Positions 1 to 64,000 of a stretch of DNA of 64,000 bases are shown in pieces. The stretch is taken from assembly GCF_008802355.1 (NCBI RefSeq), contig NZ_VZRA01000004.1:135693-199692 (forward strand), in the 5' to 3' direction. How positions within the stretch are numbered: position 1 is the first letter of the stretch; each line of letters starts with the position of its first letter. The translations under genes and the position numbers were made by a program. This DNA comes from Oryzomonas sagensis (lineage in GTDB: Bacteria; Desulfobacterota; Desulfuromonadia; Geobacterales; Pseudopelobacteraceae). The notes below the pieces were generated by a model. That model ran no database searches, had not been told where the DNA came from, and saw only the letters and a list, made by a program, of their open reading frames with translations.

Positions 1-32
1 ACCGCCGCATCAAAGGTTCGAAGAGCGGGGTA

Positions 33-1652
33 TCAACGGACGGCCCAGATGTAGTATAAGTCGGTCGAGGGGAAGTTGCCCCCGTAGCCGGTGCCTATAT
101 CGGCCTGCCAGATATTGCCGTCGCCGATGCTGTAGGACGACCAGTAGAAATTGCTCTGGATGTTGGTAAAAAGTCTCGGCGTGCCGGCCAATACCGGCTC
201 CGTGCCGGTGACCAATGCCGAAAAATCGCCTATCGTCGGCAATCGCCAGTCCATGGCGTGGGAACCGTCGCTCAGGCCGCAACTGCCGCTCGCGAGATAA
301 CTGCTCCAGGTCAAGGCGTCAAACCATGTATTCCCCCCCCCGGACGTCACGCCGCCGAGGGTGGTCGCGCAGTTGGCGTTTTTCAGCCAGAGCAGGCCGG
401 TGGTCATGTCCCGGACCGTGCCGTCTCCGTTGTCGCACCAGCGGCCGAGCGGACTCAGGGCGCCGCTGCAACTGTAGGTCTTCGTGACGATGTCGGTGAA
501 GTTTTGGCCGGTGACATTGGCGCCGCTGACCGTCACGGCAAGGGAAGACGGCTTGAAGCTGTACCCGGACCGTAACGGGGTGACGGTGTAGCTGCCGTTC
601 TGCAGCCCGGCAAAGCTGTAATTGCCGCTGGCGTCGGTCGTAGCGGCCCCTGTGGCGGCTCCGGTCAGGGCGACGATCACGTTTGGCAGCCCCGTGCCGT
701 TCAGGGAGATGGTGCCGGATACGGTGTAGGTGGGCGCGGGCGCTGCCGTGATGGTGACTATCGCGCCGCCCGCGTGCAGGCCCTCCACCACGTAGATATT
801 GAACGTGCCGGGGGATGCGGAGTTGAAGGTCGTCGAGGCGGTGTTGCCGGCAATAGTCACGTTAGCCGGGGTCGTCAGCAGGTTGCCGCCCGTTGCCGTG
901 AAGATGGCGGTTTTACCGTTTTCCGTACTGGGGAACGTGGCGGTAACGGTAATGGCGGTGGAGACGGCTGCGGTCAGGGCGCTTGCGCTCATGGCTACCG
1001 GGGTGGCGACCATGGCGCTGATCTGCGCCTGGAGGGTCGATATGGTGCTGTTGAGGGAAACGATGGTCGCGTCCCGCGTTGCGATGGTGTCGTTGGCGTT
1101 GGCGAGTTGCGTCTGCAACGTGGCTATCTGATTGGTCAGAGTTGTTACCTGCAAGTTGGCGTCGGCCAGTTGGCCGGACAGGACGCTGTTACTGCTCTGA
1201 CTTGCCGCCAGTTGTGCCGTCAGGCTGGTTACCTGGGCGTTGGCGGCGTTCAGTTGTGTCGTCAGGTTGGTGATGCTCGCTTGTGCGGTGGCGTATGCGG
1301 CTGACAGGGCGGAGGTGTCCGACGAGAGGCTGGCGGCCAGGGACTGGAGCACAAGGACCTGATTGGCGGCGGTCGTCAGGGGCGTGGCGTTGGCGTTGGC
1401 GGGCTGCCCGGCAAGCGTGGCCAACGCGCTTTCCGTTTGCCTCAGCGAGGCGATCGCGGTAGTGATCCCGGCGTTGTACACCGAACCGTCCGCCTTTGCG
1501 CTGGACAATTGCGTCTGTACGGCGGATAACTGGGTTTGCAGGGTCGCTATTTGCGCCTGTTGCGATTGCGCCTGCGAGGGGGTGTCTCCGCTGCAGCCGG
1601 AGAGCGATATTCCTGCCAATAACATAAGAGCCAGCACCAGCATGTGTTTCAT
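33..1652 (-). CDS. Coiled-coil surface lipoprotein with C-terminal DUF1566/Lcl-type domain
   Basis: The product is 539 residues. It starts with a lipoprotein signal (lipobox LSGC, Cys20), then a low-complexity Gln/Thr/Ala-rich coiled coil at about 27-215 with repeated LxxQLxxAxxQV-like heptads. An Ig-like segment follows (about 225-310), then a carboxypeptidase-regulatory/SpaA-like beta domain (about 312-393, GTISLNGTGLPNVIVALTG) and a C-terminal DUF1566 domain (from about 400; TGLLWLKNANC, MDWRLPT). An ATG 51 nt further upstream is possible, but the chosen ATG has an AGGAGG site 8 nt in front and begins the lipoprotein signal. It lies 64 nt behind the small NHLP-like gene on the same strand, probably in one transcript driven by the -24/-12 promoter at 1988-2003. 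It is probably an outer-membrane-anchored stalk or adhesin; the ligand is unknown. Confidence 0.85.
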   Translation of the reverse strand: MKHMLVLALMLLAGISLSGCSGDTPSQAQSQQAQIATLQTQLSAVQTQLSSAKADGSVYNAGITTAIASLRQTESALATLAGQPANANATPLTTAANQVLVLQSLAASLSSDTSALSAAYATAQASITNLTTQLNAANAQVTSLTAQLAASQSSNSVLSGQLADANLQVTTLTNQIATLQTQLANANDTIATRDATIVSLNSTISTLQAQISAMVATPVAMSASALTAAVSTAITVTATFPSTENGKTAIFTATGGNLLTTPANVTIAGNTASTTFNSASPGTFNIYVVEGLHAGGAIVTITAAPAPTYTVSGTISLNGTGLPNVIVALTGAATGAATTDASGNYSFAGLQNGSYTVTPLRSGYSFKPSSLAVTVSGANVTGQNFTDIVTKTYSCSGALSPLGRWCDNGDGTVRDMTTGLLWLKNANCATTLGGVTSGGGNTWFDALTWSSYLASGSCGLSDGSHAMDWRLPTIGDFSALVTGTEPVLAGTPRLFTNIQSNFYWSSYSIGDGNIWQADIGTGYGGNFPSTDLYYIWAVR

Positions 1653-1716
1653 GTTCCAAGCCTCCTGAGATGGATTTACGCTGTCAACGACAGGCCGTTT
1701 CACATATATGACGCAC

Positions 1717-1938
1717 TCATGGGGCGCCGCCGGTCCGGCACAGCCCCGGGTTCAGCCGCTCGGCGAGTTCGGAGATGCGCTGGAATTCCAGGCTGCCGGA
1801 CAACAACCGCAGCTCTCCCGGAGACAGGCGATACCCCGCCTGAATGCTGGCCGCCTCCAGGGACTCGGTCGCCAGACGGCGGAACTGCCCGTCTGTGATC
1901 AACCGCCCCAGCACCTTTTCGACCGCTTCCTGTGACAT
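1717..1938 (-). CDS. Small Os1348-family-like (NHLP clan) protein
   Basis: The product is 73 residues and starts MSQEAVEKVLGRLITD, with a GGGAGG site just ahead of the ATG. The pattern of two amphipathic helices followed by LSPGELRLLSG and FQRISELAERL resembles the Os1348 / nitrile-hydratase-leader-peptide clan, whose members are thought to be precursors of modified peptides or relics of them. The C-terminus is short (NPGLCRTGGAP), with one Cys, and no modification enzyme is visible in the window. The gene sits between the TGTCCC operator array and the coiled-coil lipoprotein gene, so it is probably the first gene of a sigma-54-controlled operon. The family assignment is by eye. Confidence 0.7.
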   Translation of the reverse strand: MSQEAVEKVLGRLITDGQFRRLATESLEAASIQAGYRLSPGELRLLSGSLEFQRISELAERLNPGLCRTGGAP

Positions 1939-1959
1939 TGCCGCCTCCCGTCGCACATC

Positions 1960-1975
1960 TGTCCCCTGCGGGACA
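1960..1975. promoter_or_regulatory. TGTCCC-N4-GGGACA palindrome, site A
   Basis: This is a perfect 6+4+6 palindrome 22 nt ahead of the small NHLP-like gene. Two more copies lie at 2081-2096 and 2100-2115. It falls just downstream of the start point expected from the -24/-12 element at 1988-2003. It is probably a binding site for the adjacent sigma-54 regulator (inference). Confidence 0.6.
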
Positions 1976-1987
1976 ATTGCGCCCCGG

Positions 1988-2003
1988 AGCAGAACTGCTG
2001 CCC
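1988..2003 (-). promoter_or_regulatory. Candidate sigma-54 (-24/-12) promoter
   Basis: Read on the minus strand this is GGGCAG-N5-CTGCT, with the diagnostic GG and GC separated by 10 nt. It is about 50 nt upstream of the NHLP-like start codon and about 100 nt downstream of the paired palindromes, the usual enhancer geometry. The -24 box deviates at the first T and the -12 box at one T. Confidence 0.45.
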
Positions 2004-2080
2004 AGGTAAGTGGCGAAATCCATGCCGAATCTATTATCCGTTGTAATCCGGGATGTTAGCGAAACGAGTTGGGATGCTTC

Positions 2081-2115
2081 TGTCCGGCAGGGGACATGTT
2101 GTCCCGTTTGGGACA
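2081..2115. promoter_or_regulatory. Paired TGTCCC-N4-GGGACA palindromes, sites B and C
   Basis: Site B (2081-2096) has one mismatch in the left arm (TGTCCG); site C (2100-2115) is perfect. Their centres are 19 bp apart, close to two helical turns. They lie in the 230-bp gap between the response regulator stop codon and the small NHLP-like gene. The position suits upstream activating sites for a dimeric or hexameric sigma-54 activator. Confidence 0.6.
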
Positions 2116-2165
2116 ATCGGTGGGATGGGGCGGCCGAACGGTCGGCGGACGGGCGTTTCCAGGGG

Positions 2166-3520
2166 TCAGTAAAACAGCTTGCGGGAGGTTTTTAACAGGC
2201 GTGCGGCGGAGGATTTGTTGTTGTTGCTCCTGGCCAGGGCCCACTCGATAACCCGGCGCGTGACGGCGTCGAGAGAGAATTCGGCGGGGGAGAAGGTGAG
2301 GTTGAGGGAGATCCGGTCGCCGGACGCCTCCCCGGTTTGCTCCTGAAAATGCTCCTGCAGGCGCAGGTGCTCGGGCCGGATCAGGTCCCCGCCGGTGACG
2401 ATGGTGGCATATTCCAGTTGGTTGCGCAGTTCGCGCACGTTGCCGGGCCAGTCGTAGGTCATCATCAGGTCGAGGGCCATCCGGGAAAGGCCGGGAAGCT
2501 GTTTGCCCTGATGCTGCCGGAATTTTTTGAGGTAATGTTCCGCCAGGTGCGGGATATCCTCGCGTCTCTCCCGCAGGGGAGGGATAGTGATCGGGAAGAT
2601 GTTGAGCCGGTGGAAGAGGTCCTGGCGGAAGGTCCCCCGGCCGCAGCATTCCTCCAGGTTGCGGTGGGTAGCGACGATGACCCGGAAGTCGGCGTTGATC
2701 TGGCGGTCGGAGCCGACCTTCTCGTAGGTCCGTTCTTCCAGCAGGCGCAGCAGTTTCGGCTGGAGCGACAGCGGCATGTCGCCGATCTCGTCCAGGAACA
2801 GGGTGCCGCCGTGCGCCCGGCTGCATTTCCCCTCGCGTTCACGGTCGGCGCCGGTGAAGGCCCCCTTGACGTGGCCGAACAGCTCGCTTTCCAGCAGGGT
2901 TTCCGGGATGGCGGCGCAGTTGACGGCTATGAAGCTGGCCATGTTCTGCCCGGATGCCACGTGGATGGCCCGGGCCATGACCTCCTTTCCCGCCCCGCTC
3001 TCGCCGTAGATGGCGACGGTGGTGCGGGGGGAGGCGGCCACCTGCCGGGCCGCGGCGAGCGCTCTGCCCATGACCGGCGAATGGCTGGTCATGCTCTGGA
3101 AGCTGAACTTTTCCCGCTCGAAATCCAGCATCCGGTCGTAACTGTGGCGCACCCTGGCGTTTTCGAGCAGCCGTTCCACCACCACCAGCAGTTCTTCCCG
3201 GTTAAGCGGCTTCAGCAGGTAGTCGCCGGCCCCCTCTTTCATGGCCGCCACGGCGCCGTCGACACTGCCGTGGGCGGTGACCAGCACGAAAGGCAGGTCC
3301 GGGCTGACCGCGCGTACCCGCCGCAACAACGCCACCCCATCCATCCCCGGCATGACCATGTCGGACAGCATCAGGTCGAAGCGCCCCTCTTCCAGTTTCG
3401 CCAGGGCCTCGGCCCCGTCGGCGGCGCAGGCCGTCCGGTATCCGGCATCGTCCAGGTATCCCCTGACCATGAAGCGAAAGCTCTGCTTGTCGTCAACCAC
3501 CAGTATCCGCGCGCCACTGT

Positions 3521-3524
<4 letters not shown>
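2166..3524 (-). CDS. Sigma-54-dependent response regulator (NtrC family)
   Basis: The product is 452 residues. The receiver domain (about 5-118) has phospho-acceptor Asp55 and Lys105. The AAA+ domain (about 145-380) has Walker A GESGAGKE (174-181), the sigma-54 contact loop GAFTGA (221-226) and Walker B FLDEIGDM. The Fis-like helix-turn-helix (about 415-452) stops at SRKLFY, inside the recognition helix, where relatives continue for several residues. The ATG overlaps the kinase stop codon (ATGA), so the pair is translationally coupled and surely cognate. The downstream TGTCCC palindromes are its likely targets. Confidence 0.93.
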
Positions 3525-6148
<2,624 letters not shown>

Positions 6149-6775
6149 AAAGGATTACTCGGTTACAGGGGGATGGGGTAGTGCGTTACCTCTTTGGGAT
6201 TACATTCGATACATCCCGGCTTGCACGATATTCGGATCATGGTCATTGTTTACTAGCAAAACTGTAACGGATGTGTCCAGAATTTTATGTACATGGCTTT
6301 TCTGGTTTCAGAAGCCCGGCAGTCTTTCCTCAAGCATCATACCGAACTGATTCAATGCTGTAGATCGGCTCCGGAGTTCAACCCACATCGGCGTCCGTTT
6401 TGACTCACCCATTAACGTGATATCGGTAGGTTACGATTAGTCGATGGTCAACCTCGATACCGATATGTGGTGGATCTGAAATCCGGTTTACGATAGTCGA
6501 GGAAAGAGTGTTCCCCACATACGCTGGGGTTGTCATTGAATGTATCTGATGCGCGTCAGGACCTTTGGCCTTGGCTCGTCGTATGATGGTAAGCGGCTTT
6601 GAAAATTAAACCATTGTCCAATAATAAACTATTGTAATTATGAATGGGGTGGGTCAAAATCGGTGCCTAATCCGGGTCAAAGCCGGAAGCCGGTTCGCCG
6701 TTGCCTGCCAACTATGTGCAAGCGCCAAAAAAAAAGCGGGCGAATCTTGAAAAATCGACAGAGAATCTTGTGAGA
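6149..6775. other. Intergenic region, divergent promoters and possible IS remnant
   Basis: This 627-nt stretch between the kinase (minus) and the AraC gene (plus) has no convincing gene. It holds a 9-bp inverted repeat, ATATCGGTA at 6420-6428 and TACCGATAT at 6458-6466. It also holds two spaced GGGTCAAA motifs (about 6652 and 6676) that recall the terminal repeats of IS21-type elements. A TGTCCAGAATTTTATGTACA stretch lies near 6274. The sequence may be the scar of a lost insertion sequence. Confidence 0.4.
6420..6466. repeat. Inverted repeat, 9-bp arms
   Basis: ATATCGGTA (6420-6428) and TACCGATAT (6458-6466) are exact reverse complements 29 nt apart. An additional GGTT/AACC pair lies just inside the arms. 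It may be an operator for the downstream AraC regulator or part of an element end; no T-run follows, so it is not a terminator. Confidence 0.4.
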
Positions 6776-7654
6776 ATGGACGGTTTAAAAAAACAAATTA
6801 TCGAAGCCAATATCGATGAGGGCATTCCCTTTGCCGGAGGCTCCGCACAGTTCACCTATTTTGAGCTCGGCGATGCATTGGCGAACAGGCTCAATAGCCA
6901 GCAGGAGGTTCCTCACCGCCACTCGTACCAAGAAATAATTTGGATCAGGGTAGGGGCAGTGAAGCATTTGCTCGATGATAATATTGTCGAGCACTCAGCG
7001 CAGACCATACTCATCATCCCCAAAGGACGCATTCATAGCCTGATACCGACACCCGACTGTCGGGGGGCTGCCATTAGGTTTACCGAAGAGTTCCTGGCGA
7101 CCCCTTCTCATCTCCTGTTTTCCCAATTTATCGGTCACACCGCCCTGCAATTGAATAACCAACAGGCGGCCGGGATTTCGGCATATTGCTCCCTATTGGC
7201 CTGCGAATACCACCATGCGGACCCCTTTAACCTCCATGCCGCCAGATACCTGTTGAGTGCGCTAATCGCCAAATTGGAAGAAATCCGCCTCATGTCTGCG
7301 CAGTTGCAGCCTCGAGACGTTAACTCGACCCTGTGCATCTGGAACCGATTCAATACCATCCTCGAACAAAAATTCACGGTTGAGCACGCCGTCAGCTTCT
7401 ATGCCTCGGAATTGGGGATATCCCCACGCAAACTGGGCGAGGTTGTGAAACTCTATGCCGGCAAGCACGCATCGACAGCCATCGATGATCGCTTGGTTGC
7501 AGAGGCAAAACGCCTGCTCCTCTTCTCCAATCTCACCATTAAAGAAATCGCCTTTAACCTCGGATTCGAGGAACATTCCTATTTTTCAAAAGTTTTTAAG
7601 AAAGTCGCTGGCGCCACCCCATCCGATTTCAAACAAAAATATCTCTCTGCATAA
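6776..7654 (+). CDS. AraC-family transcriptional regulator
   Basis: The product is 292 residues from the ATG at 6776; a TTG 75 nt upstream would add an unusual Lys-rich tail and is less likely. The N-terminal half is a cupin-like sensor domain (VPHRHSYQEIIWI, IIPKGRIHSLIP). The C-terminal half carries the double helix-turn-helix of AraC/XylS, with the second motif LTIKEIAFNLGFEEHSYFSKVFKKVAGATPSDF split over the last 45 residues. The ribosome site is weak. It stands alone, 190 nt ahead of the YceI gene on the same strand, which is its most likely target along with itself. Confidence 0.9.
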   Translation: MDGLKKQIIEANIDEGIPFAGGSAQFTYFELGDALANRLNSQQEVPHRHSYQEIIWIRVGAVKHLLDDNIVEHSAQTILIIPKGRIHSLIPTPDCRGAAIRFTEEFLATPSHLLFSQFIGHTALQLNNQQAAGISAYCSLLACEYHHADPFNLHAARYLLSALIAKLEEIRLMSAQLQPRDVNSTLCIWNRFNTILEQKFTVEHAVSFYASELGISPRKLGEVVKLYAGKHASTAIDDRLVAEAKRLLLFSNLTIKEIAFNLGFEEHSYFSKVFKKVAGATPSDFKQKYLSA

Positions 7655-7719
7655 AATTACCAGCATTTTACCCATATCTATTACCACTCTCTTTGTAAAA
7701 TAGGGTAAATTTTGATCAC

Positions 7720-7742
7720 AACAGGATTAAGTTTGTCCTGTT
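7720..7742. repeat. Inverted repeat between araC-type gene and yceI-type gene
   Basis: AACAGGA (7720-7726) and TCCTGTT (7736-7742) form a 7-bp stem with a 9-nt loop. A T-rich stretch follows some 10 nt later. It could be a weak terminator for the AraC gene or an operator of the YceI gene. Confidence 0.35.
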
Positions 7743-7841
7743 TGGTGTGTTTTTACCATGCAACGTTCGTGGAGCCGATTGGCCCTGGTAATGAGAGAAT
7801 GTCTGAATCCATCACAGAGTACAGAATCAAAGGAGAGTGCC

Positions 7842-8465
7842 ATGAAATCAACCATCGTAATCATAAGTTCCCTTGTAGCCCTCTTCATGCCGACTTTGGC
7901 CCTTGCGTCCACGTGGACCATCGATCCGGACCACACGAATATAGGTTTCAAGGTGAAACATCTCATGGTCTCTACGGTGAACGGGAATTTTCTGAAGCAT
8001 ACCGGTACCGTGACCATCGACGATAAGAACATGGCCAAGTCCAAGGTCGAAATCAGAATAGACGCCGCCTCCATCAACACCAACGTCGCCAAGCGCGATG
8101 AACACCTGCGGAGCGCCGACTTCTTCGACGTTGCCAAATACCCGACCATGACCTTCGTGTCGAAAAAGGTAGTTAAAGCCGGCAAAGGAAAACTGAGAGT
8201 TACCGGGGATCTGACCCTGCATGGCGTGACACGGGAGGTGGTTCTCGCCGTCGAGGGACCGACAAGGGAAAGCAAGGACCCGTGGGGCAACATCCACCGC
8301 GGAGCCGCTGCCAGCACCAGGATCAATCGCAAGGATTTCGGGCTGGTCTGGAACAAAACCCTGGAAACCGGCGGTGTGCTGATCGGCGACGACATCGTCA
8401 TCGCCCTGGATATCGAGATGATCAAGGACAAGGATAACACGGTGATGCTGCAGCAGCTGAAGTAA
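7842..8465 (+). CDS. YceI family periplasmic protein
   Basis: The product is 207 residues with a signal peptide cleaved after about Ala23 (LALAS). The mature part is a single YceI lipocalin-like barrel: STWTIDPDHTNIGFKVKHLM at the start, then the typical DEHLRSADFFDVAKYPTMTF and GDLTLHGVTREV stretches. Members bind isoprenoid-like lipids in the periplasm; the physiological role is not settled. AAAGGAG lies 6 nt ahead of the ATG, and an upstream ATG in the same frame lacks a ribosome site. It is followed directly by a nitroreductase remnant. Confidence 0.92.
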   Translation: MKSTIVIISSLVALFMPTLALASTWTIDPDHTNIGFKVKHLMVSTVNGNFLKHTGTVTIDDKNMAKSKVEIRIDAASINTNVAKRDEHLRSADFFDVAKYPTMTFVSKKVVKAGKGKLRVTGDLTLHGVTREVVLAVEGPTRESKDPWGNIHRGAAASTRINRKDFGLVWNKTLETGGVLIGDDIVIALDIEMIKDKDNTVMLQQLK

Positions 8466-8485
8466 CCGTCTCCCGGTTCTGCAAA

Positions 8486-8736
8486 GAGCATTTCCCTGTC
8501 TGGGCCAACCAATCCTCGGCCATGCTGCAGTTTGCTGTCTGGGCCGCGCTGGAGCAGGAGGGATTCGGGGCGTCGCTTCAGCACGATAACCCGGTCAGCG
8601 ACGAGGCGGTGAAAGAAGTCTGGGAAATCCCCGGTACATGGAAACTTATTGCTCAAATGCCTTTTGGCAAGCCGGTTGCCCAGCCTGCCGAAAAGGAATT
8701 CAACCCCTGACGGGAAGGGTGAAGCTCTTCAAGTAG
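8486..8736 (+). pseudogene. Nitroreductase family C-terminal remnant, frameshifted
   Basis: From 8486 the frame reads EHFPVWANQSSAMLQFAVW and continues through GASLQHDNP and PGTWKLIAQMPFGKP, the C-terminal half of a nitroreductase-like flavoenzyme. The N-terminal half is absent and there is no start or ribosome site. The frame closes at 8710, but a one-base shift near 8706 restores LTGRVKLFK and a stop at 8734-8736, the expected family ending. It is therefore both truncated and frameshifted. Confidence 0.75.
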
Positions 8737-8821
8737 CCATCGCGGCGACGCTGGGGCATGCCGGTAGGTAGTAACCGCTTCCCGCGTCACCAGCACCATA
8801 CATCAAAGAGAGGTTTACCGT

Positions 8822-10669
8822 ATGAGCGTTGCCGTTTCGAACGCACTTTCCCCCGCGGTCGCCGGCGCCGGTCGAGGCGGGGGCGTCAACGATTTCTCGA
8901 TAACTGTGGCCACCGTGAATGGTTCCGGGAGTCAGACCGCCAACAACACGCTGCTCCGCGCCATCCACAGGATGGGGGCCCCGGTCAGCGGCAAGAACAT
9001 TTTCCCCTCCAACATCCAGGGGCTTCCCACGTGGTTCACCATTCGCGTGAACCGGGACGGCTTTCTCGCCCGCTGCGACGAGACCCAGATCTTGGTGGCA
9101 ATGAACAAGGCCACCATCCTGGAGGACATCCAAAAACTGCAGCCGGGCGGCATCTGCCTTTACCCCGGGGAAGAAGAACTCCCGAACAGGCGCGACGACG
9201 TGACCTTCTACCCGATGCCGGTGAACGAGGTGGTCCAGCAGTCCGGTGCCGAGACCAGACTCAAGCCGTACGTCGCCAACATGGCGTACGTCGGGACGCT
9301 GGCGTATCTGCTCGGGATCGACCTGAAGGAGATCGAGGCCGCCTTGGCGCACAACCTGAACGGCAAGGAGAAGGCGATCGCCCTGAACCTCGGCGCTGCC
9401 AAAGCCGCCTACGAGTGGGCGGGAGAACATCTGGCCAAGACCGATCCCTTCCGTATCGAGCGGATGGACAAGACCGATGGGACCTTCCTGATCACCGGCA
9501 ACAGCGGTGCCGCACTCGGCGCGGTTTTTGGCGGCGTTCAGTTCGTGGGCTGGTACCCCATTACCCCGGCGACATCCCTTGTGGATAGCCTGAAAGAGTA
9601 TCTCAGGGAACTTCGTTGCGATGCCGACGGCAAGGCTACCTACTCAATTGTGCAGACCGAGGATGAGCTTGCCGCAATCGGCATGGTAATCGGCGCGGGA
9701 TGGGCGGGAGCGCGATCGATGACTTCGACATCGGGGCCGGGTCTGTCGCTGATGGCGGAATTTGCGGGGTACGCCTACTTCGCGGAAATTCCCGCCGTCA
9801 TTTGGGACGTGCAGCGCATGGGACCGGCCACCGGTCTGCCGACGCGCGTGGCGCAGGGGGACGTACTGCCCGCGTACACACTCGGCCACGGCGACGGCAG
9901 GCATGTTTGCCTCATCCCAGCGTCGGTCGCTGAATGTTTCGAGTTTGGCGGCACAGCGCTCGATCTTGCGGAACGCCTGCAGACGCTGGTCATCGTCCTG
10001 AGCGACCTTGACCTGGGAACCAACCTCTGGCCGACCCCGCCGTTCGAGTATCCCGACAAACCGATCGATCGCGGCAAAGTCCTCACCGCTGAAGATCTGA
10101 CGCGTCTGGAAGGGAAATGGCAACGGTATGCCGATGTGGATGGAGACGGCATCGGCTACCGCACCCTTCCCGGCACCAACCATCCGGCGGCGGGGTATTT
10201 CACGCGGGGGACAGGCCACAACGAAGCAGCCGCCTACAGCGAGCGTCCCGAGGAGTGGTCGGCGAACCTGGCCCGACTGGCCAGGAAGCATGATCACGCA
10301 CGAAGCATCGTCCCTGCTCCGGTCATCGAACTGGCCGGAGAAGCGGAGGTCGGCATCATCTCCTACGGCAGCAACGACCTTGCAGTTCAGGAGGCGCGGG
10401 TCTCCCTGGAGGCCGCAGGGGTGCCGACATCGTACCTCAGGGTGCGCGCGCTGCCGCTGGAGCAGCGACTGGCGGATTTCCTCGGGAACCATGAGCGGGT
10501 GTATGTCGTAGAAAACAACCTGGAGGGACAGATGCATCAGTTGGTGCAACTTCACGACCCCGCCGGTGCAGGGCGCGTCGTCTCGATAGCCAAATGCGAC
10601 GGGCTCCCCCTGACCGCACGCTGGATCAGCGCATCGATTCTGGACCAAGAGGCAAAGGAGAAAGCATGA
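8822..10669 (+). CDS. korA: 2-oxoacid:ferredoxin oxidoreductase, fused gamma-alpha subunit
   Basis: The product is 615 residues. The N-terminal ~200 residues are a POR/KOR gamma-type domain. From about 220 comes the thiamine-pyrophosphate pyrimidine-binding alpha domain (GNSGAALGAVFGGVQFVGWY, then PITPATSLVDSL), followed by the C-terminal transketolase-like domain (VGIISYGSNDLAVQEA). With the beta subunit it should oxidatively decarboxylate a 2-oxoacid, probably 2-oxoglutarate, with CoA and reduce ferredoxin. The domain order (gamma then alpha) is that of two-subunit KorAB enzymes. The ATG is preceded by AGAGAGG. The stop codon overlaps the korB start (ATGA). The substrate is inferred from family type only. 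Confidence 0.87.
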   Translation: MSVAVSNALSPAVAGAGRGGGVNDFSITVATVNGSGSQTANNTLLRAIHRMGAPVSGKNIFPSNIQGLPTWFTIRVNRDGFLARCDETQILVAMNKATILEDIQKLQPGGICLYPGEEELPNRRDDVTFYPMPVNEVVQQSGAETRLKPYVANMAYVGTLAYLLGIDLKEIEAALAHNLNGKEKAIALNLGAAKAAYEWAGEHLAKTDPFRIERMDKTDGTFLITGNSGAALGAVFGGVQFVGWYPITPATSLVDSLKEYLRELRCDADGKATYSIVQTEDELAAIGMVIGAGWAGARSMTSTSGPGLSLMAEFAGYAYFAEIPAVIWDVQRMGPATGLPTRVAQGDVLPAYTLGHGDGRHVCLIPASVAECFEFGGTALDLAERLQTLVIVLSDLDLGTNLWPTPPFEYPDKPIDRGKVLTAEDLTRLEGKWQRYADVDGDGIGYRTLPGTNHPAAGYFTRGTGHNEAAAYSERPEEWSANLARLARKHDHARSIVPAPVIELAGEAEVGIISYGSNDLAVQEARVSLEAAGVPTSYLRVRALPLEQRLADFLGNHERVYVVENNLEGQMHQLVQLHDPAGAGRVVSIAKCDGLPLTARWISASILDQEAKEKA

Positions 10670-11712
10670 CTGACAACGCTGCACAGGGTTCTACCGCTTG
10701 CAACCTCCTCGGCTTGAGCAGGACCGACTACAACGGTGCCAAATCGACGCTCTGCAACGGCTGCGGCCACAACTCCATCGCTAACGTGATCATCGGCGCC
10801 GCGTACGACCTCTCACTCGACCCGACCCGCATCGCCAAGTTCAGCGGCATCGGCTGTTCCAGCAAAAGCCCGACCTACTTCCTCGGCCGGTCGCACAGCA
10901 TCAATGGCCTGCACGGGCGCATGCCGTCGCTTGCCACCGGCGCGACAACGGTCAACAGGGAACTCGTCGCCATCGGCGTCAGCGGCGACGGGGACACCGG
11001 TTCCATCGGTTTCGGTCAGTTCAAGCATCTGCTGCGCCGCAACGTCGACATGGTCTACATCATCGAAAACAACGGCGTCTACGGTTTGACCAAGGGACAG
11101 CTCTCTGCGACCGCCGACCTGGGGCAGAAACTGAAGCATGCCGGGGTGAATGAACTGCCGCCGCTGGATTTTTGTCTGGAAGCGATCATAGCCGGCTGCG
11201 GCTTCGTAGCCCGCTCTTTCGCAGGTGACCCGAAACAGTTGCAGGAGTTGATCAAAGCGGCGTTCTCTCACCGTGGCACGGCAGTTCTAAACGTCATCAG
11301 CCCTTGTGTTTCCTTCAATAATGGCGAAGGCTCCACCAAAAGTTATTCGTGGGGCAAGGAGCATGATCTGCCGCTGCACGAGATCGACTTTCTCCCCATG
11401 GAGCACGACGAGATCCTGGCCGATTATGACCCCGGGACGATCCGGGAAGTGGCGCTGCACGACGGGTCGGTGATCCGTCTGAAAAAGACTGACCGGGAGT
11501 ATGATCCGACCGACCGGATGGCTGCCATCAAGTTGCTGGAAGAAGAGAGGAGCGGGGGGATGTTCACCACGGGGTTGCTCTACGTGGACGAAGGGCGGCA
11601 AACATTTGCCGATCACGAAAGGCTTGTCCCCGGCTCACTGGTCAATTTGCCGAACGAAAAGTTGCGTCCGTCGAAGGAAGCGCTGGACAAAATCAACGGC
11701 AAATATAGATAG
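10666..11712 (+). CDS. korB: 2-oxoacid:ferredoxin oxidoreductase, beta subunit
   Basis: The product is 348 residues. It carries the thiamine-pyrophosphate binding signature: GDGDTGSIGFGQF at about 107-119, then IENNGVYGLTKGQ some 30 residues on. The N-terminal LCNGCGHNSIANVI is the usual start of this subunit. AAAGGAG lies before the ATG, which overlaps the korA stop. No ferredoxin (delta) subunit is encoded next to it, as expected for the two-subunit type that uses a separate ferredoxin. Confidence 0.9.
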   Translation: MTDNAAQGSTACNLLGLSRTDYNGAKSTLCNGCGHNSIANVIIGAAYDLSLDPTRIAKFSGIGCSSKSPTYFLGRSHSINGLHGRMPSLATGATTVNRELVAIGVSGDGDTGSIGFGQFKHLLRRNVDMVYIIENNGVYGLTKGQLSATADLGQKLKHAGVNELPPLDFCLEAIIAGCGFVARSFAGDPKQLQELIKAAFSHRGTAVLNVISPCVSFNNGEGSTKSYSWGKEHDLPLHEIDFLPMEHDEILADYDPGTIREVALHDGSVIRLKKTDREYDPTDRMAAIKLLEEERSGGMFTTGLLYVDEGRQTFADHERLVPGSLVNLPNEKLRPSKEALDKINGKYR

Positions 11713-12020
11713 AATGCGTTTGGCCGTCGCCCCGAGGGACGTGCCGGTCTCCCGGAAAAAAAGAGCTATGAAGTGCCGTTCGTATCAGGAACACCGGGGG
11801 CGTTATTGTGAGTAGGAACGTCGGCGGGAAGGGAAAATTCTCGGTCAGGTCACAAACCATCTGAACTTCCGGTGTAAAAACGGTGGATGCGTGGCGAACA
11901 GAGCAAAAAACGCCGGTATGCCGTAGGATCTGCAACGTCAGTCAACGCGTTCACAGCTTCGAGCCGATCAAGGCTTATAGCCACCAGCAGGACAACAAAA
12001 ACAAACAAAAGGAGCCGAAC
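11713..12020. other. Intergenic gap, no gene seen
   Basis: Between korB and the CDGSH gene I see no gene-like frame with a ribosome site and no strong terminator. The last 30 nt are A-rich and lead into the CDGSH ribosome-binding site (AAAGGAG at about 12007). Confidence 0.5.
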
Positions 12021-12254
12021 ATGAGCGAAGTCATCATTACCCCCAACAAACCGATTGCCATCGAACTGGAGCCAGGGACCTACTACCGCTGCGCCTGTGG
12101 CAAATCAACTAATCAGCCGTTTTGCAGCGGCGCACACCATGGGACCGGTTTTTCCCCGATCGCCTTTGAAGTCAAGGAAAAAAAGGTGGTTCACCTGTGC
12201 AACTGCGGGAAGTCCGCTCATGCGCCGTATTGTGACGGCAGCCACAACAAGTGA
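12021..12254 (+). CDS. CDGSH iron-sulfur domain protein, two clusters
   Basis: The product is 77 residues with two CDGSH (mitoNEET-type) motifs in tandem: CACGKSTNQPFCSGAH and CNCGKSAHAPYCDGSH. Each gives the three Cys and one His that bind a 2Fe-2S cluster, so one chain should hold two clusters. It is a soluble redox or cluster-transfer protein; the partner is unknown, though KorAB lies just upstream on the same strand. The start has AAAGGAG 9 nt upstream. A large hairpin follows the stop codon. Confidence 0.93.
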   Translation: MSEVIITPNKPIAIELEPGTYYRCACGKSTNQPFCSGAHHGTGFSPIAFEVKEKKVVHLCNCGKSAHAPYCDGSHNK

Positions 12255-12280
12255 CGCACGCTGAAAACGCACGCTGAATA

Positions 12281-12323
12281 GAACCAGCCAGCGCCACTTG
12301 ACGTTCGACGCGCTGGTTGGTTC
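12281..12323. terminator. Hairpin between convergent genes, possible bidirectional terminator
   Basis: GAACCAGCCAGCGC (12281-12294) pairs with GCGCTGGTTGGTTC (12310-12323) with one mismatch and a 15-nt loop. It lies between the convergent CDGSH gene and the small peptide gene behind lexA. No U-run follows on either strand, so termination would be atypical. Confidence 0.45.
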
Positions 12324-12399
12324 TGGCTTCATTGCCATAAACTTGAACGTTCTCGACGGCCACGGAGCAAACGGGCCATACAATGAATTACCTGCAAAC

Positions 12400-12588
12400 C
12401 TAGTTAGGGGAGTAGGGAACATACCGGTTCACGAAGACAGGCTTTCGCTCGGCTGTTGCCGTTGCAATTATCCCCTTCAGCACATTGCTGCGACACAAGG
12501 AACCGGCAAGCCTTTTTACCGGCGATTCACATTCGACCCACAAGCCAAATGCCACGATCACGATTCCGCACAACGTAATGGGTTCCAT
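12400..12588 (-). CDS. Small membrane peptide encoded behind lexA
   Basis: The product is 62 residues. It begins MEPITLCGIVIVAFGLWVE, one hydrophobic helix, followed by a basic, Cys-containing tail rich in Arg/Lys. AGGAGG lies 7 nt before the ATG, and the gene begins 22 nt after the lexA stop, so the two are probably co-transcribed. I recognise no family. Co-expression with an SOS repressor makes it a candidate damage-induced small membrane protein (inference). It could also be a chance frame, but the strong ribosome site argues against that. Confidence 0.6.
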   Translation of the reverse strand: MEPITLCGIVIVAFGLWVECESPVKRLAGSLCRSNVLKGIIATATAERKPVFVNRYVPYSPN

Positions 12589-12610
12589 AGTATCCCTCCT
12601 GAATTTTGGC

Positions 12611-13237
12611 CTATAGTTGCCGAAAGACGCCAATCACCCTGCCGACAATGGTGACTTCGCCATCCTCCGGGTGAAGTATGATCGGCTCCATGTCCGGGTT
12701 TTCCGGTTGCAGCCGGATGTGGTCGGACTCCCGAAAGAACCGCTTGACGGTCGCGTCGCCATCGACCATGGCGACCACGATCTCCCGGTTGCCGGCATCC
12801 TTTTGCGGGCGTACCAGGACAAGGTCGCCGTCAAAGATACCGGCAGTAATCATCGACTCGCCGCTGACCCTCAAAAAGAAACACCCGTCTCCCCTGACCG
12901 CCACCTGGTCGACTGAAAAGTATCCCTGTATGTCCTCGATAGCCGTAGAAAGTTGTCCAGCCCGAACGGTGCCGACGATAGGCAGGGACACGTTTCGGCC
13001 ATGGGGCGCCGTCAAGGTGATCCCCCGGTTCACGTTTTCCCGTTTGATATAGCCTTTGCGCTCCAACGCATCCAGGTGACGCATGACGGGCAGGGTGCCG
13101 GACACATTCAGGTGCTTGGCGATATCCCGCTGGCTGGGCGGAAAACCTTTGCTGTCGGAATACGCCACGATGAACTGGAGCACCTGGCGTTGGCGTTGCG
13201 TCAGCTCGTTCGGTGATTTTGAAGCATACGTAGTCAT
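12611..13237 (-). CDS. lexA: LexA-type SOS repressor
   Basis: The product is 208 residues. The N-terminal winged helix-turn-helix (about 10-70; GFPPSQRDIAKHLNV) is followed by an S24 self-cleavage domain. The cleavage site is Ala93-Gly94 (TVRAGQL), with catalytic Ser128 (GESMITAG) and Lys165 (TVKRFF). On DNA damage RecA would trigger self-cleavage. The start codon sits within a 24-bp perfect palindrome and has no ribosome site. A near-consensus promoter places the first transcribed base at about the A of the ATG, so translation is probably leaderless and self-repressed. Confidence 0.92.
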   Translation of the reverse strand: MTTYASKSPNELTQRQRQVLQFIVAYSDSKGFPPSQRDIAKHLNVSGTLPVMRHLDALERKGYIKRENVNRGITLTAPHGRNVSLPIVGTVRAGQLSTAIEDIQGYFSVDQVAVRGDGCFFLRVSGESMITAGIFDGDLVLVRPQKDAGNREIVVAMVDGDATVKRFFRESDHIRLQPENPDMEPIILHPEDGEVTIVGRVIGVFRQL

Positions 13238-13249
13238 ATGACTACGTAT
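13226..13249. promoter_or_regulatory. 24-bp perfect palindrome over the lexA start and -10 box
   Basis: The sequence ATACGTAGTCAT followed by its exact complement ATGACTACGTAT covers the lexA start codon and most of the -10 hexamer. Its position is ideal for autorepression. The core TAGTCATATGACTA differs from the GGTT-based box described for one Geobacter LexA, so this would be a distinct operator type (inference). Confidence 0.65.
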
Positions 13250-13273
13250 ATCGAATTCGGCGGGTACTGTCAA
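13245..13273 (-). promoter_or_regulatory. lexA promoter (sigma-70 type)
   Basis: On the minus strand TTGACA (13273-13268) is separated by exactly 17 nt from TATACG (13250-13245). The lexA ATG begins 8 nt after the -10 box, where the start point should fall. Confidence 0.7.
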
Positions 13274-13565
13274 GAATAGAATGCTGGTTCGAGAGTATTT
13301 CGAAATCAAATATGCCGAGATAAAATAATGAATTACGCGATAGCCGATTTCGGCGAGACCACTCTGCCGATGGCACTCAGGAAGAGAGGGGGACGGACAT
13401 TCCCGCAATAACGATGCAGGCCGCCACCGGTTCGGCAACCTTCAATGCTGACGGCACATTCTCAACAACTTTTCACCTTGAACAGGCCTGATTGGCGTTC
13501 GATGAACGGATGAAGCAGGATTGGCAGGATTGGCAGGAAACAAATGCCCGGCTGGTATCAAGTGG

Positions 13566-13634
13566 CCCATAAAGCACCTTTTTACGGTACGTTGGGACGA
13601 TCACAACATGGTATTTGCACTCCCATTTAAACAT
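13566..13634 (-). pseudogene. IS200/IS605 TnpA transposase, N-terminal remnant
   Basis: The minus-strand frame starting at the ATG at 13634 reads MFKWECKYHVVIVPTYRKK and then VLYG, the characteristic N-terminus of IS200-type Y1 transposases. After about 23 residues the similarity stops, so the HUH and Tyr catalytic regions are missing. It is a decayed fragment. Confidence 0.7.
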
Positions 13635-13747
13635 GGGATAAACGTTGCCACTCTCGCATGGTATTTCCTTCTGTTGAATGCCCGCCGGGGCTTTCCTCTG
13701 GAGGAAGTGCCGCGGGAACGGCTGGGCCTTTTTCAAGTTTCACCGGC

Positions 13748-13764
13748 AGAGCCGGTGGTTTACC
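13748..13764. repeat. Hairpin like the subterminal palindrome of an IS200-type end
   Basis: CACCGGC-AGA-GCCGGTG forms a 7-bp stem with a 3-nt loop, about 115 nt upstream of the truncated TnpA start. IS200/IS605 elements carry such imperfect palindromes near their ends for single-strand recognition. Confidence 0.45.
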
Positions 13765-14536
13765 GAACGACATCAATTACTACCTGTCGCCACCTTGGGC
13801 CGAACGTGCATCCCTTGCCGCGGCGCCTGCCGCTTTCGCTGTCCCTGGCAGGCACTGTTGCCGACTGCACCAGGAAGCAGCTAGGAGAATCTCACGCTTG
13901 CGGTACCAGTTCTTGAGCTTGAACTTCAGGTGGGGTTCTTGCCATCCCGGTCACGAACCACTGCACAGCGCACCTGAAGGTGTTCTCCTTGGCATGCCGC
14001 TTCTGCGTAAGCTTCTCTGACGATGTCTGTATGGGTGATTTGGCCTAATCAACAAATTTAAATACGCCATTAGACAGGATAACGAACTCGCTCAAGACGT
14101 GCGTCATAGCATTGCATTATATTGATTTTTAAATAGTTAATGTTTAAATATGTTGTAATTCACGTGTGTTATGCTGTGGCTATGGCGGTATGCCTCTTAT
14201 GTATCATTTCTCTAATGGCTGAACACACCGGTGAAGACGTTGAGGTGGTATGCATTTTGCTTAATGCAAAAATATATATATTTTAATTACTTTATTATGC
14301 GTCGAGCCTTATGCATATTAAATTTCTGTGGGCCGAATTACCCGCCGCATGCGGCGATTCCATAATTCATTAAAGTTGCAGATATCCCGTTGCTTGCGGC
14401 AGGGTACATCCAGGAATCGCTTCTGCCGCCCGCTGTCTTTGGGGGGCATGGATAGAATCAGGTGCTATCAAATAAGCGCAATGACGGATATGCCGCTCTG
14501 TAGATATCTGATTTGGTGGACAACGCGAGGGTACAG

Positions 14537-15472
14537 ATGGAGACGCAATACCTGAGGACACTCATGATGGTACTGGAGACAGGCAGCTTTTCCCGAGCTG
14601 CAGAAAAGCTTTGCTTGTCACAATCTACGGTTTCCCAGCGCATAAAATTGCTTGAAGATCACTATGGGTGTCAACTCGTAGACCGTTCCGGCTCTATTCT
14701 TAGGGCCACCCCCCCGGGAGAGAGAGTCCTGGAGAAAACAAATTTGATATTGATAGCTGAACAGGAAATAGAAAATGAAATGAAAAATATGGGGAGGAAG
14801 GTGCAGCTTTCTGTTGGGTTTACACCTACGTTCGGTATCGTGTACCTGCCGAAAGTTCTGAATCTTTTTATGAGGGAAAAATCTGATGAGGTCAACCTGA
14901 AGCTTATCGCCCAACAACCTGAACAGTCGATTAAGGCTCTGATTGCTAAAGATTTTGATATTGTTGTTGTTGAGCATTGTGGAGAATTGATTTCAGAAGA
15001 AGTTGCCTACTTTCCTCTGCCTCCAGATAATCTTGTTTTGGTTTCATCACCTTTGCTTCAGATACCAAGCGAGGGTGTTACCCTGAAAGATTTATTCAAA
15101 TATCATCTTATCACTCGCAGAGAAGGTTGCAGTTCACGCTACCTTCTAAAAAAAAATTTGTGTCGCTTCGGTTTCGGTGTTGATAATTTCAAGGGGGTTG
15201 ACGTCTATGATGACCTGCATCTCACAATAAAATCCGTTCTGCTGGGACAAGGCGTTGCCTTTGTATCGAGAGATCTTGTCGCTGACCACATTCAAAGGGG
15301 AGAGGTCCGTGAACACGCTATCCCCGGCTTTTTATATACCCGTTCGCGTACGTTGGTCACTGATCAGAAACGGATCAAAGAGTATTATTTCAAAAATTTT
15401 ATTGAGTGCGTACATTCCGTGTTCGCCTTACCATCACCTTTTAAACCGCCTAAACATACCGAAGCCGTGTAG
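14537..15472 (+). CDS. LysR-family transcriptional regulator
   Basis: The product is 311 residues from the ATG at 14537, preceded by GAGGG; the frame could open at a TTG 24 nt upstream. The winged helix-turn-helix covers about 5-65 (GSFSRAAEKLCLSQSTVSQRI). The substrate-binding domain runs from about 90 to 295 (SVGFTPTFGIVYLPKVL). The gene ends 33 nt before selC on the same strand. The inducer and targets are unknown; proximity to selC suggests but does not show a link with selenium use. Its base composition is lower in GC than the metabolic genes around it. Confidence 0.9.
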   Translation: METQYLRTLMMVLETGSFSRAAEKLCLSQSTVSQRIKLLEDHYGCQLVDRSGSILRATPPGERVLEKTNLILIAEQEIENEMKNMGRKVQLSVGFTPTFGIVYLPKVLNLFMREKSDEVNLKLIAQQPEQSIKALIAKDFDIVVVEHCGELISEEVAYFPLPPDNLVLVSSPLLQIPSEGVTLKDLFKYHLITRREGCSSRYLLKKNLCRFGFGVDNFKGVDVYDDLHLTIKSVLLGQGVAFVSRDLVADHIQRGEVREHAIPGFLYTRSRTLVTDQKRIKEYYFKNFIECVHSVFALPSPFKPPKHTEAV

Positions 15473-15488
15473 TTGCAGTGATGATGCT

Positions 15489-15497
15489 TGGTAATAT
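15489..15497 (+). promoter_or_regulatory. Extended -10 promoter of selC
   Basis: TGG-TAATAT forms an extended -10 element, with the first base of the mature tRNA 8 nt downstream of the hexamer. No good -35 box lies at 17 nt, which is usual for extended -10 promoters. Confidence 0.45.
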
Positions 15498-15505
15498 TCT
15501 GTTTC

Positions 15506-15603
15506 GGAAGCACGTCCGTCGCTGGTGGGCGGCCCGGTCTTCAAAACCGGTGGGGGAGATGAGAAATCTCCCCGGTGGGTTCGATTCCCATGTGCTTCCG
15601 CCA
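15506..15603 (+). tRNA. selC: tRNA-Sec (anticodon UCA)
   Basis: The molecule is 98 nt with an encoded CCA end. The acceptor arm GGAAGCAC pairs with GTGCTTCC in the 8-bp form unique to tRNA-Sec. The anticodon loop is CTTCAAA within a GG...CC stem, giving UCA, which decodes UGA. A long variable arm (GGGGAGAT-GAGA-AATCTCCCC region) and the T loop GGTTCGATTCC follow. It inserts selenocysteine together with SelA, SelB and SelD, which are not in the window. A UGA-interrupted cytochrome with a SECIS hairpin lies 13 kb downstream. Confidence 0.97.
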
Positions 15604-16199
15604 TTTTAAACTGTGTACAAAGGAATGATTCTACCAGATGCTTTTTTGTTTCGAGGCGTTTAACGCGTTGCTCTTGGGGGCACCATCGAGGAAAATCTCT
15701 AACAACCAGGGTCGCAAATGAGAATCGCATGTAACGGAACCGAGCATATCCCAGCTATCTCGATAACACAGCCACTTCATACCCCAAGCCGGAAGGGGAG
15801 AAATACCTCCACCAAAATTCCGCGAATCGACGGGACTTTCGCGTGACTTCCTGATACCGCTTCTGGAATATTTTGGCAGCGGGAAGGTGACCATCCGAGT
15901 AGAGGACAAACGGGTTTTCCGAAAGCGCTAAAATTATAAAAACAACTGGAAATATCGTAACGTTCCATGCGATTCAGCAGCAGCTGAATTCAATAATATT
16001 ATTGGTTTGAATTACCTGCACCCATTATTGCAAATTTCAATATCACCATTGAAACAAATCGTTTTACCTTATAAATAAAATTCTCTATATATATCATTAA
16101 TATAATTTATGGCTTCAGTTCAGAGGAAAAATTATTTTTTCCTACCGCGATGCCCAGAGCAGAAAAGTCCGGTGCAATCATTGATTGAGGAGAACAGCC
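15604..16199. other. Intergenic region behind selC
   Basis: This 596-nt stretch between selC and the orphan sigma-54 regulator shows no convincing frame. The first 300 nt have mid-range GC and look like decayed coding sequence that I cannot place. The last 200 nt are strongly AT-rich and probably hold the promoter of the regulator, whose GAGGAG ribosome site is at about 16186. Confidence 0.4.
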
Positions 16200-17705
16200 G
16201 TGAATAATAATAGAATTCTCGTTGCTGACGATGAACACCTTATTTCCTCAATGCTTTGTTTCAGGCTTGAAAAGGCCGGATATGTTGTTGAAACGGCAGC
16301 TTCCGGGGGAGAGGCCCTCCAAAAATTTCACGATTTCAAGCCGGAACTCGTGATACTTGACCTCTATCTTCCTGATGCTTTTGGACTCGACCTGCTTGCT
16401 ACAATGAGGGAGGATGATGTTAATCTTCCCTTCATAGTTATTACTGCCAGCTCTTTTGCGGATTTAGCTGTCAAAGCATTCAAGCTTGGTGCAGTCAACT
16501 TTTTCGGTAAGCCGTTCAATGTGGAGAAGGTAGTTCAAGGCGTCACCCAGAGCTTAAAGGAAAAACAGAAAAAAGATGTTGAATCAATTGCCATGGAACG
16601 CCGGAAAAAAACTACGCCGGACCAAATGATTGGTAACTCACCCAAAATGGTTGACGTTTTCCGGCTGGTCAATGTGTGTGCCTCGACTGACGCAAAAACG
16701 GTCCTGATCACCGGGGAAAGCGGTACCGGCAAGGAATTGGTAGCTCGGGCGGTTCACCAGTACAGCGCTCGAGCCGGTGCAACCTTCGTTGAGGTCAATT
16801 GTGCGGCTATACCGGAGAATCTTATTGAAAACGAGTTGTTCGGCCATGAACGCGGCGCATATACCGACGCATCTAAAATGCAGAAAGGTATCTTTGAGCT
16901 TGCCAATGGCGGCACCATTTTCCTGGATGAAATCGGTGACATGCCGACCACGATGCAGACAAAGCTTCTGAAGGTCATGGAAACGAAGCGATTTCGCCGT
17001 CTTGGAGGTGAAGGTGAGGTGGAAACGGACGTGCGCATCATTGCAGCGACAAACCAAGACCTGCCACAACTGGTTGCTGATGGGCGTTTCAGAGGGGACC
17101 TGTATTACCGGCTCAACATGCTGAATATTTGTATTCCGCCACTGCGTGAACGGATCGAGGATATTCCTGCCTTGGTACAATATTTTATACAGAGTCTGAA
17201 TGCTGAGTATAGCAAGAGAGTGGAACTGGTCTCATCCGAGGCATTGGAAGATTTACGTTCCTATTCCTGGCCAGGCAACGTACGCGAACTGCGTAATGTC
17301 ATAGAACGGGCAATGATGCTTGAGAAAGGCAAAGAACTAACGCACTTTCATTTGTGCAAGGAAACTCCGCGGAATCAACAGAGCCTTGAGCTGCCACCGA
17401 GCAATTATACGGTATTTCCGGTAGATGATAGACATTGTTTTGCAGGATTCCAACTGCCCCCCGAGGGAATTTCCTTTGAGGAGGTCGAAAAACAGTTGAT
17501 TACTCTTGCCCTGGAAAATGCCAACGGCAACCAATCAAAGGCGGCAAAATCACTCAAGATGAGTCGTGATACTCTGCGTTACCGCTTGAAAAAATTCGGT
17601 ATTTCGGAGTATGCAGATCAAACTTCCTGCAGTGTATTGAAAGATGATGTTCCAAGTGACCTCAAACGTGAAAGATACAATGACCCCAAATGGGCCAACT
17701 GCTGA
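16200..17705 (+). CDS. Orphan sigma-54-dependent response regulator
   Basis: The product is 501 residues from a GTG start with GAGGAG 8 nt upstream. The receiver domain has Asp54 (VILDLYLPD) and Lys104. The AAA+ domain (about 143-385) has Walker A GESGTGKE (172-179). The sigma-54 loop reads GAYTDA (219-224), a conservative variant of GAFTGA. A Fis-type helix-turn-helix (NGNQSKAAKSLKMSRDTLRY) lies near 455-485, with about 20 extra residues after it. No histidine kinase is adjacent. The closest sigma-54-type promoter found downstream precedes the 4-heme cytochrome at 20759, a plausible target. Confidence 0.92.
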   Translation: MNNNRILVADDEHLISSMLCFRLEKAGYVVETAASGGEALQKFHDFKPELVILDLYLPDAFGLDLLATMREDDVNLPFIVITASSFADLAVKAFKLGAVNFFGKPFNVEKVVQGVTQSLKEKQKKDVESIAMERRKKTTPDQMIGNSPKMVDVFRLVNVCASTDAKTVLITGESGTGKELVARAVHQYSARAGATFVEVNCAAIPENLIENELFGHERGAYTDASKMQKGIFELANGGTIFLDEIGDMPTTMQTKLLKVMETKRFRRLGGEGEVETDVRIIAATNQDLPQLVADGRFRGDLYYRLNMLNICIPPLRERIEDIPALVQYFIQSLNAEYSKRVELVSSEALEDLRSYSWPGNVRELRNVIERAMMLEKGKELTHFHLCKETPRNQQSLELPPSNYTVFPVDDRHCFAGFQLPPEGISFEEVEKQLITLALENANGNQSKAAKSLKMSRDTLRYRLKKFGISEYADQTSCSVLKDDVPSDLKRERYNDPKWANC

Positions 17706-17939
17706 GGACCGTAAGTGCTTGGAAGATGACCAGCCCACTCCCGCGTCATTTCGTTACGTCGGCATGAAGTACCTTTCACCGGCTTTCATCCTGCGGGGCT
17801 AGCGATATCAGGATAATGGCCTCCCCAATGGAGTGTTTTTTTACGTACCGCGGACTTCATGTCAATATGTCGAAAAAATATATGCGCGTCAGGGCAGATA
17901 ACAAATGCGCAAAACAAGGGCGAAGGGAGTAGAAAAACG

Positions 17940-18425
17940 ATGAAACCGCCTGCCGCAATCTTTTTCTACGTCATTTTTTTCATCGTGGCCTCGATGCCTG
18001 CATGGGGATTCGATGGCATGGATATTCCCAAAATCAAGAAGATGGCGGAAGAAGGCAATGCGGATGCCCAATCGAAACTTGGTGTGCTGTATGCTTCCGG
18101 CGTGGGCATAAAAATGGATAAGCAGGAAGCGGTTAGATGGTATCGGAAATCGGCCGAGCAAGGCTACCCGGTTGGTCAGTGGAATCTGGCATTCATGTAC
18201 GTGAGAGGAGAGGGGACCGCAGCCGACTTCACTGAAGCACGCAAACTTTTCCGCAAGTCCGCGGAAAGCGGATTCGCAAACGCCGAATATGATTTGGGAA
18301 TGATGCTTCTTCAAGGGCTTGGCGGCAAGGAGGACCGGGAGGAAGCGGAAAAATGGTTCCGTATGGCCGCGGAACAGGGATATCGGGAAGCTAATAACAT
18401 CCTGAAAGAACTTGATCAGAAGTAG
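17940..18425 (+). CDS. Secreted Sel1-repeat protein
   Basis: The product is 161 residues. A signal peptide ends near MPAWG; the rest is about four Sel1-type alpha-helical repeats (NADAQSKLGVLYASGVGI, EAVRWYRKSAEQGYPVGQWN, EARKLFRKSAESGFANAEYD, EEAEKWFRMAAEQGYREANN). Such solenoids act as protein-binding scaffolds in the periplasm. GGGAG precedes the ATG. It stands alone between the orphan regulator and the cytochrome block; its partner is unknown. Confidence 0.9.
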   Translation: MKPPAAIFFYVIFFIVASMPAWGFDGMDIPKIKKMAEEGNADAQSKLGVLYASGVGIKMDKQEAVRWYRKSAEQGYPVGQWNLAFMYVRGEGTAADFTEARKLFRKSAESGFANAEYDLGMMLLQGLGGKEDREEAEKWFRMAAEQGYREANNILKELDQK

Positions 18426-18683
18426 GTGCCGGACAGCCTGATTTCGGGCGTTGACGAACAATAGTCTCTACCTGTGCAGATGATCAGCGTTATCAAAATA
18501 CGGCCCGGTACCATCCGCTCGGCTCTGGCTGCCAGTCAGTTTTTCCGAACCGTCCTCTGATAATACGTTGGTTGGCGGATTCCGGCCTGCCGCGCAGGCG
18601 CTTTCCTGATAATGAATGTATCGTGACTCTGCAATTGTGCAATTGGTTGCGCACTATATGGGAGCATGGAAAGGGGAGGTGTC

Positions 18684-18974
18684 ATGACTTGTGAAATATT
18701 CAAATGCTGCAAATTTTTCAATGATGTGATTCCGGAAATGCCCAAATCGGCAGACTACATAAAAAACAAATATTGTTTAGGAGATAATAGCTCCTGTGCC
18801 AGGTACCGTGCGTACAAAGATAATAGTGGGTGCGTCAATGCGGCGGCAGTGCCGTTTTTCTTTCTCGCCGACGACGCTCGGGAAATCGAGCGGTGCATGA
18901 AGAGCGAGCATCTGCCGGATGGCACCACAATCCTCCGTTCACTTCTGAATGACTACCTGAATGACGACAAGTGA
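18684..18974 (+). CDS. Small Cys-rich protein of unknown function
   Basis: The product is 96 residues, starting MTCEIFKCCKFFNDVIPEMP, with GGGGAGG before the ATG. Cysteines fall in an N-terminal group (Cys3, 8, 9), a central pair (YCLGDNSSCARY) and two later positions. The layout (Cys cluster, FFND, MP, YC-x6-CARY) recalls small cytosolic proteins common in Geobacter-type genomes, and could hold a metal or iron-sulfur centre. Its end overlaps the start assigned to the following multiheme cytochrome by 14 nt, suggesting translational coupling. Function is unknown. Confidence 0.75.
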   Translation: MTCEIFKCCKFFNDVIPEMPKSADYIKNKYCLGDNSSCARYRAYKDNSGCVNAAAVPFFFLADDAREIERCMKSEHLPDGTTILRSLLNDYLNDDK

Positions 18975-20361
18975 CCGCCGCAACGTTGTGAAGAGCCACA
19001 CGCTCCCATGCATCATGTCAAAGATGCGGGTGGCGTTTCTCCTTCTGGCGGTTATGCTTGCCCCTGCTACAGCAGTAACATATGCCGAGACATGCGTAAC
19101 GTCATCCTGCCATATTCCTTTTAATACCATAAAAAATATGCATCAGCCGGTCAAGGAGTGCGACTGCCTCTCCTGTCATCTGCAAAAAAACAAGGAACAC
19201 CCGTTCAAGGGAGGTAAAAGCTTCGACGTGACTGCCAAGGGGAGTGCGCTGTGCTCTCAGTGCCACGATGCGATGGGAAAAAAGAAAGTAGTACATTCCC
19301 CGGTCAAGGACGGTGACTGCCTCTCCTGTCACAAACCCCACGGCGCAAACGGCCGCTTTCTTCTCGGCGATAGCGAAGACCAGACAGTGCTCTGTCTGGG
19401 CTGCCATGATAGCGCACCTTTCAGCCGGAAATACGTTCACGGCCCGGTGGCGAGCGGGAGTTGCACGACGTGCCATGACCCGCATCAATCTGACGCCAAG
19501 TCCCTTTTAAAAGGCGCTTCCCGCGAAGTCTGCCTGGCGTGTCATGCCCATTTTGCCAAGAAAATGCAGGCTGCGGCGATCATCCACCCTCCCGTGAAGA
19601 AAGAGCCGTGCACATCCTGTCACGACCCGCACAGTTCGGCATGGCCCAACCTCCTGAAACGGGCGATGCCGGACCTCTGTACAGGCTGCCACAAGGAAAC
19701 CGGGAAAAAGATCAAGAACAGTCAAGTCCCCCACAAACCTGTCATTGAGGGCAAGCTCTGCGCCAACTGCCATACGGCCCACTTCTCCAAGGCCCGGGGG
19801 CTGCTTCTGGCCGATGACGAGAAAAGCGCCTGCCTCGGCTGCCACAACACCGACAAGCTTGGCGACCCGGCCCTGAGCAACATCAAAAAGGAACTGGATG
19901 TGAGCAAACACCTGCATGGCCCGATCCAGAAGGGGCGGTGCAGTGGTTGTCATTCTCCCCACGGGTCCGACTTCCCTCATATTCTGGCTGGAAACTACCC
20001 CAGCGATTTTTATGTCGCCTATAATGATGACAGCTACAGCTTATGCACAAAGTGCCATGACAAAAATCTCTTCCGTTTCGCCGAAACGACGCTCTATACA
20101 AAATTCCGTAATGGCAGCAGGAACCTTCACTATGTGCATGTTAACTCCAGTAAGGGGCGCAGCTGCCGGGCTTGCCACGAGCCGCACGCATCAAACGGCC
20201 CAAAGCTGGTCAGTGCCGATGGCGCAAGGTTTGGCCAATGGCGGATCAAGAGCCGTTTTCAACTTACTCCGACCGGCGGGAGTTGCGCTCCGGGATGTCA
20301 CCGCCGCTTTCGTTACGATCGGATAACACCGTTCGACCTGAACGCCACAACTCAAAAATAG
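18961..20361 (+). CDS. Multiheme c-type cytochrome, 13 CXXCH plus 2 atypical sites
   Basis: The product is 466 residues. I count 13 CXXCH motifs (for example CLSCH, CSQCH, CTTCH, CTSCH, CANCH, CRACH), a CX4CH near the mature N-terminus (CVTSSCH) and a CX3CH at the C-terminus (CAPGCH). Many sites are followed by DPH or KPH and spaced about 25-30 residues, the pattern of paired-CXXCH nanowire-type cytochromes. The start is uncertain: the ATG at 18961 overlaps the previous gene, but a signal peptide reads best from the ATG at 19015 or 19024 (MRVAFLLLAVMLAPATAV). It is a periplasmic or outer-surface electron carrier, followed by a strong terminator. Confidence 0.92.
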   Translation: MTTSDRRNVVKSHTLPCIMSKMRVAFLLLAVMLAPATAVTYAETCVTSSCHIPFNTIKNMHQPVKECDCLSCHLQKNKEHPFKGGKSFDVTAKGSALCSQCHDAMGKKKVVHSPVKDGDCLSCHKPHGANGRFLLGDSEDQTVLCLGCHDSAPFSRKYVHGPVASGSCTTCHDPHQSDAKSLLKGASREVCLACHAHFAKKMQAAAIIHPPVKKEPCTSCHDPHSSAWPNLLKRAMPDLCTGCHKETGKKIKNSQVPHKPVIEGKLCANCHTAHFSKARGLLLADDEKSACLGCHNTDKLGDPALSNIKKELDVSKHLHGPIQKGRCSGCHSPHGSDFPHILAGNYPSDFYVAYNDDSYSLCTKCHDKNLFRFAETTLYTKFRNGSRNLHYVHVNSSKGRSCRACHEPHASNGPKLVSADGARFGQWRIKSRFQLTPTGGSCAPGCHRRFRYDRITPFDLNATTQK

Positions 20362-20386
20362 CATCCTTTCATAATCATGCCATTCA

Positions 20387-20412
20387 AAAACGGCGCCTGT
20401 GGGCGCCGTTTT
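20387..20412 (+). terminator. Rho-independent terminator
   Basis: CGGCGCC (20391-20397), a TGTG loop and GGCGCCG (20402-20408) are flanked by A4 and T4, giving an 11-bp extended stem. It ends the 13- to 15-heme cytochrome transcript. Confidence 0.85.
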
Positions 20413-20582
20413 CCATCCAGGATCACGATAACACGGTTTCCGCCTGGTGCATATGCCCCACCTGTTTTTGCGGTCAGAGTGATATCCCCCTCGGCCGCTG
20501 CCTGCACATCCCGCATCCCCAACTTCAAACTATTTTATCTAATATAATCAATGTGTTGTAATTTATAAAAATATTTAAATAC

Positions 20583-20598
20583 TGGCATTTAACTTGCT
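20583..20598 (+). promoter_or_regulatory. Sigma-54 (-24/-12) promoter
   Basis: TGGCAT-N5-TTGCT has the GG and GC exactly 10 nt apart and matches the consensus at all diagnostic bases. The start point would be near 20609, 150 nt ahead of the 4-heme cytochrome start. An orphan sigma-54 activator is encoded at 16200. Confidence 0.65.
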
Positions 20599-20758
20599 AA
20601 ATCATCAATCGACTTGCAACAACAAGGTTCTTGTAAGGAAGCCGTCTCTTTGGGGGAAGAGGTTGTTTCCGAAAGGTTGCAGGGAGTATCGAAAGGGAGC
20701 CTACGTATCATCCACAAGAGCTAACCATTTAGCCCCATTTCAGGAGGAAATTTCATTC

Positions 20759-21568
20759 ATGAATAAACAGATCATTACCCTTGTCGCCCTCGCAGGCATC
20801 GTTGCGGGTACAACCATCGCCTATGGCGCCGCCGGTTCCAATGGCGGCGGTATTGTCGGTTCCAAGCACGATATGAACGTATTTCTCACCACCAACGGCG
20901 GCACGAAAGACCTTGATCAGCGTGTCTGCGCCTACTGCCATACCCCGCACCACGCAGCCGACCCGACGCAAACCGTCACGAAAACGGTGACCAATCCAAC
21001 CACAGGTCTTTCAACGGATATCACGTATAGCGTCTACGTACCTCTCTGGAGCCGTGCCGTTCTCACCTCGACCTTTGACCAGTACGTCAGCGCCACCTTC
21101 AATCCCGCAGCTGACGGCAAATTTTACGACAACATGGCCGGTCCATCACGCCTTTGCATGAGCTGCCACGATGGTGTCACCGCCGTTGACTCCTACTATG
21201 GGAAAACCGGCACCGTAACCCAACTGGGAGACGATCAGATGAACTACTTCGGCCAGAATCACTTTGCCATCGGTCAGTCGTTTGGTCTTGCCAATGATCA
21301 CCCGGTCGGCTTCGTCTATGCCGACATGCAGACAAACCCCAAATATGAGTTGAAAGCTGCCGCTTCACCCATCGGGACCAAGACAATTGCCGATGTCCTC
21401 ACAAACATCGACGGGGTTGGGGCTGTCATGACCTGTGCCTCCTGTCACGACGTCCACAACGGCACTGCGGTGCAAAACACCGCACCCGCTTCCGGACGCG
21501 GTTACTTCCTGCTCGCGGCACAGAAAGACTCCGCGTTGTGCCTCTCATGCCATGACAAGAACAAATAA
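20759..21568 (+). CDS. Four-heme c-type cytochrome (doubled CXXCH family)
   Basis: The product is 269 residues. A signal peptide (ALAGIVAGTTIAYG) precedes GSKHDMNVFLTTNG and four heme sites: CAYCHTPHHA, CMSCHDG, CASCHDVH and CLSCHDK. The SKHD...CHTPHH beginning closely resembles that of the cytochrome at 26826, so the two are paralogues. AGGAGG lies 11 nt before the ATG. It is transcribed alone, from the -24/-12 promoter at 20583 to the terminator at 21602. Confidence 0.92.
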   Translation: MNKQIITLVALAGIVAGTTIAYGAAGSNGGGIVGSKHDMNVFLTTNGGTKDLDQRVCAYCHTPHHAADPTQTVTKTVTNPTTGLSTDITYSVYVPLWSRAVLTSTFDQYVSATFNPAADGKFYDNMAGPSRLCMSCHDGVTAVDSYYGKTGTVTQLGDDQMNYFGQNHFAIGQSFGLANDHPVGFVYADMQTNPKYELKAAASPIGTKTIADVLTNIDGVGAVMTCASCHDVHNGTAVQNTAPASGRGYFLLAAQKDSALCLSCHDKNK

Positions 21569-21601
21569 TTGAATTTGTGTCTGGCATTCGCAGCTCTTTG
21601 G

Positions 21602-21628
21602 GGGCTGCCGGAATCCGGCAGCCCTTTT
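21602..21628 (+). terminator. Rho-independent terminator
   Basis: GGGCTGCCGG (21602-21611) and CCGGCAGCCC (21615-21624) form a 10-bp stem with a 3-nt loop, followed by TTTT. It separates the 4-heme cytochrome from the NHL/barrel operon. Confidence 0.88.
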
Positions 21629-21731
21629 CTTCTAAGAATTTTATATGGTTATGCATATATATTTATACTGGATTTATGGAGCGCGCAATCCGACACAGCA
21701 GTTTATTACCGTTAAACACAAGGGGGATGGC

Positions 21732-22979
21732 ATGAACAGAAGGTGTGTAATTCCTGAAAAGGCGTGGAGCACGGGCGTGAAGTGGGTCGCGTTAACGCTT
21801 TTGTCGATCGCTTTGACCGCCTGCGCCAGCCAATCCACTAATAAGCGAGTTTTCTGGCCCGCTCCTCCCGATTTGCCGCGCGTTCAGTTTTTGATGTCCA
21901 TAAAGGACTCAAACGACGTCATGGAGAGCAAGACGTTATCGCTTCTGGCTCTCAACAGCAGCAACGGCGATGACTTCATACCGGTGGTCAAACCCTACGG
22001 GATCGCCGCCGGTCACGGCAAGATATATATCTGCGATACGGTTCAGGCAGAGGTCCTCATCATTGACCTTCCCAAGAAAAAAATGACCCGCCTGCCGGGC
22101 AATATCAATGCGGGGCGGCTGAAAAAACCGGTAAACGTGGCGGTCGACGAACAGGGCAACATCTATGTCGCCGATACGTCGCGGCTTGAAGTGTTGCAGT
22201 ACGACCCGGAAGGTTCTTTCCTGCGCAGCTTCGGCAGCGGCAAAGATCTGAAACCGGTTGCCGTGGCGGTAGAGGGGGATTTTGTCTACCTCCTGGATCA
22301 GTCCAGCAGCCAGATCCACATCTTCGATCGGATCAGTGGCGATTACCAAAAATCCATCGGCCGTGACGAGGATCCCCGTAGAGGTCTTTCCGGCCCCACC
22401 AACATGGCGGTTGACGGCAAAGGAGCGCTTTACGTCTCCAACTTCGGTACCGGTAAGATCATCAAGCTGGACCGGGACGGCAACTTCCTCATGGGGTATG
22501 GCCGCCTGGGCGTCAACTTCGGTGAATTCGGCCGTCCGCGCGGGGTTGCTGTGGATAATGACGGCCTTGTCTATGTGGTCGACGCCGCCGCACAACAGGT
22601 GCAGATATTTGATGCGCAGATGCAGTTGCTGATGTTCTTCGGCGCTCCGGGCACGCCGGGTTCGCTCAATATCCCGGCCGGTATTGCCGTCACCGGCGAC
22701 AATCTCGACTATTACCAGAAGATGGCCGCACCGGGCTTTATCCTTGACAAGGTGCTCTTCGTGGTGAGCCAGGTCGGTGATCATATGATCAGCATTTACG
22801 GACTGGGCAAGAAACAGGGGCTCGACTACGACGCCGAGTACAAAAAGGCGCTTGCCGATCAGGAAAAACGGGCGGCGGAGGCTTTGGAAAAGGCCCGCAA
22901 GGCTCAGGAGGAAAAGGAGAAGACCCCTGAACAACCAGCTGACGCCGGGAGTAGCGATAGCGCTCCACCGGCAAAGTAG
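21732..22979 (+). CDS. NHL-repeat lipoprotein
   Basis: The product is 415 residues. The lipobox is LTAC. Five to six NHL beta-propeller repeats follow (KPYGIAAGHGKIYICDT, KPVNVAVDEQGNIYVADT, GPTNMAVDGKGALYVSNF, RPRGVAVDNDGLVYVVDA). A charged Lys/Glu helix and a Pro/Ser-rich tail close the protein. AGGGGGA precedes the chosen ATG; the longer N-terminus lacks a ribosome site. It is first in an operon with a 5-heme lipoprotein, an outer-membrane barrel, a second NHL lipoprotein and an 11- to 12-heme cytochrome. It is likely a structural partner of that conduit on the outer membrane. Confidence 0.88.
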   Translation: MNRRCVIPEKAWSTGVKWVALTLLSIALTACASQSTNKRVFWPAPPDLPRVQFLMSIKDSNDVMESKTLSLLALNSSNGDDFIPVVKPYGIAAGHGKIYICDTVQAEVLIIDLPKKKMTRLPGNINAGRLKKPVNVAVDEQGNIYVADTSRLEVLQYDPEGSFLRSFGSGKDLKPVAVAVEGDFVYLLDQSSSQIHIFDRISGDYQKSIGRDEDPRRGLSGPTNMAVDGKGALYVSNFGTGKIIKLDRDGNFLMGYGRLGVNFGEFGRPRGVAVDNDGLVYVVDAAAQQVQIFDAQMQLLMFFGAPGTPGSLNIPAGIAVTGDNLDYYQKMAAPGFILDKVLFVVSQVGDHMISIYGLGKKQGLDYDAEYKKALADQEKRAAEALEKARKAQEEKEKTPEQPADAGSSDSAPPAK

Positions 22980-22997
22980 CGGCGAGGCCATTTCCCT

Positions 22998-23612
22998 GTG
23001 AAGACAACGCATATGAGTGGGCGCCGCTTCAGGTGTCTCGCCCTGTCGGTGTGCCTAATCTGGCTGGTTACTGGCTGCGATCCCGTGACCCGCCATAAGG
23101 CCTTGACCTCTATCCTGGATGGTTACCCAACCTTGCCGCCTGTCGAGGAGATCTGCCGGGAGCACGAAGAGCGGGCTAAGGCGGTCTGTTTACAACAGAA
23201 AACAGCCTCTGTTCCACTCTCACCAACGGCGGCCCGGGGTTCCGAGCACAACCCCTATAAGGAGAAACTCTGCAATTCTTGCCATAAAGCGGACAAGGGG
23301 GGCGGGAGCGGCGGCGAAGATGGACTGTTGATCAAGCCCCGGGAATACCTTTGTGTTACCTGCCACAAGGACCTGCTGACAAAGCGGTTTCAGCACGGTC
23401 CCGCGGCGGTCGGCGATTGCTTGGCCTGTCATCTCCCTCATACCTCCGCCAACCCGGCGCTGCTCAACACGAAGAAAGAGGCTCTCTGCGTCAAGTGCCA
23501 CACCGAGCGCCGCAAAGCGGTCCGTATGCACGACCTGTTCGTCGAAAAGGGAATAACCTGCGATAACTGTCACGATCCCCATTCCGGGGATTCGATGTAC
23601 TTCTTGAAATAG
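22998..23612 (+). CDS. Five-heme lipoprotein c-type cytochrome
   Basis: The product is 204 residues from a GTG start with GAGG upstream; an ATG 15 nt further in is an alternative. The lipobox is LVTGC. Five CXXCH sites occupy the C-terminal two thirds (CNSCH, CVTCH, CLACH, CVKCH, CDNCH), the last followed by DPHSGDS. It lies 18 nt behind the NHL gene and 8 nt before the barrel gene. In porin-cytochrome conduits a small lipoprotein cytochrome plugs into or sits beside the barrel; this one is the best candidate for that role here. Confidence 0.9.
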   Translation: MKTTHMSGRRFRCLALSVCLIWLVTGCDPVTRHKALTSILDGYPTLPPVEEICREHEERAKAVCLQQKTASVPLSPTAARGSEHNPYKEKLCNSCHKADKGGGSGGEDGLLIKPREYLCVTCHKDLLTKRFQHGPAAVGDCLACHLPHTSANPALLNTKKEALCVKCHTERRKAVRMHDLFVEKGITCDNCHDPHSGDSMYFLK

Positions 23613-23620
23613 CCCCCGCA

Positions 23621-25681
23621 ATGGAGACTGCTGCCGGAGCCAAAGGTTTCATGAACCCCGCCTCGATACGAGGCAACACTCAGCCGAGGAGTCCTCTCGG
23701 ACGATGGGATATGCTCCGTTTCCTGGCGCAGGGCATTTGGGTGCTCGGCGCGGCAACCGTGCTGTTTCCCGTCTCAGCCCAAGCGTCGCGTTTCACCTTG
23801 CTCGGCCTGAGCGGTTTGCACCAGTCCGCGGAGCTCAGCTATAACTTCAACGACAATCAGAGTGAGACCAAGTCTACAACGAACCGGTCGACCAACAACG
23901 ATTTCAGCGAAACCTACACCATTGGCGCCGGGTACTCGATTCTACACCCCCGCCTGCTCCGCGGCGACGCGAATATTTCCCTCTCTTCCAATCAGACGTT
24001 GGTGAACAATACCGCGGAAGGCGGTTCTACGGGCACCAACATGCGTATCTCTTACGATGTCAACGGCATCATACTCGACCGTATGAATTACCCCTTCAAT
24101 TTCTCCGTCTCTTCATCCACTGGAACTGTCCGGCCGCCTTTCAGCCGGGCTTACACACTCGACATGGAGAGCCAGAACGTCTCCTTCAGCATCCCAAACG
24201 GGCAATTACCGATTACCGTAACCTACAGCAGAAACGCGTCGACAACCCACGGGCTTGCCGACGACATCGATCAAACCTCTCAGGCGGCATCTATTTCGTT
24301 CCGCAATAGTGTGGACGATCTAAGCAAGACGAGACTTTCCTTCACTCAGTCCTTCGATCGACAGACACTGCTCGGCAGCGAGAGAACCGACAACCGGAAC
24401 GCCATTGTCGTCAACATTGCCAACACCCTGTTCTGGAAAAACATTCAAGGATTGCAACGTCAAATTGATTCAATGTATGTCTACAACGAGCAAAGCGGCA
24501 GTTATCCCGAATTGCAGTCAAGTGTCGCCTCAACTCTCAACTGGCAGATCGGAAAGGCGCTGGACAGCAAACTTGCTTATGTGAAAAGCCGCAACACAGA
24601 TGTGCACAATAACAACGACCAGCAGAGCATATCCGGTTCGCTCTCGCAAAAATATCTCAAGTGCCTGCTGACCACCGTTGGCGGTTCTCTTGCGCAAGGG
24701 AGCTATAATGACGGTTCAGACCGCACCGCCTCGTGGAATGGACGAGTAGCCTATACCAATGAACTGCCCCGGGAGAGCTCGGTCAGGCTCGACTACGGCT
24801 ACCAATATGTAATCCAGGAGCGCAAGCGCTCAGACGTCAACCTGGCAAACGTCGAGAAAACCACTCTCAGCGGCCCCTTTCCCCTGTTTCTCGACTTGGC
24901 GGCCCACAATATCGACAGCGGCACCATCGCCATATTCAAGGACGCCGCAATGACAATCCGCTTCAGCGACTTCAGCACCGTCTTTTCCGGATTTCAGACC
25001 AGGTTGCTGATCAACTCGGACCCCGGTGTTCCTTTTGTCTACATCAGCTATTCGTATCGCCAGAGCCCGAACATCACGTTTGCAACCGCGGGCCATACCG
25101 TCGGTGGAAAGCTCAGCCTGCTCGACAAAAAGTGTGTTCTCCATGCCAATTACAGCTACAGCGACAGCCGGATTCTCGCCGGAAGCGACCCCAGTTCGAC
25201 GATCGGGGCAAATACCCATATCGATGCCGGCATCGACGGTCTACTTGGCCGCCATACCCTGTCTCTCGAATATTCGCTCAATAAGAGTGTTTTTCAGAGG
25301 CTCCAACAAGTCGAGACAAACTGGATACATACCTTGCAAGCTGCGAAGGCGTCGCTTCTGACCAAGGCAAACGATCGGTATTCCTGGTACGAAAACACCT
25401 CTATCGGTACATCATCTACGCAGGGATGGGACAACACCTTTCTTCTCTCCACCGCTTACAGCCGTGTGATCACCCCAAATTTGAGGGGCAAGGCGACACT
25501 GGGGTACTTCAACATGATTACCAGTTCGGTAGTCAGCAACAGATTCAGCATTGAGCTCGGCCTGGAAGGCAACTTCGGCAGAACGGTCGTCACGCTCGAC
25601 TCTTCGGCAAACTGGGGTTTTTCCCCCTCGAGTTATAGTCATAGCCAAACCGTTAACCTGAAATTACGGAGGATATTTTGA
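23621..25681 (+). CDS. Outer-membrane beta-barrel of a porin-cytochrome conduit
   Basis: The product is up to 686 residues. The best signal peptide starts at the ATG at 23711 (MLRFLAQGIWVLGAATV, cleavage near AQA); ATGs at 23621 and 23651 give a long unhydrophobic leader, so the true start is unsettled. The mature chain is made of alternating amphipathic strands rich in Ser, Thr, Asn and Tyr with no heme motif, and ends in LKLRRIF with a terminal aromatic residue. Length and context (cytochromes and NHL lipoproteins on both sides) fit the barrel component of a Geobacter-type conduit. I could not assign it to a named barrel family by eye. Its stop overlaps the next start (TGATG). Confidence 0.8.
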   Translation: METAAGAKGFMNPASIRGNTQPRSPLGRWDMLRFLAQGIWVLGAATVLFPVSAQASRFTLLGLSGLHQSAELSYNFNDNQSETKSTTNRSTNNDFSETYTIGAGYSILHPRLLRGDANISLSSNQTLVNNTAEGGSTGTNMRISYDVNGIILDRMNYPFNFSVSSSTGTVRPPFSRAYTLDMESQNVSFSIPNGQLPITVTYSRNASTTHGLADDIDQTSQAASISFRNSVDDLSKTRLSFTQSFDRQTLLGSERTDNRNAIVVNIANTLFWKNIQGLQRQIDSMYVYNEQSGSYPELQSSVASTLNWQIGKALDSKLAYVKSRNTDVHNNNDQQSISGSLSQKYLKCLLTTVGGSLAQGSYNDGSDRTASWNGRVAYTNELPRESSVRLDYGYQYVIQERKRSDVNLANVEKTTLSGPFPLFLDLAAHNIDSGTIAIFKDAAMTIRFSDFSTVFSGFQTRLLINSDPGVPFVYISYSYRQSPNITFATAGHTVGGKLSLLDKKCVLHANYSYSDSRILAGSDPSSTIGANTHIDAGIDGLLGRHTLSLEYSLNKSVFQRLQQVETNWIHTLQAAKASLLTKANDRYSWYENTSIGTSSTQGWDNTFLLSTAYSRVITPNLRGKATLGYFNMITSSVVSNRFSIELGLEGNFGRTVVTLDSSANWGFSPSSYSHSQTVNLKLRRIF

Positions 25682-26826
25682 TGAAACGCTCACCGCGCCA
25701 TTCAGGGGGACAGCATGGTGGATCATCGGCCGCAATTCCCCTGGCATGGCTTCTGATGCTTGCCCTCGTAATGGGAGGGGCGGGGTGCGCCATTGCCCCT
25801 GCGCCGCACGCCGCGACAATGATCGATAAGATCGTCTGGCCGCCCCCGCCCATGGCGCCCCGCATCGTCTGGGTCCAAACCATCGCCACTGGCAATGATG
25901 TCGGAATCCGCAAGGGGTTCTGGGGCAGATTATGGGGCACGGTCTTTGGTGAGGAGGCGATGCGCATCACACGCCCCTACGGCCTCCACGTAGATGGCAA
26001 AAGGAGAATTTTTATCGCGGATACGGGAGGGCAGGCCATTCATGTCATCGATCGGGCTTCGGGACGTTACGAACTGGTCAGGGGGGATGAAGCCAACCGG
26101 CTCTTGTCGCCGATCGGCGTTGCGGAGGATAGGCGCGAAATTATCTACGTGAGCGACTCGGCAGCGGGAAAAATCTATCGGTTCAATCTTAACGATTTAA
26201 AGATTGGGGCGTTCATATCCCAGGGGCTGCAGCGCCCGACCGGCATCGTTTATAATCCGCACAACGACCTGCTTTATGTCAGCGATACCCTGGCCGGCCA
26301 GGTGGTAGCGTTCACTACCCAAGGCAGGGAAGTCTTCCGTTTCGGCATGCCGGGTGAAAATCCGGGGCAATTCAACCGTCCCACGGATCTGGCGACCGAT
26401 GGAGGGGGACGTCTCTTCGTAACCGATGCACTCAATGGCCGGGTGCAGATATTTGCCGCCAATGGGGTCTATCTGAAAGGATTCGGCAAACAAGGCGACG
26501 CGTCGGGACTCTTTGCCAAACCCAAAGGGATCGGCATTGACAGCGAAGGGCATATGCATATCTGCGATGCCCTCTTCGATACGGTACAGATATTCGACGA
26601 AGACGGGCAATTTCTGCTCAGCTATGGCAACCGGGGGAGCGGCAAAGGAGAACTCTGGATGCCGTCGGGGCTTTTTATCGACCACAATGATTTCATATAT
26701 GTCGCCGACACGTACAACAACAGGCTCCAGGTGTTCCGGTACATCCGGGAGGTAAAGGAAGATTCGCAGGCTGAGGCCGCTTTGGGGGCGGTTGAAGAAC
26801 AGGCATTCGATAAAGGAGAACCGTGA
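25681..26826 (+). CDS. Second NHL-repeat lipoprotein
   Basis: The product is 381 residues. A lipoprotein signal (GGAGC) precedes an IVWPPPPMAPRIVWV segment nearly identical in pattern to that of the NHL lipoprotein at 21732 (VFWPAPPDLPRVQFL). About six NHL repeats follow (RPYGLHVDGKRRIFIADT, RPTDLATDGGGRLFVTDA, KPKGIGIDSEGHMHICDA, MPSGLFIDHNDFIYVADT). It is translationally coupled on both sides: TGATG with the barrel gene and TGATG with the cytochrome behind it. It is a paralogue of the first NHL gene, presumably part of the same outer-membrane complex. Confidence 0.9.
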   Translation: MKRSPRHSGGQHGGSSAAIPLAWLLMLALVMGGAGCAIAPAPHAATMIDKIVWPPPPMAPRIVWVQTIATGNDVGIRKGFWGRLWGTVFGEEAMRITRPYGLHVDGKRRIFIADTGGQAIHVIDRASGRYELVRGDEANRLLSPIGVAEDRREIIYVSDSAAGKIYRFNLNDLKIGAFISQGLQRPTGIVYNPHNDLLYVSDTLAGQVVAFTTQGREVFRFGMPGENPGQFNRPTDLATDGGGRLFVTDALNGRVQIFAANGVYLKGFGKQGDASGLFAKPKGIGIDSEGHMHICDALFDTVQIFDEDGQFLLSYGNRGSGKGELWMPSGLFIDHNDFIYVADTYNNRLQVFRYIREVKEDSQAEAALGAVEEQAFDKGEP

Positions 26827-28457
26827 TGTTGAACATAGTATGGCCTGTACTGACGCTGATGGCATCTTTGATCATTACCATCGCCACGCCTGCTCCGGCA
26901 GGGGCGGCAGGGATACTGAACAGCAAGCATAATCTGTCCGTATCGGGCCCCGGTTCCATCAAGGCGCTCAACGAAGAGCGGGTCTGTATCTTCTGCCACA
27001 CCCCCCATCACGCGAATCCCTCCACACCGCTCTGGAGCCGCCCGACAAGCACGGCCATCTACGATCTGTACCAGTCATCCACGCTGGTGGCAAAGCCGGG
27101 GCAACCGAGCGGTTCCGCACGTCTCTGCCTCAGCTGCCACGACGGCACCATTGCTCTGGGGACCTTTTACGGCTCTTCGGAAGCAATCGCGATGGCAGGA
27201 GGAATAACTACCATACCAGCCAACTACCCAACCAACCTGAAAACCGACCTGCGTGACGACCACCCCGTATCCCTTGCCTATACAAACGAATTGGCCCAGC
27301 AGAACGGGCAGCTCAACACCCCCGGCTCTCTTCCCCATGCAATACGGCTCGAAGAGGGCGGAATGCTGCAGTGCACAGCCTGCCACAACCCCCACAGCAA
27401 CAACTACGGCAAATTCCTGGTTATGGATAACTCCGGCTCAGCCCTTTGCACCGCCTGTCACAACATAACCGGCTGGCGTACCTCCACCCATGCCGCCGCA
27501 GGCCAGGGCGCGGGCTGTACGCTCTGCCATGCCAGCCATAATGCCGGCAGAAATGCACGTCTGCTCAAATTCGCCATCGATGACGCCAATTGTTTGCAAT
27601 GTCATTCGGCAACGGGGGGGAGCATAGACGTTGCGACCGCCATTACCAAGTTCTACAATCATCCCGTGGGGGCCACCAGCGGCATCCACGACCCCACGGA
27701 AAACCCGCTGACCGCCCTGAAGCATGTTGAATGTGAAGATTGCCACAACCCTCATCAGTCGAAGAGCGCTTCCGCGTCGGCGCCGGCTGCGCCTGGTCCG
27801 CTCCTGGGGGTAAGGGGAGTTTCGAGCGCCGGGGCGGTGCTCCCCTCGTACGCTGCAAATGAGTATGAGATCTGTTTTCGCTGCCATGCAGAGAACAGTT
27901 TTTACGGCACACAGACGATCGTCAGGCAGATACAAGAGCTTAATACGCGGCTGGTGTTTGACATCTCAAACCCGTCTTTCCACCCGGTAGTGGGCATCGG
28001 TAAGGGGGGCAACGTGCCGAGCCTGCGAACTCAGTACAGTGTCAGCAGCATGATTTACTGCTGCGACTGCCACGCCAACGACGATAGCAGCCAGGCTAAA
28101 GGACCGCACGGTTCAAACTTTAAACATATCTTGGTTGCCCGTTATGAAACGGAAATCTACCCGCTTGTCTACAGTGATGCCAATTATGCACTCTGCTATC
28201 GCTGCCATGATCAGAATATTCTGCTTGATCCCGGCAAATCTGCATTCTCGGGCCACCAGCAGCATCTTGTTACCCACAAAGTACCTTGCTCGGTCTGCCA
28301 TGCCCCCCATGGAGTCCCGCAGGCCCGAGGAGCCACCACCGCGGCCAACTCTCATCTCATCAATTTCGACATCCGTTTTGTCACATCAGGAACATACGAC
28401 TCCACGGCACGAAGCTGCACGGTAAGCTGCCATGCGACCAATCCGAAATACTATTGA
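26826..28457 (+). CDS. Multiheme c-type cytochrome, 11 CXXCH plus one CX3CH
   Basis: The product is 543 residues with a signal peptide ending near APAGAAG. Heme sites in order: CIFCH, CLSCH, CTACH, CTACH, CTLCH, CLQCH, CEDCH, CFRCH, CCDCH, CYRCH and CSVCH, then CTVSCH (CX3CH) at the C-terminus. The N-terminus (NSKHNLSVSG...CIFCHTPHHA) matches the 4-heme cytochrome at 20759. AAAGGAG precedes the ATG, which overlaps the NHL stop codon. It closes the operon and is probably the main periplasmic or surface heme chain of the conduit. Confidence 0.92.
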   Translation: MLNIVWPVLTLMASLIITIATPAPAGAAGILNSKHNLSVSGPGSIKALNEERVCIFCHTPHHANPSTPLWSRPTSTAIYDLYQSSTLVAKPGQPSGSARLCLSCHDGTIALGTFYGSSEAIAMAGGITTIPANYPTNLKTDLRDDHPVSLAYTNELAQQNGQLNTPGSLPHAIRLEEGGMLQCTACHNPHSNNYGKFLVMDNSGSALCTACHNITGWRTSTHAAAGQGAGCTLCHASHNAGRNARLLKFAIDDANCLQCHSATGGSIDVATAITKFYNHPVGATSGIHDPTENPLTALKHVECEDCHNPHQSKSASASAPAAPGPLLGVRGVSSAGAVLPSYAANEYEICFRCHAENSFYGTQTIVRQIQELNTRLVFDISNPSFHPVVGIGKGGNVPSLRTQYSVSSMIYCCDCHANDDSSQAKGPHGSNFKHILVARYETEIYPLVYSDANYALCYRCHDQNILLDPGKSAFSGHQQHLVTHKVPCSVCHAPHGVPQARGATTAANSHLINFDIRFVTSGTYDSTARSCTVSCHATNPKYY

Positions 28458-28989
28458 TTTGTCCCCTGTTGCGGCTGGGGCGCGCTGGAGAACAATCGCA
28501 GTGATAGGTACCTCAGTGCATGTCATGGTCCTGAACTGGATTCGGATCGTTTTGGCTATTTCCCCCGGCGCGGGCTATATGACCCTTCATTATGAAATGA
28601 ATGCCCCATACCCCCCCAAATCTTTTCACATGCCAAGCCTTGCGCCCTAACAATTGGCTTCAGGCATGGCGGCATATTTGAAATCCAGATGTTCATTCAT
28701 CATTATAATTATATGTCAAAACAGCAAGTTGTAAAATAGTGCGAATAATTAATCCGTTAAGTTGAATAAATATATACAGCATATTCCTCCCGTACAAATG
28801 ATTTGGTCCTGGTATTGCTAAAAGAATATCGGCTCCCGTTTTATCGTCCGGCTTCGTACCCCCATACGGGCTGAACAGCATCAGCCGCATTGTTACCAAG
28901 ATATGCGGTGGCATCATCTCGCAAAGGTAGTTACTGCCTGAGAGAATTTCTGTTGCAAAATCAACGGTACAGAAAGGAAAACCAATTAC
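28458..28989. other. Intergenic region ahead of the seleno-cytochrome
   Basis: This 532-nt gap has no gene-like frame. The first 200 nt are GC-rich, the middle is AT-rich, and a -24/-12-like element lies at 28804-28819. No rho-independent terminator for the preceding operon is evident. I found no c-di-GMP-type aptamer by eye. Confidence 0.45.
28804..28819 (+). promoter_or_regulatory. Candidate sigma-54 promoter of the seleno-cytochrome gene
   Basis: TGGTCC-N5-TTGCT keeps the GG and GC at 10-nt spacing; the -24 box deviates at two positions. The start point would be near 28831, about 160 nt ahead of the ATG. Confidence 0.4.
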
Positions 28990-31900
28990 ATGAAACGATT
29001 CGGAATAAAGACAGGCTTACTGACGGCAACAGCTGCCGCCAGTCTGGCCTTGACGGCCGGCACTTCGTTTGCCGCCCATCCGTCAGTCACGCTGTACACA
29101 TTCGAAGAGATCGGCATGCAAATGGCTGGTGGAGCGAAAGTCCCGGTACAGGTGGACGCGAACGGGAAAGGCATGCCCTACAGCCCGAAGCAGACGTGCG
29201 GTACTGCAGGCTGCCACGTGAAGAACGGCGTCGATTACACCTATGACAAGATATCCGACCACGCTTTTCACTCGAACCAAGGCAGAAGTGAGTACGTCGA
29301 CTCTTCCACCGGAAAATTTGATGCCACCAAGAACAAACCATGGACCCAGTCGACCGCCATGGTTGGCAAGTGGTGAAGCCCCTCTCTTCGCCAGGTGGCG
29401 AACCTCATGAATCAAACTCCAGGCAATACGAATATTTCATCATTGAATTATGTCAGTAATTTGAGCAATTTCGTATCCGGCAGCACCAATACTGTCACCC
29501 CCGGCACCACTCCGAACACCGGAAGCCAGTACACCATGGTCGATCTTTCGGCCTGGGACCTGGCTACGACATGCGGCAGTTGCCATCCGGGCGGCGGCTT
29601 TGTGGAGAAGGACCGAAACGGTAAACGCTTCAGCATGATGAACCCCGCAATTGACGGCTATACACCCTACACCATGACGGTCTTCGATCAGTACTCCGCC
29701 AATACGGGGTTGCCGAAGCATCAGGTCATGGCGTCCCCTTGGTCTTACCCGCTCTACATGAACGGTACGCCCGTTATTACCGGTTCCGGTTGGGGACAGG
29801 CCATGACCATGACCATGCCAGACGGAAGCCAGATGCAGGTTCAAAATGGCCAGGTGATGATGCCTAACGTCAAGGAAATGGACTGCCTGATGTGCCATTT
29901 CGACGGTTTCAACAACCTGATGTCGTCGGTGATGGCCTACAGCGGCGCCCATAACGCCACCCCCTCATTCGGTGCGGGCTTTATGAACATGTTTACCCAG
30001 GCCTACGACTTCACCACCGGCTTACTGACAAAGAATGCCGACAACACCGTGTCCCTCTCCCCGACGGCGTTGGCCAAGTTGGAAGCCAACCCTTCAAGCC
30101 AGAATTGCCGTAACTGCCACATGCCTTCGGGCCTTAAAGACCTTCCCGACATGATGCGCGACTTCCTCTCCAGCGCCCCGATGGCCTACACCGGCAGCTT
30201 CACGCAATCGTTTACCGGCCTTTCTATGCCGGCCTTCGACTTCAACGCCCCGTTTGGCAACACGTGGGATTGGGCACTGAGCCCATACGCGACATCCCCT
30301 ACTCTGTACATGACCATGACCGGTATCAGCAGCACGACCCCCGGTTTCGTCACTACGATTCCGGCCGGATGGCCGTCCGCCATGGGGATGTCCGAATTCA
30401 ACAAGGCCGCATTTGCCAATTTCTCCACGGCCATGCCCGGCATGAAGCAGTACTTCCTGGGCGGCGGCAACCCTGCCGGCAGCGGTCCGATTTATTTTCA
30501 GGCCAGCCTTCCCAATGGCATGCAGAACCAGAATGCTCTTAAGAAAGGCGTTGTGCCTTTCCCGCGTGCCGAATGGTTCAAACGAGGCGACCTATGGGCT
30601 CCCGGCTACGACGTACACCTTACCCTTGAATGTGCCGGCTGCCACATGAATACCAACACCACAAAAGTCGATGTATTTGCAGCGCCCCTGGATTCCAGCA
30701 ATCCAAACACTATTTTTGACGGCAAGAGCCTCTGCGACCCGGGTAAGGGGTATGACAGCGCGGCAGGTGTAGAAGGCAATGCAGCCAAGAGAACTACCGT
30801 CAATAGCCAGAATACGGTCAAGAAATGCGAGAATTGCCACATTACCGGCAAAAACAGCGATGGTGTCGCCATCGATACCTTCGGCGCGACCAATCCGTTG
30901 ACAGCTCATCAGAATGCAGGCCTGCTGGCCAATATCACCCAGGCGGTCAAGACGACAACCGGCAGCAACGAAGTGCCGTTTGTCGGCAACCATCTTGATG
31001 TCATGGATTGTACGGTCTGCCATATCGCTCGCGAGCAGATGGTCGTCCGCGAACTGGACTCCACCTCCGGCAACCGCTATCCCAATATGCTCGGATATGC
31101 TACGGAACGCGGCATGTTGGGTATGTTTTCCGACCCTGGCATGGGAATTCCGGCGAATACCAACCTGAAGAAGTGGGAACCTCTCTTCACGTGGCAGAAG
31201 AATGGCAACTACTACAAAACCTTCGACAATACCAGCACCAACACGAACTGGCGGCGGAAAATCTACGCCGTGAACATCATCACCGCTGCCATCTGGAACA
31301 ACGTGGATCCCCTCGTTGACGCCAACGGCGACGGCGTTACCGGTTCCGCGCCGACGCACCACGCCGGCGATTATAGTGGCGTCCTGACCGCCAATTATGA
31401 TCCCTGGATTGCCCGTGACCTGAAAGCCGGCATGAATTTCGGTCCTTCCGGTTTTGCTCCAATCCCGGTCGGATTCGGCAACGGTTCCTACCAGAGCGCC
31501 TATGACCAAACCGGCGCCTTCACCGGGGCATGGAAGTACGTCGGCGTGTACGGCGGCAACGTCCTGTTTTCGACCCCGGAAGAGATATCGGGCTACAAGG
31601 CGTATCGCAACGCCATCAAGGGCTCGGTTGACAACAAGGATTGGACAAAAACCCAGCTTACTTTCCTGGGTGGCCCTTACAAATTGACCCACGGCGTACG
31701 GCCGATACAGACCTATGTCCTCGGCACAAGTTGCGCCGACTGCCATTCTTCCGCACCCAAAACCTCCTTATTCGCAGGTGATTTCGATATGCTCGGCACA
31801 GCCGTCAAAGCTGTGGCGGGGCAGCAATTCATGCAATCCCCGGCTTCGCAACTCGAAGTTGTGGGCTTGCAGGATGATATCGAGACCGGCGCCGAGTTGT

Positions 31901-32706
31901 CGACCAAGGCCGGCGGCGCCCTTGAAGTCAAGTTCGACGAGCTTGGCACCTGGAGCGGAAGTACTTTCACCGCAGATGCCTCTGGAACCTACAAAAGGGT
32001 AAAACCTCTCGACAGGTCTGCAGCTCTTTATCCGATCGACGGCACCTTCACTGACGTCAAAGGGAACACCTATGCCAATCGGACGGCATGGGTAAGCAAC
32101 TACCTCGCCAATGAAAACGCCATCAATGCGGCGAAGTTCGGAATCGGCGTAAAACCGTTCGCCAACTTCTCATCCAACTTCACCGATATCGACACGGCGG
32201 CCCCTGGCATACAGGTCGCCAAAGGTGTCGCCCAACCGCTGGCAGCCTATGCGGCAAAACCGGGTGACGCAGGCATCTCTACCTACACCTGGACCTCCAG
32301 CGACGGCACCGTCATCGCTCCCGGCAAAATCTCCAGCGTGACTTTTGCCACCATCGGGCTGAAGACCATCACCCTGAAGGTTACCGACGAAAGCGGGAAT
32401 GTCGCATCGGCAACACGGCAGGTCGAGGCCGTTGTTCCGGTTGCCGACGTCATAGCCTGGGCGGACAACCCCGGCAATCTCGGCGGTACGCTTACCGTCA
32501 CGTCTTTGCCAACCCCCAACGACAAGGTCAAGGTCATCTGGGGCGACGGCAAATACGATTATATCACCACCATCGATGCTCTATCCGTTTCCAAGGCCCA
32601 CACCTATAGTGTGGCCGGAAACAAGACGGTCGAGATTTACGTCTACAAAAACGGTATCCAAAAGGGATACTTCAAGAAGACCATCACCGTTGACGGCACG
32701 AACTAA
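28990..32706 (+). CDS. Selenocysteine-containing multiheme cytochrome c, ExtKL-like
   Basis: One frame of 1238 residues if the in-frame UGA at 29374-29376 is read as selenocysteine (residue 129, context VGKW-Sec-SPSLRQV). A signal peptide (TAGTSFA) comes first. Heme sites are a CX4CH (CGTAGCH) before the UGA and CGSCH, CLMCH, CRNCH, CAGCH, CENCH, CTVCH and CADCH after it. A C-terminal PKD/Ig-like tail follows from about residue 1070. The second part has no ribosome site or signal peptide of its own, and a stem-loop of SECIS type follows the UGA at the correct distance. Geobacter ExtKL has been described as a (seleno)protein cytochrome of outer-membrane conduits; the match to that family is from memory. 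A terminator lies 33 nt behind the stop. Confidence 0.85.
29387..29402 (+). promoter_or_regulatory. Bacterial SECIS element
   Basis: TTCGCC-AGGT-GGCGAA forms a perfect 6-bp stem with a 4-nt loop. It begins 11 nt after the UGA codon, the spacing known for the SelB-bound helix of E. coli fdhF. Its loop AGGU matches the start of the fdhF apical loop (AGGUCU), including the two G residues that SelB needs. Confidence 0.8.
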
Positions 32707-32738
32707 ACCAGCCTGAAACAATGGCATATAATGCAATC

Positions 32739-32770
32739 GCCCGGAGGGCCCTCTCTCCGGGCATTGTTTT
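32739..32770 (+). terminator. Rho-independent terminator
   Basis: GCCCGGAG (32739-32746) and CTCCGGGC (32755-32762) form an 8-bp stem followed by ATTGTTTT. It ends the seleno-cytochrome transcript. Confidence 0.85.
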
Positions 32771-32926
32771 AGCCATACCGCATTGCGTATTTGCTGCCAA
32801 TGTATTAGACAAGTTGTATGTATTATTAAGTAAATAATTGCAAGTCATGCATAGCTAGTAGTATGGCTCTTTACAAAAAAATTAATATACTCTGTTTAAA
32901 ATATTTTATGTGGCAGTGAGGCAAAT

Positions 32927-33235
32927 ATGGACTCGCACAAATCAATAGCTCATCTTCTAAAAATACTTGGGAATCCCATACGCCTTAAAATTTTATCGAG
33001 TATGGCAAATGAATCAAAAACAGTTAAAAACATATCGGAACATCTTGGACTGAAACAGACTACAGTATCCAAACATGTTGCCTTATTGAAAATAAATGGA
33101 ATTATCGAAGGTAAACGTAATAGTTCTATAATGCACTATGCTATTGTTGATTTGCAGGCTAAAAAACTTATAAATTCATTGGTTTGTCATGCTATACAAA
33201 CCAATAATGTTCTCTCAAGTACTGAAGCTGATTAG
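32927..33235 (+). CDS. ArsR/SmtB-type winged-helix regulator
   Basis: The product is 102 residues: LLKILGNPIRLKILSSM, then a helix-turn-helix (VKNISEHLGLKQTTVSKHVA) and a wing (IEGKRNSSIMHYAIVD). This is the ArsR fold. The only Cys is in the last helix (LVCHAIQ), so a classical two-Cys metal site is not obvious. GAGG precedes the ATG. The gene is markedly AT-rich compared with the cytochrome genes. It sits 60 nt before the peptidyl-prolyl isomerase gene and may regulate it or the cytochrome block. Confidence 0.88.
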   Translation: MDSHKSIAHLLKILGNPIRLKILSSMANESKTVKNISEHLGLKQTTVSKHVALLKINGIIEGKRNSSIMHYAIVDLQAKKLINSLVCHAIQTNNVLSSTEAD

Positions 33236-33294
33236 TATATAAGCTACGTTGTTGTTTTGTGGCATAAAACAAATGACTATGGAGGAATGTATCA

Positions 33295-34311
33295 ATGAAA
33301 CACTCAGCCATGCTTCTAAAATCAATGATTTCATTGTGGATGTTGCCGTTATTGATTTCAGCATGTTCGGTTACATCATCGAATGTAACCCCGCCATTAT
33401 CAACTACCGAAATCTCCGCAACCGATCTCAAAAAAACAGCAGCAAGAGTGAATGACAAAGATATTACCGTCGCCGAACTCAAGCGGGCTCAAATAATTTT
33501 AATGGCGGACCGACCCGGTTTACAAATTCCACCATCTCTGCAAAAGGAATTTGAAATGCAGGCTCTCAATCAATTGATCAGTTCGGAACTGCTTTTCCAG
33601 GCTGGCCAGAAGCTTGATATAAAAGATCTCGACAAACAGGCTGATGCAAAGCTGGCTAAAATCAAAAATGGCTTTTCCGATGCCAAGGATTATGACAGGG
33701 CGCTCCAAAATATCGGAATGAATGAGAAGATGCTCTATGACGACACTCGCCGAGAACTGGTCATCAGCAATTTTGTCAAAACGAACATCTCTTCCAAAAT
33801 TACGGTCAGCGACGAAGAGATCAAAAAGTTTTATGACCAGAATCCTGACAAGTTCCGTCAGGATGAACAGATTAGGGCTAGCCATATATTGATAGGTGTT
33901 GACAGCAAAGCAGGGATTGAAGCGAGGAAGGCGGCTCGTGAAAAGGCCGAGAAACTTCACAATGAACTGTTAAACGGTGCTGATTTTGCCACACTGGCCA
34001 AGGCAAATTCAACCTGTCCCAGCGCTAAGCAAGGAGGCGATCTGGGCTTTTTCGGTAGAGGCAAGATGGACCCTCAATTCGAACGGGCCGCTTTTGCTCT
34101 TGAACGGGGAGGTCTGAGCAACGTAGTGGAGACACGATTTGGCTATCATATAATCAAGTTGCTGAACCTGAAGAAAGCAGAGACTGTCTCCCTGTCTGAA
34201 GCCAGGGATAAGATCGAAGATTATCTCAGAACTCAAAAAACGAATGCGGCTATTGGAGATTTTGTTGGCGGGGCACGTAGAAGCGCCAAAATTGACGTGC
34301 TGCTGCCATAA
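33295..34311 (+). CDS. Lipoprotein peptidyl-prolyl isomerase (SurA/PrsA type)
   Basis: The product is 338 residues. A lipobox (LISAC) is followed by a SurA-like N-terminal chaperone region (about 45-190) and one parvulin domain (about 195-295: QIRASHILIGVDS, AKQGGDLGFFGRGKMDPQFE, VVETRFGYHIIKL). GGAGGA lies before the ATG. Parvulin lipoproteins assist folding of exported proteins; several Geobacter cytochrome clusters carry one, and here it follows the seleno-cytochrome. It may help mature those cytochromes (inference). Confidence 0.92.
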   Translation: MKHSAMLLKSMISLWMLPLLISACSVTSSNVTPPLSTTEISATDLKKTAARVNDKDITVAELKRAQIILMADRPGLQIPPSLQKEFEMQALNQLISSELLFQAGQKLDIKDLDKQADAKLAKIKNGFSDAKDYDRALQNIGMNEKMLYDDTRRELVISNFVKTNISSKITVSDEEIKKFYDQNPDKFRQDEQIRASHILIGVDSKAGIEARKAAREKAEKLHNELLNGADFATLAKANSTCPSAKQGGDLGFFGRGKMDPQFERAAFALERGGLSNVVETRFGYHIIKLLNLKKAETVSLSEARDKIEDYLRTQKTNAAIGDFVGGARRSAKIDVLLP

Positions 34312-34590
34312 TGGCAGTCACTATTATGTCAGAGTATAACGGCCAAAATTTTATTTCAACAGCTGGGGGAAAATGTCAAACAGTACATTCAGAGTACTGT
34401 GCGCGCAACCAAGTCGGAGCATATAAATTGACGGCATGGTTTGATAGAGGACTTCCAATGTTTGACAATATTTAAAAAACGGTTTAATAACATATTTGGA
34501 TAATATGATTTAAGTATAATTAAGCGGTACGTGGCAACGCATTCTGGTATATAAGGGCGCATCCTGATTACGCTGTTTTGGCGAGGATAC

Positions 34591-37005
34591 ATGAAAATCA
34601 AAACCAAGCTTTTTTTGAATGTTGCGATTGTTGCCGGTATTTCAATTGTGATATCGGTAGCCTGCTACGTCAGTATGACCTTTATAAAGGGGAAGCTGGC
34701 TTATCTTACGGAAAAAAGCACACCTTACCAACTCAGGACAGTGGAATATGAACGATCTATCCAGGCAGCTACCGCCGACCTGGTAAAAGTAAGTACATCA
34801 AGGGGCAAAAAAGAACTTGATGATGCCAGGACGGAAGCAACGAAATCACTTGAAACCGTAAAAAACTCTCAAACGACAATTGAGTCGATGTCCGGTGAGA
34901 AGTTTGGAACGTATTCGGAGTTGGAAGGTATTTTCAATCGGCTTGTCGAAACGGTAACGGCTAGCATCACATCCCAGGAAGACGCCAACAACGCAGCAAA
35001 GACAACGACACAGCACCTGAATGAAACCATCGCCAAACTCAAGGAACTTGACGGCCTGGTAAAGTCGTTGCAAGTTTCGCGTTCAGCCACGTACGTGACA
35101 TTCGTCGAAGGCAGAAACTCCTTGGCCGACAAGCTCACCAGCCTCGAAATGGCCAAGACACAGCTTAAAGATACCATGGTTCTCTGCTTTCAATCTCAAC
35201 GAGGTAACGCTAAGGGCTACAAAGGAGAAGTGAAAGGACATATCGACCGTCTGCTACAAAATGGCAATGTGCGCGGAAATCCAAAACTTAAGGCCGCACT
35301 GGCAAACCTGTCCACAAAGTTGGACGAATATTTTGTATTGCGATTGGCGGGAAATAATAAAGCTGACGTGTTAATTGACGGCATTTTGGACAAAATGGAT
35401 GGAATAATCGGTTCCCTTGATAATGAAATAGACAATATCAGCGAAAAAGTAGGAGATATAACAGGCAAAAACGGAAATTCGTTTGTGCAATCTAACATTA
35501 CGGTGAGTGCACTTGCCAGTAATTCCGAGTTGCTGGCATATGGGGCATCGGTCGATGGACTTGTTACAAGGCTGTTTACTGCTGCCACGGGAAAAGAAAT
35601 AGATTCGACTTTAACGACCATAACAGCGCAGTACGCCAAAATCCATAAGGCGGAGGCAGAGCTTCAAAAACATTTAAAGAAGCTTAACGCTGCGAAAGAA
35701 CTTGCGGTTCTGAATAGAACGACGTCTGCGTTGGATGGCGTCTACGCGAGCCTCACCACCAAAGACGGTATCGTCCCGAAGTTGAAAAACAGGCTGGCAA
35801 TGCAGGAAGTAGCGTCCCGGGAATCGGCGAAACTCCGAAATATTGTCATGCAGCAAGCTCTGAAAAGTAGACAAACATCGAGCGTGGCGCAGGGAGAACA
35901 GGAGAAATCGATCGCCGCCGTCAACTCCATGATCCGCAAGAGCCTCGGGTTGATTCTTACCATAGGTGTGCTTGCGGTCTTTTCCGGCATCGTTTTCGGA
36001 ATATGGATGTACCGGGCAATCGCCCATCCTCTTTCCAGGCTTATTGCCACTACCCGCGAGATCGCTTCCGGTAATCTGAACTGTACCATATTGGCGGAAA
36101 ACGATGACGAGATCGGTCAGGTCCAGAAAGAAATGGCCACCATGGCCGGCAGTCTCCAGAATATTGCCAAAAAGATCGGGGTGGCGACAGATGCCCTGGC
36201 GGGTAGCTCTGAGGAGCTTTCATCCACGGCGCGTACACTTGAGAATAGCACAGGGGAACAAACCGAGCGTATCGAACAGTCTGCTGTTGCCATGACCCAG
36301 ATGTCCCAGACCATCAACGATGTGTCCAACAATGCGAATGAAACGGCAGGCACTGCTGCATCGATGCGAGAAGCCGCCAACCGTGGCCGAGACAGGATGC
36401 ATACTGCGGTCAGTCATCTCCAACGGTTTGCCGAGACAACCAAATCCTCGGCAAAAGAGGTGGAGACACTCGGAACCCGGTCGGAGAAGATTACCGGCAT
36501 TGTCGCGCTTATCAATGACATTGCGGACCAGACCAATCTGCTGGCGCTGAACGCTGCAATTGAGGCCGCCAGGGCCGGGGATCAAGGCCGCGGTTTTGCC
36601 GTCGTTGCCGACGAAGTGCGTAAACTTGCAGCCAGGACCTCTGAAGCGACGGACGAGATTGTGGAAAACGTATCATCCATGAACACCGGCGTCGACACGG
36701 CTGTCAAACTCATTCGGGAAGAGAGCTCTTCAGTGGACCAGGTTGTAAGTATCGTCAATGAATCGGTACAGTCCATAGACGAGATCGTTGAAAATATGGA
36801 TAAGATTACCGGTATGGTCGGCAGGATTGCCGTTGCTGCCCAACAGCAGTCCGCAACATCAGATGATATTTCAAGGGTGATGAATACCATATCCGATGCC
36901 GCCAGACAGATTAAAAGTACTTTTGTTGACGTCAAGCAGTCATCTGAAAATCTCGCCGCCACAGCCTCTGATCTAAATGACACCGCCAGATGGTTTCGGC
37001 TGTAA
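34591..37005 (+). CDS. Methyl-accepting chemotaxis protein
   Basis: The product is 804 residues. The first membrane helix is at about 8-32. A very long, mostly helical periplasmic sensor (about 33-445) follows, then the second helix ([20 protein letters not shown], about 450-470), a HAMP domain and the cytoplasmic signalling hairpin. The hairpin tip shows the conserved [18 protein letters not shown] followed by [18 protein letters not shown]. The sensor is larger than the usual four-helix bundle and contains no heme site. GAGG lies 6 nt before the ATG. The ligand is unknown. Confidence 0.95.
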
Positions 37006-37525
37006 TGGCACTCTGCCACGTTACTGACTACCCGACATTACGCCATGGCGTAGCAGTGCTCATTATGCCTGCGACGGGCGCAGTTGTTCCTTGAATCGAT
37101 CATAATGCAGAATTGCCCCCGGCAATCATCCCTCCCTTGGCCCTGATGATATAGCGGCCCCGGTTTTCTTGGACAGAGTAAGAAGTGAATTTCTTGTTCA
37201 AGGAAACAGCCAATGAAAAAGATGTAGTCAGTCCCGGTGCACCGGAAGCCAAACGTTGGAGCGCCAATTGCAAGTAGGAAGTCGTTCTTCGCCTCATACG
37301 TGGAAAGTTGGCCCTTTTTAGCGGTAGCTTACCCAATGTTATTGAAATTGCAGTGAAATTTTCTGATCCCGTCTCACGCTCCATTTAACGTCAAGGAATC
37401 CTTCGGGATTCCTTTCTTTTTACCCCGGCTGCGGCGGTTCTGCCCTCTCCTTTAAAGACATACCTCGGAATGTCGGATCTGCAAATCTAAAGTATGAATG
37501 CCGATTGTTGCCGCTCCTGTAGGCG
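37006..37525. other. Intergenic region, convergent genes
   Basis: Between the chemoreceptor (plus) and the MFS gene (minus) is a 520-nt gap. A minus-strand frame of 94 codons (37100-37384) has no ribosome site and no recognisable product. A terminator for plus-strand transcripts lies at 37393-37420. Confidence 0.45.
37393..37420 (+). terminator. Rho-independent terminator
   Basis: AAGGAATCC-TTC-GGGATTCCTT forms a 9-bp stem with a T-rich tail (TCTTTTT). It faces the convergent MFS gene and is 390 nt behind the chemoreceptor stop. Confidence 0.7.
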
Positions 37526-38767
37526 TCATTCCTCGGCTTGAGCCATATCCTGCACCACAAACCTGCCGCAGATGAAACAGAAGAGGCCGGCCAGGCCCAT
37601 AACGCCCGGGGTGATCAGGAGGGCGCTGCGCAACCCCCATTGGTCGGACAGCCAGCCGAGGACGGAGGGCGAAACCGCGTCGCCCAAGGCGTGGATGAAG
37701 AAGATATTGACCGCAAAGGCCATGGCGCGGATAGCCGGGTTGGTGACGTTGATGATGACGGTATTGAGCGGTCCGGTATTGAAAAAGAGAAAAAACTCGG
37801 CGATGAAGATCGCGGCCATGCAGCCGGTCAGGCCGGGAGCGAGGATGGCCCAGGCGGCGAACGGGGTGCCGATCAGGAAGCCCCAGCCGGAGATGAGCAG
37901 ATAGCCCTTGCCGCTTCTTTTTTGCCAGAAATCGCCGAGCCAGCCGCCGGCCATGGTGCCCAGTATTCCGGCCAGCACCGTGGTCGCGCCGAACAGGGTA
38001 TTTCCCCTTGCCACGTCGAGGGAATGGGTGCGGTACAGGAACGAGGGGATCCACTGGGCGAGTCCGCCGATGGCGAAGGTCATGGCAGCCATGGCAAGGG
38101 TGTTGCAGACGAACGAGCGGTTTTTGAACAGGGCGGCGTAGCCTCCGGAGACTTTTCCGTGCGCGGCCCGCAGGGATGCGTCGTCGCCGCCGCGGGACGG
38201 GGGGCGCAACCGTGCGATGGGAATGGCCAACAGCAGGCCCGGTATACCAACCAGCAAAAATGCGGTGTGCCAGCCGTACCGCTGCCCCAGCACCCCGCCG
38301 AGGAGATAGCCCAGCGCGCTGCCGACCGGAATGGCGACATAGAACCAAGCCAGGACCCGTCCGCGGCGTTCCCTGGAGAAGAAGTCGGCGATGAGGCCGG
38401 GTGATACCGTGCCGAAACTCGCCTCACCGATCCCGACGGTGGCGCGGGCACCCAGCAGGGTCCGGTAGCCGGGGGCAAGACCGGCCAGAACCGTGGCCAT
38501 GCTCCAGACAACCAAGCCTCCGGCGGCAAGTTTGGTCCGGCTCCAATGGTCGCCGAGCCAGCCGAAGAGCGGGGCGAAGAGCAGGTAGCTGAGCATGAAG
38601 GCGCTCCCGAGAAACCCCAGCGCCGTATCGGAGAGACGCAGATCGATCTTGATCAGGGGAAAGACCGCGAAGAGCACCTGCCGGTCGATGTAGTTGAGCA
38701 GGTTCACCGCCAAAAGGAGCCCCAGGGCGTAGCGGCGGTAGGTGAGCGAGATCGGCTGGGCGTCCAT
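37526..38767 (-). CDS. MFS transporter, spinster-like
   Basis: The product is 413 residues with twelve predicted membrane helices. The MFS loop motif GWLGDHWSRTKL lies between helices 2 and 3. The start YALGLLLAVNLLNYIDRQVLF is typical of the spinster/anion-cation symporter branch, whose members move organic anions or sphingolipid-like compounds. AGAGGA precedes the ATG at 38767; an upstream in-frame ATG lacks a ribosome site. It is a single gene, divergent from the AI-2E-type permease; the substrate is unknown. Confidence 0.9.
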   Translation of the reverse strand: MDAQPISLTYRRYALGLLLAVNLLNYIDRQVLFAVFPLIKIDLRLSDTALGFLGSAFMLSYLLFAPLFGWLGDHWSRTKLAAGGLVVWSMATVLAGLAPGYRTLLGARATVGIGEASFGTVSPGLIADFFSRERRGRVLAWFYVAIPVGSALGYLLGGVLGQRYGWHTAFLLVGIPGLLLAIPIARLRPPSRGGDDASLRAAHGKVSGGYAALFKNRSFVCNTLAMAAMTFAIGGLAQWIPSFLYRTHSLDVARGNTLFGATTVLAGILGTMAGGWLGDFWQKRSGKGYLLISGWGFLIGTPFAAWAILAPGLTGCMAAIFIAEFFLFFNTGPLNTVIINVTNPAIRAMAFAVNIFFIHALGDAVSPSVLGWLSDQWGLRSALLITPGVMGLAGLFCFICGRFVVQDMAQAEE

Positions 38768-38988
38768 ACGGTGTATCCTCTGAGAGAACTGGCAACCGGG
38801 TGATTGTAAACGCAAAATCAAAAACGTCAACCACTGAGATTCGCGGAGGAAACCCAAAACCAACGTCGTCGAGATCCGGGCGCAAACCTGAATCCATTCG
38901 TCAGGAGTTCTTCGCCTCCATTGCATTAACCGGTTTTGTGCGGGATACTTATTTTGGATACTTTCCCACTCCCGAGAGGTGGCACGTA

Positions 38989-40050
38989 ATGGACAAGAAG
39001 ATATACGTGAGCATCATGGCCGCCTTTGCCACGGCTGCAGCAATCTGGCTGTTCGCCCAGCTGGCGGCCCCAATCGCCAAACCGCTGACGTGGGCGCTCA
39101 TCGTCGGCATTGCGACCCTTCCGCACCACGAGCGGCTGGTCAGGAGGTGTCCCGGCCACCCCGGACGCTCTGCCGGCTTGATGGTTTTGGCAATAACCGT
39201 CTGCTTTATCCTGCCGGTTGCGGGCCTGATCGTCTTGGTCGTGCAAAACGCCGCCGACTGGTACACGGAAGGCGAGCGGCTCGTCCTGGCATTTTCGACG
39301 ACCGGGGCGGGCGCACTCAGCCATTTTCCGTTCGCAAGCGAGATCAGGGCCGTGGGAGAGCGGTTCGGCATCGATCTCTCCGGTCTCGCCGCAAAACTGG
39401 CTGCCGGCGCTTCGGGGTATCTCCTTGATGTGGCGACCAACACCGCAAAAAACCTTGGGGAGCTCCTCTTTACCCTGGCGGTGGCGCTGTTCATGCTCTT
39501 CTTCATCTACCGCGACGGCGACAGGATCGTGTCGGTTGCCATCGCCCGTTTGGCCGCGAATCAGGACAACATGCGCCGCTATTGTTCCGAAATTCGCGCC
39601 ACCGTTACCGCCGTGACCGTCGGAACGATCTTTACCTGCCTGGTGCAGGGCGTAACCGCCGGCCTCGGGTATGTTGTCGCCGGGATTCCGGCCCCGGTTC
39701 TGTGCGGTGCTCTGACGGCCCTGGCAGCGCTTGTGCCGGTTGTCGGCACCGGTATTGTCTGGGTGCCGCTCGTTGCCCTTGCCGCCATCAACGGCGCCTA
39801 TCTCAAGGCGGGCCTCCTGGCGCTCTGGTGCGTGTTTTTCGTGGGCCTTGCCGATAATGCGATACGCCCCCTCGCCATTGGGGCAAAGAGCACCGTTCCC
39901 ATACCTATCCCGGCGGTTGTGCTCGGAGCGATCTGCGGGGTGTTTGCCCTGGGGATTCTCGGCCTTATCGTGGGTCCTGTCCTCTTTGCGATCCTCATCA
40001 CCGTTTGGCGGGATGTCATGGGTGTCGGATCGTTGCAGAGCCAGGCTTGA
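38989..40050 (+). CDS. AI-2E family (UPF0118) permease
   Basis: The product is 353 residues with about eight membrane helices and the conserved C-terminal half of the AI-2E family (VTVGTIFTCLVQGVTAGLGY, PLAIGAKSTVPIP, GILGLIVGPVLFAIL). Members have been linked to autoinducer-2 export or Na+/H+ exchange; here the substrate is unknown. GAGAGG lies 7 nt before the ATG. The TamA-like gene starts 32 nt downstream, so the two may be co-transcribed. Confidence 0.9.
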   Translation: MDKKIYVSIMAAFATAAAIWLFAQLAAPIAKPLTWALIVGIATLPHHERLVRRCPGHPGRSAGLMVLAITVCFILPVAGLIVLVVQNAADWYTEGERLVLAFSTTGAGALSHFPFASEIRAVGERFGIDLSGLAAKLAAGASGYLLDVATNTAKNLGELLFTLAVALFMLFFIYRDGDRIVSVAIARLAANQDNMRRYCSEIRATVTAVTVGTIFTCLVQGVTAGLGYVVAGIPAPVLCGALTALAALVPVVGTGIVWVPLVALAAINGAYLKAGLLALWCVFFVGLADNAIRPLAIGAKSTVPIPIPAVVLGAICGVFALGILGLIVGPVLFAILITVWRDVMGVGSLQSQA

Positions 40051-40082
40051 ATTCAATCATCTCGTTCCGAAGACCGCAACGT

Positions 40083-41885
40083 ATGCCTGACTTCTCATCA
40101 CGATACGCACATGACCATGCAGAACCCCATCTCGGTGCGGCCCAGACCGTCCTTGCCTTCCTGCTGCTCTGGCTCGGCCTCGCGCTGCCTCTGCATGCCG
40201 CCGAACCGGTGGAGATCGTTGTTGCCGGCGTCGAGGGCGCAGCGCTGAAAAACGTGCAGGAAACGCTCGTTCTCCCGGCCGGATTGGTACGCGGAGGAAC
40301 GGTGGACCGCCTCTGGCTCGACCGTTTTGCCCGGCAGGCGGGCGATAAGGTCAGGACCGCCCTGGAACCGTTCGGCTATTACCATGCGCTGGCCGCGGTT
40401 ACGGTCGAACCGGACGGAGAGCGTTACCGTCTGCTGGTCAAGGTGGCGCCGGGCGAGCCGGTACGCCTGACCGATGTCGCCGTGGCGGTGATCGGGCCGG
40501 GCAAGGGGGAAAAACGCTTGGCGAGGCTGGTTGCGGCGTTCCCCCTGCACAAGGGAGATGTGCTGCTGCACCAGAAGTACGAGGAGGCCAAGACGGCGCT
40601 CACCGCACGGGCCCGGGATCTGGGCTACCTGGATGCCGATTTTTTCCGGCACGAGATCCGCGTCGCCCCGTCCGCCACAAGCGCCACTATCGAACTGGTT
40701 CTGGATACGGGCGAGAAATACTATTTCGGCGCGACGCGCATCCAGGGTGCGCCCGACTACCCGGACCGTTTTCTGCGCCGCCATCTGACCTATGCCCCCG
40801 GCGAGGTCTTTTCCTACCCCCGCCTCGGCGAAACCCAACGTAACTTCACCAACTCGGAGCGTTTCAAAGAGGTCGTCATCACGCCGGAAAAACAGGATGC
40901 CGAGGCGCACAGGGTGCCGGTAGCCATACAGCTGACACCCGGGCCGCGCATAAACGTGCGGCCGGGCATAGGCTACGGCACGGACACGGGGGCGCGATTC
41001 ACCGTCCGTTACCGCGACCTGAACATGTTTCACCAGGGGCACGAGCTGTATTCGCAACTGTATGTTGCCGAGCGGCTTCAGGGGCTGGTGACCGGCTATG
41101 TCCTGCCCAGCCCGAAGGATGTCAGAAGCTCCACGACGTTGCAGCTGAACCTGCAGCAGGAGGACAACACGAGCTATTTCAGCCGCATAGTGGCGCTGGA
41201 GGCGGACCGCAACCGGAGTTTCGGCCCAGGCAGGCTGGGCACCGCCTACATAAAGGCCCAGTACGAAGACTATACCGTCGGCGCCCAGAAATCCTCCGCG
41301 CGACTCCTGCTGCCCGGTCTGCGTTTTTCCGATGATCGATACGACAATCCCGTACGTCCCCGCCGCGGTTTTCGCTACACCCTTGATCTGCACGGCACCC
41401 ATCAACTGCTCGGCTCGGATACGAAACTGGTCCAGATCCTGGCCGCGGGGAGTTATCTTCTGCCGCTCCCCTGGCGTCTTTCGCTGCATATGCGGGCCAA
41501 TGCCGGGGTAACCTTGCTGAACGATCCCTTGACCGATATTCCACCTTCGCTGCGCTTCTTTACCGGCGGCGACCAGAGCGTGCGCGGCTATTCCTACAAA
41601 TCCCTCGGCCCGCGCGACGCCACGGGCAAGGTCGTGGGGGGCAAACAGCTCCTGACCTCAAGCATGGAGCTGGAACGGGCGCTCTTCAAGGATTGGGGCG
41701 TTTCCCTGTTTTACGACGCCGGCAACGCCTTTAATAACTTCTCCGCCATCAAGCTGTTCCAAGGAGCGGGCGTCGGTCTCCACTACTACACTTCGGTCGG
41801 GGCCTTGAACCTTTCCGTGGCCCAGCCGCTGGGGGTGGACAAGCTGGCGCTCCATTTCCACTTCACCGTGGGGTTCGAACTATGA
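40083..41885 (+). CDS. tamA: TamA-like Omp85 outer-membrane protein
   Basis: The product is 600 residues. An N-terminal signal (LLLWLGLALPLHA) is followed by about three POTRA domains (about 40-260) and a 16-stranded Omp85 barrel. The barrel shows the conserved RGY motif at FFTGGDQSVRGYSYKSLGPR and ends HFHFTVGFEL. With TamB it forms the translocation and assembly module that supports envelope lipid or autotransporter handling. The stop overlaps the tamB ATG (ATGA). The ribosome site is weak; start placement rests on the signal peptide. Confidence 0.9.
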   Translation: MPDFSSRYAHDHAEPHLGAAQTVLAFLLLWLGLALPLHAAEPVEIVVAGVEGAALKNVQETLVLPAGLVRGGTVDRLWLDRFARQAGDKVRTALEPFGYYHALAAVTVEPDGERYRLLVKVAPGEPVRLTDVAVAVIGPGKGEKRLARLVAAFPLHKGDVLLHQKYEEAKTALTARARDLGYLDADFFRHEIRVAPSATSATIELVLDTGEKYYFGATRIQGAPDYPDRFLRRHLTYAPGEVFSYPRLGETQRNFTNSERFKEVVITPEKQDAEAHRVPVAIQLTPGPRINVRPGIGYGTDTGARFTVRYRDLNMFHQGHELYSQLYVAERLQGLVTGYVLPSPKDVRSSTTLQLNLQQEDNTSYFSRIVALEADRNRSFGPGRLGTAYIKAQYEDYTVGAQKSSARLLLPGLRFSDDRYDNPVRPRRGFRYTLDLHGTHQLLGSDTKLVQILAAGSYLLPLPWRLSLHMRANAGVTLLNDPLTDIPPSLRFFTGGDQSVRGYSYKSLGPRDATGKVVGGKQLLTSSMELERALFKDWGVSLFYDAGNAFNNFSAIKLFQGAGVGLHYYTSVGALNLSVAQPLGVDKLALHFHFTVGFEL

Positions 41886-44800
41886 AACGGCCGCCCCCAA
41901 AGAGTCTCGTGGCGGCGGTGGCGATTGCCCTGGCTGGGGCCGCGCTTGCGGCCCTTGTCTGGATCGTTTCCACAACCCAGGGCGCCCGCTGGCTCTTAGG
42001 GGCGATCGACTCCCTGAGCGGGGGCAGCTTCTCCGTTCAAAAGGTCGAGGGAAGGGTTGCCGACCATCTGCTCCTCACGGGGGTGCGGATCGCTCTGCCA
42101 CAGCAAAAACTGGAATTTGGCAGCCTGGAACTAGGCTGGAAACCGCTCCTGCTCCTGTCGGGCACCGTCGCTATTCAGGAGTTGGCCGCCAGCGGGGTGC
42201 GGATTCAGGACAATGCCCCTCCCGCCGGCAAACCGCCGATTCTGGCCTGGCCAAGGGCGCCCCAGATGGCGCAGCAGCTTGATATGATCATCACACGATT
42301 GCAGGTGACCGATCTCAGCTATCGCCGTCGCCAGGAACAACCCGTACGGGTAACGTCGATCGCCGCTTCCGTCACCTGGCGCGACAGCCTCCTGGCCATC
42401 AGCGATCTCACGGCGGTGGCACCTTCCGGGCGGATAAGCGGCGCTGCCTCGGCAGGTTTCAGGCAACCGTCTCTCACGGCAGACCTGGTCATTGCCCCGG
42501 CACACCCCGTGGCGGAGATGGACCGGTTCCGGTTGAAGGTGGGGCGCGGCAACGGCAGAGGGCCTGAGCCGTTTACCGGGACGGTCGCCATCACCGGCAC
42601 GGCGGGCGCCCGGAAATTGCTGGAACTAACCGGCGATGTGGGGATGGCGCCCAATGCCTTCAATCTGCGCCGTCTTCGCCTGACCAAGCCGGGGCAAAAG
42701 GGGGTGCTCACCGCCGATGGGTCGCTGACGTTCACTGCCCGGGAATCGGCCCTGTCGTTGCAGGTCATGGCGGCCGGCCTCGATCTCTCCCCACAGCTGA
42801 ACGTGCCGACAAACCTCTCCGGCACCCTGAGGTTCGCGGGGACCCTGGACAGGTATCGGGGCGATGTTACCCTGACCAACAAGGGGCAAGGCTGGCGGGC
42901 GGCCTCTGTTTCAGCGTCCTATCGCGGCACGCGTGACGGCATAAAGCTGGCTCCGCTGAACGGCAGGTTTCTCGATGGTTCCCTGGCGGGCAACCTGGAT
43001 ATGAACTGGCGCGACGGCTTTGCCATGCAGGGGGTGATCAGCGGCAGAAATCTCAACCCTGCCAGGATTGCCCCCGACTGGAAGGGGAGGGCGAATTTCA
43101 ACGCCACCGGGACGCTGGCTTGGCCCTGGAAGGCGCCCCTCTCGGGGAGCGTCAGCGGCGTCCTCCTGGAAAGCCGCCTGCACGGGCAGGGCCTGGCCGG
43201 CGGGGTACAGGCTGATTTTGCCGAGAACAATCTTAACCTCTCCCGGCTGGCGCTGCAGGGCAAAGGGTTTGACCTGCACGCCTCGGGGGAACTGAACCGG
43301 CGCTTGGCCGTAGCCGCACGGATCACCGACCTTTCCCTGCTGGTTCCGGGCGCTGCCGGAACGCTCCGGGCCGATGGGTGGGTGCGCTGGCGCGAGAGGC
43401 ATCTCAGCGGCGCCGTCGCCGGTACGGGGAGTAAACTTGCCTGGCATGGAGCGCGGGCAGCAGCCGCCAATCTGAGTGCCCGGCTTGAAGAAGGCGCGGG
43501 GTCTCCCCTGCATGTCGCCGCATCTCTGCGGGATGCGGTCTATGACGGCTATGCGCTGGGTGACGTGACCTTGGCGGCGGACGGGACGTTGCCCCATCAC
43601 GCGGTGAGCGCGACACTGCACTCGGCCGGCAGCGAGGCGCGGCTTAATCTGGCGGCAGGGTACGGCGCCGGCACCTGGAAGGGCGAGATCACCCGCTTCG
43701 CGGGCAGGGACCGCTCCGGCCCGTGGAACCTGACGGCTCCTACCGCATTTGCCGTCAGCGCAGATAAATTCGCCCTGTCTCCCTTGTCCCTCACGGCGGG
43801 GACAGCGGAGCGTCTCGAAGTCGCCGCCGATCTGGCCTTTCATCCCCTAAACGGTCACGTCCGGGCCAAATGGGCCGGCCTGAACCTGGTCCGGGTCAAT
43901 CCCTATCTGAAGGATATGCAGTTCACGGGAAACAGCAGCGGCACGGTCCGGTTAGGCTTCCTGCCCGGGAAACGGCTCACCCTGGCAGGGAGCGCCTCCG
44001 GCAACGGGACCTTCGCCGGGCGCGGAACAAGCGCGACCATCCTGCGAAGCCAGGTTACCTTTGACGGCAGCGAACAGGGCATGCGCGGTAGCATGGATCT
44101 CACTACGGCAAGCGGTGGCAGGTTGCAAGGGACATTCATGTCATCCGCCCCGCTCCGTCTGGCCATGCCCGAGAAAGGGGACCTGACGGCGGAATTGAGC
44201 GGGATCGACCTGGCGCTGCTCAAACCATGGCTCCCCCGCGACACCGGACTTGAAGGGCGCATCACCGGACGGGCAAAGGGGAGCCTGATGCCGGGACAAC
44301 GCTTTGAGCTGACCGGCACTGCCGCGCTTTCCGGGGGGGCGTTACATCAGACACGGCCCGACGGGGAGCTGAACCTCATATGCAAATCCGCAGAGGCTTC
44401 ATGGCACTGGCGAGGGGCAACACTTGGCGGCACCCTTTTCCTCACCATGGCTGACCACGGCCAGGCGCGGGCAGACTTCCACCTGCCGGTTCCGGCGCGT
44501 TTCCCGGTGGCCGTCGATCCTAAAGGGCCTCTCCGGGCATCGCTCACCGGGCAATTCCAGGAAAAAGGCATTATCACCGCCCTGTTTCCGGGGCTGGTCC
44601 AGGAAAGTTCCGGTGAGCTTGCCGCCGAACTTGCCATTAACGGAACCTGGGCAATTCCCCAAATCGGAGGCATGTTGAAGTTGGCCAAGGCCGGTGCGTA
44701 TCTGCCCACCGCCGGCGTTCGCCTCAAGGACGTCCAGTTCGCGGCGCGCCTGGAAAAGAATCTCATCCGGATCGACTCCTTCCGGGCTGTCTCCGGACCC

Positions 44801-45874
44801 GGCCACGTGGAGGGGACGGTGCTTCTCACCCTGGCCGGGTGGCGGGTTGTCGGCTATCAGGGCACCATAACGGGCGAAAATTTTCAAACGGTCTATTTTC
44901 CCGAACTCCAGCTCCTGAGCACGCCGAAACTCACCTTTACCGGAACCCCGCAAAAAATCACCCTGCGTGGCGAACTGCGCCTGCCTGAACTGCGTATCGT
45001 CGGGGCGCCGTCCCGTACGGCCATTGCGCCGAGCAGCGATGTCATCGTGGAGGGAAGGGGCGTGCCGGTCGCCAAGGCCTCACCCCTGGTTTTGGACGTC
45101 CAGGTCCGGGTGCTGCTTGGGGATAAGGTCTTCGTCAAGGTCGCGGGCATCGACGCCCAGTTGGGCGGAGCCCTGGACCTGTCATTGACCCGCCTCGACA
45201 GCATTACCAGCAGAGGCGAGATCAAGGTGGTCAAAGGGCGGTACCGGACCTACGGCGTGAACCTGGAAATCGTCCGCGGGCGTCTGTTCTTTGCCGGCGG
45301 CCCGATTAATCGCCCCTCCCTTGATTTTCTGGCCCTGCGCACCATTGGGGACGTGCGGGTCGGCGTAACGGTTGCCGGCACCCTCCAGAAACCGGTCACC
45401 AAGCTCTACTCCGAGCCCGCCATGCCGGATGTGGATGTCCTGGCGTATATCGTCCTCGGCCACCCGCTCGGCAGCAGCAGCCAACAGGCCGGTCTCGTGG
45501 CCCAGGCTGCCGGCGCCCTGCTCACGTCCGGCCAGGCGGGGACCCTCCAGGAGCAGATAAAGAATCACCTCGGTTTGAGCACCCTGGAGATCCAGGGGGG
45601 TGTCGGGGGAACCGCCAGTCCCATGGGGTACAAACCGCTCCAGGTGACCCCTCCCGGAGCCATACCGGCGACGCAGCAGCCCGGCGTCACCGAGACGATG
45701 CTCACCGTGGGCAAGTATCTGACCCCGCAACTCTACATCAGTTACGGTAAGTCGCTGTTTACCGGGAGCAACCTGTTCCTGCTCCGGTACGATATTCTCA
45801 AACAGTGGCAGATTGAAACCCAGACCGGCACTGAGAGCGGCGCCGACCTCTTCTACAAACTGGAGTTCAAATAA
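41882..45874 (+). CDS. tamB: TamB-like translocation/assembly module protein (DUF490)
   Basis: The product is 1330 residues: one N-terminal membrane anchor (about 10-30), a long beta-helical AsmA/TamB-type groove of repeated short strands, and the conserved C-terminal DUF490 region (from about 950; GRYRTYGVNLEIVRGRLFFA, PDVDVLAYIVLGHPL). It spans the periplasm and ends YDILKQWQIETQTG and a final DLFYKLEFK. Direct coupling to tamA supports the assignment. Length is in the usual range. Confidence 0.93.
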   Translation: MKRPPPKSLVAAVAIALAGAALAALVWIVSTTQGARWLLGAIDSLSGGSFSVQKVEGRVADHLLLTGVRIALPQQKLEFGSLELGWKPLLLLSGTVAIQELAASGVRIQDNAPPAGKPPILAWPRAPQMAQQLDMIITRLQVTDLSYRRRQEQPVRVTSIAASVTWRDSLLAISDLTAVAPSGRISGAASAGFRQPSLTADLVIAPAHPVAEMDRFRLKVGRGNGRGPEPFTGTVAITGTAGARKLLELTGDVGMAPNAFNLRRLRLTKPGQKGVLTADGSLTFTARESALSLQVMAAGLDLSPQLNVPTNLSGTLRFAGTLDRYRGDVTLTNKGQGWRAASVSASYRGTRDGIKLAPLNGRFLDGSLAGNLDMNWRDGFAMQGVISGRNLNPARIAPDWKGRANFNATGTLAWPWKAPLSGSVSGVLLESRLHGQGLAGGVQADFAENNLNLSRLALQGKGFDLHASGELNRRLAVAARITDLSLLVPGAAGTLRADGWVRWRERHLSGAVAGTGSKLAWHGARAAAANLSARLEEGAGSPLHVAASLRDAVYDGYALGDVTLAADGTLPHHAVSATLHSAGSEARLNLAAGYGAGTWKGEITRFAGRDRSGPWNLTAPTAFAVSADKFALSPLSLTAGTAERLEVAADLAFHPLNGHVRAKWAGLNLVRVNPYLKDMQFTGNSSGTVRLGFLPGKRLTLAGSASGNGTFAGRGTSATILRSQVTFDGSEQGMRGSMDLTTASGGRLQGTFMSSAPLRLAMPEKGDLTAELSGIDLALLKPWLPRDTGLEGRITGRAKGSLMPGQRFELTGTAALSGGALHQTRPDGELNLICKSAEASWHWRGATLGGTLFLTMADHGQARADFHLPVPARFPVAVDPKGPLRASLTGQFQEKGIITALFPGLVQESSGELAAELAINGTWAIPQIGGMLKLAKAGAYLPTAGVRLKDVQFAARLEKNLIRIDSFRAVSGPGHVEGTVLLTLAGWRVVGYQGTITGENFQTVYFPELQLLSTPKLTFTGTPQKITLRGELRLPELRIVGAPSRTAIAPSSDVIVEGRGVPVAKASPLVLDVQVRVLLGDKVFVKVAGIDAQLGGALDLSLTRLDSITSRGEIKVVKGRYRTYGVNLEIVRGRLFFAGGPINRPSLDFLALRTIGDVRVGVTVAGTLQKPVTKLYSEPAMPDVDVLAYIVLGHPLGSSSQQAGLVAQAAGALLTSGQAGTLQEQIKNHLGLSTLEIQGGVGGTASPMGYKPLQVTPPGAIPATQQPGVTETMLTVGKYLTPQLYISYGKSLFTGSNLFLLRYDILKQWQIETQTGTESGADLFYKLEFK

Positions 45875-45945
45875 GAACTTGTTCGTAAATAACCATGTTC
45901 AGGTCTCGCGCCCGGATTTGGGGCGATTTTTTCTGGCCTGATTGA

Positions 45946-46083
45946 GTAAAACCGCAGGCCCAGCAGGGCTCCGTCGAGGGGCTTACGATTGAAGGACAGG
46001 GAAGGGCGACCCGGGACCTGATTATTACCAGATACGACCGCGACACGGACATCTTCCTCGGCGGCATCGGTTACCGGTTTTGA
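45946..46083 (+). pseudogene. C-terminal remnant of an outer-membrane protein
   Basis: A short open frame ends RDTDIFLGGIGYRF and a TGA at 46081. The alternating strand pattern and terminal Phe are those of an outer-membrane barrel C-terminus. There is a stop at 45943 and no start or ribosome site, so only about 45 residues survive. A strong terminator follows at the proper distance, as if it once closed an intact gene. Confidence 0.5.
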
Positions 46084-46110
46084 TGTGGGCCGTTACGGCG
46101 CATAAACTTT

Positions 46111-46151
46111 GGCCGGGGGTGATTCGCCTCCTTAAGCCCCCGGCCTTTTTT
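46111..46151 (+). terminator. Rho-independent terminator
   Basis: GGCCGGGGG (46111-46119) and CCCCCGGCC (46137-46145) form a 9-bp stem followed by TTTTTT. It closes the tamAB region. Confidence 0.85.
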
Positions 46152-46293
46152 GATTTAGCCATATGGCGGAAAGCGTTATTCCCGGCATCATACGTTCGGA
46201 AATAGTAATGGAATCGCAATGAACAGAAATGCAGTCCAACGCCGATGTTAACGTGTACGATCAGGTGCTGATTGAAACATACACAGAGGGGAT

Positions 46294-47643
46294 ATGCCTA
46301 CTCGTGAGGCTGCCCCCATCAACTTCATCATTGGGGGGATGCAACGCATGACTACAACCGGTTCCGAATATCGTCTTGACGGCATTTATAAACAGCGCCA
46401 GGAAGGCTTTTACCTGCAGCGTGTCAAACTTCCGGCCGGGGTCGTCTCCTCCAGTCAGGCCCGGACCGTCGCCGCCGTTTCCTCACGCTTCGGCCAGGGC
46501 ACCATCCACCTTACCACCCGCGGCAGCATGGAGATTCACTGGCTGAAGGAAAGCGATCTGCCCATTATCAAGCGTGACCTGGCCAAAGTCGGCCTGACCG
46601 CGCGCGGTGCCTGCGGTGGTGCCGTTCGCGGCATTACCAGCGGCAGCCAGGCTGCCCAGGAGTTTCCGGCACTGGAATCCATTGCCCGACGTCTCCATCG
46701 ACAATTTACCGGTAACCCCCGCTTCGAACGTTTACCCAAGAAGTTCAAGATCGGCATCGAAGCAAGTGTGGCCAGCGGCCGGCACCTGATCCAGGACGTC
46801 GGCTTGGTGCTGACGGGGGGCGAAGATGGCCGCAACCTCTACGACGTATGGATCGCCGGCGGCCTGGGGCGCGAACCGCGCCCCGGCTTCCTGTTTAAGC
46901 AGCGGCTCCCCGAAGAACGCATCATTCCGGTTATAGAGGCAATCGTCAAGGTCTACGCCACCCATGCGCCGCCCCCCAAGCGCCTCAAGTTCCTGGCCAG
47001 GGAGTTCGGCGAAGCGAAATTGTGCCGACTGATTGAGGAAGAAATCGTGTACCGAGAGGAAATTCCCCGTACCAGCGGGCTGCCGGAACAGTTGGTGCCG
47101 TCCTCCGACGGGCGCCAGCGCCTGGAGCTGCAATTGTTCGCCGGCAAGCTGACCGCTGGGCAACTCGAGCAGATCGCCGATACCGCCGACAGGTACGCCG
47201 ATGGTGTGCTGATGATTACCGCCAACCAGGATATCGCTCTGCTCTTGTCACGCGGGGTCGAAGCTGCCCCAATTCTGGATGCATTGCAGCAATCGACCGG
47301 CTTGGACTTTGCTGCAACTGCACCAGCCATGCGAGTCTGCCCCGGCAGCCACGAGTGCCGTATGGGCCTGGCGTCAACCCGTGACGTGGCCACTGAACTG
47401 CTGGGACTCATCGGAGAACAGGGCCGAACCCAAAGTTGGGCCATTTCCGGTTGCCCCAACTCCTGCAGCCAGCCGCAGTTGGCCGATGTCGGTATTGTCT
47501 GCTCTGCACTGCGCAAGGACGAGGATGGCAAGCGCACGCCGCGCTTCGACATCTATCGGCGTACCGATGCCGGGCTCGGCACGCTCTCGGCAAATGATCT
47601 CACTGCGGATGAACTGTTCAGCAAGGTGAAAGATATCGGCTGA
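46294..47643 (+). CDS. Nitrite/sulfite reductase-family siroheme protein
   Basis: The product is 449 residues. It has the two-lobe layout of assimilatory sulfite/nitrite reductases: a ferredoxin-like half-domain (GFYLQRVKLPAGVV), the siroheme-facing GACGGAVRG stretch, and the 4Fe-4S/siroheme ligands CPGSHEC (about 349-355) and CPNSC (about 386-390). It should catalyse six-electron reduction of sulfite or nitrite at a siroheme-4Fe-4S centre. The protein is short compared with ~550-residue assimilatory enzymes. GAGGGG precedes the ATG. No sulfate-assimilation gene is adjacent, so sulfite and nitrite cannot be told apart. Confidence 0.88.
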   Translation: MPTREAAPINFIIGGMQRMTTTGSEYRLDGIYKQRQEGFYLQRVKLPAGVVSSSQARTVAAVSSRFGQGTIHLTTRGSMEIHWLKESDLPIIKRDLAKVGLTARGACGGAVRGITSGSQAAQEFPALESIARRLHRQFTGNPRFERLPKKFKIGIEASVASGRHLIQDVGLVLTGGEDGRNLYDVWIAGGLGREPRPGFLFKQRLPEERIIPVIEAIVKVYATHAPPPKRLKFLAREFGEAKLCRLIEEEIVYREEIPRTSGLPEQLVPSSDGRQRLELQLFAGKLTAGQLEQIADTADRYADGVLMITANQDIALLLSRGVEAAPILDALQQSTGLDFAATAPAMRVCPGSHECRMGLASTRDVATELLGLIGEQGRTQSWAISGCPNSCSQPQLADVGIVCSALRKDEDGKRTPRFDIYRRTDAGLGTLSANDLTADELFSKVKDIG

Positions 47644-47681
47644 TGGATGCCGGAATGGTTAAAATTACACAACGAACTTGA

Positions 47682-48599
47682 TCAACCGGCTGCCAATTGC
47701 CGTAGGTTCGTGATGTCCCGTAACGGCGGGGCGCCAAACAACCGGTTGTATTCACGGCTGAACTGGGATGGGCTCTCGTAGCCTACCTGAAACGCTGCGG
47801 TCGCGGCATCCAGATGTTCTGCCAGCATTAAACGCCTGGCTTCCTGTAAGCGTAACTGTTTCTGATACTGTAAAGGGCTTAAGGCGGTCATCGACCTGAA
47901 GTGGTGATGGAACGTCGAAATGCTCATGCGGACTTGAGCCGCGAGATCATTGATACTCAGCGGCTGTGTGAAATTAGCCTTCAACCAATCGATTGCCCGC
48001 GCTATCTGATGGCTCTGGCTCCCCGCCGATGCTATCTGGCGCAGGCGCTCGCCTTGATCGCCCACAAGCAAGCGGTAGATGATTTCCCGCTGGATGATCG
48101 GCGCAAGGATCGGTATATCCTGCTGTTCAGAAAGCAAGTCGATCAACCGTTGAAAGGCGGTGAGCAGCGGCAGCGTCACCTCGCCGGTCGCCATGCCGCG
48201 GCTTGATTGCTGCGCACGGGGCGCGGGAAGATTGCTGTCCACCATCAGCTGTGAGATTTCACGCTGATCGAGTTTCAGTCTGAGCCCCAGGTATGGCTTC
48301 TCCGGGCTCGCTTCGATAATCTGCACGACCGTGGGGAGATGTACGGACGTGATCAAATAATGATGCGCGTCATACACATACGCGTCGTCGCCGAGCAGCA
48401 CGCGCTTTGCCCCTTGCGTGACCAGGCAAATGCTCGGTTCGTACATGCCGGTGACCGGCTCGGTCGGCTCAATCCTCCGGAAAAGCGACAGGCCCGGGAC
48501 TGCGGTTGTGTGCTGTTCGCCTTTTTCGGTCCATCGGGCAATACTTGTTCCCAGGGCCGCAAGGGCAACTCCCGTGCTGTTATCCTCAATCTCCTGCAT
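47682..48599 (-). CDS. AraC-family regulator with AraC_N domain
   Basis: The product is 305 residues from the ATG at 48599 (GAGG upstream); an upstream ATG would add 18 residues. The AraC_N sensor domain (GLSLFRRIEPTEPVTGMYEP, YLITSVHLPTVVQI) is followed by a C-terminal double helix-turn-helix (LSINDLAAQVRMSISTFHHH and AATAAFQVGYESPSQFSREY). It is divergent from the aldo-keto reductase gene at 48790. The pairing resembles the YqhC-YqhD/DkgA arrangement that answers reactive aldehydes, so it probably controls the block that follows (inference). Confidence 0.92.
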   Translation of the reverse strand: MQEIEDNSTGVALAALGTSIARWTEKGEQHTTAVPGLSLFRRIEPTEPVTGMYEPSICLVTQGAKRVLLGDDAYVYDAHHYLITSVHLPTVVQIIEASPEKPYLGLRLKLDQREISQLMVDSNLPAPRAQQSSRGMATGEVTLPLLTAFQRLIDLLSEQQDIPILAPIIQREIIYRLLVGDQGERLRQIASAGSQSHQIARAIDWLKANFTQPLSINDLAAQVRMSISTFHHHFRSMTALSPLQYQKQLRLQEARRLMLAEHLDAATAAFQVGYESPSQFSREYNRLFGAPPLRDITNLRQLAAG

Positions 48600-48777
48600 A
48601 ACTGCCTCGTTTCGAATGAATTTATCCTTGCTTAATAGTACCTGCCCCCACATTGCGTTACAATCATTATCCCGTGTTTCGTACCATTAGGCAATAATTG
48701 AACAGGATTGGTCTATCTGTCGTTGCTGCTCCTGGAGTACGGTAGAATCATCAAGAGGGGGAGTCTTGGCTAGGTGA

Positions 48778-49776
<999 letters not shown>

Positions 49777-49860
49777 AGCTGAAGCCGGAGAACGGTGCAA
49801 ACGAACATTCATTACGGCAAAATGAAACCGGCAGAGAACTGAAAAACAACAGGAGTGACT

Positions 49861-50268
49861 ATGAGCACAAACGATCTGAGCAAGAGTGTGATTTTTCCCA
49901 TTGGCGAAAAACTAGAGAGCAGTAATTTTGACGGAACGGTCTGGCTCAACATGCTGACGCCTTTCGGCTCGGCCCTGCCCATCGGGAATGTGACCTTTGA
50001 GCCGGGATGCCGCAACAGTTGGCACACACACGCGGGGGGACAGATTCTGCTGGTGACGGGCGGCAGGGGCTATTATCAGGAATGGGGCAAGCCGGCGCAG
50101 GAGCTCCACCCCGGCGATGTCGTCAATATCCCTGCCGATGTGAAGCACTGGCATGGCGCTGCCAAGGATAGCTGGTTTGTCCACCTTGCCATCGAAGTCC
50201 ATCCCGAAAAGGGTCCGGCAACCTGGCTGGAGCCGGTGTCGGAAGACGATTACAACACATTGAAATAA
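49861..50268 (+). CDS. Cupin-domain protein
   Basis: The product is 135 residues with AGGAG 6 nt before the ATG. A single cupin has motif 1 as TFEPGCRNSWHTHAGGQILL (two His and a Gln in the usual His/Glu position) and motif 2 as HPGDVVNIPADVKHWHGA. Small cupins of this kind accompany aldo-keto reductases and carboxymuconolactone-type proteins in aldehyde or quinone stress loci. The reaction is unknown. Confidence 0.9.
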   Translation: MSTNDLSKSVIFPIGEKLESSNFDGTVWLNMLTPFGSALPIGNVTFEPGCRNSWHTHAGGQILLVTGGRGYYQEWGKPAQELHPGDVVNIPADVKHWHGAAKDSWFVHLAIEVHPEKGPATWLEPVSEDDYNTLK

Positions 50269-50282
50269 TAGGGCCGTAGATT

Positions 50283-51671
50283 GTGACCGAGAACATAACA
50301 AAAAAACAGCCTGAAGATGTCGGGCATCAACGGGATTCTGATACGTCCGGCATATCAGGGGCTTCAATGCCTACTCCGCACCATCCAAAAACACAAGAGG
50401 GTGACGGCGCTTCGGCGCCGGACACCCCGGGTTGGCGCGTGCTGGCGGTCCTCAGCATGCTGATGGGCTTTGCGTCGATTTCGACCGATCTTTATCTGCC
50501 CGCCATGCCCATGATGAGCCATTCTCTTCACGCAAATGAGGGGTTGGTCGACCTGACGATCTCCGCCTATCTCATCGGTTTCAGTTTGGGGCAGCTTCTG
50601 TGGGGACCGATCAGCGACAGATATGGGCGCCGGTCCTCGGTGGCGATCGGACTGGTTCTGTTCGTGATCGGCTCGGCCGGTTGCGCTCTCTCGGGAAGCG
50701 CACTGGCCATGATCGGTTGGCGTGTTGTGCAGGCCCTTGGCGCCTGTGCCAGCGTGGCATTGTCACGGGCCATGGTGAGAGATCTCTATGAGGGGGCCCG
50801 TGCGGCGCAGATGTTGTCGATACTGATAACGGTGATGGGGATTGCTCCTCTCGTCGGACCGCTGGCGGGCGGGCAGGTCGTCGCTCTTGCCGGATGGCGC
50901 GCCATTTTCTGGACGCTGGTCGGCATCGGTATCGCGACACTCGTGGCGTTGTTCACGATTCCCGAAACGTTGCCCGCTACGCGGCGCAACCAGGAATCGC
51001 TTGGCCGCGCCATGGCCCGTTACGGCGAGCTTTTGCGTGACCGCCGCCTGCTGGGCTATGCGGGTACGGGTGGTTTCTTCTACGCCGGCATGTTCGCTTA
51101 TATCGCGGGTACGCCGTTTGCCTACATCACCTGCTACCATGTGCCGGAACAGCTTTACGGCCTGCTGTTCGGTCTCGGCATCCTCGGCATCATGGCCTCC
51201 AACCTTGTGAATTCCTACCTGGTTTCACGGTTCGTCTATGACCGGATGCTTCTGGCCGGCACCATCATCGCCGCGTTCTCCGCCATCATGGTGGCACTGT
51301 TTGCCCGCACCGGCTGGGGCGGGCTCTGGGGGTTGGTCGTTCCTCTGCTCGTGTTTGTCTCCGCGACCGGTTTCATCGTCGCCAACTCGATCACCGGTGC
51401 ATTGGACAACTTTCCGGAACGTGCCGGCGCCGTGTCCGCGCTGATCGGTGCGATTCAGTACGGCAGCGGCATCATAGGCTCCGGTTTGGTCGGCATCTTC
51501 GCCAACGGCACGCCGTGGCCGATGGGTTGGGTGATTGCGCTTTGCGGGATCGGCAGCTTGCTTTCCATGCGGCTGCTCTTCCCGGTGCCCGGGCTTTCCG
51601 GGGTACGGTACATGCCGGCGCGCCTTATCTGCGATGAAGAAGACAAAACAGAGGCGTATGGATCACTTTGA
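50283..51671 (+). CDS. Bcr/CflA-type MFS drug transporter
   Basis: The product is 462 residues from a GTG start 14 nt behind the cupin; the first ~50 residues are hydrophilic and an internal ATG (residue 29) is possible. Twelve membrane helices follow. The family motif WGPISDRYGRRSS lies after helix 2, and the start STDLYLPAMPMM is characteristic of Bcr/CflA proton antiporters. It probably exports a toxic organic compound. It lies in line with the cupin and aldo-keto reductase genes. Confidence 0.92.
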   Translation: MTENITKKQPEDVGHQRDSDTSGISGASMPTPHHPKTQEGDGASAPDTPGWRVLAVLSMLMGFASISTDLYLPAMPMMSHSLHANEGLVDLTISAYLIGFSLGQLLWGPISDRYGRRSSVAIGLVLFVIGSAGCALSGSALAMIGWRVVQALGACASVALSRAMVRDLYEGARAAQMLSILITVMGIAPLVGPLAGGQVVALAGWRAIFWTLVGIGIATLVALFTIPETLPATRRNQESLGRAMARYGELLRDRRLLGYAGTGGFFYAGMFAYIAGTPFAYITCYHVPEQLYGLLFGLGILGIMASNLVNSYLVSRFVYDRMLLAGTIIAAFSAIMVALFARTGWGGLWGLVVPLLVFVSATGFIVANSITGALDNFPERAGAVSALIGAIQYGSGIIGSGLVGIFANGTPWPMGWVIALCGIGSLLSMRLLFPVPGLSGVRYMPARLICDEEDKTEAYGSL

Positions 51672-51834
51672 AAGAACAAAGTCAGGCAGGAGATCCGGCG
51701 TGCCTGAACGACTGTAGCTGATAACGCGGGCAAGCAGCGGCTTTGGCCGCCACATCACCGGGCAACATCTGGCTGTAGGGGGCGCCATCAGACCAGGGCT
51801 GCTTAACACGAACATCAAAACAAGGAGAAAACCC

Positions 51835-52893
51835 ATGTTCAAAGCAAAAGCATATTCCGCCGCCAGTGCCACATCGCCGCTGGCCGCCAGCACAATCCCG
51901 CGACGCGATACGACGGAACGCGACGTGCAGATCGAAATCCTCTTCTGCGGCGTCTGCCACTCCGATCTTCACCACGCCCGCGACGAGTGGCACAGCATCA
52001 TGCCCACGGTCTACCCCTGCGTGCCGGGGCACGAGATCGTCGGCCGGATCACCAAGGTCGGTTCCGCGGTCACGAAGTTCAAACCGGGCGACCTTGCGGG
52101 CGTCGGCTGCCTGGTCGATTCAGACCACACCTGTCCCAATTGCCAGGATGGCCTGGAACAATTGTGCCCGAACCAGACCCTCACCTACGGTTCCCCGGAC
52201 AAACACCTGGGCGGGGTTACCTATGGCGGCTACTCCGACAGCATCGTCGTCGATGAACGCTTCGCTCTGCGCGTTCCCGCCAACCTCGACCTTGCCGGGG
52301 TCGCACCGCTGCTCTGCGCCGGGATCACGACGTACTCGCCCATGCGCCGCTGGGGCAACCTCGCAGGCAAGAAGGTCGGCGTGGTCGGCCTGGGCGGGCT
52401 GGGTCACATGGGTGTCAAGTTTGCCCATGCCTTCGGAGCCCACGTCGTGGTCTTCACCACCTCACCCGGCAAGAAAGAGGATGCGCTCCGCTTGGGCGCG
52501 GATGAAGTCATTATCTCCACCAACCCTGAAGAGATGAAGCAACACGCGGGCACGTTCAACTTCATCCTCGACACCATCGCCGCCGATCACGACATCAACG
52601 CCTATATCACCATGCTTGGCCGCGACGGCAACATCACCCTCGTCGGCGCGCCGGAGAAGCCGCTCGCCGTCTCCGCCTTTGCATTGCTGTTCGGGCGCCG
52701 CAGCCTCTCCGGGTCCATCATCGGCGGCATCGCCGAGACCCAGGAGATGCTCGACTTCTGTGGCTCGCACAACATCACCTCTGATGTGGAAGTCATTCCC
52801 ATTCAGAGGATCAACGAAGCGTATGAAAGGCTGCTCAAGTCCGATGTGAAGTACCGCTTCTCCATCGACATGGCGTCTTTGAAATCGGAATGA
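51835..52893 (+). CDS. YahK-like zinc-dependent alcohol dehydrogenase
   Basis: The product is 352 residues of the cinnamyl-alcohol-dehydrogenase branch. Catalytic zinc ligands are in [11 protein letters not shown] and PGHEIVG; the Rossmann motif is [11 protein letters not shown]; the stretch [15 protein letters not shown] is nearly that of E. coli YahK. The structural zinc loop reads [15 protein letters not shown]: the first of the four expected Cys is Asp. It reduces aldehydes to alcohols with NADPH. AAGGAG precedes the ATG. It fits the aldehyde-handling theme of the block. Confidence 0.93.
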
Positions 52894-52966
52894 CCGCCGG
52901 ACGATGCGGGAGCGCCATCCGGCTGGCGCCGCAGCCGGGTCACGGCAGAAGGGAAGGTGGGAGCAT

Positions 52967-54106
52967 ATGACGAAGAAACTTGGTTTTGGCTGCATGAGGT
53001 TGCCGCTCCTGGACAAGGATGACCAAACGGCTGTCGACGGGGACGCATTCAACAGGCTCGTGGATACCTTTCTGGAAAAGGGGTTCAATTATTTCGATAC
53101 GGCGCTGTCCTATCACGGCTTCAAGAGCGAAGCATTCGTCAGAGAGGCGCTGGTCAAGCGGCACCGGAGGGATGAGTTCCTCCTGGCCACGAAGCTGCCG
53201 CCCAGAATGTTGCAGGAAAAGGAGGATCACGAGCGGATTTTCAGCGAGCAACTGGCAAAGTGCGGCGTCGAATTCTTCGACTACTACCTGCTGCACAACA
53301 TCGGCGTCAGCGCCTACCGGCAGGCCTGCCGCTACGGCTCCTTCGGTTTTGTCCGGAGAAAAAAAGAGGAGGGGCGCATCGGGAAGGTGGGCATCTCCTT
53401 CCATGACACGCCGGAGTTGCTTGATGAAATACTGACGGCACACCCGGAACTGGATTTCGTCCAACTGCAGATCAACTACATCGACTGGGAGAACCCCGGC
53501 ATCCAGTCCCGCAGGTGCTACGAGGTCGCCCGCAAGCACCGTATGCCGATCATCGTCATGGAGCCCTGCAAGGGCGGGAACCTCGCCGTGGTTCCCGCAC
53601 CTGCGGAAGAGCTGATGAAATCGTACAACCCGGACGCATCCGTCCCGTCATGGGCCATGCGGTTTGCGGCAAGCCTGGAAGGCGTGATCATGGTGCTCAG
53701 CGGCATGGGCACCATGGAGCAACTGCTCGACAATACGTCGTACATGACGGACTTCAAGCCGCTTTGCGCAGAGGAGTACCGGATCATTGACCAGGTGACC
53801 GGCATCATCAACGCAGACACGGCCATTCCCTGTACAACCTGCCAGTACTGTGTCGACAAATGCCCGAAAAACATACCGATCCCGAATTATTTCGCGCTCT
53901 ACAACAGCTCGAAACGCGCCGTGACCGACAACATTTCAAGCCAGTTCGTCTATTACCTGAATCTGGCATCGAACCACGGCAAGGCCGGTGACTGCATCGG
54001 CTGCCGGAAATGCGAAGAAGCCTGTCCGCAGCATATCGAGATTGCACAACTCATGAAGGCTGTAGCGGAGATATTCGACAACGGGCCGGGACTGCCGACC
54101 AAGTAG
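52967..54106 (+). CDS. Aldo-keto reductase with two 4Fe-4S ferredoxin motifs
   Basis: The product is 379 residues. The N-terminal AKR barrel ([38 protein letters not shown]) is followed by a ferredoxin-like C-terminus with [12 protein letters not shown] and [12 protein letters not shown]. Such proteins couple an AKR active site to electron transfer through iron-sulfur clusters. GGTGGGAG precedes the ATG; the longer upstream frame has no ribosome site. It lies 46 nt ahead of larE and may serve either the aldehyde block or the nickel-cofactor cluster. Confidence 0.9.
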
Positions 54107-54152
54107 TCGTGCCGGCACTCCCGGATATAAACACACTGAAAAAGGATTGCAC

Positions 54153-54962
54153 ATGCCAGAGGATAAGAAATACCGGAGCCTTCTCCGGGATCTACAGCAG
54201 ATGGGCAAAGTCGTTGTGGCCTTCTCGGGCGGCGTTGACAGCACCTTCCTGCTTCATGCCGCCCGCGAGGCTTTGGGAACGAATGTTTTGGCCGTGACCC
54301 TGGCGACCCCGTACATCCCCCGGAGCGAGCTTGCAGAAGCCAAGGCCCTGGCGGACTCCCTCGGGGTTCGCCACCGGGTGGTCGTCGAACCTTTCCCGGA
54401 GGCTATCCGGAACAATCCGCCGGATCACTGTTACCTCTGCAAGCACCACCTCTTTTCGGCTCTGCTGGCGATGGCGGCCGAGGAGAGGATCGACCATGTC
54501 CTGGAGGGGACCAATTCCGACGACCTGCAGGACTTTCGCCCTGGTCTCCGGGCTCTTCGGGAGCTCGGGGTCGAGAGCCCGCTTTTGAAGGCGGGCCTGG
54601 CCAAGGACGATATCCGCCGCCTGTCCAGAAGTCTCGGACTTTCGGTATGGGACAAACCGGCCAAGGCTTGCCTTCTGTCAAGAATTCCCGTTGACACACG
54701 GGTGGAGGACGCGGAGTTGCGCCGCATCGAAGAGGGGGAAGAGTTCCTGGCCCGGATCGGGTTTCCTTCGGTCCGGCTCCGGAGTCATGGCGAGATCGCC
54801 CGGATCGAAGTGCCCTTGGAAGAAATCACCGCCCTGATTGCCGCCGCCCGGCAGCACGGCGTCGACGACAGGCTGAAAGCTCTGGGATACCGCCATGTGA
54901 CCGTCGATCTGGCCGGCTACCGCAGGGGAAGCCTGAACCGGGGGCCGGACACGGCAAGCTGA
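54153..54962 (+). CDS. larE: LarE-like sulfur transferase (nickel-pincer cofactor)
   Basis: The product is 269 residues. The PP-loop ATPase motif SGGVDST is at 25-31. LarE-type signatures EGTNSDDLQDFRPG (about 118-131) and KPAKACLLSRIP follow; Cys173 in the latter is at the position of the sulfur-donating Cys of Lactiplantibacillus LarE (Cys176). An additional pair, CYLC, occurs at 93-96. LarE adenylates the LarB product and converts its carboxylates to thiocarboxylates. AAAGGA precedes the ATG. It is the first lar-type gene of the cluster. Confidence 0.92.
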   Translation: MPEDKKYRSLLRDLQQMGKVVVAFSGGVDSTFLLHAAREALGTNVLAVTLATPYIPRSELAEAKALADSLGVRHRVVVEPFPEAIRNNPPDHCYLCKHHLFSALLAMAAEERIDHVLEGTNSDDLQDFRPGLRALRELGVESPLLKAGLAKDDIRRLSRSLGLSVWDKPAKACLLSRIPVDTRVEDAELRRIEEGEEFLARIGFPSVRLRSHGEIARIEVPLEEITALIAAARQHGVDDRLKALGYRHVTVDLAGYRRGSLNRGPDTAS

Positions 54963-55163
54963 CAAGCCCATGCCCGGTTGTCTGCGACCTTCCCCTCAAA
55001 ACCGGACGATCGGGCAAGAAATCAAGAGAGTTAGGCTATCAGCCTTCGCTCTTTCAAGAGTAGTATCGGCTACGGTTAGTGTCGGGTCACATCCGACATA
55101 TGTCGGCAGCGCAAATTGAAAACCGGGTATCAAGAAAGCATTCAATCCCCAAGGAGGCGTTAC

Positions 55164-56144
55164 ATGGCAAACAACATTTCACGTCGAAATTTCCTGCAGA
55201 CAGGCGCCGTTGCACTGGGAACCGTAGCCGTAAGCCGATTTGGCGGCATAAGCAGCGTTTTTGCCGCGCAGCAGGAACAGTCCCCAGTCTTTTTCACAAA
55301 AGACATCAGTGCCGCCGGGCTGCTGCAGATCTATTCCAAGATCAATCAGGGCATAACCGGCAAAGTCGGGATCAAGGTACACACCGGCGAGCCGCACGGC
55401 CCCAACATACTGCCGCGGGACATGGTGAAGGCCCTGCAGCAGCGTATTGCCAACAGCAACCTGGTTGAAACCAACACCCTGTACAAGGGCAAGAGGCAGA
55501 CTACGGCGGATCATCGCGAAACCATCAGGATCAATGGCTGGGATTTCTGCCCGGTGGACATCATGGACGAGGATGGGGCAGTGATGATCCCCGTTAAAGG
55601 CGGGAAGCATTTCAAGGAAATGTCGGTAGGCAAGCACATGCTTGCATACGACTCGATGGTCGTGCTGACCCATTTCAAAGGGCACGCCATGGGCGGCTTC
55701 GGCGGTTCGCTGAAGAATATCGCCATAGGTTGCGCGGACGGGCCCATAGGAAAGAAAATGGTCCATGCCGCCCCGGATAATGAAAATTACGCGGCCTGGC
55801 TTCAAGGAGAACCCTTCCAGGAAAATATGGTGGAGTCGGCCAAAGCCACCATAGACCACTTCGGGAAGAGGATCGTCTACATAAATGTGCTGCGCAATAT
55901 GTCCGTAGACTGCGACTGCGCCGGCACCAAGGCAGCTCCGGTCAAGGCGCGCAATCTGGGCATCCTGGCTTCCACCGATCTTTTGGCCGTAGACCAGGCT
56001 TCCATCGACATGGTGTATAAGCTGCCCGAAGCGGAACTTCACGACCTTAAGGAACGCATTGAATCCCGCAAGGGCCTGCGCCAGCTGTCGTACATGAAAG
56101 AGATGAAAATGGGCAATGATCGGTACGAGTTGATTACGCTGTAA
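55164..56144 (+). CDS. Tat-exported DUF362 protein
   Basis: The product is 326 residues. A twin-arginine signal (SRRNFLQTGAVALGTVAV) ends near FAAQ. The DUF362 core shows GKVGIKVHTGEP, TLYKGKRQTTADH and the signature LTHFKGHAMGGFGGSLKNIA. No ferredoxin motif is present, unlike many DUF362 proteins. AAGGAGG lies 8 nt before the ATG. The gene is embedded between larE and larB, so it is a candidate user or carrier of the nickel-pincer cofactor in the periplasm in place of LarA; this is inference from context. Confidence 0.85.
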   Translation: MANNISRRNFLQTGAVALGTVAVSRFGGISSVFAAQQEQSPVFFTKDISAAGLLQIYSKINQGITGKVGIKVHTGEPHGPNILPRDMVKALQQRIANSNLVETNTLYKGKRQTTADHRETIRINGWDFCPVDIMDEDGAVMIPVKGGKHFKEMSVGKHMLAYDSMVVLTHFKGHAMGGFGGSLKNIAIGCADGPIGKKMVHAAPDNENYAAWLQGEPFQENMVESAKATIDHFGKRIVYINVLRNMSVDCDCAGTKAAPVKARNLGILASTDLLAVDQASIDMVYKLPEAELHDLKERIESRKGLRQLSYMKEMKMGNDRYELITL

Positions 56145-56158
56145 GGACAAGAGGCGAT

Positions 56159-56812
56159 ATGGACCACGGTATTCTTTTTGACCATTCCCGCACCGCGCGA
56201 ATCGGTCTGCCGGAAACGGTTTTCTGCGAAGGAAAGCCTTTTGAGGCGTTAGTAGAACTTCTTTCCCGCTTCGGCAACGGCTCCGGGCATCCGATCCTGT
56301 TCACGCGGCTTGCCCCGGAGGTCTTCGCTCAAGCGCCCGAAGCGATCCGTACGGGCTATGACTATCATCCTCTATCCCGCACGGCTTTTGGGGACACGCT
56401 TCCGCCAAAGGCCACGGGGAAGGTTGCCGTAGTCTCCGCAGGAACGTCGGACAGCTTTGTGGCCTGGGAAGCGGCACGCACGTTGGCCTATCTGGGCATT
56501 GAACACAAAATTTTCGAGGATTGCGGCGTCGCGGGACTATGGCGGCTTGCGGAGCGTTTGGAAGAAATCAATACCTTTGATGCGCTCATTGTGGTGGCCG
56601 GGCTGGACGCCGCCCTGACGAGCGTGATGGGGGGGCTCACGCCCAAGCCGATTTTCGGCGTCCCGACCTCCGCGGGGTACGGCGTGGCCCAGGGCGGCAA
56701 GGCCGCGTTGGCGAGCATGCTCTCCAGTTGCGCTCCCGGCGTCGCAATCATGAATATCGACAATGGCTACGGTGCCGCTTGCGCCGCAGCGAGGGTGGTC
56801 AACGGATTATGA
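56159..56812 (+). CDS. larB: LarB-like carboxylase/hydrolase (nickel-pincer cofactor)
   Basis: The product is 217 residues, slightly shorter than typical LarB (~250). It has the PurE-related core: VAVVSAGTSDSFVAWEAART, then EHKIFEDCGVAGLWRL, VVAGLDAALTSVMGGL and PTSAGYGVAQGG. LarB carboxylates nicotinic acid adenine dinucleotide and releases AMP, the first step of the pathway. AGAGG lies before the ATG and the stop overlaps the larC start (ATGA). The N-terminus (ARIGLPETVFCEGKPFEALV) matches the family. Confidence 0.92.
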   Translation: MDHGILFDHSRTARIGLPETVFCEGKPFEALVELLSRFGNGSGHPILFTRLAPEVFAQAPEAIRTGYDYHPLSRTAFGDTLPPKATGKVAVVSAGTSDSFVAWEAARTLAYLGIEHKIFEDCGVAGLWRLAERLEEINTFDALIVVAGLDAALTSVMGGLTPKPIFGVPTSAGYGVAQGGKAALASMLSSCAPGVAIMNIDNGYGAACAAARVVNGL

Positions 56813-57642
56813 ACGGCACGAAAGAAGAAAGCATACCTGAAGGGCACGACCATCATCATGGTCACGCACACCCCCATGAGCACGTGCCGTGGGAAAACGT
56901 AAAACAGAATGATCGGGTTCTGACCATACGGGCGCATTCGGGCCTGTCTGGAGATATCTTGCTCGCCGGACTATTGCGTATGACGGAAACCGGCGAGGCG
57001 GAAACGGACCGGCTGCTCTCCGCCATACTTCCCGAACTGTCCGGGACCGTGCGGCTGACCAAACGGCAGGTGAACCATATCGGCGGCTGGTTCGCGGAAG
57101 TCGCACTGCCGCATCAGCACGAACACCGGACACTTGCAGACATCGCCGCACTCATTGCCGCGAGTGGCATAGACGACGCGGCGAAACGCCTCGCCACGGA
57201 TACCTTCACCCTGCTGGCAACGGCTGAGGCTGCCGTGCATGAGAAAAAAACGGAAGATATCCATTTCCACGAGGTCGGCGCCTTGGACAGCATTCTGGAC
57301 ATCTGCATGTCGTGCGAACTGTTTACCCGCCTTGCCCCTGCGCGCTTCGTGGTCAGTCCGCTGCCGCTGGCGGATGGAGGCGTCGCCTGCGCTCATGGCA
57401 TCATCCCCGTTCCGGCTCCTGCCGTACTGGAACTCCTCGAGGGCATCCCCGTCCGTCCCTTCCCGGATGACGGCGAAACAATAACGCCGACGGCCGTGGC
57501 CCTGCTCCGCTGCCTCGGTGCGACCTTCGGGCCGTGGCCCGCCATGCGGGTGGAGAAGCGGGCTCTGGTCTATGGCACGCGGGTCTTTGCCAACGCGCCC
57601 AATGGGGCAATCTTCGCCTGCGGTTCGGGATACGATGGTTGA
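56809..57642 (+). CDS. larC: LarC-like nickel insertion protein, N-terminal half only
   Basis: The product is 277 residues. A His-rich start (HDHHHGHAHPHEH) suggests nickel binding. LarC1 signatures are present: HSGLSGDILLAGLLRM, DIHFHEVGALDSILDI and CAHGIIPVPAPAVLELLEG. The protein ends at ACGSGYDG, about where LarC1 gives way to LarC2 in organisms that join the two by a programmed frameshift. A shifted frame offers only DARGLRRVRVVLDN before a stop, so the CTP-binding LarC2 half is missing. It either works with a LarC2 encoded elsewhere or has a different role. It is translationally coupled to larB. Confidence 0.88.
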   Translation: MNGTKEESIPEGHDHHHGHAHPHEHVPWENVKQNDRVLTIRAHSGLSGDILLAGLLRMTETGEAETDRLLSAILPELSGTVRLTKRQVNHIGGWFAEVALPHQHEHRTLADIAALIAASGIDDAAKRLATDTFTLLATAEAAVHEKKTEDIHFHEVGALDSILDICMSCELFTRLAPARFVVSPLPLADGGVACAHGIIPVPAPAVLELLEGIPVRPFPDDGETITPTAVALLRCLGATFGPWPAMRVEKRALVYGTRVFANAPNGAIFACGSGYDG

Positions 57643-57743
57643 TGCTCGCGGACTGCGCCGTGTCCGAGTGGTGTTGGATAATTGACAACACGAAGTAATT
57701 ACGTTGATTTTACTGATAGATACAAGAAAGGTGATTCTGCGAA

Positions 57744-58283
57744 ATGAATAAGAACGTTTTAGTCTTCTCCTCCAGCCCGCGGAGAGGGGGAAATTCCGAT
57801 CTGCTGTGCGACCAATTTATGATGGGAGCGCAGGAGGCTGGGCATCACGCCGAAAAGATTTTTGTAAAAGACAAAAAGATCAATTACTGCACGGGATGCG
57901 GCACCTGTCTCAATGGGAAGAAGAGTTGTCCCCAGAAAGATGATATGGCCGAGCTCCTGGAGAAAATGATTGCGGCCGATGTGATCGTGATGGCAACCCC
58001 TGTTTACTTCTATACGATGTGTGCACAAATGAAAACCCTGATTGACAGGACCTGTTCCCGTTATACCGAGATCAACAACAAGGATTTTTATTTCATTGTC
58101 GCAGCTGCCGACGACAGCACGCAGGCAATGAAAAGAACCCTGGAAGGATTCAGAGGATTTACCTCGTGCCTTAACGGAGCAAAAGAAAAGGGGATTATTT
58201 ACGGCGTTGGCGCCTGGAATATTGGTGACATTACCGAAAGCCAAGCCATGAAACAGGCCTATGAAATGGGTAAAAACGGATAA
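57744..58283 (+). CDS. NADPH-dependent FMN reductase-like iron-sulfur flavoprotein
   Basis: The product is 179 residues of the flavodoxin-like fold. The FMN phosphate loop is SSSPRRGGNSD. The Cys group YCTGCGTCLNGKKSC (about 50-64) is typical of iron-sulfur flavoproteins, and MATPVYFYTMCAQMKTLIDR lies on the isoalloxazine side. It transfers electrons between NAD(P)H or ferredoxin and small acceptors. AAAGG precedes the ATG. It ends the lar-type cluster and is followed by a terminator. Confidence 0.9.
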   Translation: MNKNVLVFSSSPRRGGNSDLLCDQFMMGAQEAGHHAEKIFVKDKKINYCTGCGTCLNGKKSCPQKDDMAELLEKMIAADVIVMATPVYFYTMCAQMKTLIDRTCSRYTEINNKDFYFIVAAADDSTQAMKRTLEGFRGFTSCLNGAKEKGIIYGVGAWNIGDITESQAMKQAYEMGKNG

Positions 58284-58635
58284 ATGGGATCGTCGTATTG
58301 CCTGGTTTATCTTCGGCATCTCCCTCCTGCGGCGCCGTGGACGCGGGCTCCACAAGTAGCCCGCGTTTTTTCACGCAAACCCCGCCCTGAGCAGAGCCCG
58401 GAATGTGTCGCCATTTCTTGCGCGAAATCAGAATCCTCTTCATGACGTGCCTCCCGCATCATCGTTATCCCCCCGGAATGGAGCATCGGCAACGAGTGCC
58501 TCACCGTACGTTACGCGGACAACGGTCTTGACATTTAAACCACCTTGTGCCAAGCCTAGCAAGGCAGTAGAGCCATAAACGTCTGCTCGTATCTGCCACA
58601 TCGAAAACAAAACAGTCAAAAGGAAACGTCGAACC
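58284..58635. other. Intergenic region with terminator
   Basis: This 352-nt gap holds a strong terminator at 58342-58371. The remainder has no gene-like frame. The panE-type gene has a leader of unknown length with AAAGGAAA before its ATG. Confidence 0.5.
58342..58371 (+). terminator. Rho-independent terminator
   Basis: CGCGGGCT (58342-58349) and AGCCCGCG (58358-58365) form an 8-bp stem followed by TTTTTT. It ends the lar/flavoprotein transcript. Confidence 0.88.
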
Positions 58636-59556
58636 ATGAAAATTGCGGTTGTCGGGGCCGGGGCGGTCGGCCTCTATTACGGAAGTCTCTTGCAACGCGC
58701 CGGGCATGAGGTGCGCTTTTTACTGCGGCGGGATTATGACGCCATTACCAGGTCCGGCCTGACCGTCACGTCCCCGCGCGGCGATTTTCACCTTGAAGGG
58801 GTCCAGGGCTTTCGCGATCCCTGCGACATGGGAACCGCCGATCTGGTCCTGATTGCGCTCAAGGCCTTTGCCAACCAGCATCTGGTGGAGATGGTGCGGC
58901 CGCTGCTGGGGAGCGCCACGGCGCTGCTCACCGTTCAGAACGGTCTCGGCAACGAAGAACTGCTGGCAGACGCTTTTGGCGGCGACCGTGTGCTGGGCGG
59001 GGTGGCCATGATCGGTGTTACCCGTGGCGAACCGGGGGTCGTGAACCACATGGCGCTCGGCTCCATCCGGCTGGGGGAATTCAGCGGCGGACGTTCGTCG
59101 CGGAGTGAGCGATTGGCTGCCATGTTCGTCGATGCCGGCGTCACCTGCGAGGCGGTAGCCGACCTCCGGAAGATCCGCTGGGAAAAGCTGGTGTGGAATA
59201 TCCCTTTCAACGGCCTGTGCGCCTTGACCAACCAGACCCCCGGCACGTTGTTGGCCAACCCCGCCACCCGTTGTCTGGTCGCGGAAATCATGGACGAGGT
59301 CATCGCCGGAGGCAACGCCCAGGGGCTGTCCGAACCGATCTCTCGGGAATACCGGGATGAGATGCTGACCAGCACGGTCCAGCATACCAGCGACTATCGC
59401 CCCAGCATGATGGTCGACCGGCTCGAGGGGCGCCCCCTGGAACTGGAGGCGATTTATCGGATTCCCCTGCGTTATGCGGCGCAACAGGGGGTGCCGATGG
59501 TGCGGGTCGGGATGCTCAACGCCTTGCTGGACCTTGGAGAGCCGGTGCACCCCTGA
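58636..59556 (+). CDS. PanE/ApbA-type 2-dehydropantoate 2-reductase
   Basis: The product is 306 residues. The NADPH-binding Rossmann motif is GAGAVGLYYGSL at 7-18. KALKAF-type nicotinamide contacts (IALKAFANQH), the catalytic Lys in IRWEKLVWNIPFN and the C-terminal DRLEGRPLELEAI follow. It should reduce 2-dehydropantoate to pantoate for CoA synthesis, though paralogues of other specificity are common. It is flanked by terminators and probably a single-gene unit. Confidence 0.9.
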   Translation: MKIAVVGAGAVGLYYGSLLQRAGHEVRFLLRRDYDAITRSGLTVTSPRGDFHLEGVQGFRDPCDMGTADLVLIALKAFANQHLVEMVRPLLGSATALLTVQNGLGNEELLADAFGGDRVLGGVAMIGVTRGEPGVVNHMALGSIRLGEFSGGRSSRSERLAAMFVDAGVTCEAVADLRKIRWEKLVWNIPFNGLCALTNQTPGTLLANPATRCLVAEIMDEVIAGGNAQGLSEPISREYRDEMLTSTVQHTSDYRPSMMVDRLEGRPLELEAIYRIPLRYAAQQGVPMVRVGMLNALLDLGEPVHP

Positions 59557-59659
59557 CGCTTCGATCTTTTCCTTGACAGCGGCGAACAGCGAGGATAAAA
59601 ATCTATATACTTAGTAGTTAAAAACGGGAGTCAGCACGAGTATTGGCCGGAAAACCGAG

Positions 59660-59689
59660 GCCAGGGGTGGCGGCCCCCGGCTTTTTTTT
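59660..59689 (+). terminator. Rho-independent terminator
   Basis: GCC-A-GGGG and CCCC-C-GGC form a 7-bp stem with one internal mismatch and a 6-nt loop, followed by T8. It lies between the PanE-type and GapN-type genes. Confidence 0.75.
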
Positions 59690-59738
59690 ATCTTATGACA
59701 TGGCAAAGAGGTAGCGACATGATCAGGAAAACAGCCCG

Positions 59739-61358
59739 ATGAAACAGACCATTACATCATTATTCCCCTCTGAAGAGCGCATTCCCGCCCCCTACCGCAT
59801 CGAAACGCCGATCCGGCAGGATTATTACCTGGTCGACGGCGAATTGCGCCGTTGGGATGGCCCCTTGCAGGAGGTCCTTTCGCCGGTCCGGGTTGCCGCA
59901 GAGGGAGGGGTTGTCCCGAAACGGGTAGGGGAGTCTCCCCTGCTCAGTGAGGGGGCGGTCCTGGAGATTCTTCAGGTGGCGGTGCGGGCCTATGACAACG
60001 GGAGGGGAACCTGGCCGACCATGTCGGTGGGGGAGCGCATCCAGTGTGTGCAGCGTTTTACGGACGCCATGCTGGGAAAGCGGGAGGAGATCGTCAAACT
60101 CCTCATGTGGGAGATCGGAAAGTCCCTGCAGGAGGCGAAGCGCGAGTTCGAACGGGCCGTTACCTATATCCACGACACCATCGAGGCCCTGAAGGAGTTG
60201 GACAGGGTTTCCTCCCGCTTTATCATTCAGCAGGGGATCATCGGTCAAATCCGCCGCGCCCCCCTGGGGGTCGTGCTCTGCATGGGGCCATACAATTTTC
60301 CGCTCTACGAGACCTTTACGACCCTCATCCCCGCATTGATCATGGGCAATACCATCCTGCTCAAACCGCCCCGCTTCGGCATTCTGCTCTTTCAGCCGCT
60401 GCTGGAGGCCATTCGCGACTCGTTTCCGCCGGGGGTCGTCAACACGGTCTACGGGGACGGCGAGGTGGTCGTGCCCCCGCTGCTTGCCTCGGGCAAGGTG
60501 GATGTGCTCGGTTTCATCGGCACCCACCGGGTTGCCGACGCGCTCCGCGCGATCCATCCCCGCCCCCATCGGCTGCGCTGCGTGCTCGGCCTGGACGCCA
60601 AGAACCCGGCGATCGTCCTGCCGGATGCCGATCTGGATCTTACGGTGGCCGAGTGCCTGCGGGGGAGTCTCACCTACAATGGCCAGCGCTGTACCGCGCT
60701 GAAGATCATGTTTGTGCACCGTTCCATTGCCGATGCCTTTGTGGAACGTCTGGCCGCAGGGATTGACGCCCTGAAATGCGGCATGCCGTGGGATGAAGGG
60801 GTAACGATCACGCCGCTTCCGGAACCGGAAAAACCGGGCTACCTGGAAGGGCTGGTGCGGGACGCCCAGGGATTCGGCGCACGGGTCGTGAACAGCGACG
60901 GCGGCACCAACGACGCTTCGTTCTTCTACCCTGCGCTGCTCTATCCGGTCGGCCCGGCCATGCGGGTTTATGACGAGGAACAGTTCGGCCCGGTCATCCC
61001 GGTCGTTCCCTACGACGATATCCGGGAACCGATCGATTACGTGGTCGCCTCGAATTACGGCCAGCAGGCCAGTATCTTCGGGCGTGATAGCGATCTGCTG
61101 GCTCAACTGGTGGACGCCCTGGTCAACCAGGTCTGCCGTATCAACATCAACAGCCAATGCCAGCGGAGTCCCGACTGTTTCCCCTTCAACGGCCGGAAAA
61201 ACTCTGCCGAGGGGACCCAGTCCGTGGCCGACGCCCTGCGCATCTTTTCCATCAGGATCGTGGTTGCAGCACGGGAGTCCGAGGACAACCGGGAGATCAT
61301 CACCGACATCGTCAAGGGGCGGAAATCCCACTTCCTCTCCACGGATTTCATGCTGTAA
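59739..61358 (+). CDS. gapN: GapN-like NADP-dependent glyceraldehyde-3-phosphate dehydrogenase
   Basis: The product is 539 residues of the aldehyde dehydrogenase fold. Catalytic Cys is in TYNGQRCTALK (about residue 317). The substrate region MGPYNFPLYETFTTLIPALI and the cofactor stretch NTILLKPPRF are as in GapN. The usual ELGGK segment reads GLDAKNP, with no Glu at the classical general-base position. The C-terminus RININSQCQRSPDCFPFNGR is GapN-like. It would oxidise glyceraldehyde-3-phosphate to 3-phosphoglycerate without making ATP. No Shine-Dalgarno is evident close to the ATG. Confidence 0.85.
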   Translation: MKQTITSLFPSEERIPAPYRIETPIRQDYYLVDGELRRWDGPLQEVLSPVRVAAEGGVVPKRVGESPLLSEGAVLEILQVAVRAYDNGRGTWPTMSVGERIQCVQRFTDAMLGKREEIVKLLMWEIGKSLQEAKREFERAVTYIHDTIEALKELDRVSSRFIIQQGIIGQIRRAPLGVVLCMGPYNFPLYETFTTLIPALIMGNTILLKPPRFGILLFQPLLEAIRDSFPPGVVNTVYGDGEVVVPPLLASGKVDVLGFIGTHRVADALRAIHPRPHRLRCVLGLDAKNPAIVLPDADLDLTVAECLRGSLTYNGQRCTALKIMFVHRSIADAFVERLAAGIDALKCGMPWDEGVTITPLPEPEKPGYLEGLVRDAQGFGARVVNSDGGTNDASFFYPALLYPVGPAMRVYDEEQFGPVIPVVPYDDIREPIDYVVASNYGQQASIFGRDSDLLAQLVDALVNQVCRININSQCQRSPDCFPFNGRKNSAEGTQSVADALRIFSIRIVVAARESEDNREIITDIVKGRKSHFLSTDFML

Positions 61359-61458
61359 GGGGGCGATTAGGTAGTGCTGGGGGAGGGGTGGTAATCAGGG
61401 AATGTTCGTGGCCCTTTGTCCGGAAGGGGCACGCAAACACCTCTGTGAATCGTTTTGA

Positions 61459-61962
61459 CTACGTCACGCTGTCGATCTTCAACAATACGGTTTCATTTAT
61501 TTTTTCGGTTGATATCAATAGCCCGATTCGCGTCGGCTGCCCCGAATGCTCGCACTTGAGGTAGGCCGGTATCTCCCGGTGGCTGCTGCCGGAGTGAAAG
61601 GTGTCCCTGACCGCGATCCTGATGGCGCACCCGCTGCAATGTATCGTCTTGCCACACCCTTCCGGCGTCGCCGCATAGATGCATTCGAAAACGTCTCCAC
61701 CGTGGCTGTTCTCGATTTCGGGCAGTTCCTTTTGGACGAAGGAGAGCGCCAGGGCATTTGCGCCGATCACCCTGACATCGTTATCGACCAGCAAAACGGG
61801 GATGTTCAGTGCGTCAAGGAAGGCCGTCAGATGTACTCCCTGGTCTGCAAAAAAAAGGTTGGCGCATTCCGGGCATATGCCATAGCTGACCGTAGGGCGC
61901 CGCTCATCGGAAGGGGCCGTTAGTCCAATCTCGCCATAACACCATGCACATATCTTTTTCAT
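61459..61962 (-). CDS. Zinc-ribbon plus PAS-like sensor protein
   Basis: The product is 167 residues. The N-terminus has CAWCYGEIG and, 22 residues on, CPECANLFFADQ, a C2-C2 zinc ribbon. A PAS-like domain follows (LDALNIPVLLVDNDVRVIGA), with inserted CGKTIHCSGC giving three more Cys. There is no output domain, so it probably acts by interaction. The Cys group within the PAS part could hold an iron-sulfur centre or heme (inference). It is convergent with gapN; the ribosome site is weak. Confidence 0.8.
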   Translation of the reverse strand: MKKICAWCYGEIGLTAPSDERRPTVSYGICPECANLFFADQGVHLTAFLDALNIPVLLVDNDVRVIGANALALSFVQKELPEIENSHGGDVFECIYAATPEGCGKTIHCSGCAIRIAVRDTFHSGSSHREIPAYLKCEHSGQPTRIGLLISTEKINETVLLKIDSVT

Positions 61963-62101
61963 GCTTTCAAGTGTAGCAGATGTTGTATAAACAGCATGAA
62001 AATATATTTTATTTTTCCAATAAACTGCTGACGTCCTCGATCCTGAAAACCTGTCATGTTTGTAGGGTTTTGATCAAGGCGGCTGAAAAGTGAAAGTTAT
62101 T

Positions 62102-62605
62102 CTAAGATTCTGCCGTGGGATTCAACGGCAGGTTCACTTCTTGTGAGAATAACAACTGGGGCGGGAAAGCCTCGGCTCCAAGTATCCTCACAATTTCCCT
62201 CATGCCCTCGGAAACATGGGAAAGTGTTTCCCTTGAAAGGGCTTCGAGCCCTTGAACCAACATCCCTTGTGCAACCTCAGGTGCCTGACCAACAACAATC
62301 CGCCCTTGTGCAGTCAGATTGATCTCTACCACTCGTCTGTCTTTCAGTGACCTCGTCCGTTGTACCAATCCTTTTGCTTCAAGACGATCCAGGATTCCCA
62401 CAACCGTTGCCGGATGCAGGTACATCTGATGGGCCAGATCAGATACCTTTATAGGTGCGCTCTTGGCGGCTATTTTGATTGCCCAGAGTTGAGGTCCTGT
62501 TAACCCGGTTTCCTTTTCCGCGTTTTTTGAATACTCGTTTATTGCTTTTATGGACCGCCTCAAATTGTCGATTACTTCGGAAATTTCATCGGCTTTGCTT
62601 CCCAT
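62102..62605 (-). CDS. MarR-family transcriptional regulator
   Basis: The product is 167 residues. The winged helix-turn-helix lies in the middle: IKVSDLAHQMYLHPATVVGI, then DRLEAKGLVQRTRSLKDRRV with the wing DRR motif. Flanking helices form the dimer domain. GAGGAG lies 7 nt before the ATG. The gap to the divergent Pal-type gene contains two small inverted repeats that may be its operators. The ligand and targets are unknown. Confidence 0.93.
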   Translation of the reverse strand: MGSKADEISEVIDNLRRSIKAINEYSKNAEKETGLTGPQLWAIKIAAKSAPIKVSDLAHQMYLHPATVVGILDRLEAKGLVQRTRSLKDRRVVEINLTAQGRIVVGQAPEVAQGMLVQGLEALSRETLSHVSEGMREIVRILGAEAFPPQLLFSQEVNLPLNPTAES

Positions 62606-62639
62606 GCTATCTCCTCACCAAAAAAAAATATTGACAAAA

Positions 62640-62692
62640 ATAGTTTGTAATGCAAATAATTTACCAAGCAAATAAATTGTATCACAAATAAA
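62640..62692. promoter_or_regulatory. AT-rich operator candidates for the MarR regulator
   Basis: TTTG-TAATG-CAAA and TTGT-ATC-ACAA are imperfect short palindromes about 35 nt apart in the intergenic region just upstream of the MarR start codon. Their place between two divergent genes suits autorepression. Confidence 0.35.
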
Positions 62693-62848
62693 ATGGACAA
62701 TAAAATCATATTTATTAGCATCCCTTGTCCGAGCCAATCTCGGCAAGATTACCACGATAAGGAAACGGGCGTCTTGCAAACTTGCTGCTTTGGTGCGCGG
62801 AACAAAAGGTGTCACAGTAGTAACATCCCATAAACAAAGGAGAAAAGT

Positions 62849-63421
62849 ATGAAGAGGATTGTTGCGTTTTGTGTTGTTTGGGCTTTAGGAACATTGGTCG
62901 TAGGTGGCTGCGCCAAGGAAAATGTGGTCAAAAAGGATGAAGCGATTGCTCCTTCCGCAACCACCAAAAAACAAGCGGATATTAAAGCAGAGAAGAGTGC
63001 TGCCATTGTCCCAGTGAAATCGGTTTCGGAAAACGCTGGGAAAGAGGTTACAAAAGCCGAGCCTCGAGCAAAGGAACAATTGGCAACAGAGCTCGAGAAG
63101 GTTTATTTTGATTTCGATTCTTATACCCTTTCCGGTGAGGCGCGTAAGGCGTTGACGAATAATGCCGACTACCTGCGCAGGAACACTGCCGCAAAACTGC
63201 GCATTGAGGGCAATTGCGACGAGCGCGGTTCTGCCGAATATAATATTGCCCTCGGCGAAAAACGGGCCAAGACGGCCATGAAATACCTCGTTACCATGGG
63301 GATACCCGCAGATCGTCTGGCAACCATCAGCTATGGCAAGGAGAAACCTGCGGACCCGGGCCATGATGAAGCAGCTTGGGCAAAAAACCGCCGTGACGAC
63401 TTCACTGTCTTGTCGAAATAA
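62849..63421 (+). CDS. Pal-like OmpA-family lipoprotein
   Basis: The product is 190 residues. The lipobox is VVGGC. A Lys/Ala-rich linker (about 25-80) leads to an OmpA/Pal peptidoglycan-binding domain (about 85-190: VYFDFDSYTLSGEARKAL, EGNCDERGSAEYNIALGEKR, ISYGKEKPADPGH). The CDERGSAEYN string is diagnostic of Pal. It tethers the outer membrane to peptidoglycan. AAAGGAG precedes the ATG. No tolA or tolB is adjacent, so this may be a Pal paralogue rather than the Tol-linked copy. Confidence 0.9.
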   Translation: MKRIVAFCVVWALGTLVVGGCAKENVVKKDEAIAPSATTKKQADIKAEKSAAIVPVKSVSENAGKEVTKAEPRAKEQLATELEKVYFDFDSYTLSGEARKALTNNADYLRRNTAAKLRIEGNCDERGSAEYNIALGEKRAKTAMKYLVTMGIPADRLATISYGKEKPADPGHDEAAWAKNRRDDFTVLSK

Positions 63422-63503
63422 CCGCACGTAAGCCCCTCTGTCCGGTTTGAAGGTAAACCGGAGGAGGGGCCTCTCTCATTCCTGATGTTTACCATAAGAT
63501 TCT

Positions 63504-64000
63504 ATGCTGAGAAAATCTATTGAACAACTCACCCTGCTCGCCAGTGTCATCAAGTGGACCTGTTATGCATCCATAGTCGGGGTTTTGGTAGGAATCGGCA
63601 CCGGCGTGTTTCTGCGAACACTCGCTTGGACATCCGGTCAGTTTGCCCGATATCCAAATTATTACCTGCTGCTCCCGGTAACACTGGTCGTGTGCAGTAC
63701 GCTGGTCTCCAAGCTTGCTCCCGAAGCGGCCGGGCACGGGACCGAAAAGGTTATCGAAGCTGTCCATCAGAGGATGGGTAAAATCCCTCTCATGGTTGTT
63801 CCTGTGAAGTTGATTGCGACGGTTATCACCCTTGCCGGCGGCGGCTCTGCCGGGAAAGAGGGACCATGCGCCCAGATTGGTGCGGGACTTGCCTCGGCAT
63901 TCGGCGGACTGCTGAGGCTCGAAGATGTTGACCGGCGCAAACTGGTAATCTGTGGTATCAGCGCAGGGTTTGCCACTGTTTTCGGCACACCGATAGCGGG
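63504..64000 (+). CDS. CLC-type chloride channel/transporter, 3' end outside window
   Basis: The first 165 residues are present; the frame runs off the window. It starts MLRKSIEQLTLLASVIKWTC, with a first membrane helix (SIVGVLVGIGTGVFLRTLAW). It then shows the CLC filter segments: PEAAGHGTEKVIEAV (GSGIP-like site altered to GHGT) and GGGSAGKEGPCAQIGAGLAS (GKEGP motif). The Glu of GKEGP is the gating/proton Glu position. The ribosome site is weak. It lies 80 nt behind the Pal-type gene. Confidence 0.88.
   Translation, partial: MLRKSIEQLTLLASVIKWTCYASIVGVLVGIGTGVFLRTLAWTSGQFARYPNYYLLLPVTLVVCSTLVSKLAPEAAGHGTEKVIEAVHQRMGKIPLMVVPVKLIATVITLAGGGSAGKEGPCAQIGAGLASAFGGLLRLEDVDRRKLVICGISAGFATVFGTPIA

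Follow-up and report, generated by a model that had tools for sequence, protein, structure and literature searches.

The question raised by this locus is whether the UGA codon at positions 29374-29376 ends a short gene or is translated as selenocysteine (Sec) inside a long multiheme cytochrome gene, and what a Sec residue would do in such a protein. The window, that is the whole stretch of 64,000 nucleotides that was analysed, comes from a genome of 3.61 Mb in 18 contigs. The cytochrome gene with its elements, the tRNA-Sec and LysR genes, the upstream cluster and the isomerase gene described below all lie on its forward strand.

Reading Frame and Gene Product

Two open reading frames, ORF1 (28990-29376, 128 aa) and ORF2 (29395-32706, 1103 aa), shared a common frame, so that the coordinates in the ORF list confirmed the two frames of 128 and 1103 codons described in an earlier reading of the DNA letters (the sequence-only reading). 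The 18 nt which that reading had placed between them were also found, but they follow the UGA that closes ORF1 instead of beginning with it, and stay open up to the first GTG. With the UGA read as Sec, positions 28990-32706 encoded a protein of 1238 aa with Sec as residue 129, in the motif G-K-W-U-S-P-S-L-R-Q. The chance of 1109 open codons following a random stop was ~3e-19 from base composition, a figure of limited weight, as a separate downstream gene would likewise stay open.

The 1238-aa protein contained eight heme sites, one N-terminal and seven C-terminal to Sec. Heme site 1 (29197-29217) was the single motif attributed by the sequence-only reading to the first frame, with the correction that it is a CX4CH motif (CGTAGCH) and not CXXCH; C42, C47 and H48 were invariant in 34/34 aligned sequences, and some homologues had CXXCH at this place. 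Heme sites 2 to 8 (29572-31746; starts at 29572, 29884, 30106, 30631, 30826, 31009 and 31732) were all CXXCH and likewise invariant (34/34). The N-terminus resembled a signal peptide by eye, and with several CXXCH sites after it the window protein was classed as a multiheme c-type cytochrome. A PKD domain occupied residues 1070-1145 of the C-terminal region (32197-32424; Pfam PF18911, 35.8 bits, cut-off 27). No second copy was found in the same genome by protein search (E <= 0.01). Searching solved structures with the single protein returned four weak matches only, to collagenase-type chains and in the PKD region, and with the profile weak matches to small cytochromes only (best NapB, E 0.0019).

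Homologues and the Residue at the UGA Position

Fifteen loci were recovered when public genomes were scanned with the window protein: nine from Geomonas, one from Geomesophilobacter, one from a Geobacter metagenome-assembled genome (MAG), two from a Geobacteraceae MAG, one from a Desulfuromonadaceae MAG and one from a 'Deltaproteobacteria' MAG. When these loci were scanned for the motif with a stop demanded at the site, 26 more copies turned up, every one with TGA. The sequences fell into three groups: A, which resembled the window protein (M-V-G-K-W-U), B (H-N-G-K-W-U), and C, a shorter paralogue (W-U-P-P-S-A-R-Q). Of the genomes of the order to which the window belongs, 28/141 were matched by a profile built from 24 sequences (E <= 1e-20), as were 13/395 genomes drawn from the phylum (E <= 1e-15); at most five (order) or two (phylum) candidates were scored per genome, so that some copies could have escaped.

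In a profile search that set no condition on a stop, covering all loci collected, the Sec column over 64 distinct contexts contained 52 TGA, 6 Cys and 6 Ser, and no other residue; neither TAA nor TAG occurred among the 64. Cys and Ser homologues read continuously across the site and had the eight heme sites unless cut by a contig end. The Cys members came from other families of the phylum (loci L077, L086/L102, L087/L107, L093/L100, L095/L098 and L070/L097). Ser members adjoined group B in Geomonas (L014, L018 and L022), where these paralogues retained all eight heme sites. Additional loci also had Ser members, with L079 lying outside the order. The Sec residue proposed in the sequence-only reading was thus borne out by a column of Sec, Cys or Ser only.

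Conservation was examined in 34 aligned sequences, picked for diversity from 59 that all had at least 400 residues after the site. The eight heme sites, the Trp preceding the Sec column and the R-Q following it were invariant in this alignment, as were five His outside the heme motifs; no Cys outside the heme sites was shared by 28 or more of the 34. Within the 24 Sec sequences, W100, Sec, P103, S104, R106 and Q107 were invariant (24/24), and apart from the heme sites few stretches were as well conserved as the motif surrounding Sec. From these comparisons and those of the hairpin and the Sec genes below, the gene almost certainly encodes a true selenoprotein, with Sec inserted at UGA 129.

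Possible Roles of the Sec Residue

Sec, replaced by Cys in some homologues and by Ser in others, was always beside Trp and between heme sites 1 and 2, and its most likely role, put forward tentatively, is that of a selenol(ate) near one heme, either redox-active or catalytic. AlphaFold2 models of the window protein (with 24 sequences; mean pLDDT 46.9) and of the shorter paralogue (with 29 sequences; mean pLDDT 43.7) were both too poor to use: the means were below 50, and neither model places the Sec near a heme. A Sec residue that is not near a heme and takes no part in electron transfer is somewhat unlikely; its function would be structural or protective, for example in a diselenide or selenylsulfide with another protein. 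Such a function agrees with the Ser at this position in Geomonas paralogues, none of which has lost a heme site; the partner would have to be another protein, since no non-heme Cys was shared by 28 or more of the 34 sequences. It is opposed by the conservation of the surrounding motif, and by a column that was never other than Sec, Cys or Ser.

A more specific form of the redox-active selenol(ate) is doubtful: in an octaheme reductase working outside the cell, the Sec selenolate might itself be the axial ligand of a c-type heme or form the active site right above such a heme, and a second Sec-decoding set beside the conduit might be present in some organisms to serve it. As five invariant non-motif His were present for eight heme sites, up to three hemes would have no conserved His partner, a gap that Sec or Cys might fill as a ligand. 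To our knowledge, a natural selenolate-ligated c heme would be new. The residue five positions before Sec (Met in group A, His in group B and nearly all of group C) was considered as a heme ligand and dropped, because it was not conserved in the Cys and Ser homologues, which had Lys, Met or Val there.

Hairpin Downstream of the UGA

The hairpin UUCGCC-AGGU-GGCGAA (29387-29402; stem 29387-29392 and 29397-29402, loop AGGU 29393-29396) had 6 bp and started 10 nt behind the UGA. The 6-bp hairpin described by the sequence-only reading was thus present, but as a single sequence it was unremarkable: the hairpin of the window alone was ordinary (z -0.5 to -0.9), and the 71-nt stretch favoured an alternative fold that pairs through the UGA. 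When 45 nt were resampled with synonymous codons, 21% of the resamplings had a hairpin of at least 6 bp at some place, and 79/20000 had all six pairs at the observed register. The significance of the hairpin comes from the comparison across homologues and not from the window sequence by itself.

With the T of UGA counted as 0, positions 13-18 paired with 23-28. At this fixed offset, 306/312 pairs were formed over 52 Sec contexts, as against 23/66 over 11 Cys/Ser contexts. Pairing over 37 distinct Sec 33-mers was 97.7% (52.6 +/- 2.5% in synonymous codon resampling), and in the 11 Cys/Ser homologues it was 34.8%, not above their own null (39.3 +/- 4.3%). Among 23 of the 37 Sec 33-mers, slid registers were at most 70.3% paired (97.1% at the true register), and 17 cells changed on both sides, a value as high being reached in 0/500 shuffles, which ignore the relatedness of the sequences. 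Two of five covariation measures, the pairs with two-sided change and the further pair types, were unexceptional (60 and 136 of 500), and three of the six pairs never varied. Judged by these alignments, the hairpin keeps its register and covaries in the TGA members, and homologues with Cys or Ser show no conservation of it, so that the SECIS proposed in the sequence-only reading was upheld by both pairing and covariation.

In common with bacterial SECIS elements of the E. coli fdhF type, the hairpin was a short stem-loop directly after the UGA and within the coding region. It differed in a register fixed over the R-Q codons and in a 6-bp stem without the bulged U of the fdhF element.

These results bear on the reading of the UGA as a true stop, with two coupled or separate genes for a 128-aa exported protein and a large cytochrome. 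Under the standard code ORF1 does end at the UGA, and the GTG of ORF2 comes 18 nt on. The sequence-only reading had seen no ribosome site for the second frame; this held by eye for the GTG at 29395, with nothing of the kind upstream, but not for the ATG at 29407, ~30 nt after the UGA, which has AGGTGG 8 nt upstream, itself part of the hairpin (by eye). The available text of Fujita et al. (2007; PMC1914089) also retained a conserved operon as the alternative for the Sec cytochrome ExtKL. Against separate genes, the Cys and Ser homologues were continuous across the site, TGA was the only stop in the column, the hairpin was conserved and covarying in TGA members and not in Cys/Ser members, groups B and C had other codons at the position of the ATG, and ORF2 would have no signal peptide, on which the sequence-only reading was right by eye. 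A true stop is therefore very improbable.

Sec Genes and Their Linkage to the Cytochrome Gene

The source genome contained all of selA, selB and selD, which the sequence-only reading had proposed to look for: selA (a match to the SelA N-terminal domain), two selB (75% identical over 636 aa) and selD, with an in-frame TGA of its own. It also contained three tRNA-Sec genes. The one in the window (15506-15603) bore out the statement of the sequence-only reading that the window has such a gene, and the other two matched it at 95 and 90 of 98 positions. It was the sole linked Sec gene in the window, 13.5 kb upstream of the cytochrome gene, and directly upstream of this tRNA-Sec gene was a LysR regulator (14513-15472) of the NCBI family 'multiheme cytochrome-associated' (NF041036, 347 bits, cut-off 210).

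Within the order, a selB or tRNA-Sec gene lay within 20 kb of the cytochrome gene in 10/16 group A genomes (expected ~0.5) and in 0/11 group B genomes, with p-values that are too small because the genomes share ancestry; the one other genome with matches, G052, had group C only, and G090, with both A and B, was counted under A. Two or more tRNA-Sec genes were present in 8/16 group A genomes (1/125 of the others), and two or more selB in 5/16 (2/125 of the others). By the tables, linkage was absent in 6/16 group A genomes. Two of these six, G096 and G050 (88% and 84% complete), had the TGA gene, and no selB in them passed the threshold; locus L013, whose coordinates coincide with the G096 contig, did contain selA together with a cut selB, which makes G096 apparently an eleventh linked genome. 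At locus L010, one stretch held a group C gene, a group A gene, selA, selB, tRNA-Sec and the NF041036 LysR. The linkage had not been foreseen in the sequence-only reading.

Translation of the UGA as an ordinary amino acid (e.g., Trp), by leaky termination or by other recoding, is more improbable still: comparison by itself does not tell which residue is inserted, but the column was otherwise Cys or Ser, a SECIS-like hairpin was present, the genome contained selA, selB, selC and selD, 10/16 group A genomes had selB or selC close to the cytochrome gene, and UGA was a normal stop elsewhere in the window, as in the neighbouring genes at 16185-17705 and 26823-28457. In the preferred reading as Sec, SelB and tRNA-Sec, guided by the 6-bp hairpin 10 nt behind the codon, would insert Sec at UGA 129. 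The extra selC, selB and sometimes selA beside the gene may raise or secure the Sec supply for this long protein. 

In a SelB tree of 25 rows, in which row G054_unl (a poor reading with a very long branch) is to be ignored, the label 'linked' needed six changes. Within the family of the window, five of six linked copies formed a group that also took in one unlinked copy. The linked SelB copies had no single origin over the order, and the idea of a SelB dedicated to this SECIS was therefore not supported.

Neighbouring Genes

Upstream of the gene (18961-28457) were genes for a 13-heme protein, a 4-heme protein, an NHL propeller, a 5-heme protein, a 686-aa protein, an NHL propeller and an 11-heme protein. 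The 686-aa protein (23621-25681) looked like a beta-barrel by eye and had no Pfam or NCBIfam match. Downstream was a PpiC-type peptidyl-prolyl isomerase gene (33295-34311), and several relatives had homologues of it (family F6) close to their cytochrome gene. Propeller, barrel and 10- to 11-heme families recurred before Sec members at L016, L018, L022 and L112, and propeller and 11-heme proteins preceded the Cys member at L107; many other loci were without the barrel and the propellers in the stretch examined. The shared setting of Sec and Cys members suggests a similar role.

On account of the apparent signal peptide, the PKD region and these neighbours, the cytochrome probably belongs to an outer-membrane porin-cytochrome electron conduit. 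It would be exported, with heme attached at its eight sites, and work in this conduit, where a selenol near one heme may act as the reactive group. That the protein is both a true selenoprotein and a member of an outer-membrane conduit is, taken jointly, likewise rather probable.

Comparison With Known Systems

ExtKL of Geobacter sulfurreducens (GSU2937-2936; NF040886) is described as a predicted Sec multiheme cytochrome in the available text of PMC1914089 and PMC5877670. Both it and the window protein are Geobacteraceae multiheme c-type cytochromes in which an in-frame UGA is predicted to encode Sec. The sequence-only reading had named it as a relative, which was not supported. ExtKL had five hemes, all N-terminal to Sec, the motif I-P-D-G-U-P-T-P-N-R-L in 6/6 loci, a frame of about 454-481 aa and no full-length homology with the octaheme family (best hhalign probability 12%). 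The window protein had no match to NF040886 (cut-off 250 bits), and 2/24 family members matched it (best E 0.039). ExtKL was present as a gene of its own in 9/13 genomes carrying the octaheme family, and none was found above the curated cut-off in the source genome. ExtKL was thus rejected as the family of the window protein, on scores below the cut-off, a different motif and heme layout, and the failure to align. In the available text of the 2007 paper, neither non-Sec homologues nor a SECIS were reported for ExtKL (PMC1914089); the octaheme family has both a covarying hairpin and homologues with Cys or Ser.

The octaheme tetrathionate reductase family (TIGR04315) shares eight hemes and has one listed Sec version (PMC13188914, available text). 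Its members are about 470 aa, and profile matches were local and non-colinear, around heme motifs. The cut-off of 375 bits was not reached (best E 0.00036, in 3/24 members, the window protein not among them), and this family was rejected on its far too weak scores and the lack of a colinear profile match.

Large multiheme cytochromes also occur in porin-cytochrome conduits like OetABI and in the SEEP-SRB1 operon, and in the latter the genes for a peptidyl-prolyl isomerase and a six-bladed propeller protein are clustered, as given in the available text of PMC10553843 and PMC5539420. They differ in that no word beginning with 'seleno' occurs in either main text. In the available text of a 2026 review (PMC13188914), the Sec heme-protein entries found were ExtKL, the GSU2204 family and the tetrathionate reductase family; the GSU2204 family (NF041027) was not among the 25 listed of 36 families that matched the octaheme family.

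The octaheme Sec family was not found in searches of an open-access library, nor in the available text of PMC13188914, PMC9312934, PMC12013277, PMC1914089, PMC5877670, PMC2825233, PMC2996986, PMC3495685, PMC12977616, PMC5539420, PMC10553843, PMC9012536 and PMC6389598. The octaheme family is here called a further, separate family of Sec multiheme cytochromes, with Cys and Ser forms and often with linked Sec genes.

Implications

Where annotation allows UGA no meaning but stop, such genes would be broken into two frames, as happened in the ORF list, and heme counts and signal peptides would be misjudged. In several genomes selA, selB, selC and the multiheme-associated LysR cluster with the cytochrome, suggesting that selenium supply and respiration are linked. 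Extracellular electron transfer gains an apparently unlisted selenoprotein family, in which natural Cys and Ser versions allow a direct comparison.

Sec Cytochromes

Heme site 1 of the octaheme c-type cytochromes in which an in-frame UGA is almost certainly read as Sec had a loop whose length varied, at one conserved place in the window's member (29197-29217) and in its homologues; the motif was CXnCH, in which n ranged from 2 to about 11, and the long forms are putative heme sites. In some proteins of group A (M-V-G-K-W-U, the type present in the window), the conserved part was preceded by an N-terminal extension that contained about four to six additional heme motifs (homologue loci L009, 8504-10306; L012, 8573-10306; and L058/L115). 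A profile search of the genomes of the order also listed a group A homologue as having two in-frame TGA codons (L059; G118:C43:1185-4385). With group B (H-N-G-K-W-U), an octaheme paralogue with Ser in the Sec position was located directly 3' of the Sec gene in three Geomonas (L014, 14184-17300; L018; L022).

Downstream of the UGA of ExtKL, a separate five-heme predicted Sec cytochrome of Geobacter, a putative 6-bp hairpin (ACCGAC-7 nt-GTCGGT) was found by eye at all six loci (L116-L121), with an invariant stem that was hence uninformative on covariation, whereas no SECIS was reported for ExtKL in the 2007 paper (PMC1914089).

Sec Genes

Sec cytochrome genes of relatives were clustered with selA, selB, tRNA-Sec and a LysR family regulator (NF041036, multiheme cytochrome-associated), in sets that differed by locus (L009, L010, L011, L012, L013 and L115); the cluster of Sec genes and Sec cytochrome genes at L010 extended over 1572-20194.

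The Oryzomonas sagensis genome (G000) contained three tRNA-Sec genes (G000:C2:464003; G000:C4:151198, which is window position 15506; and G000:C5:45573) and two selB genes (G000:C5:43308 and G000:C1:1051814). The C5 selB was close to a tRNA-Sec gene, and clustered in the SelB tree, with moderate support (90/90), with the selB copies that adjoin the Sec cytochrome in relatives.
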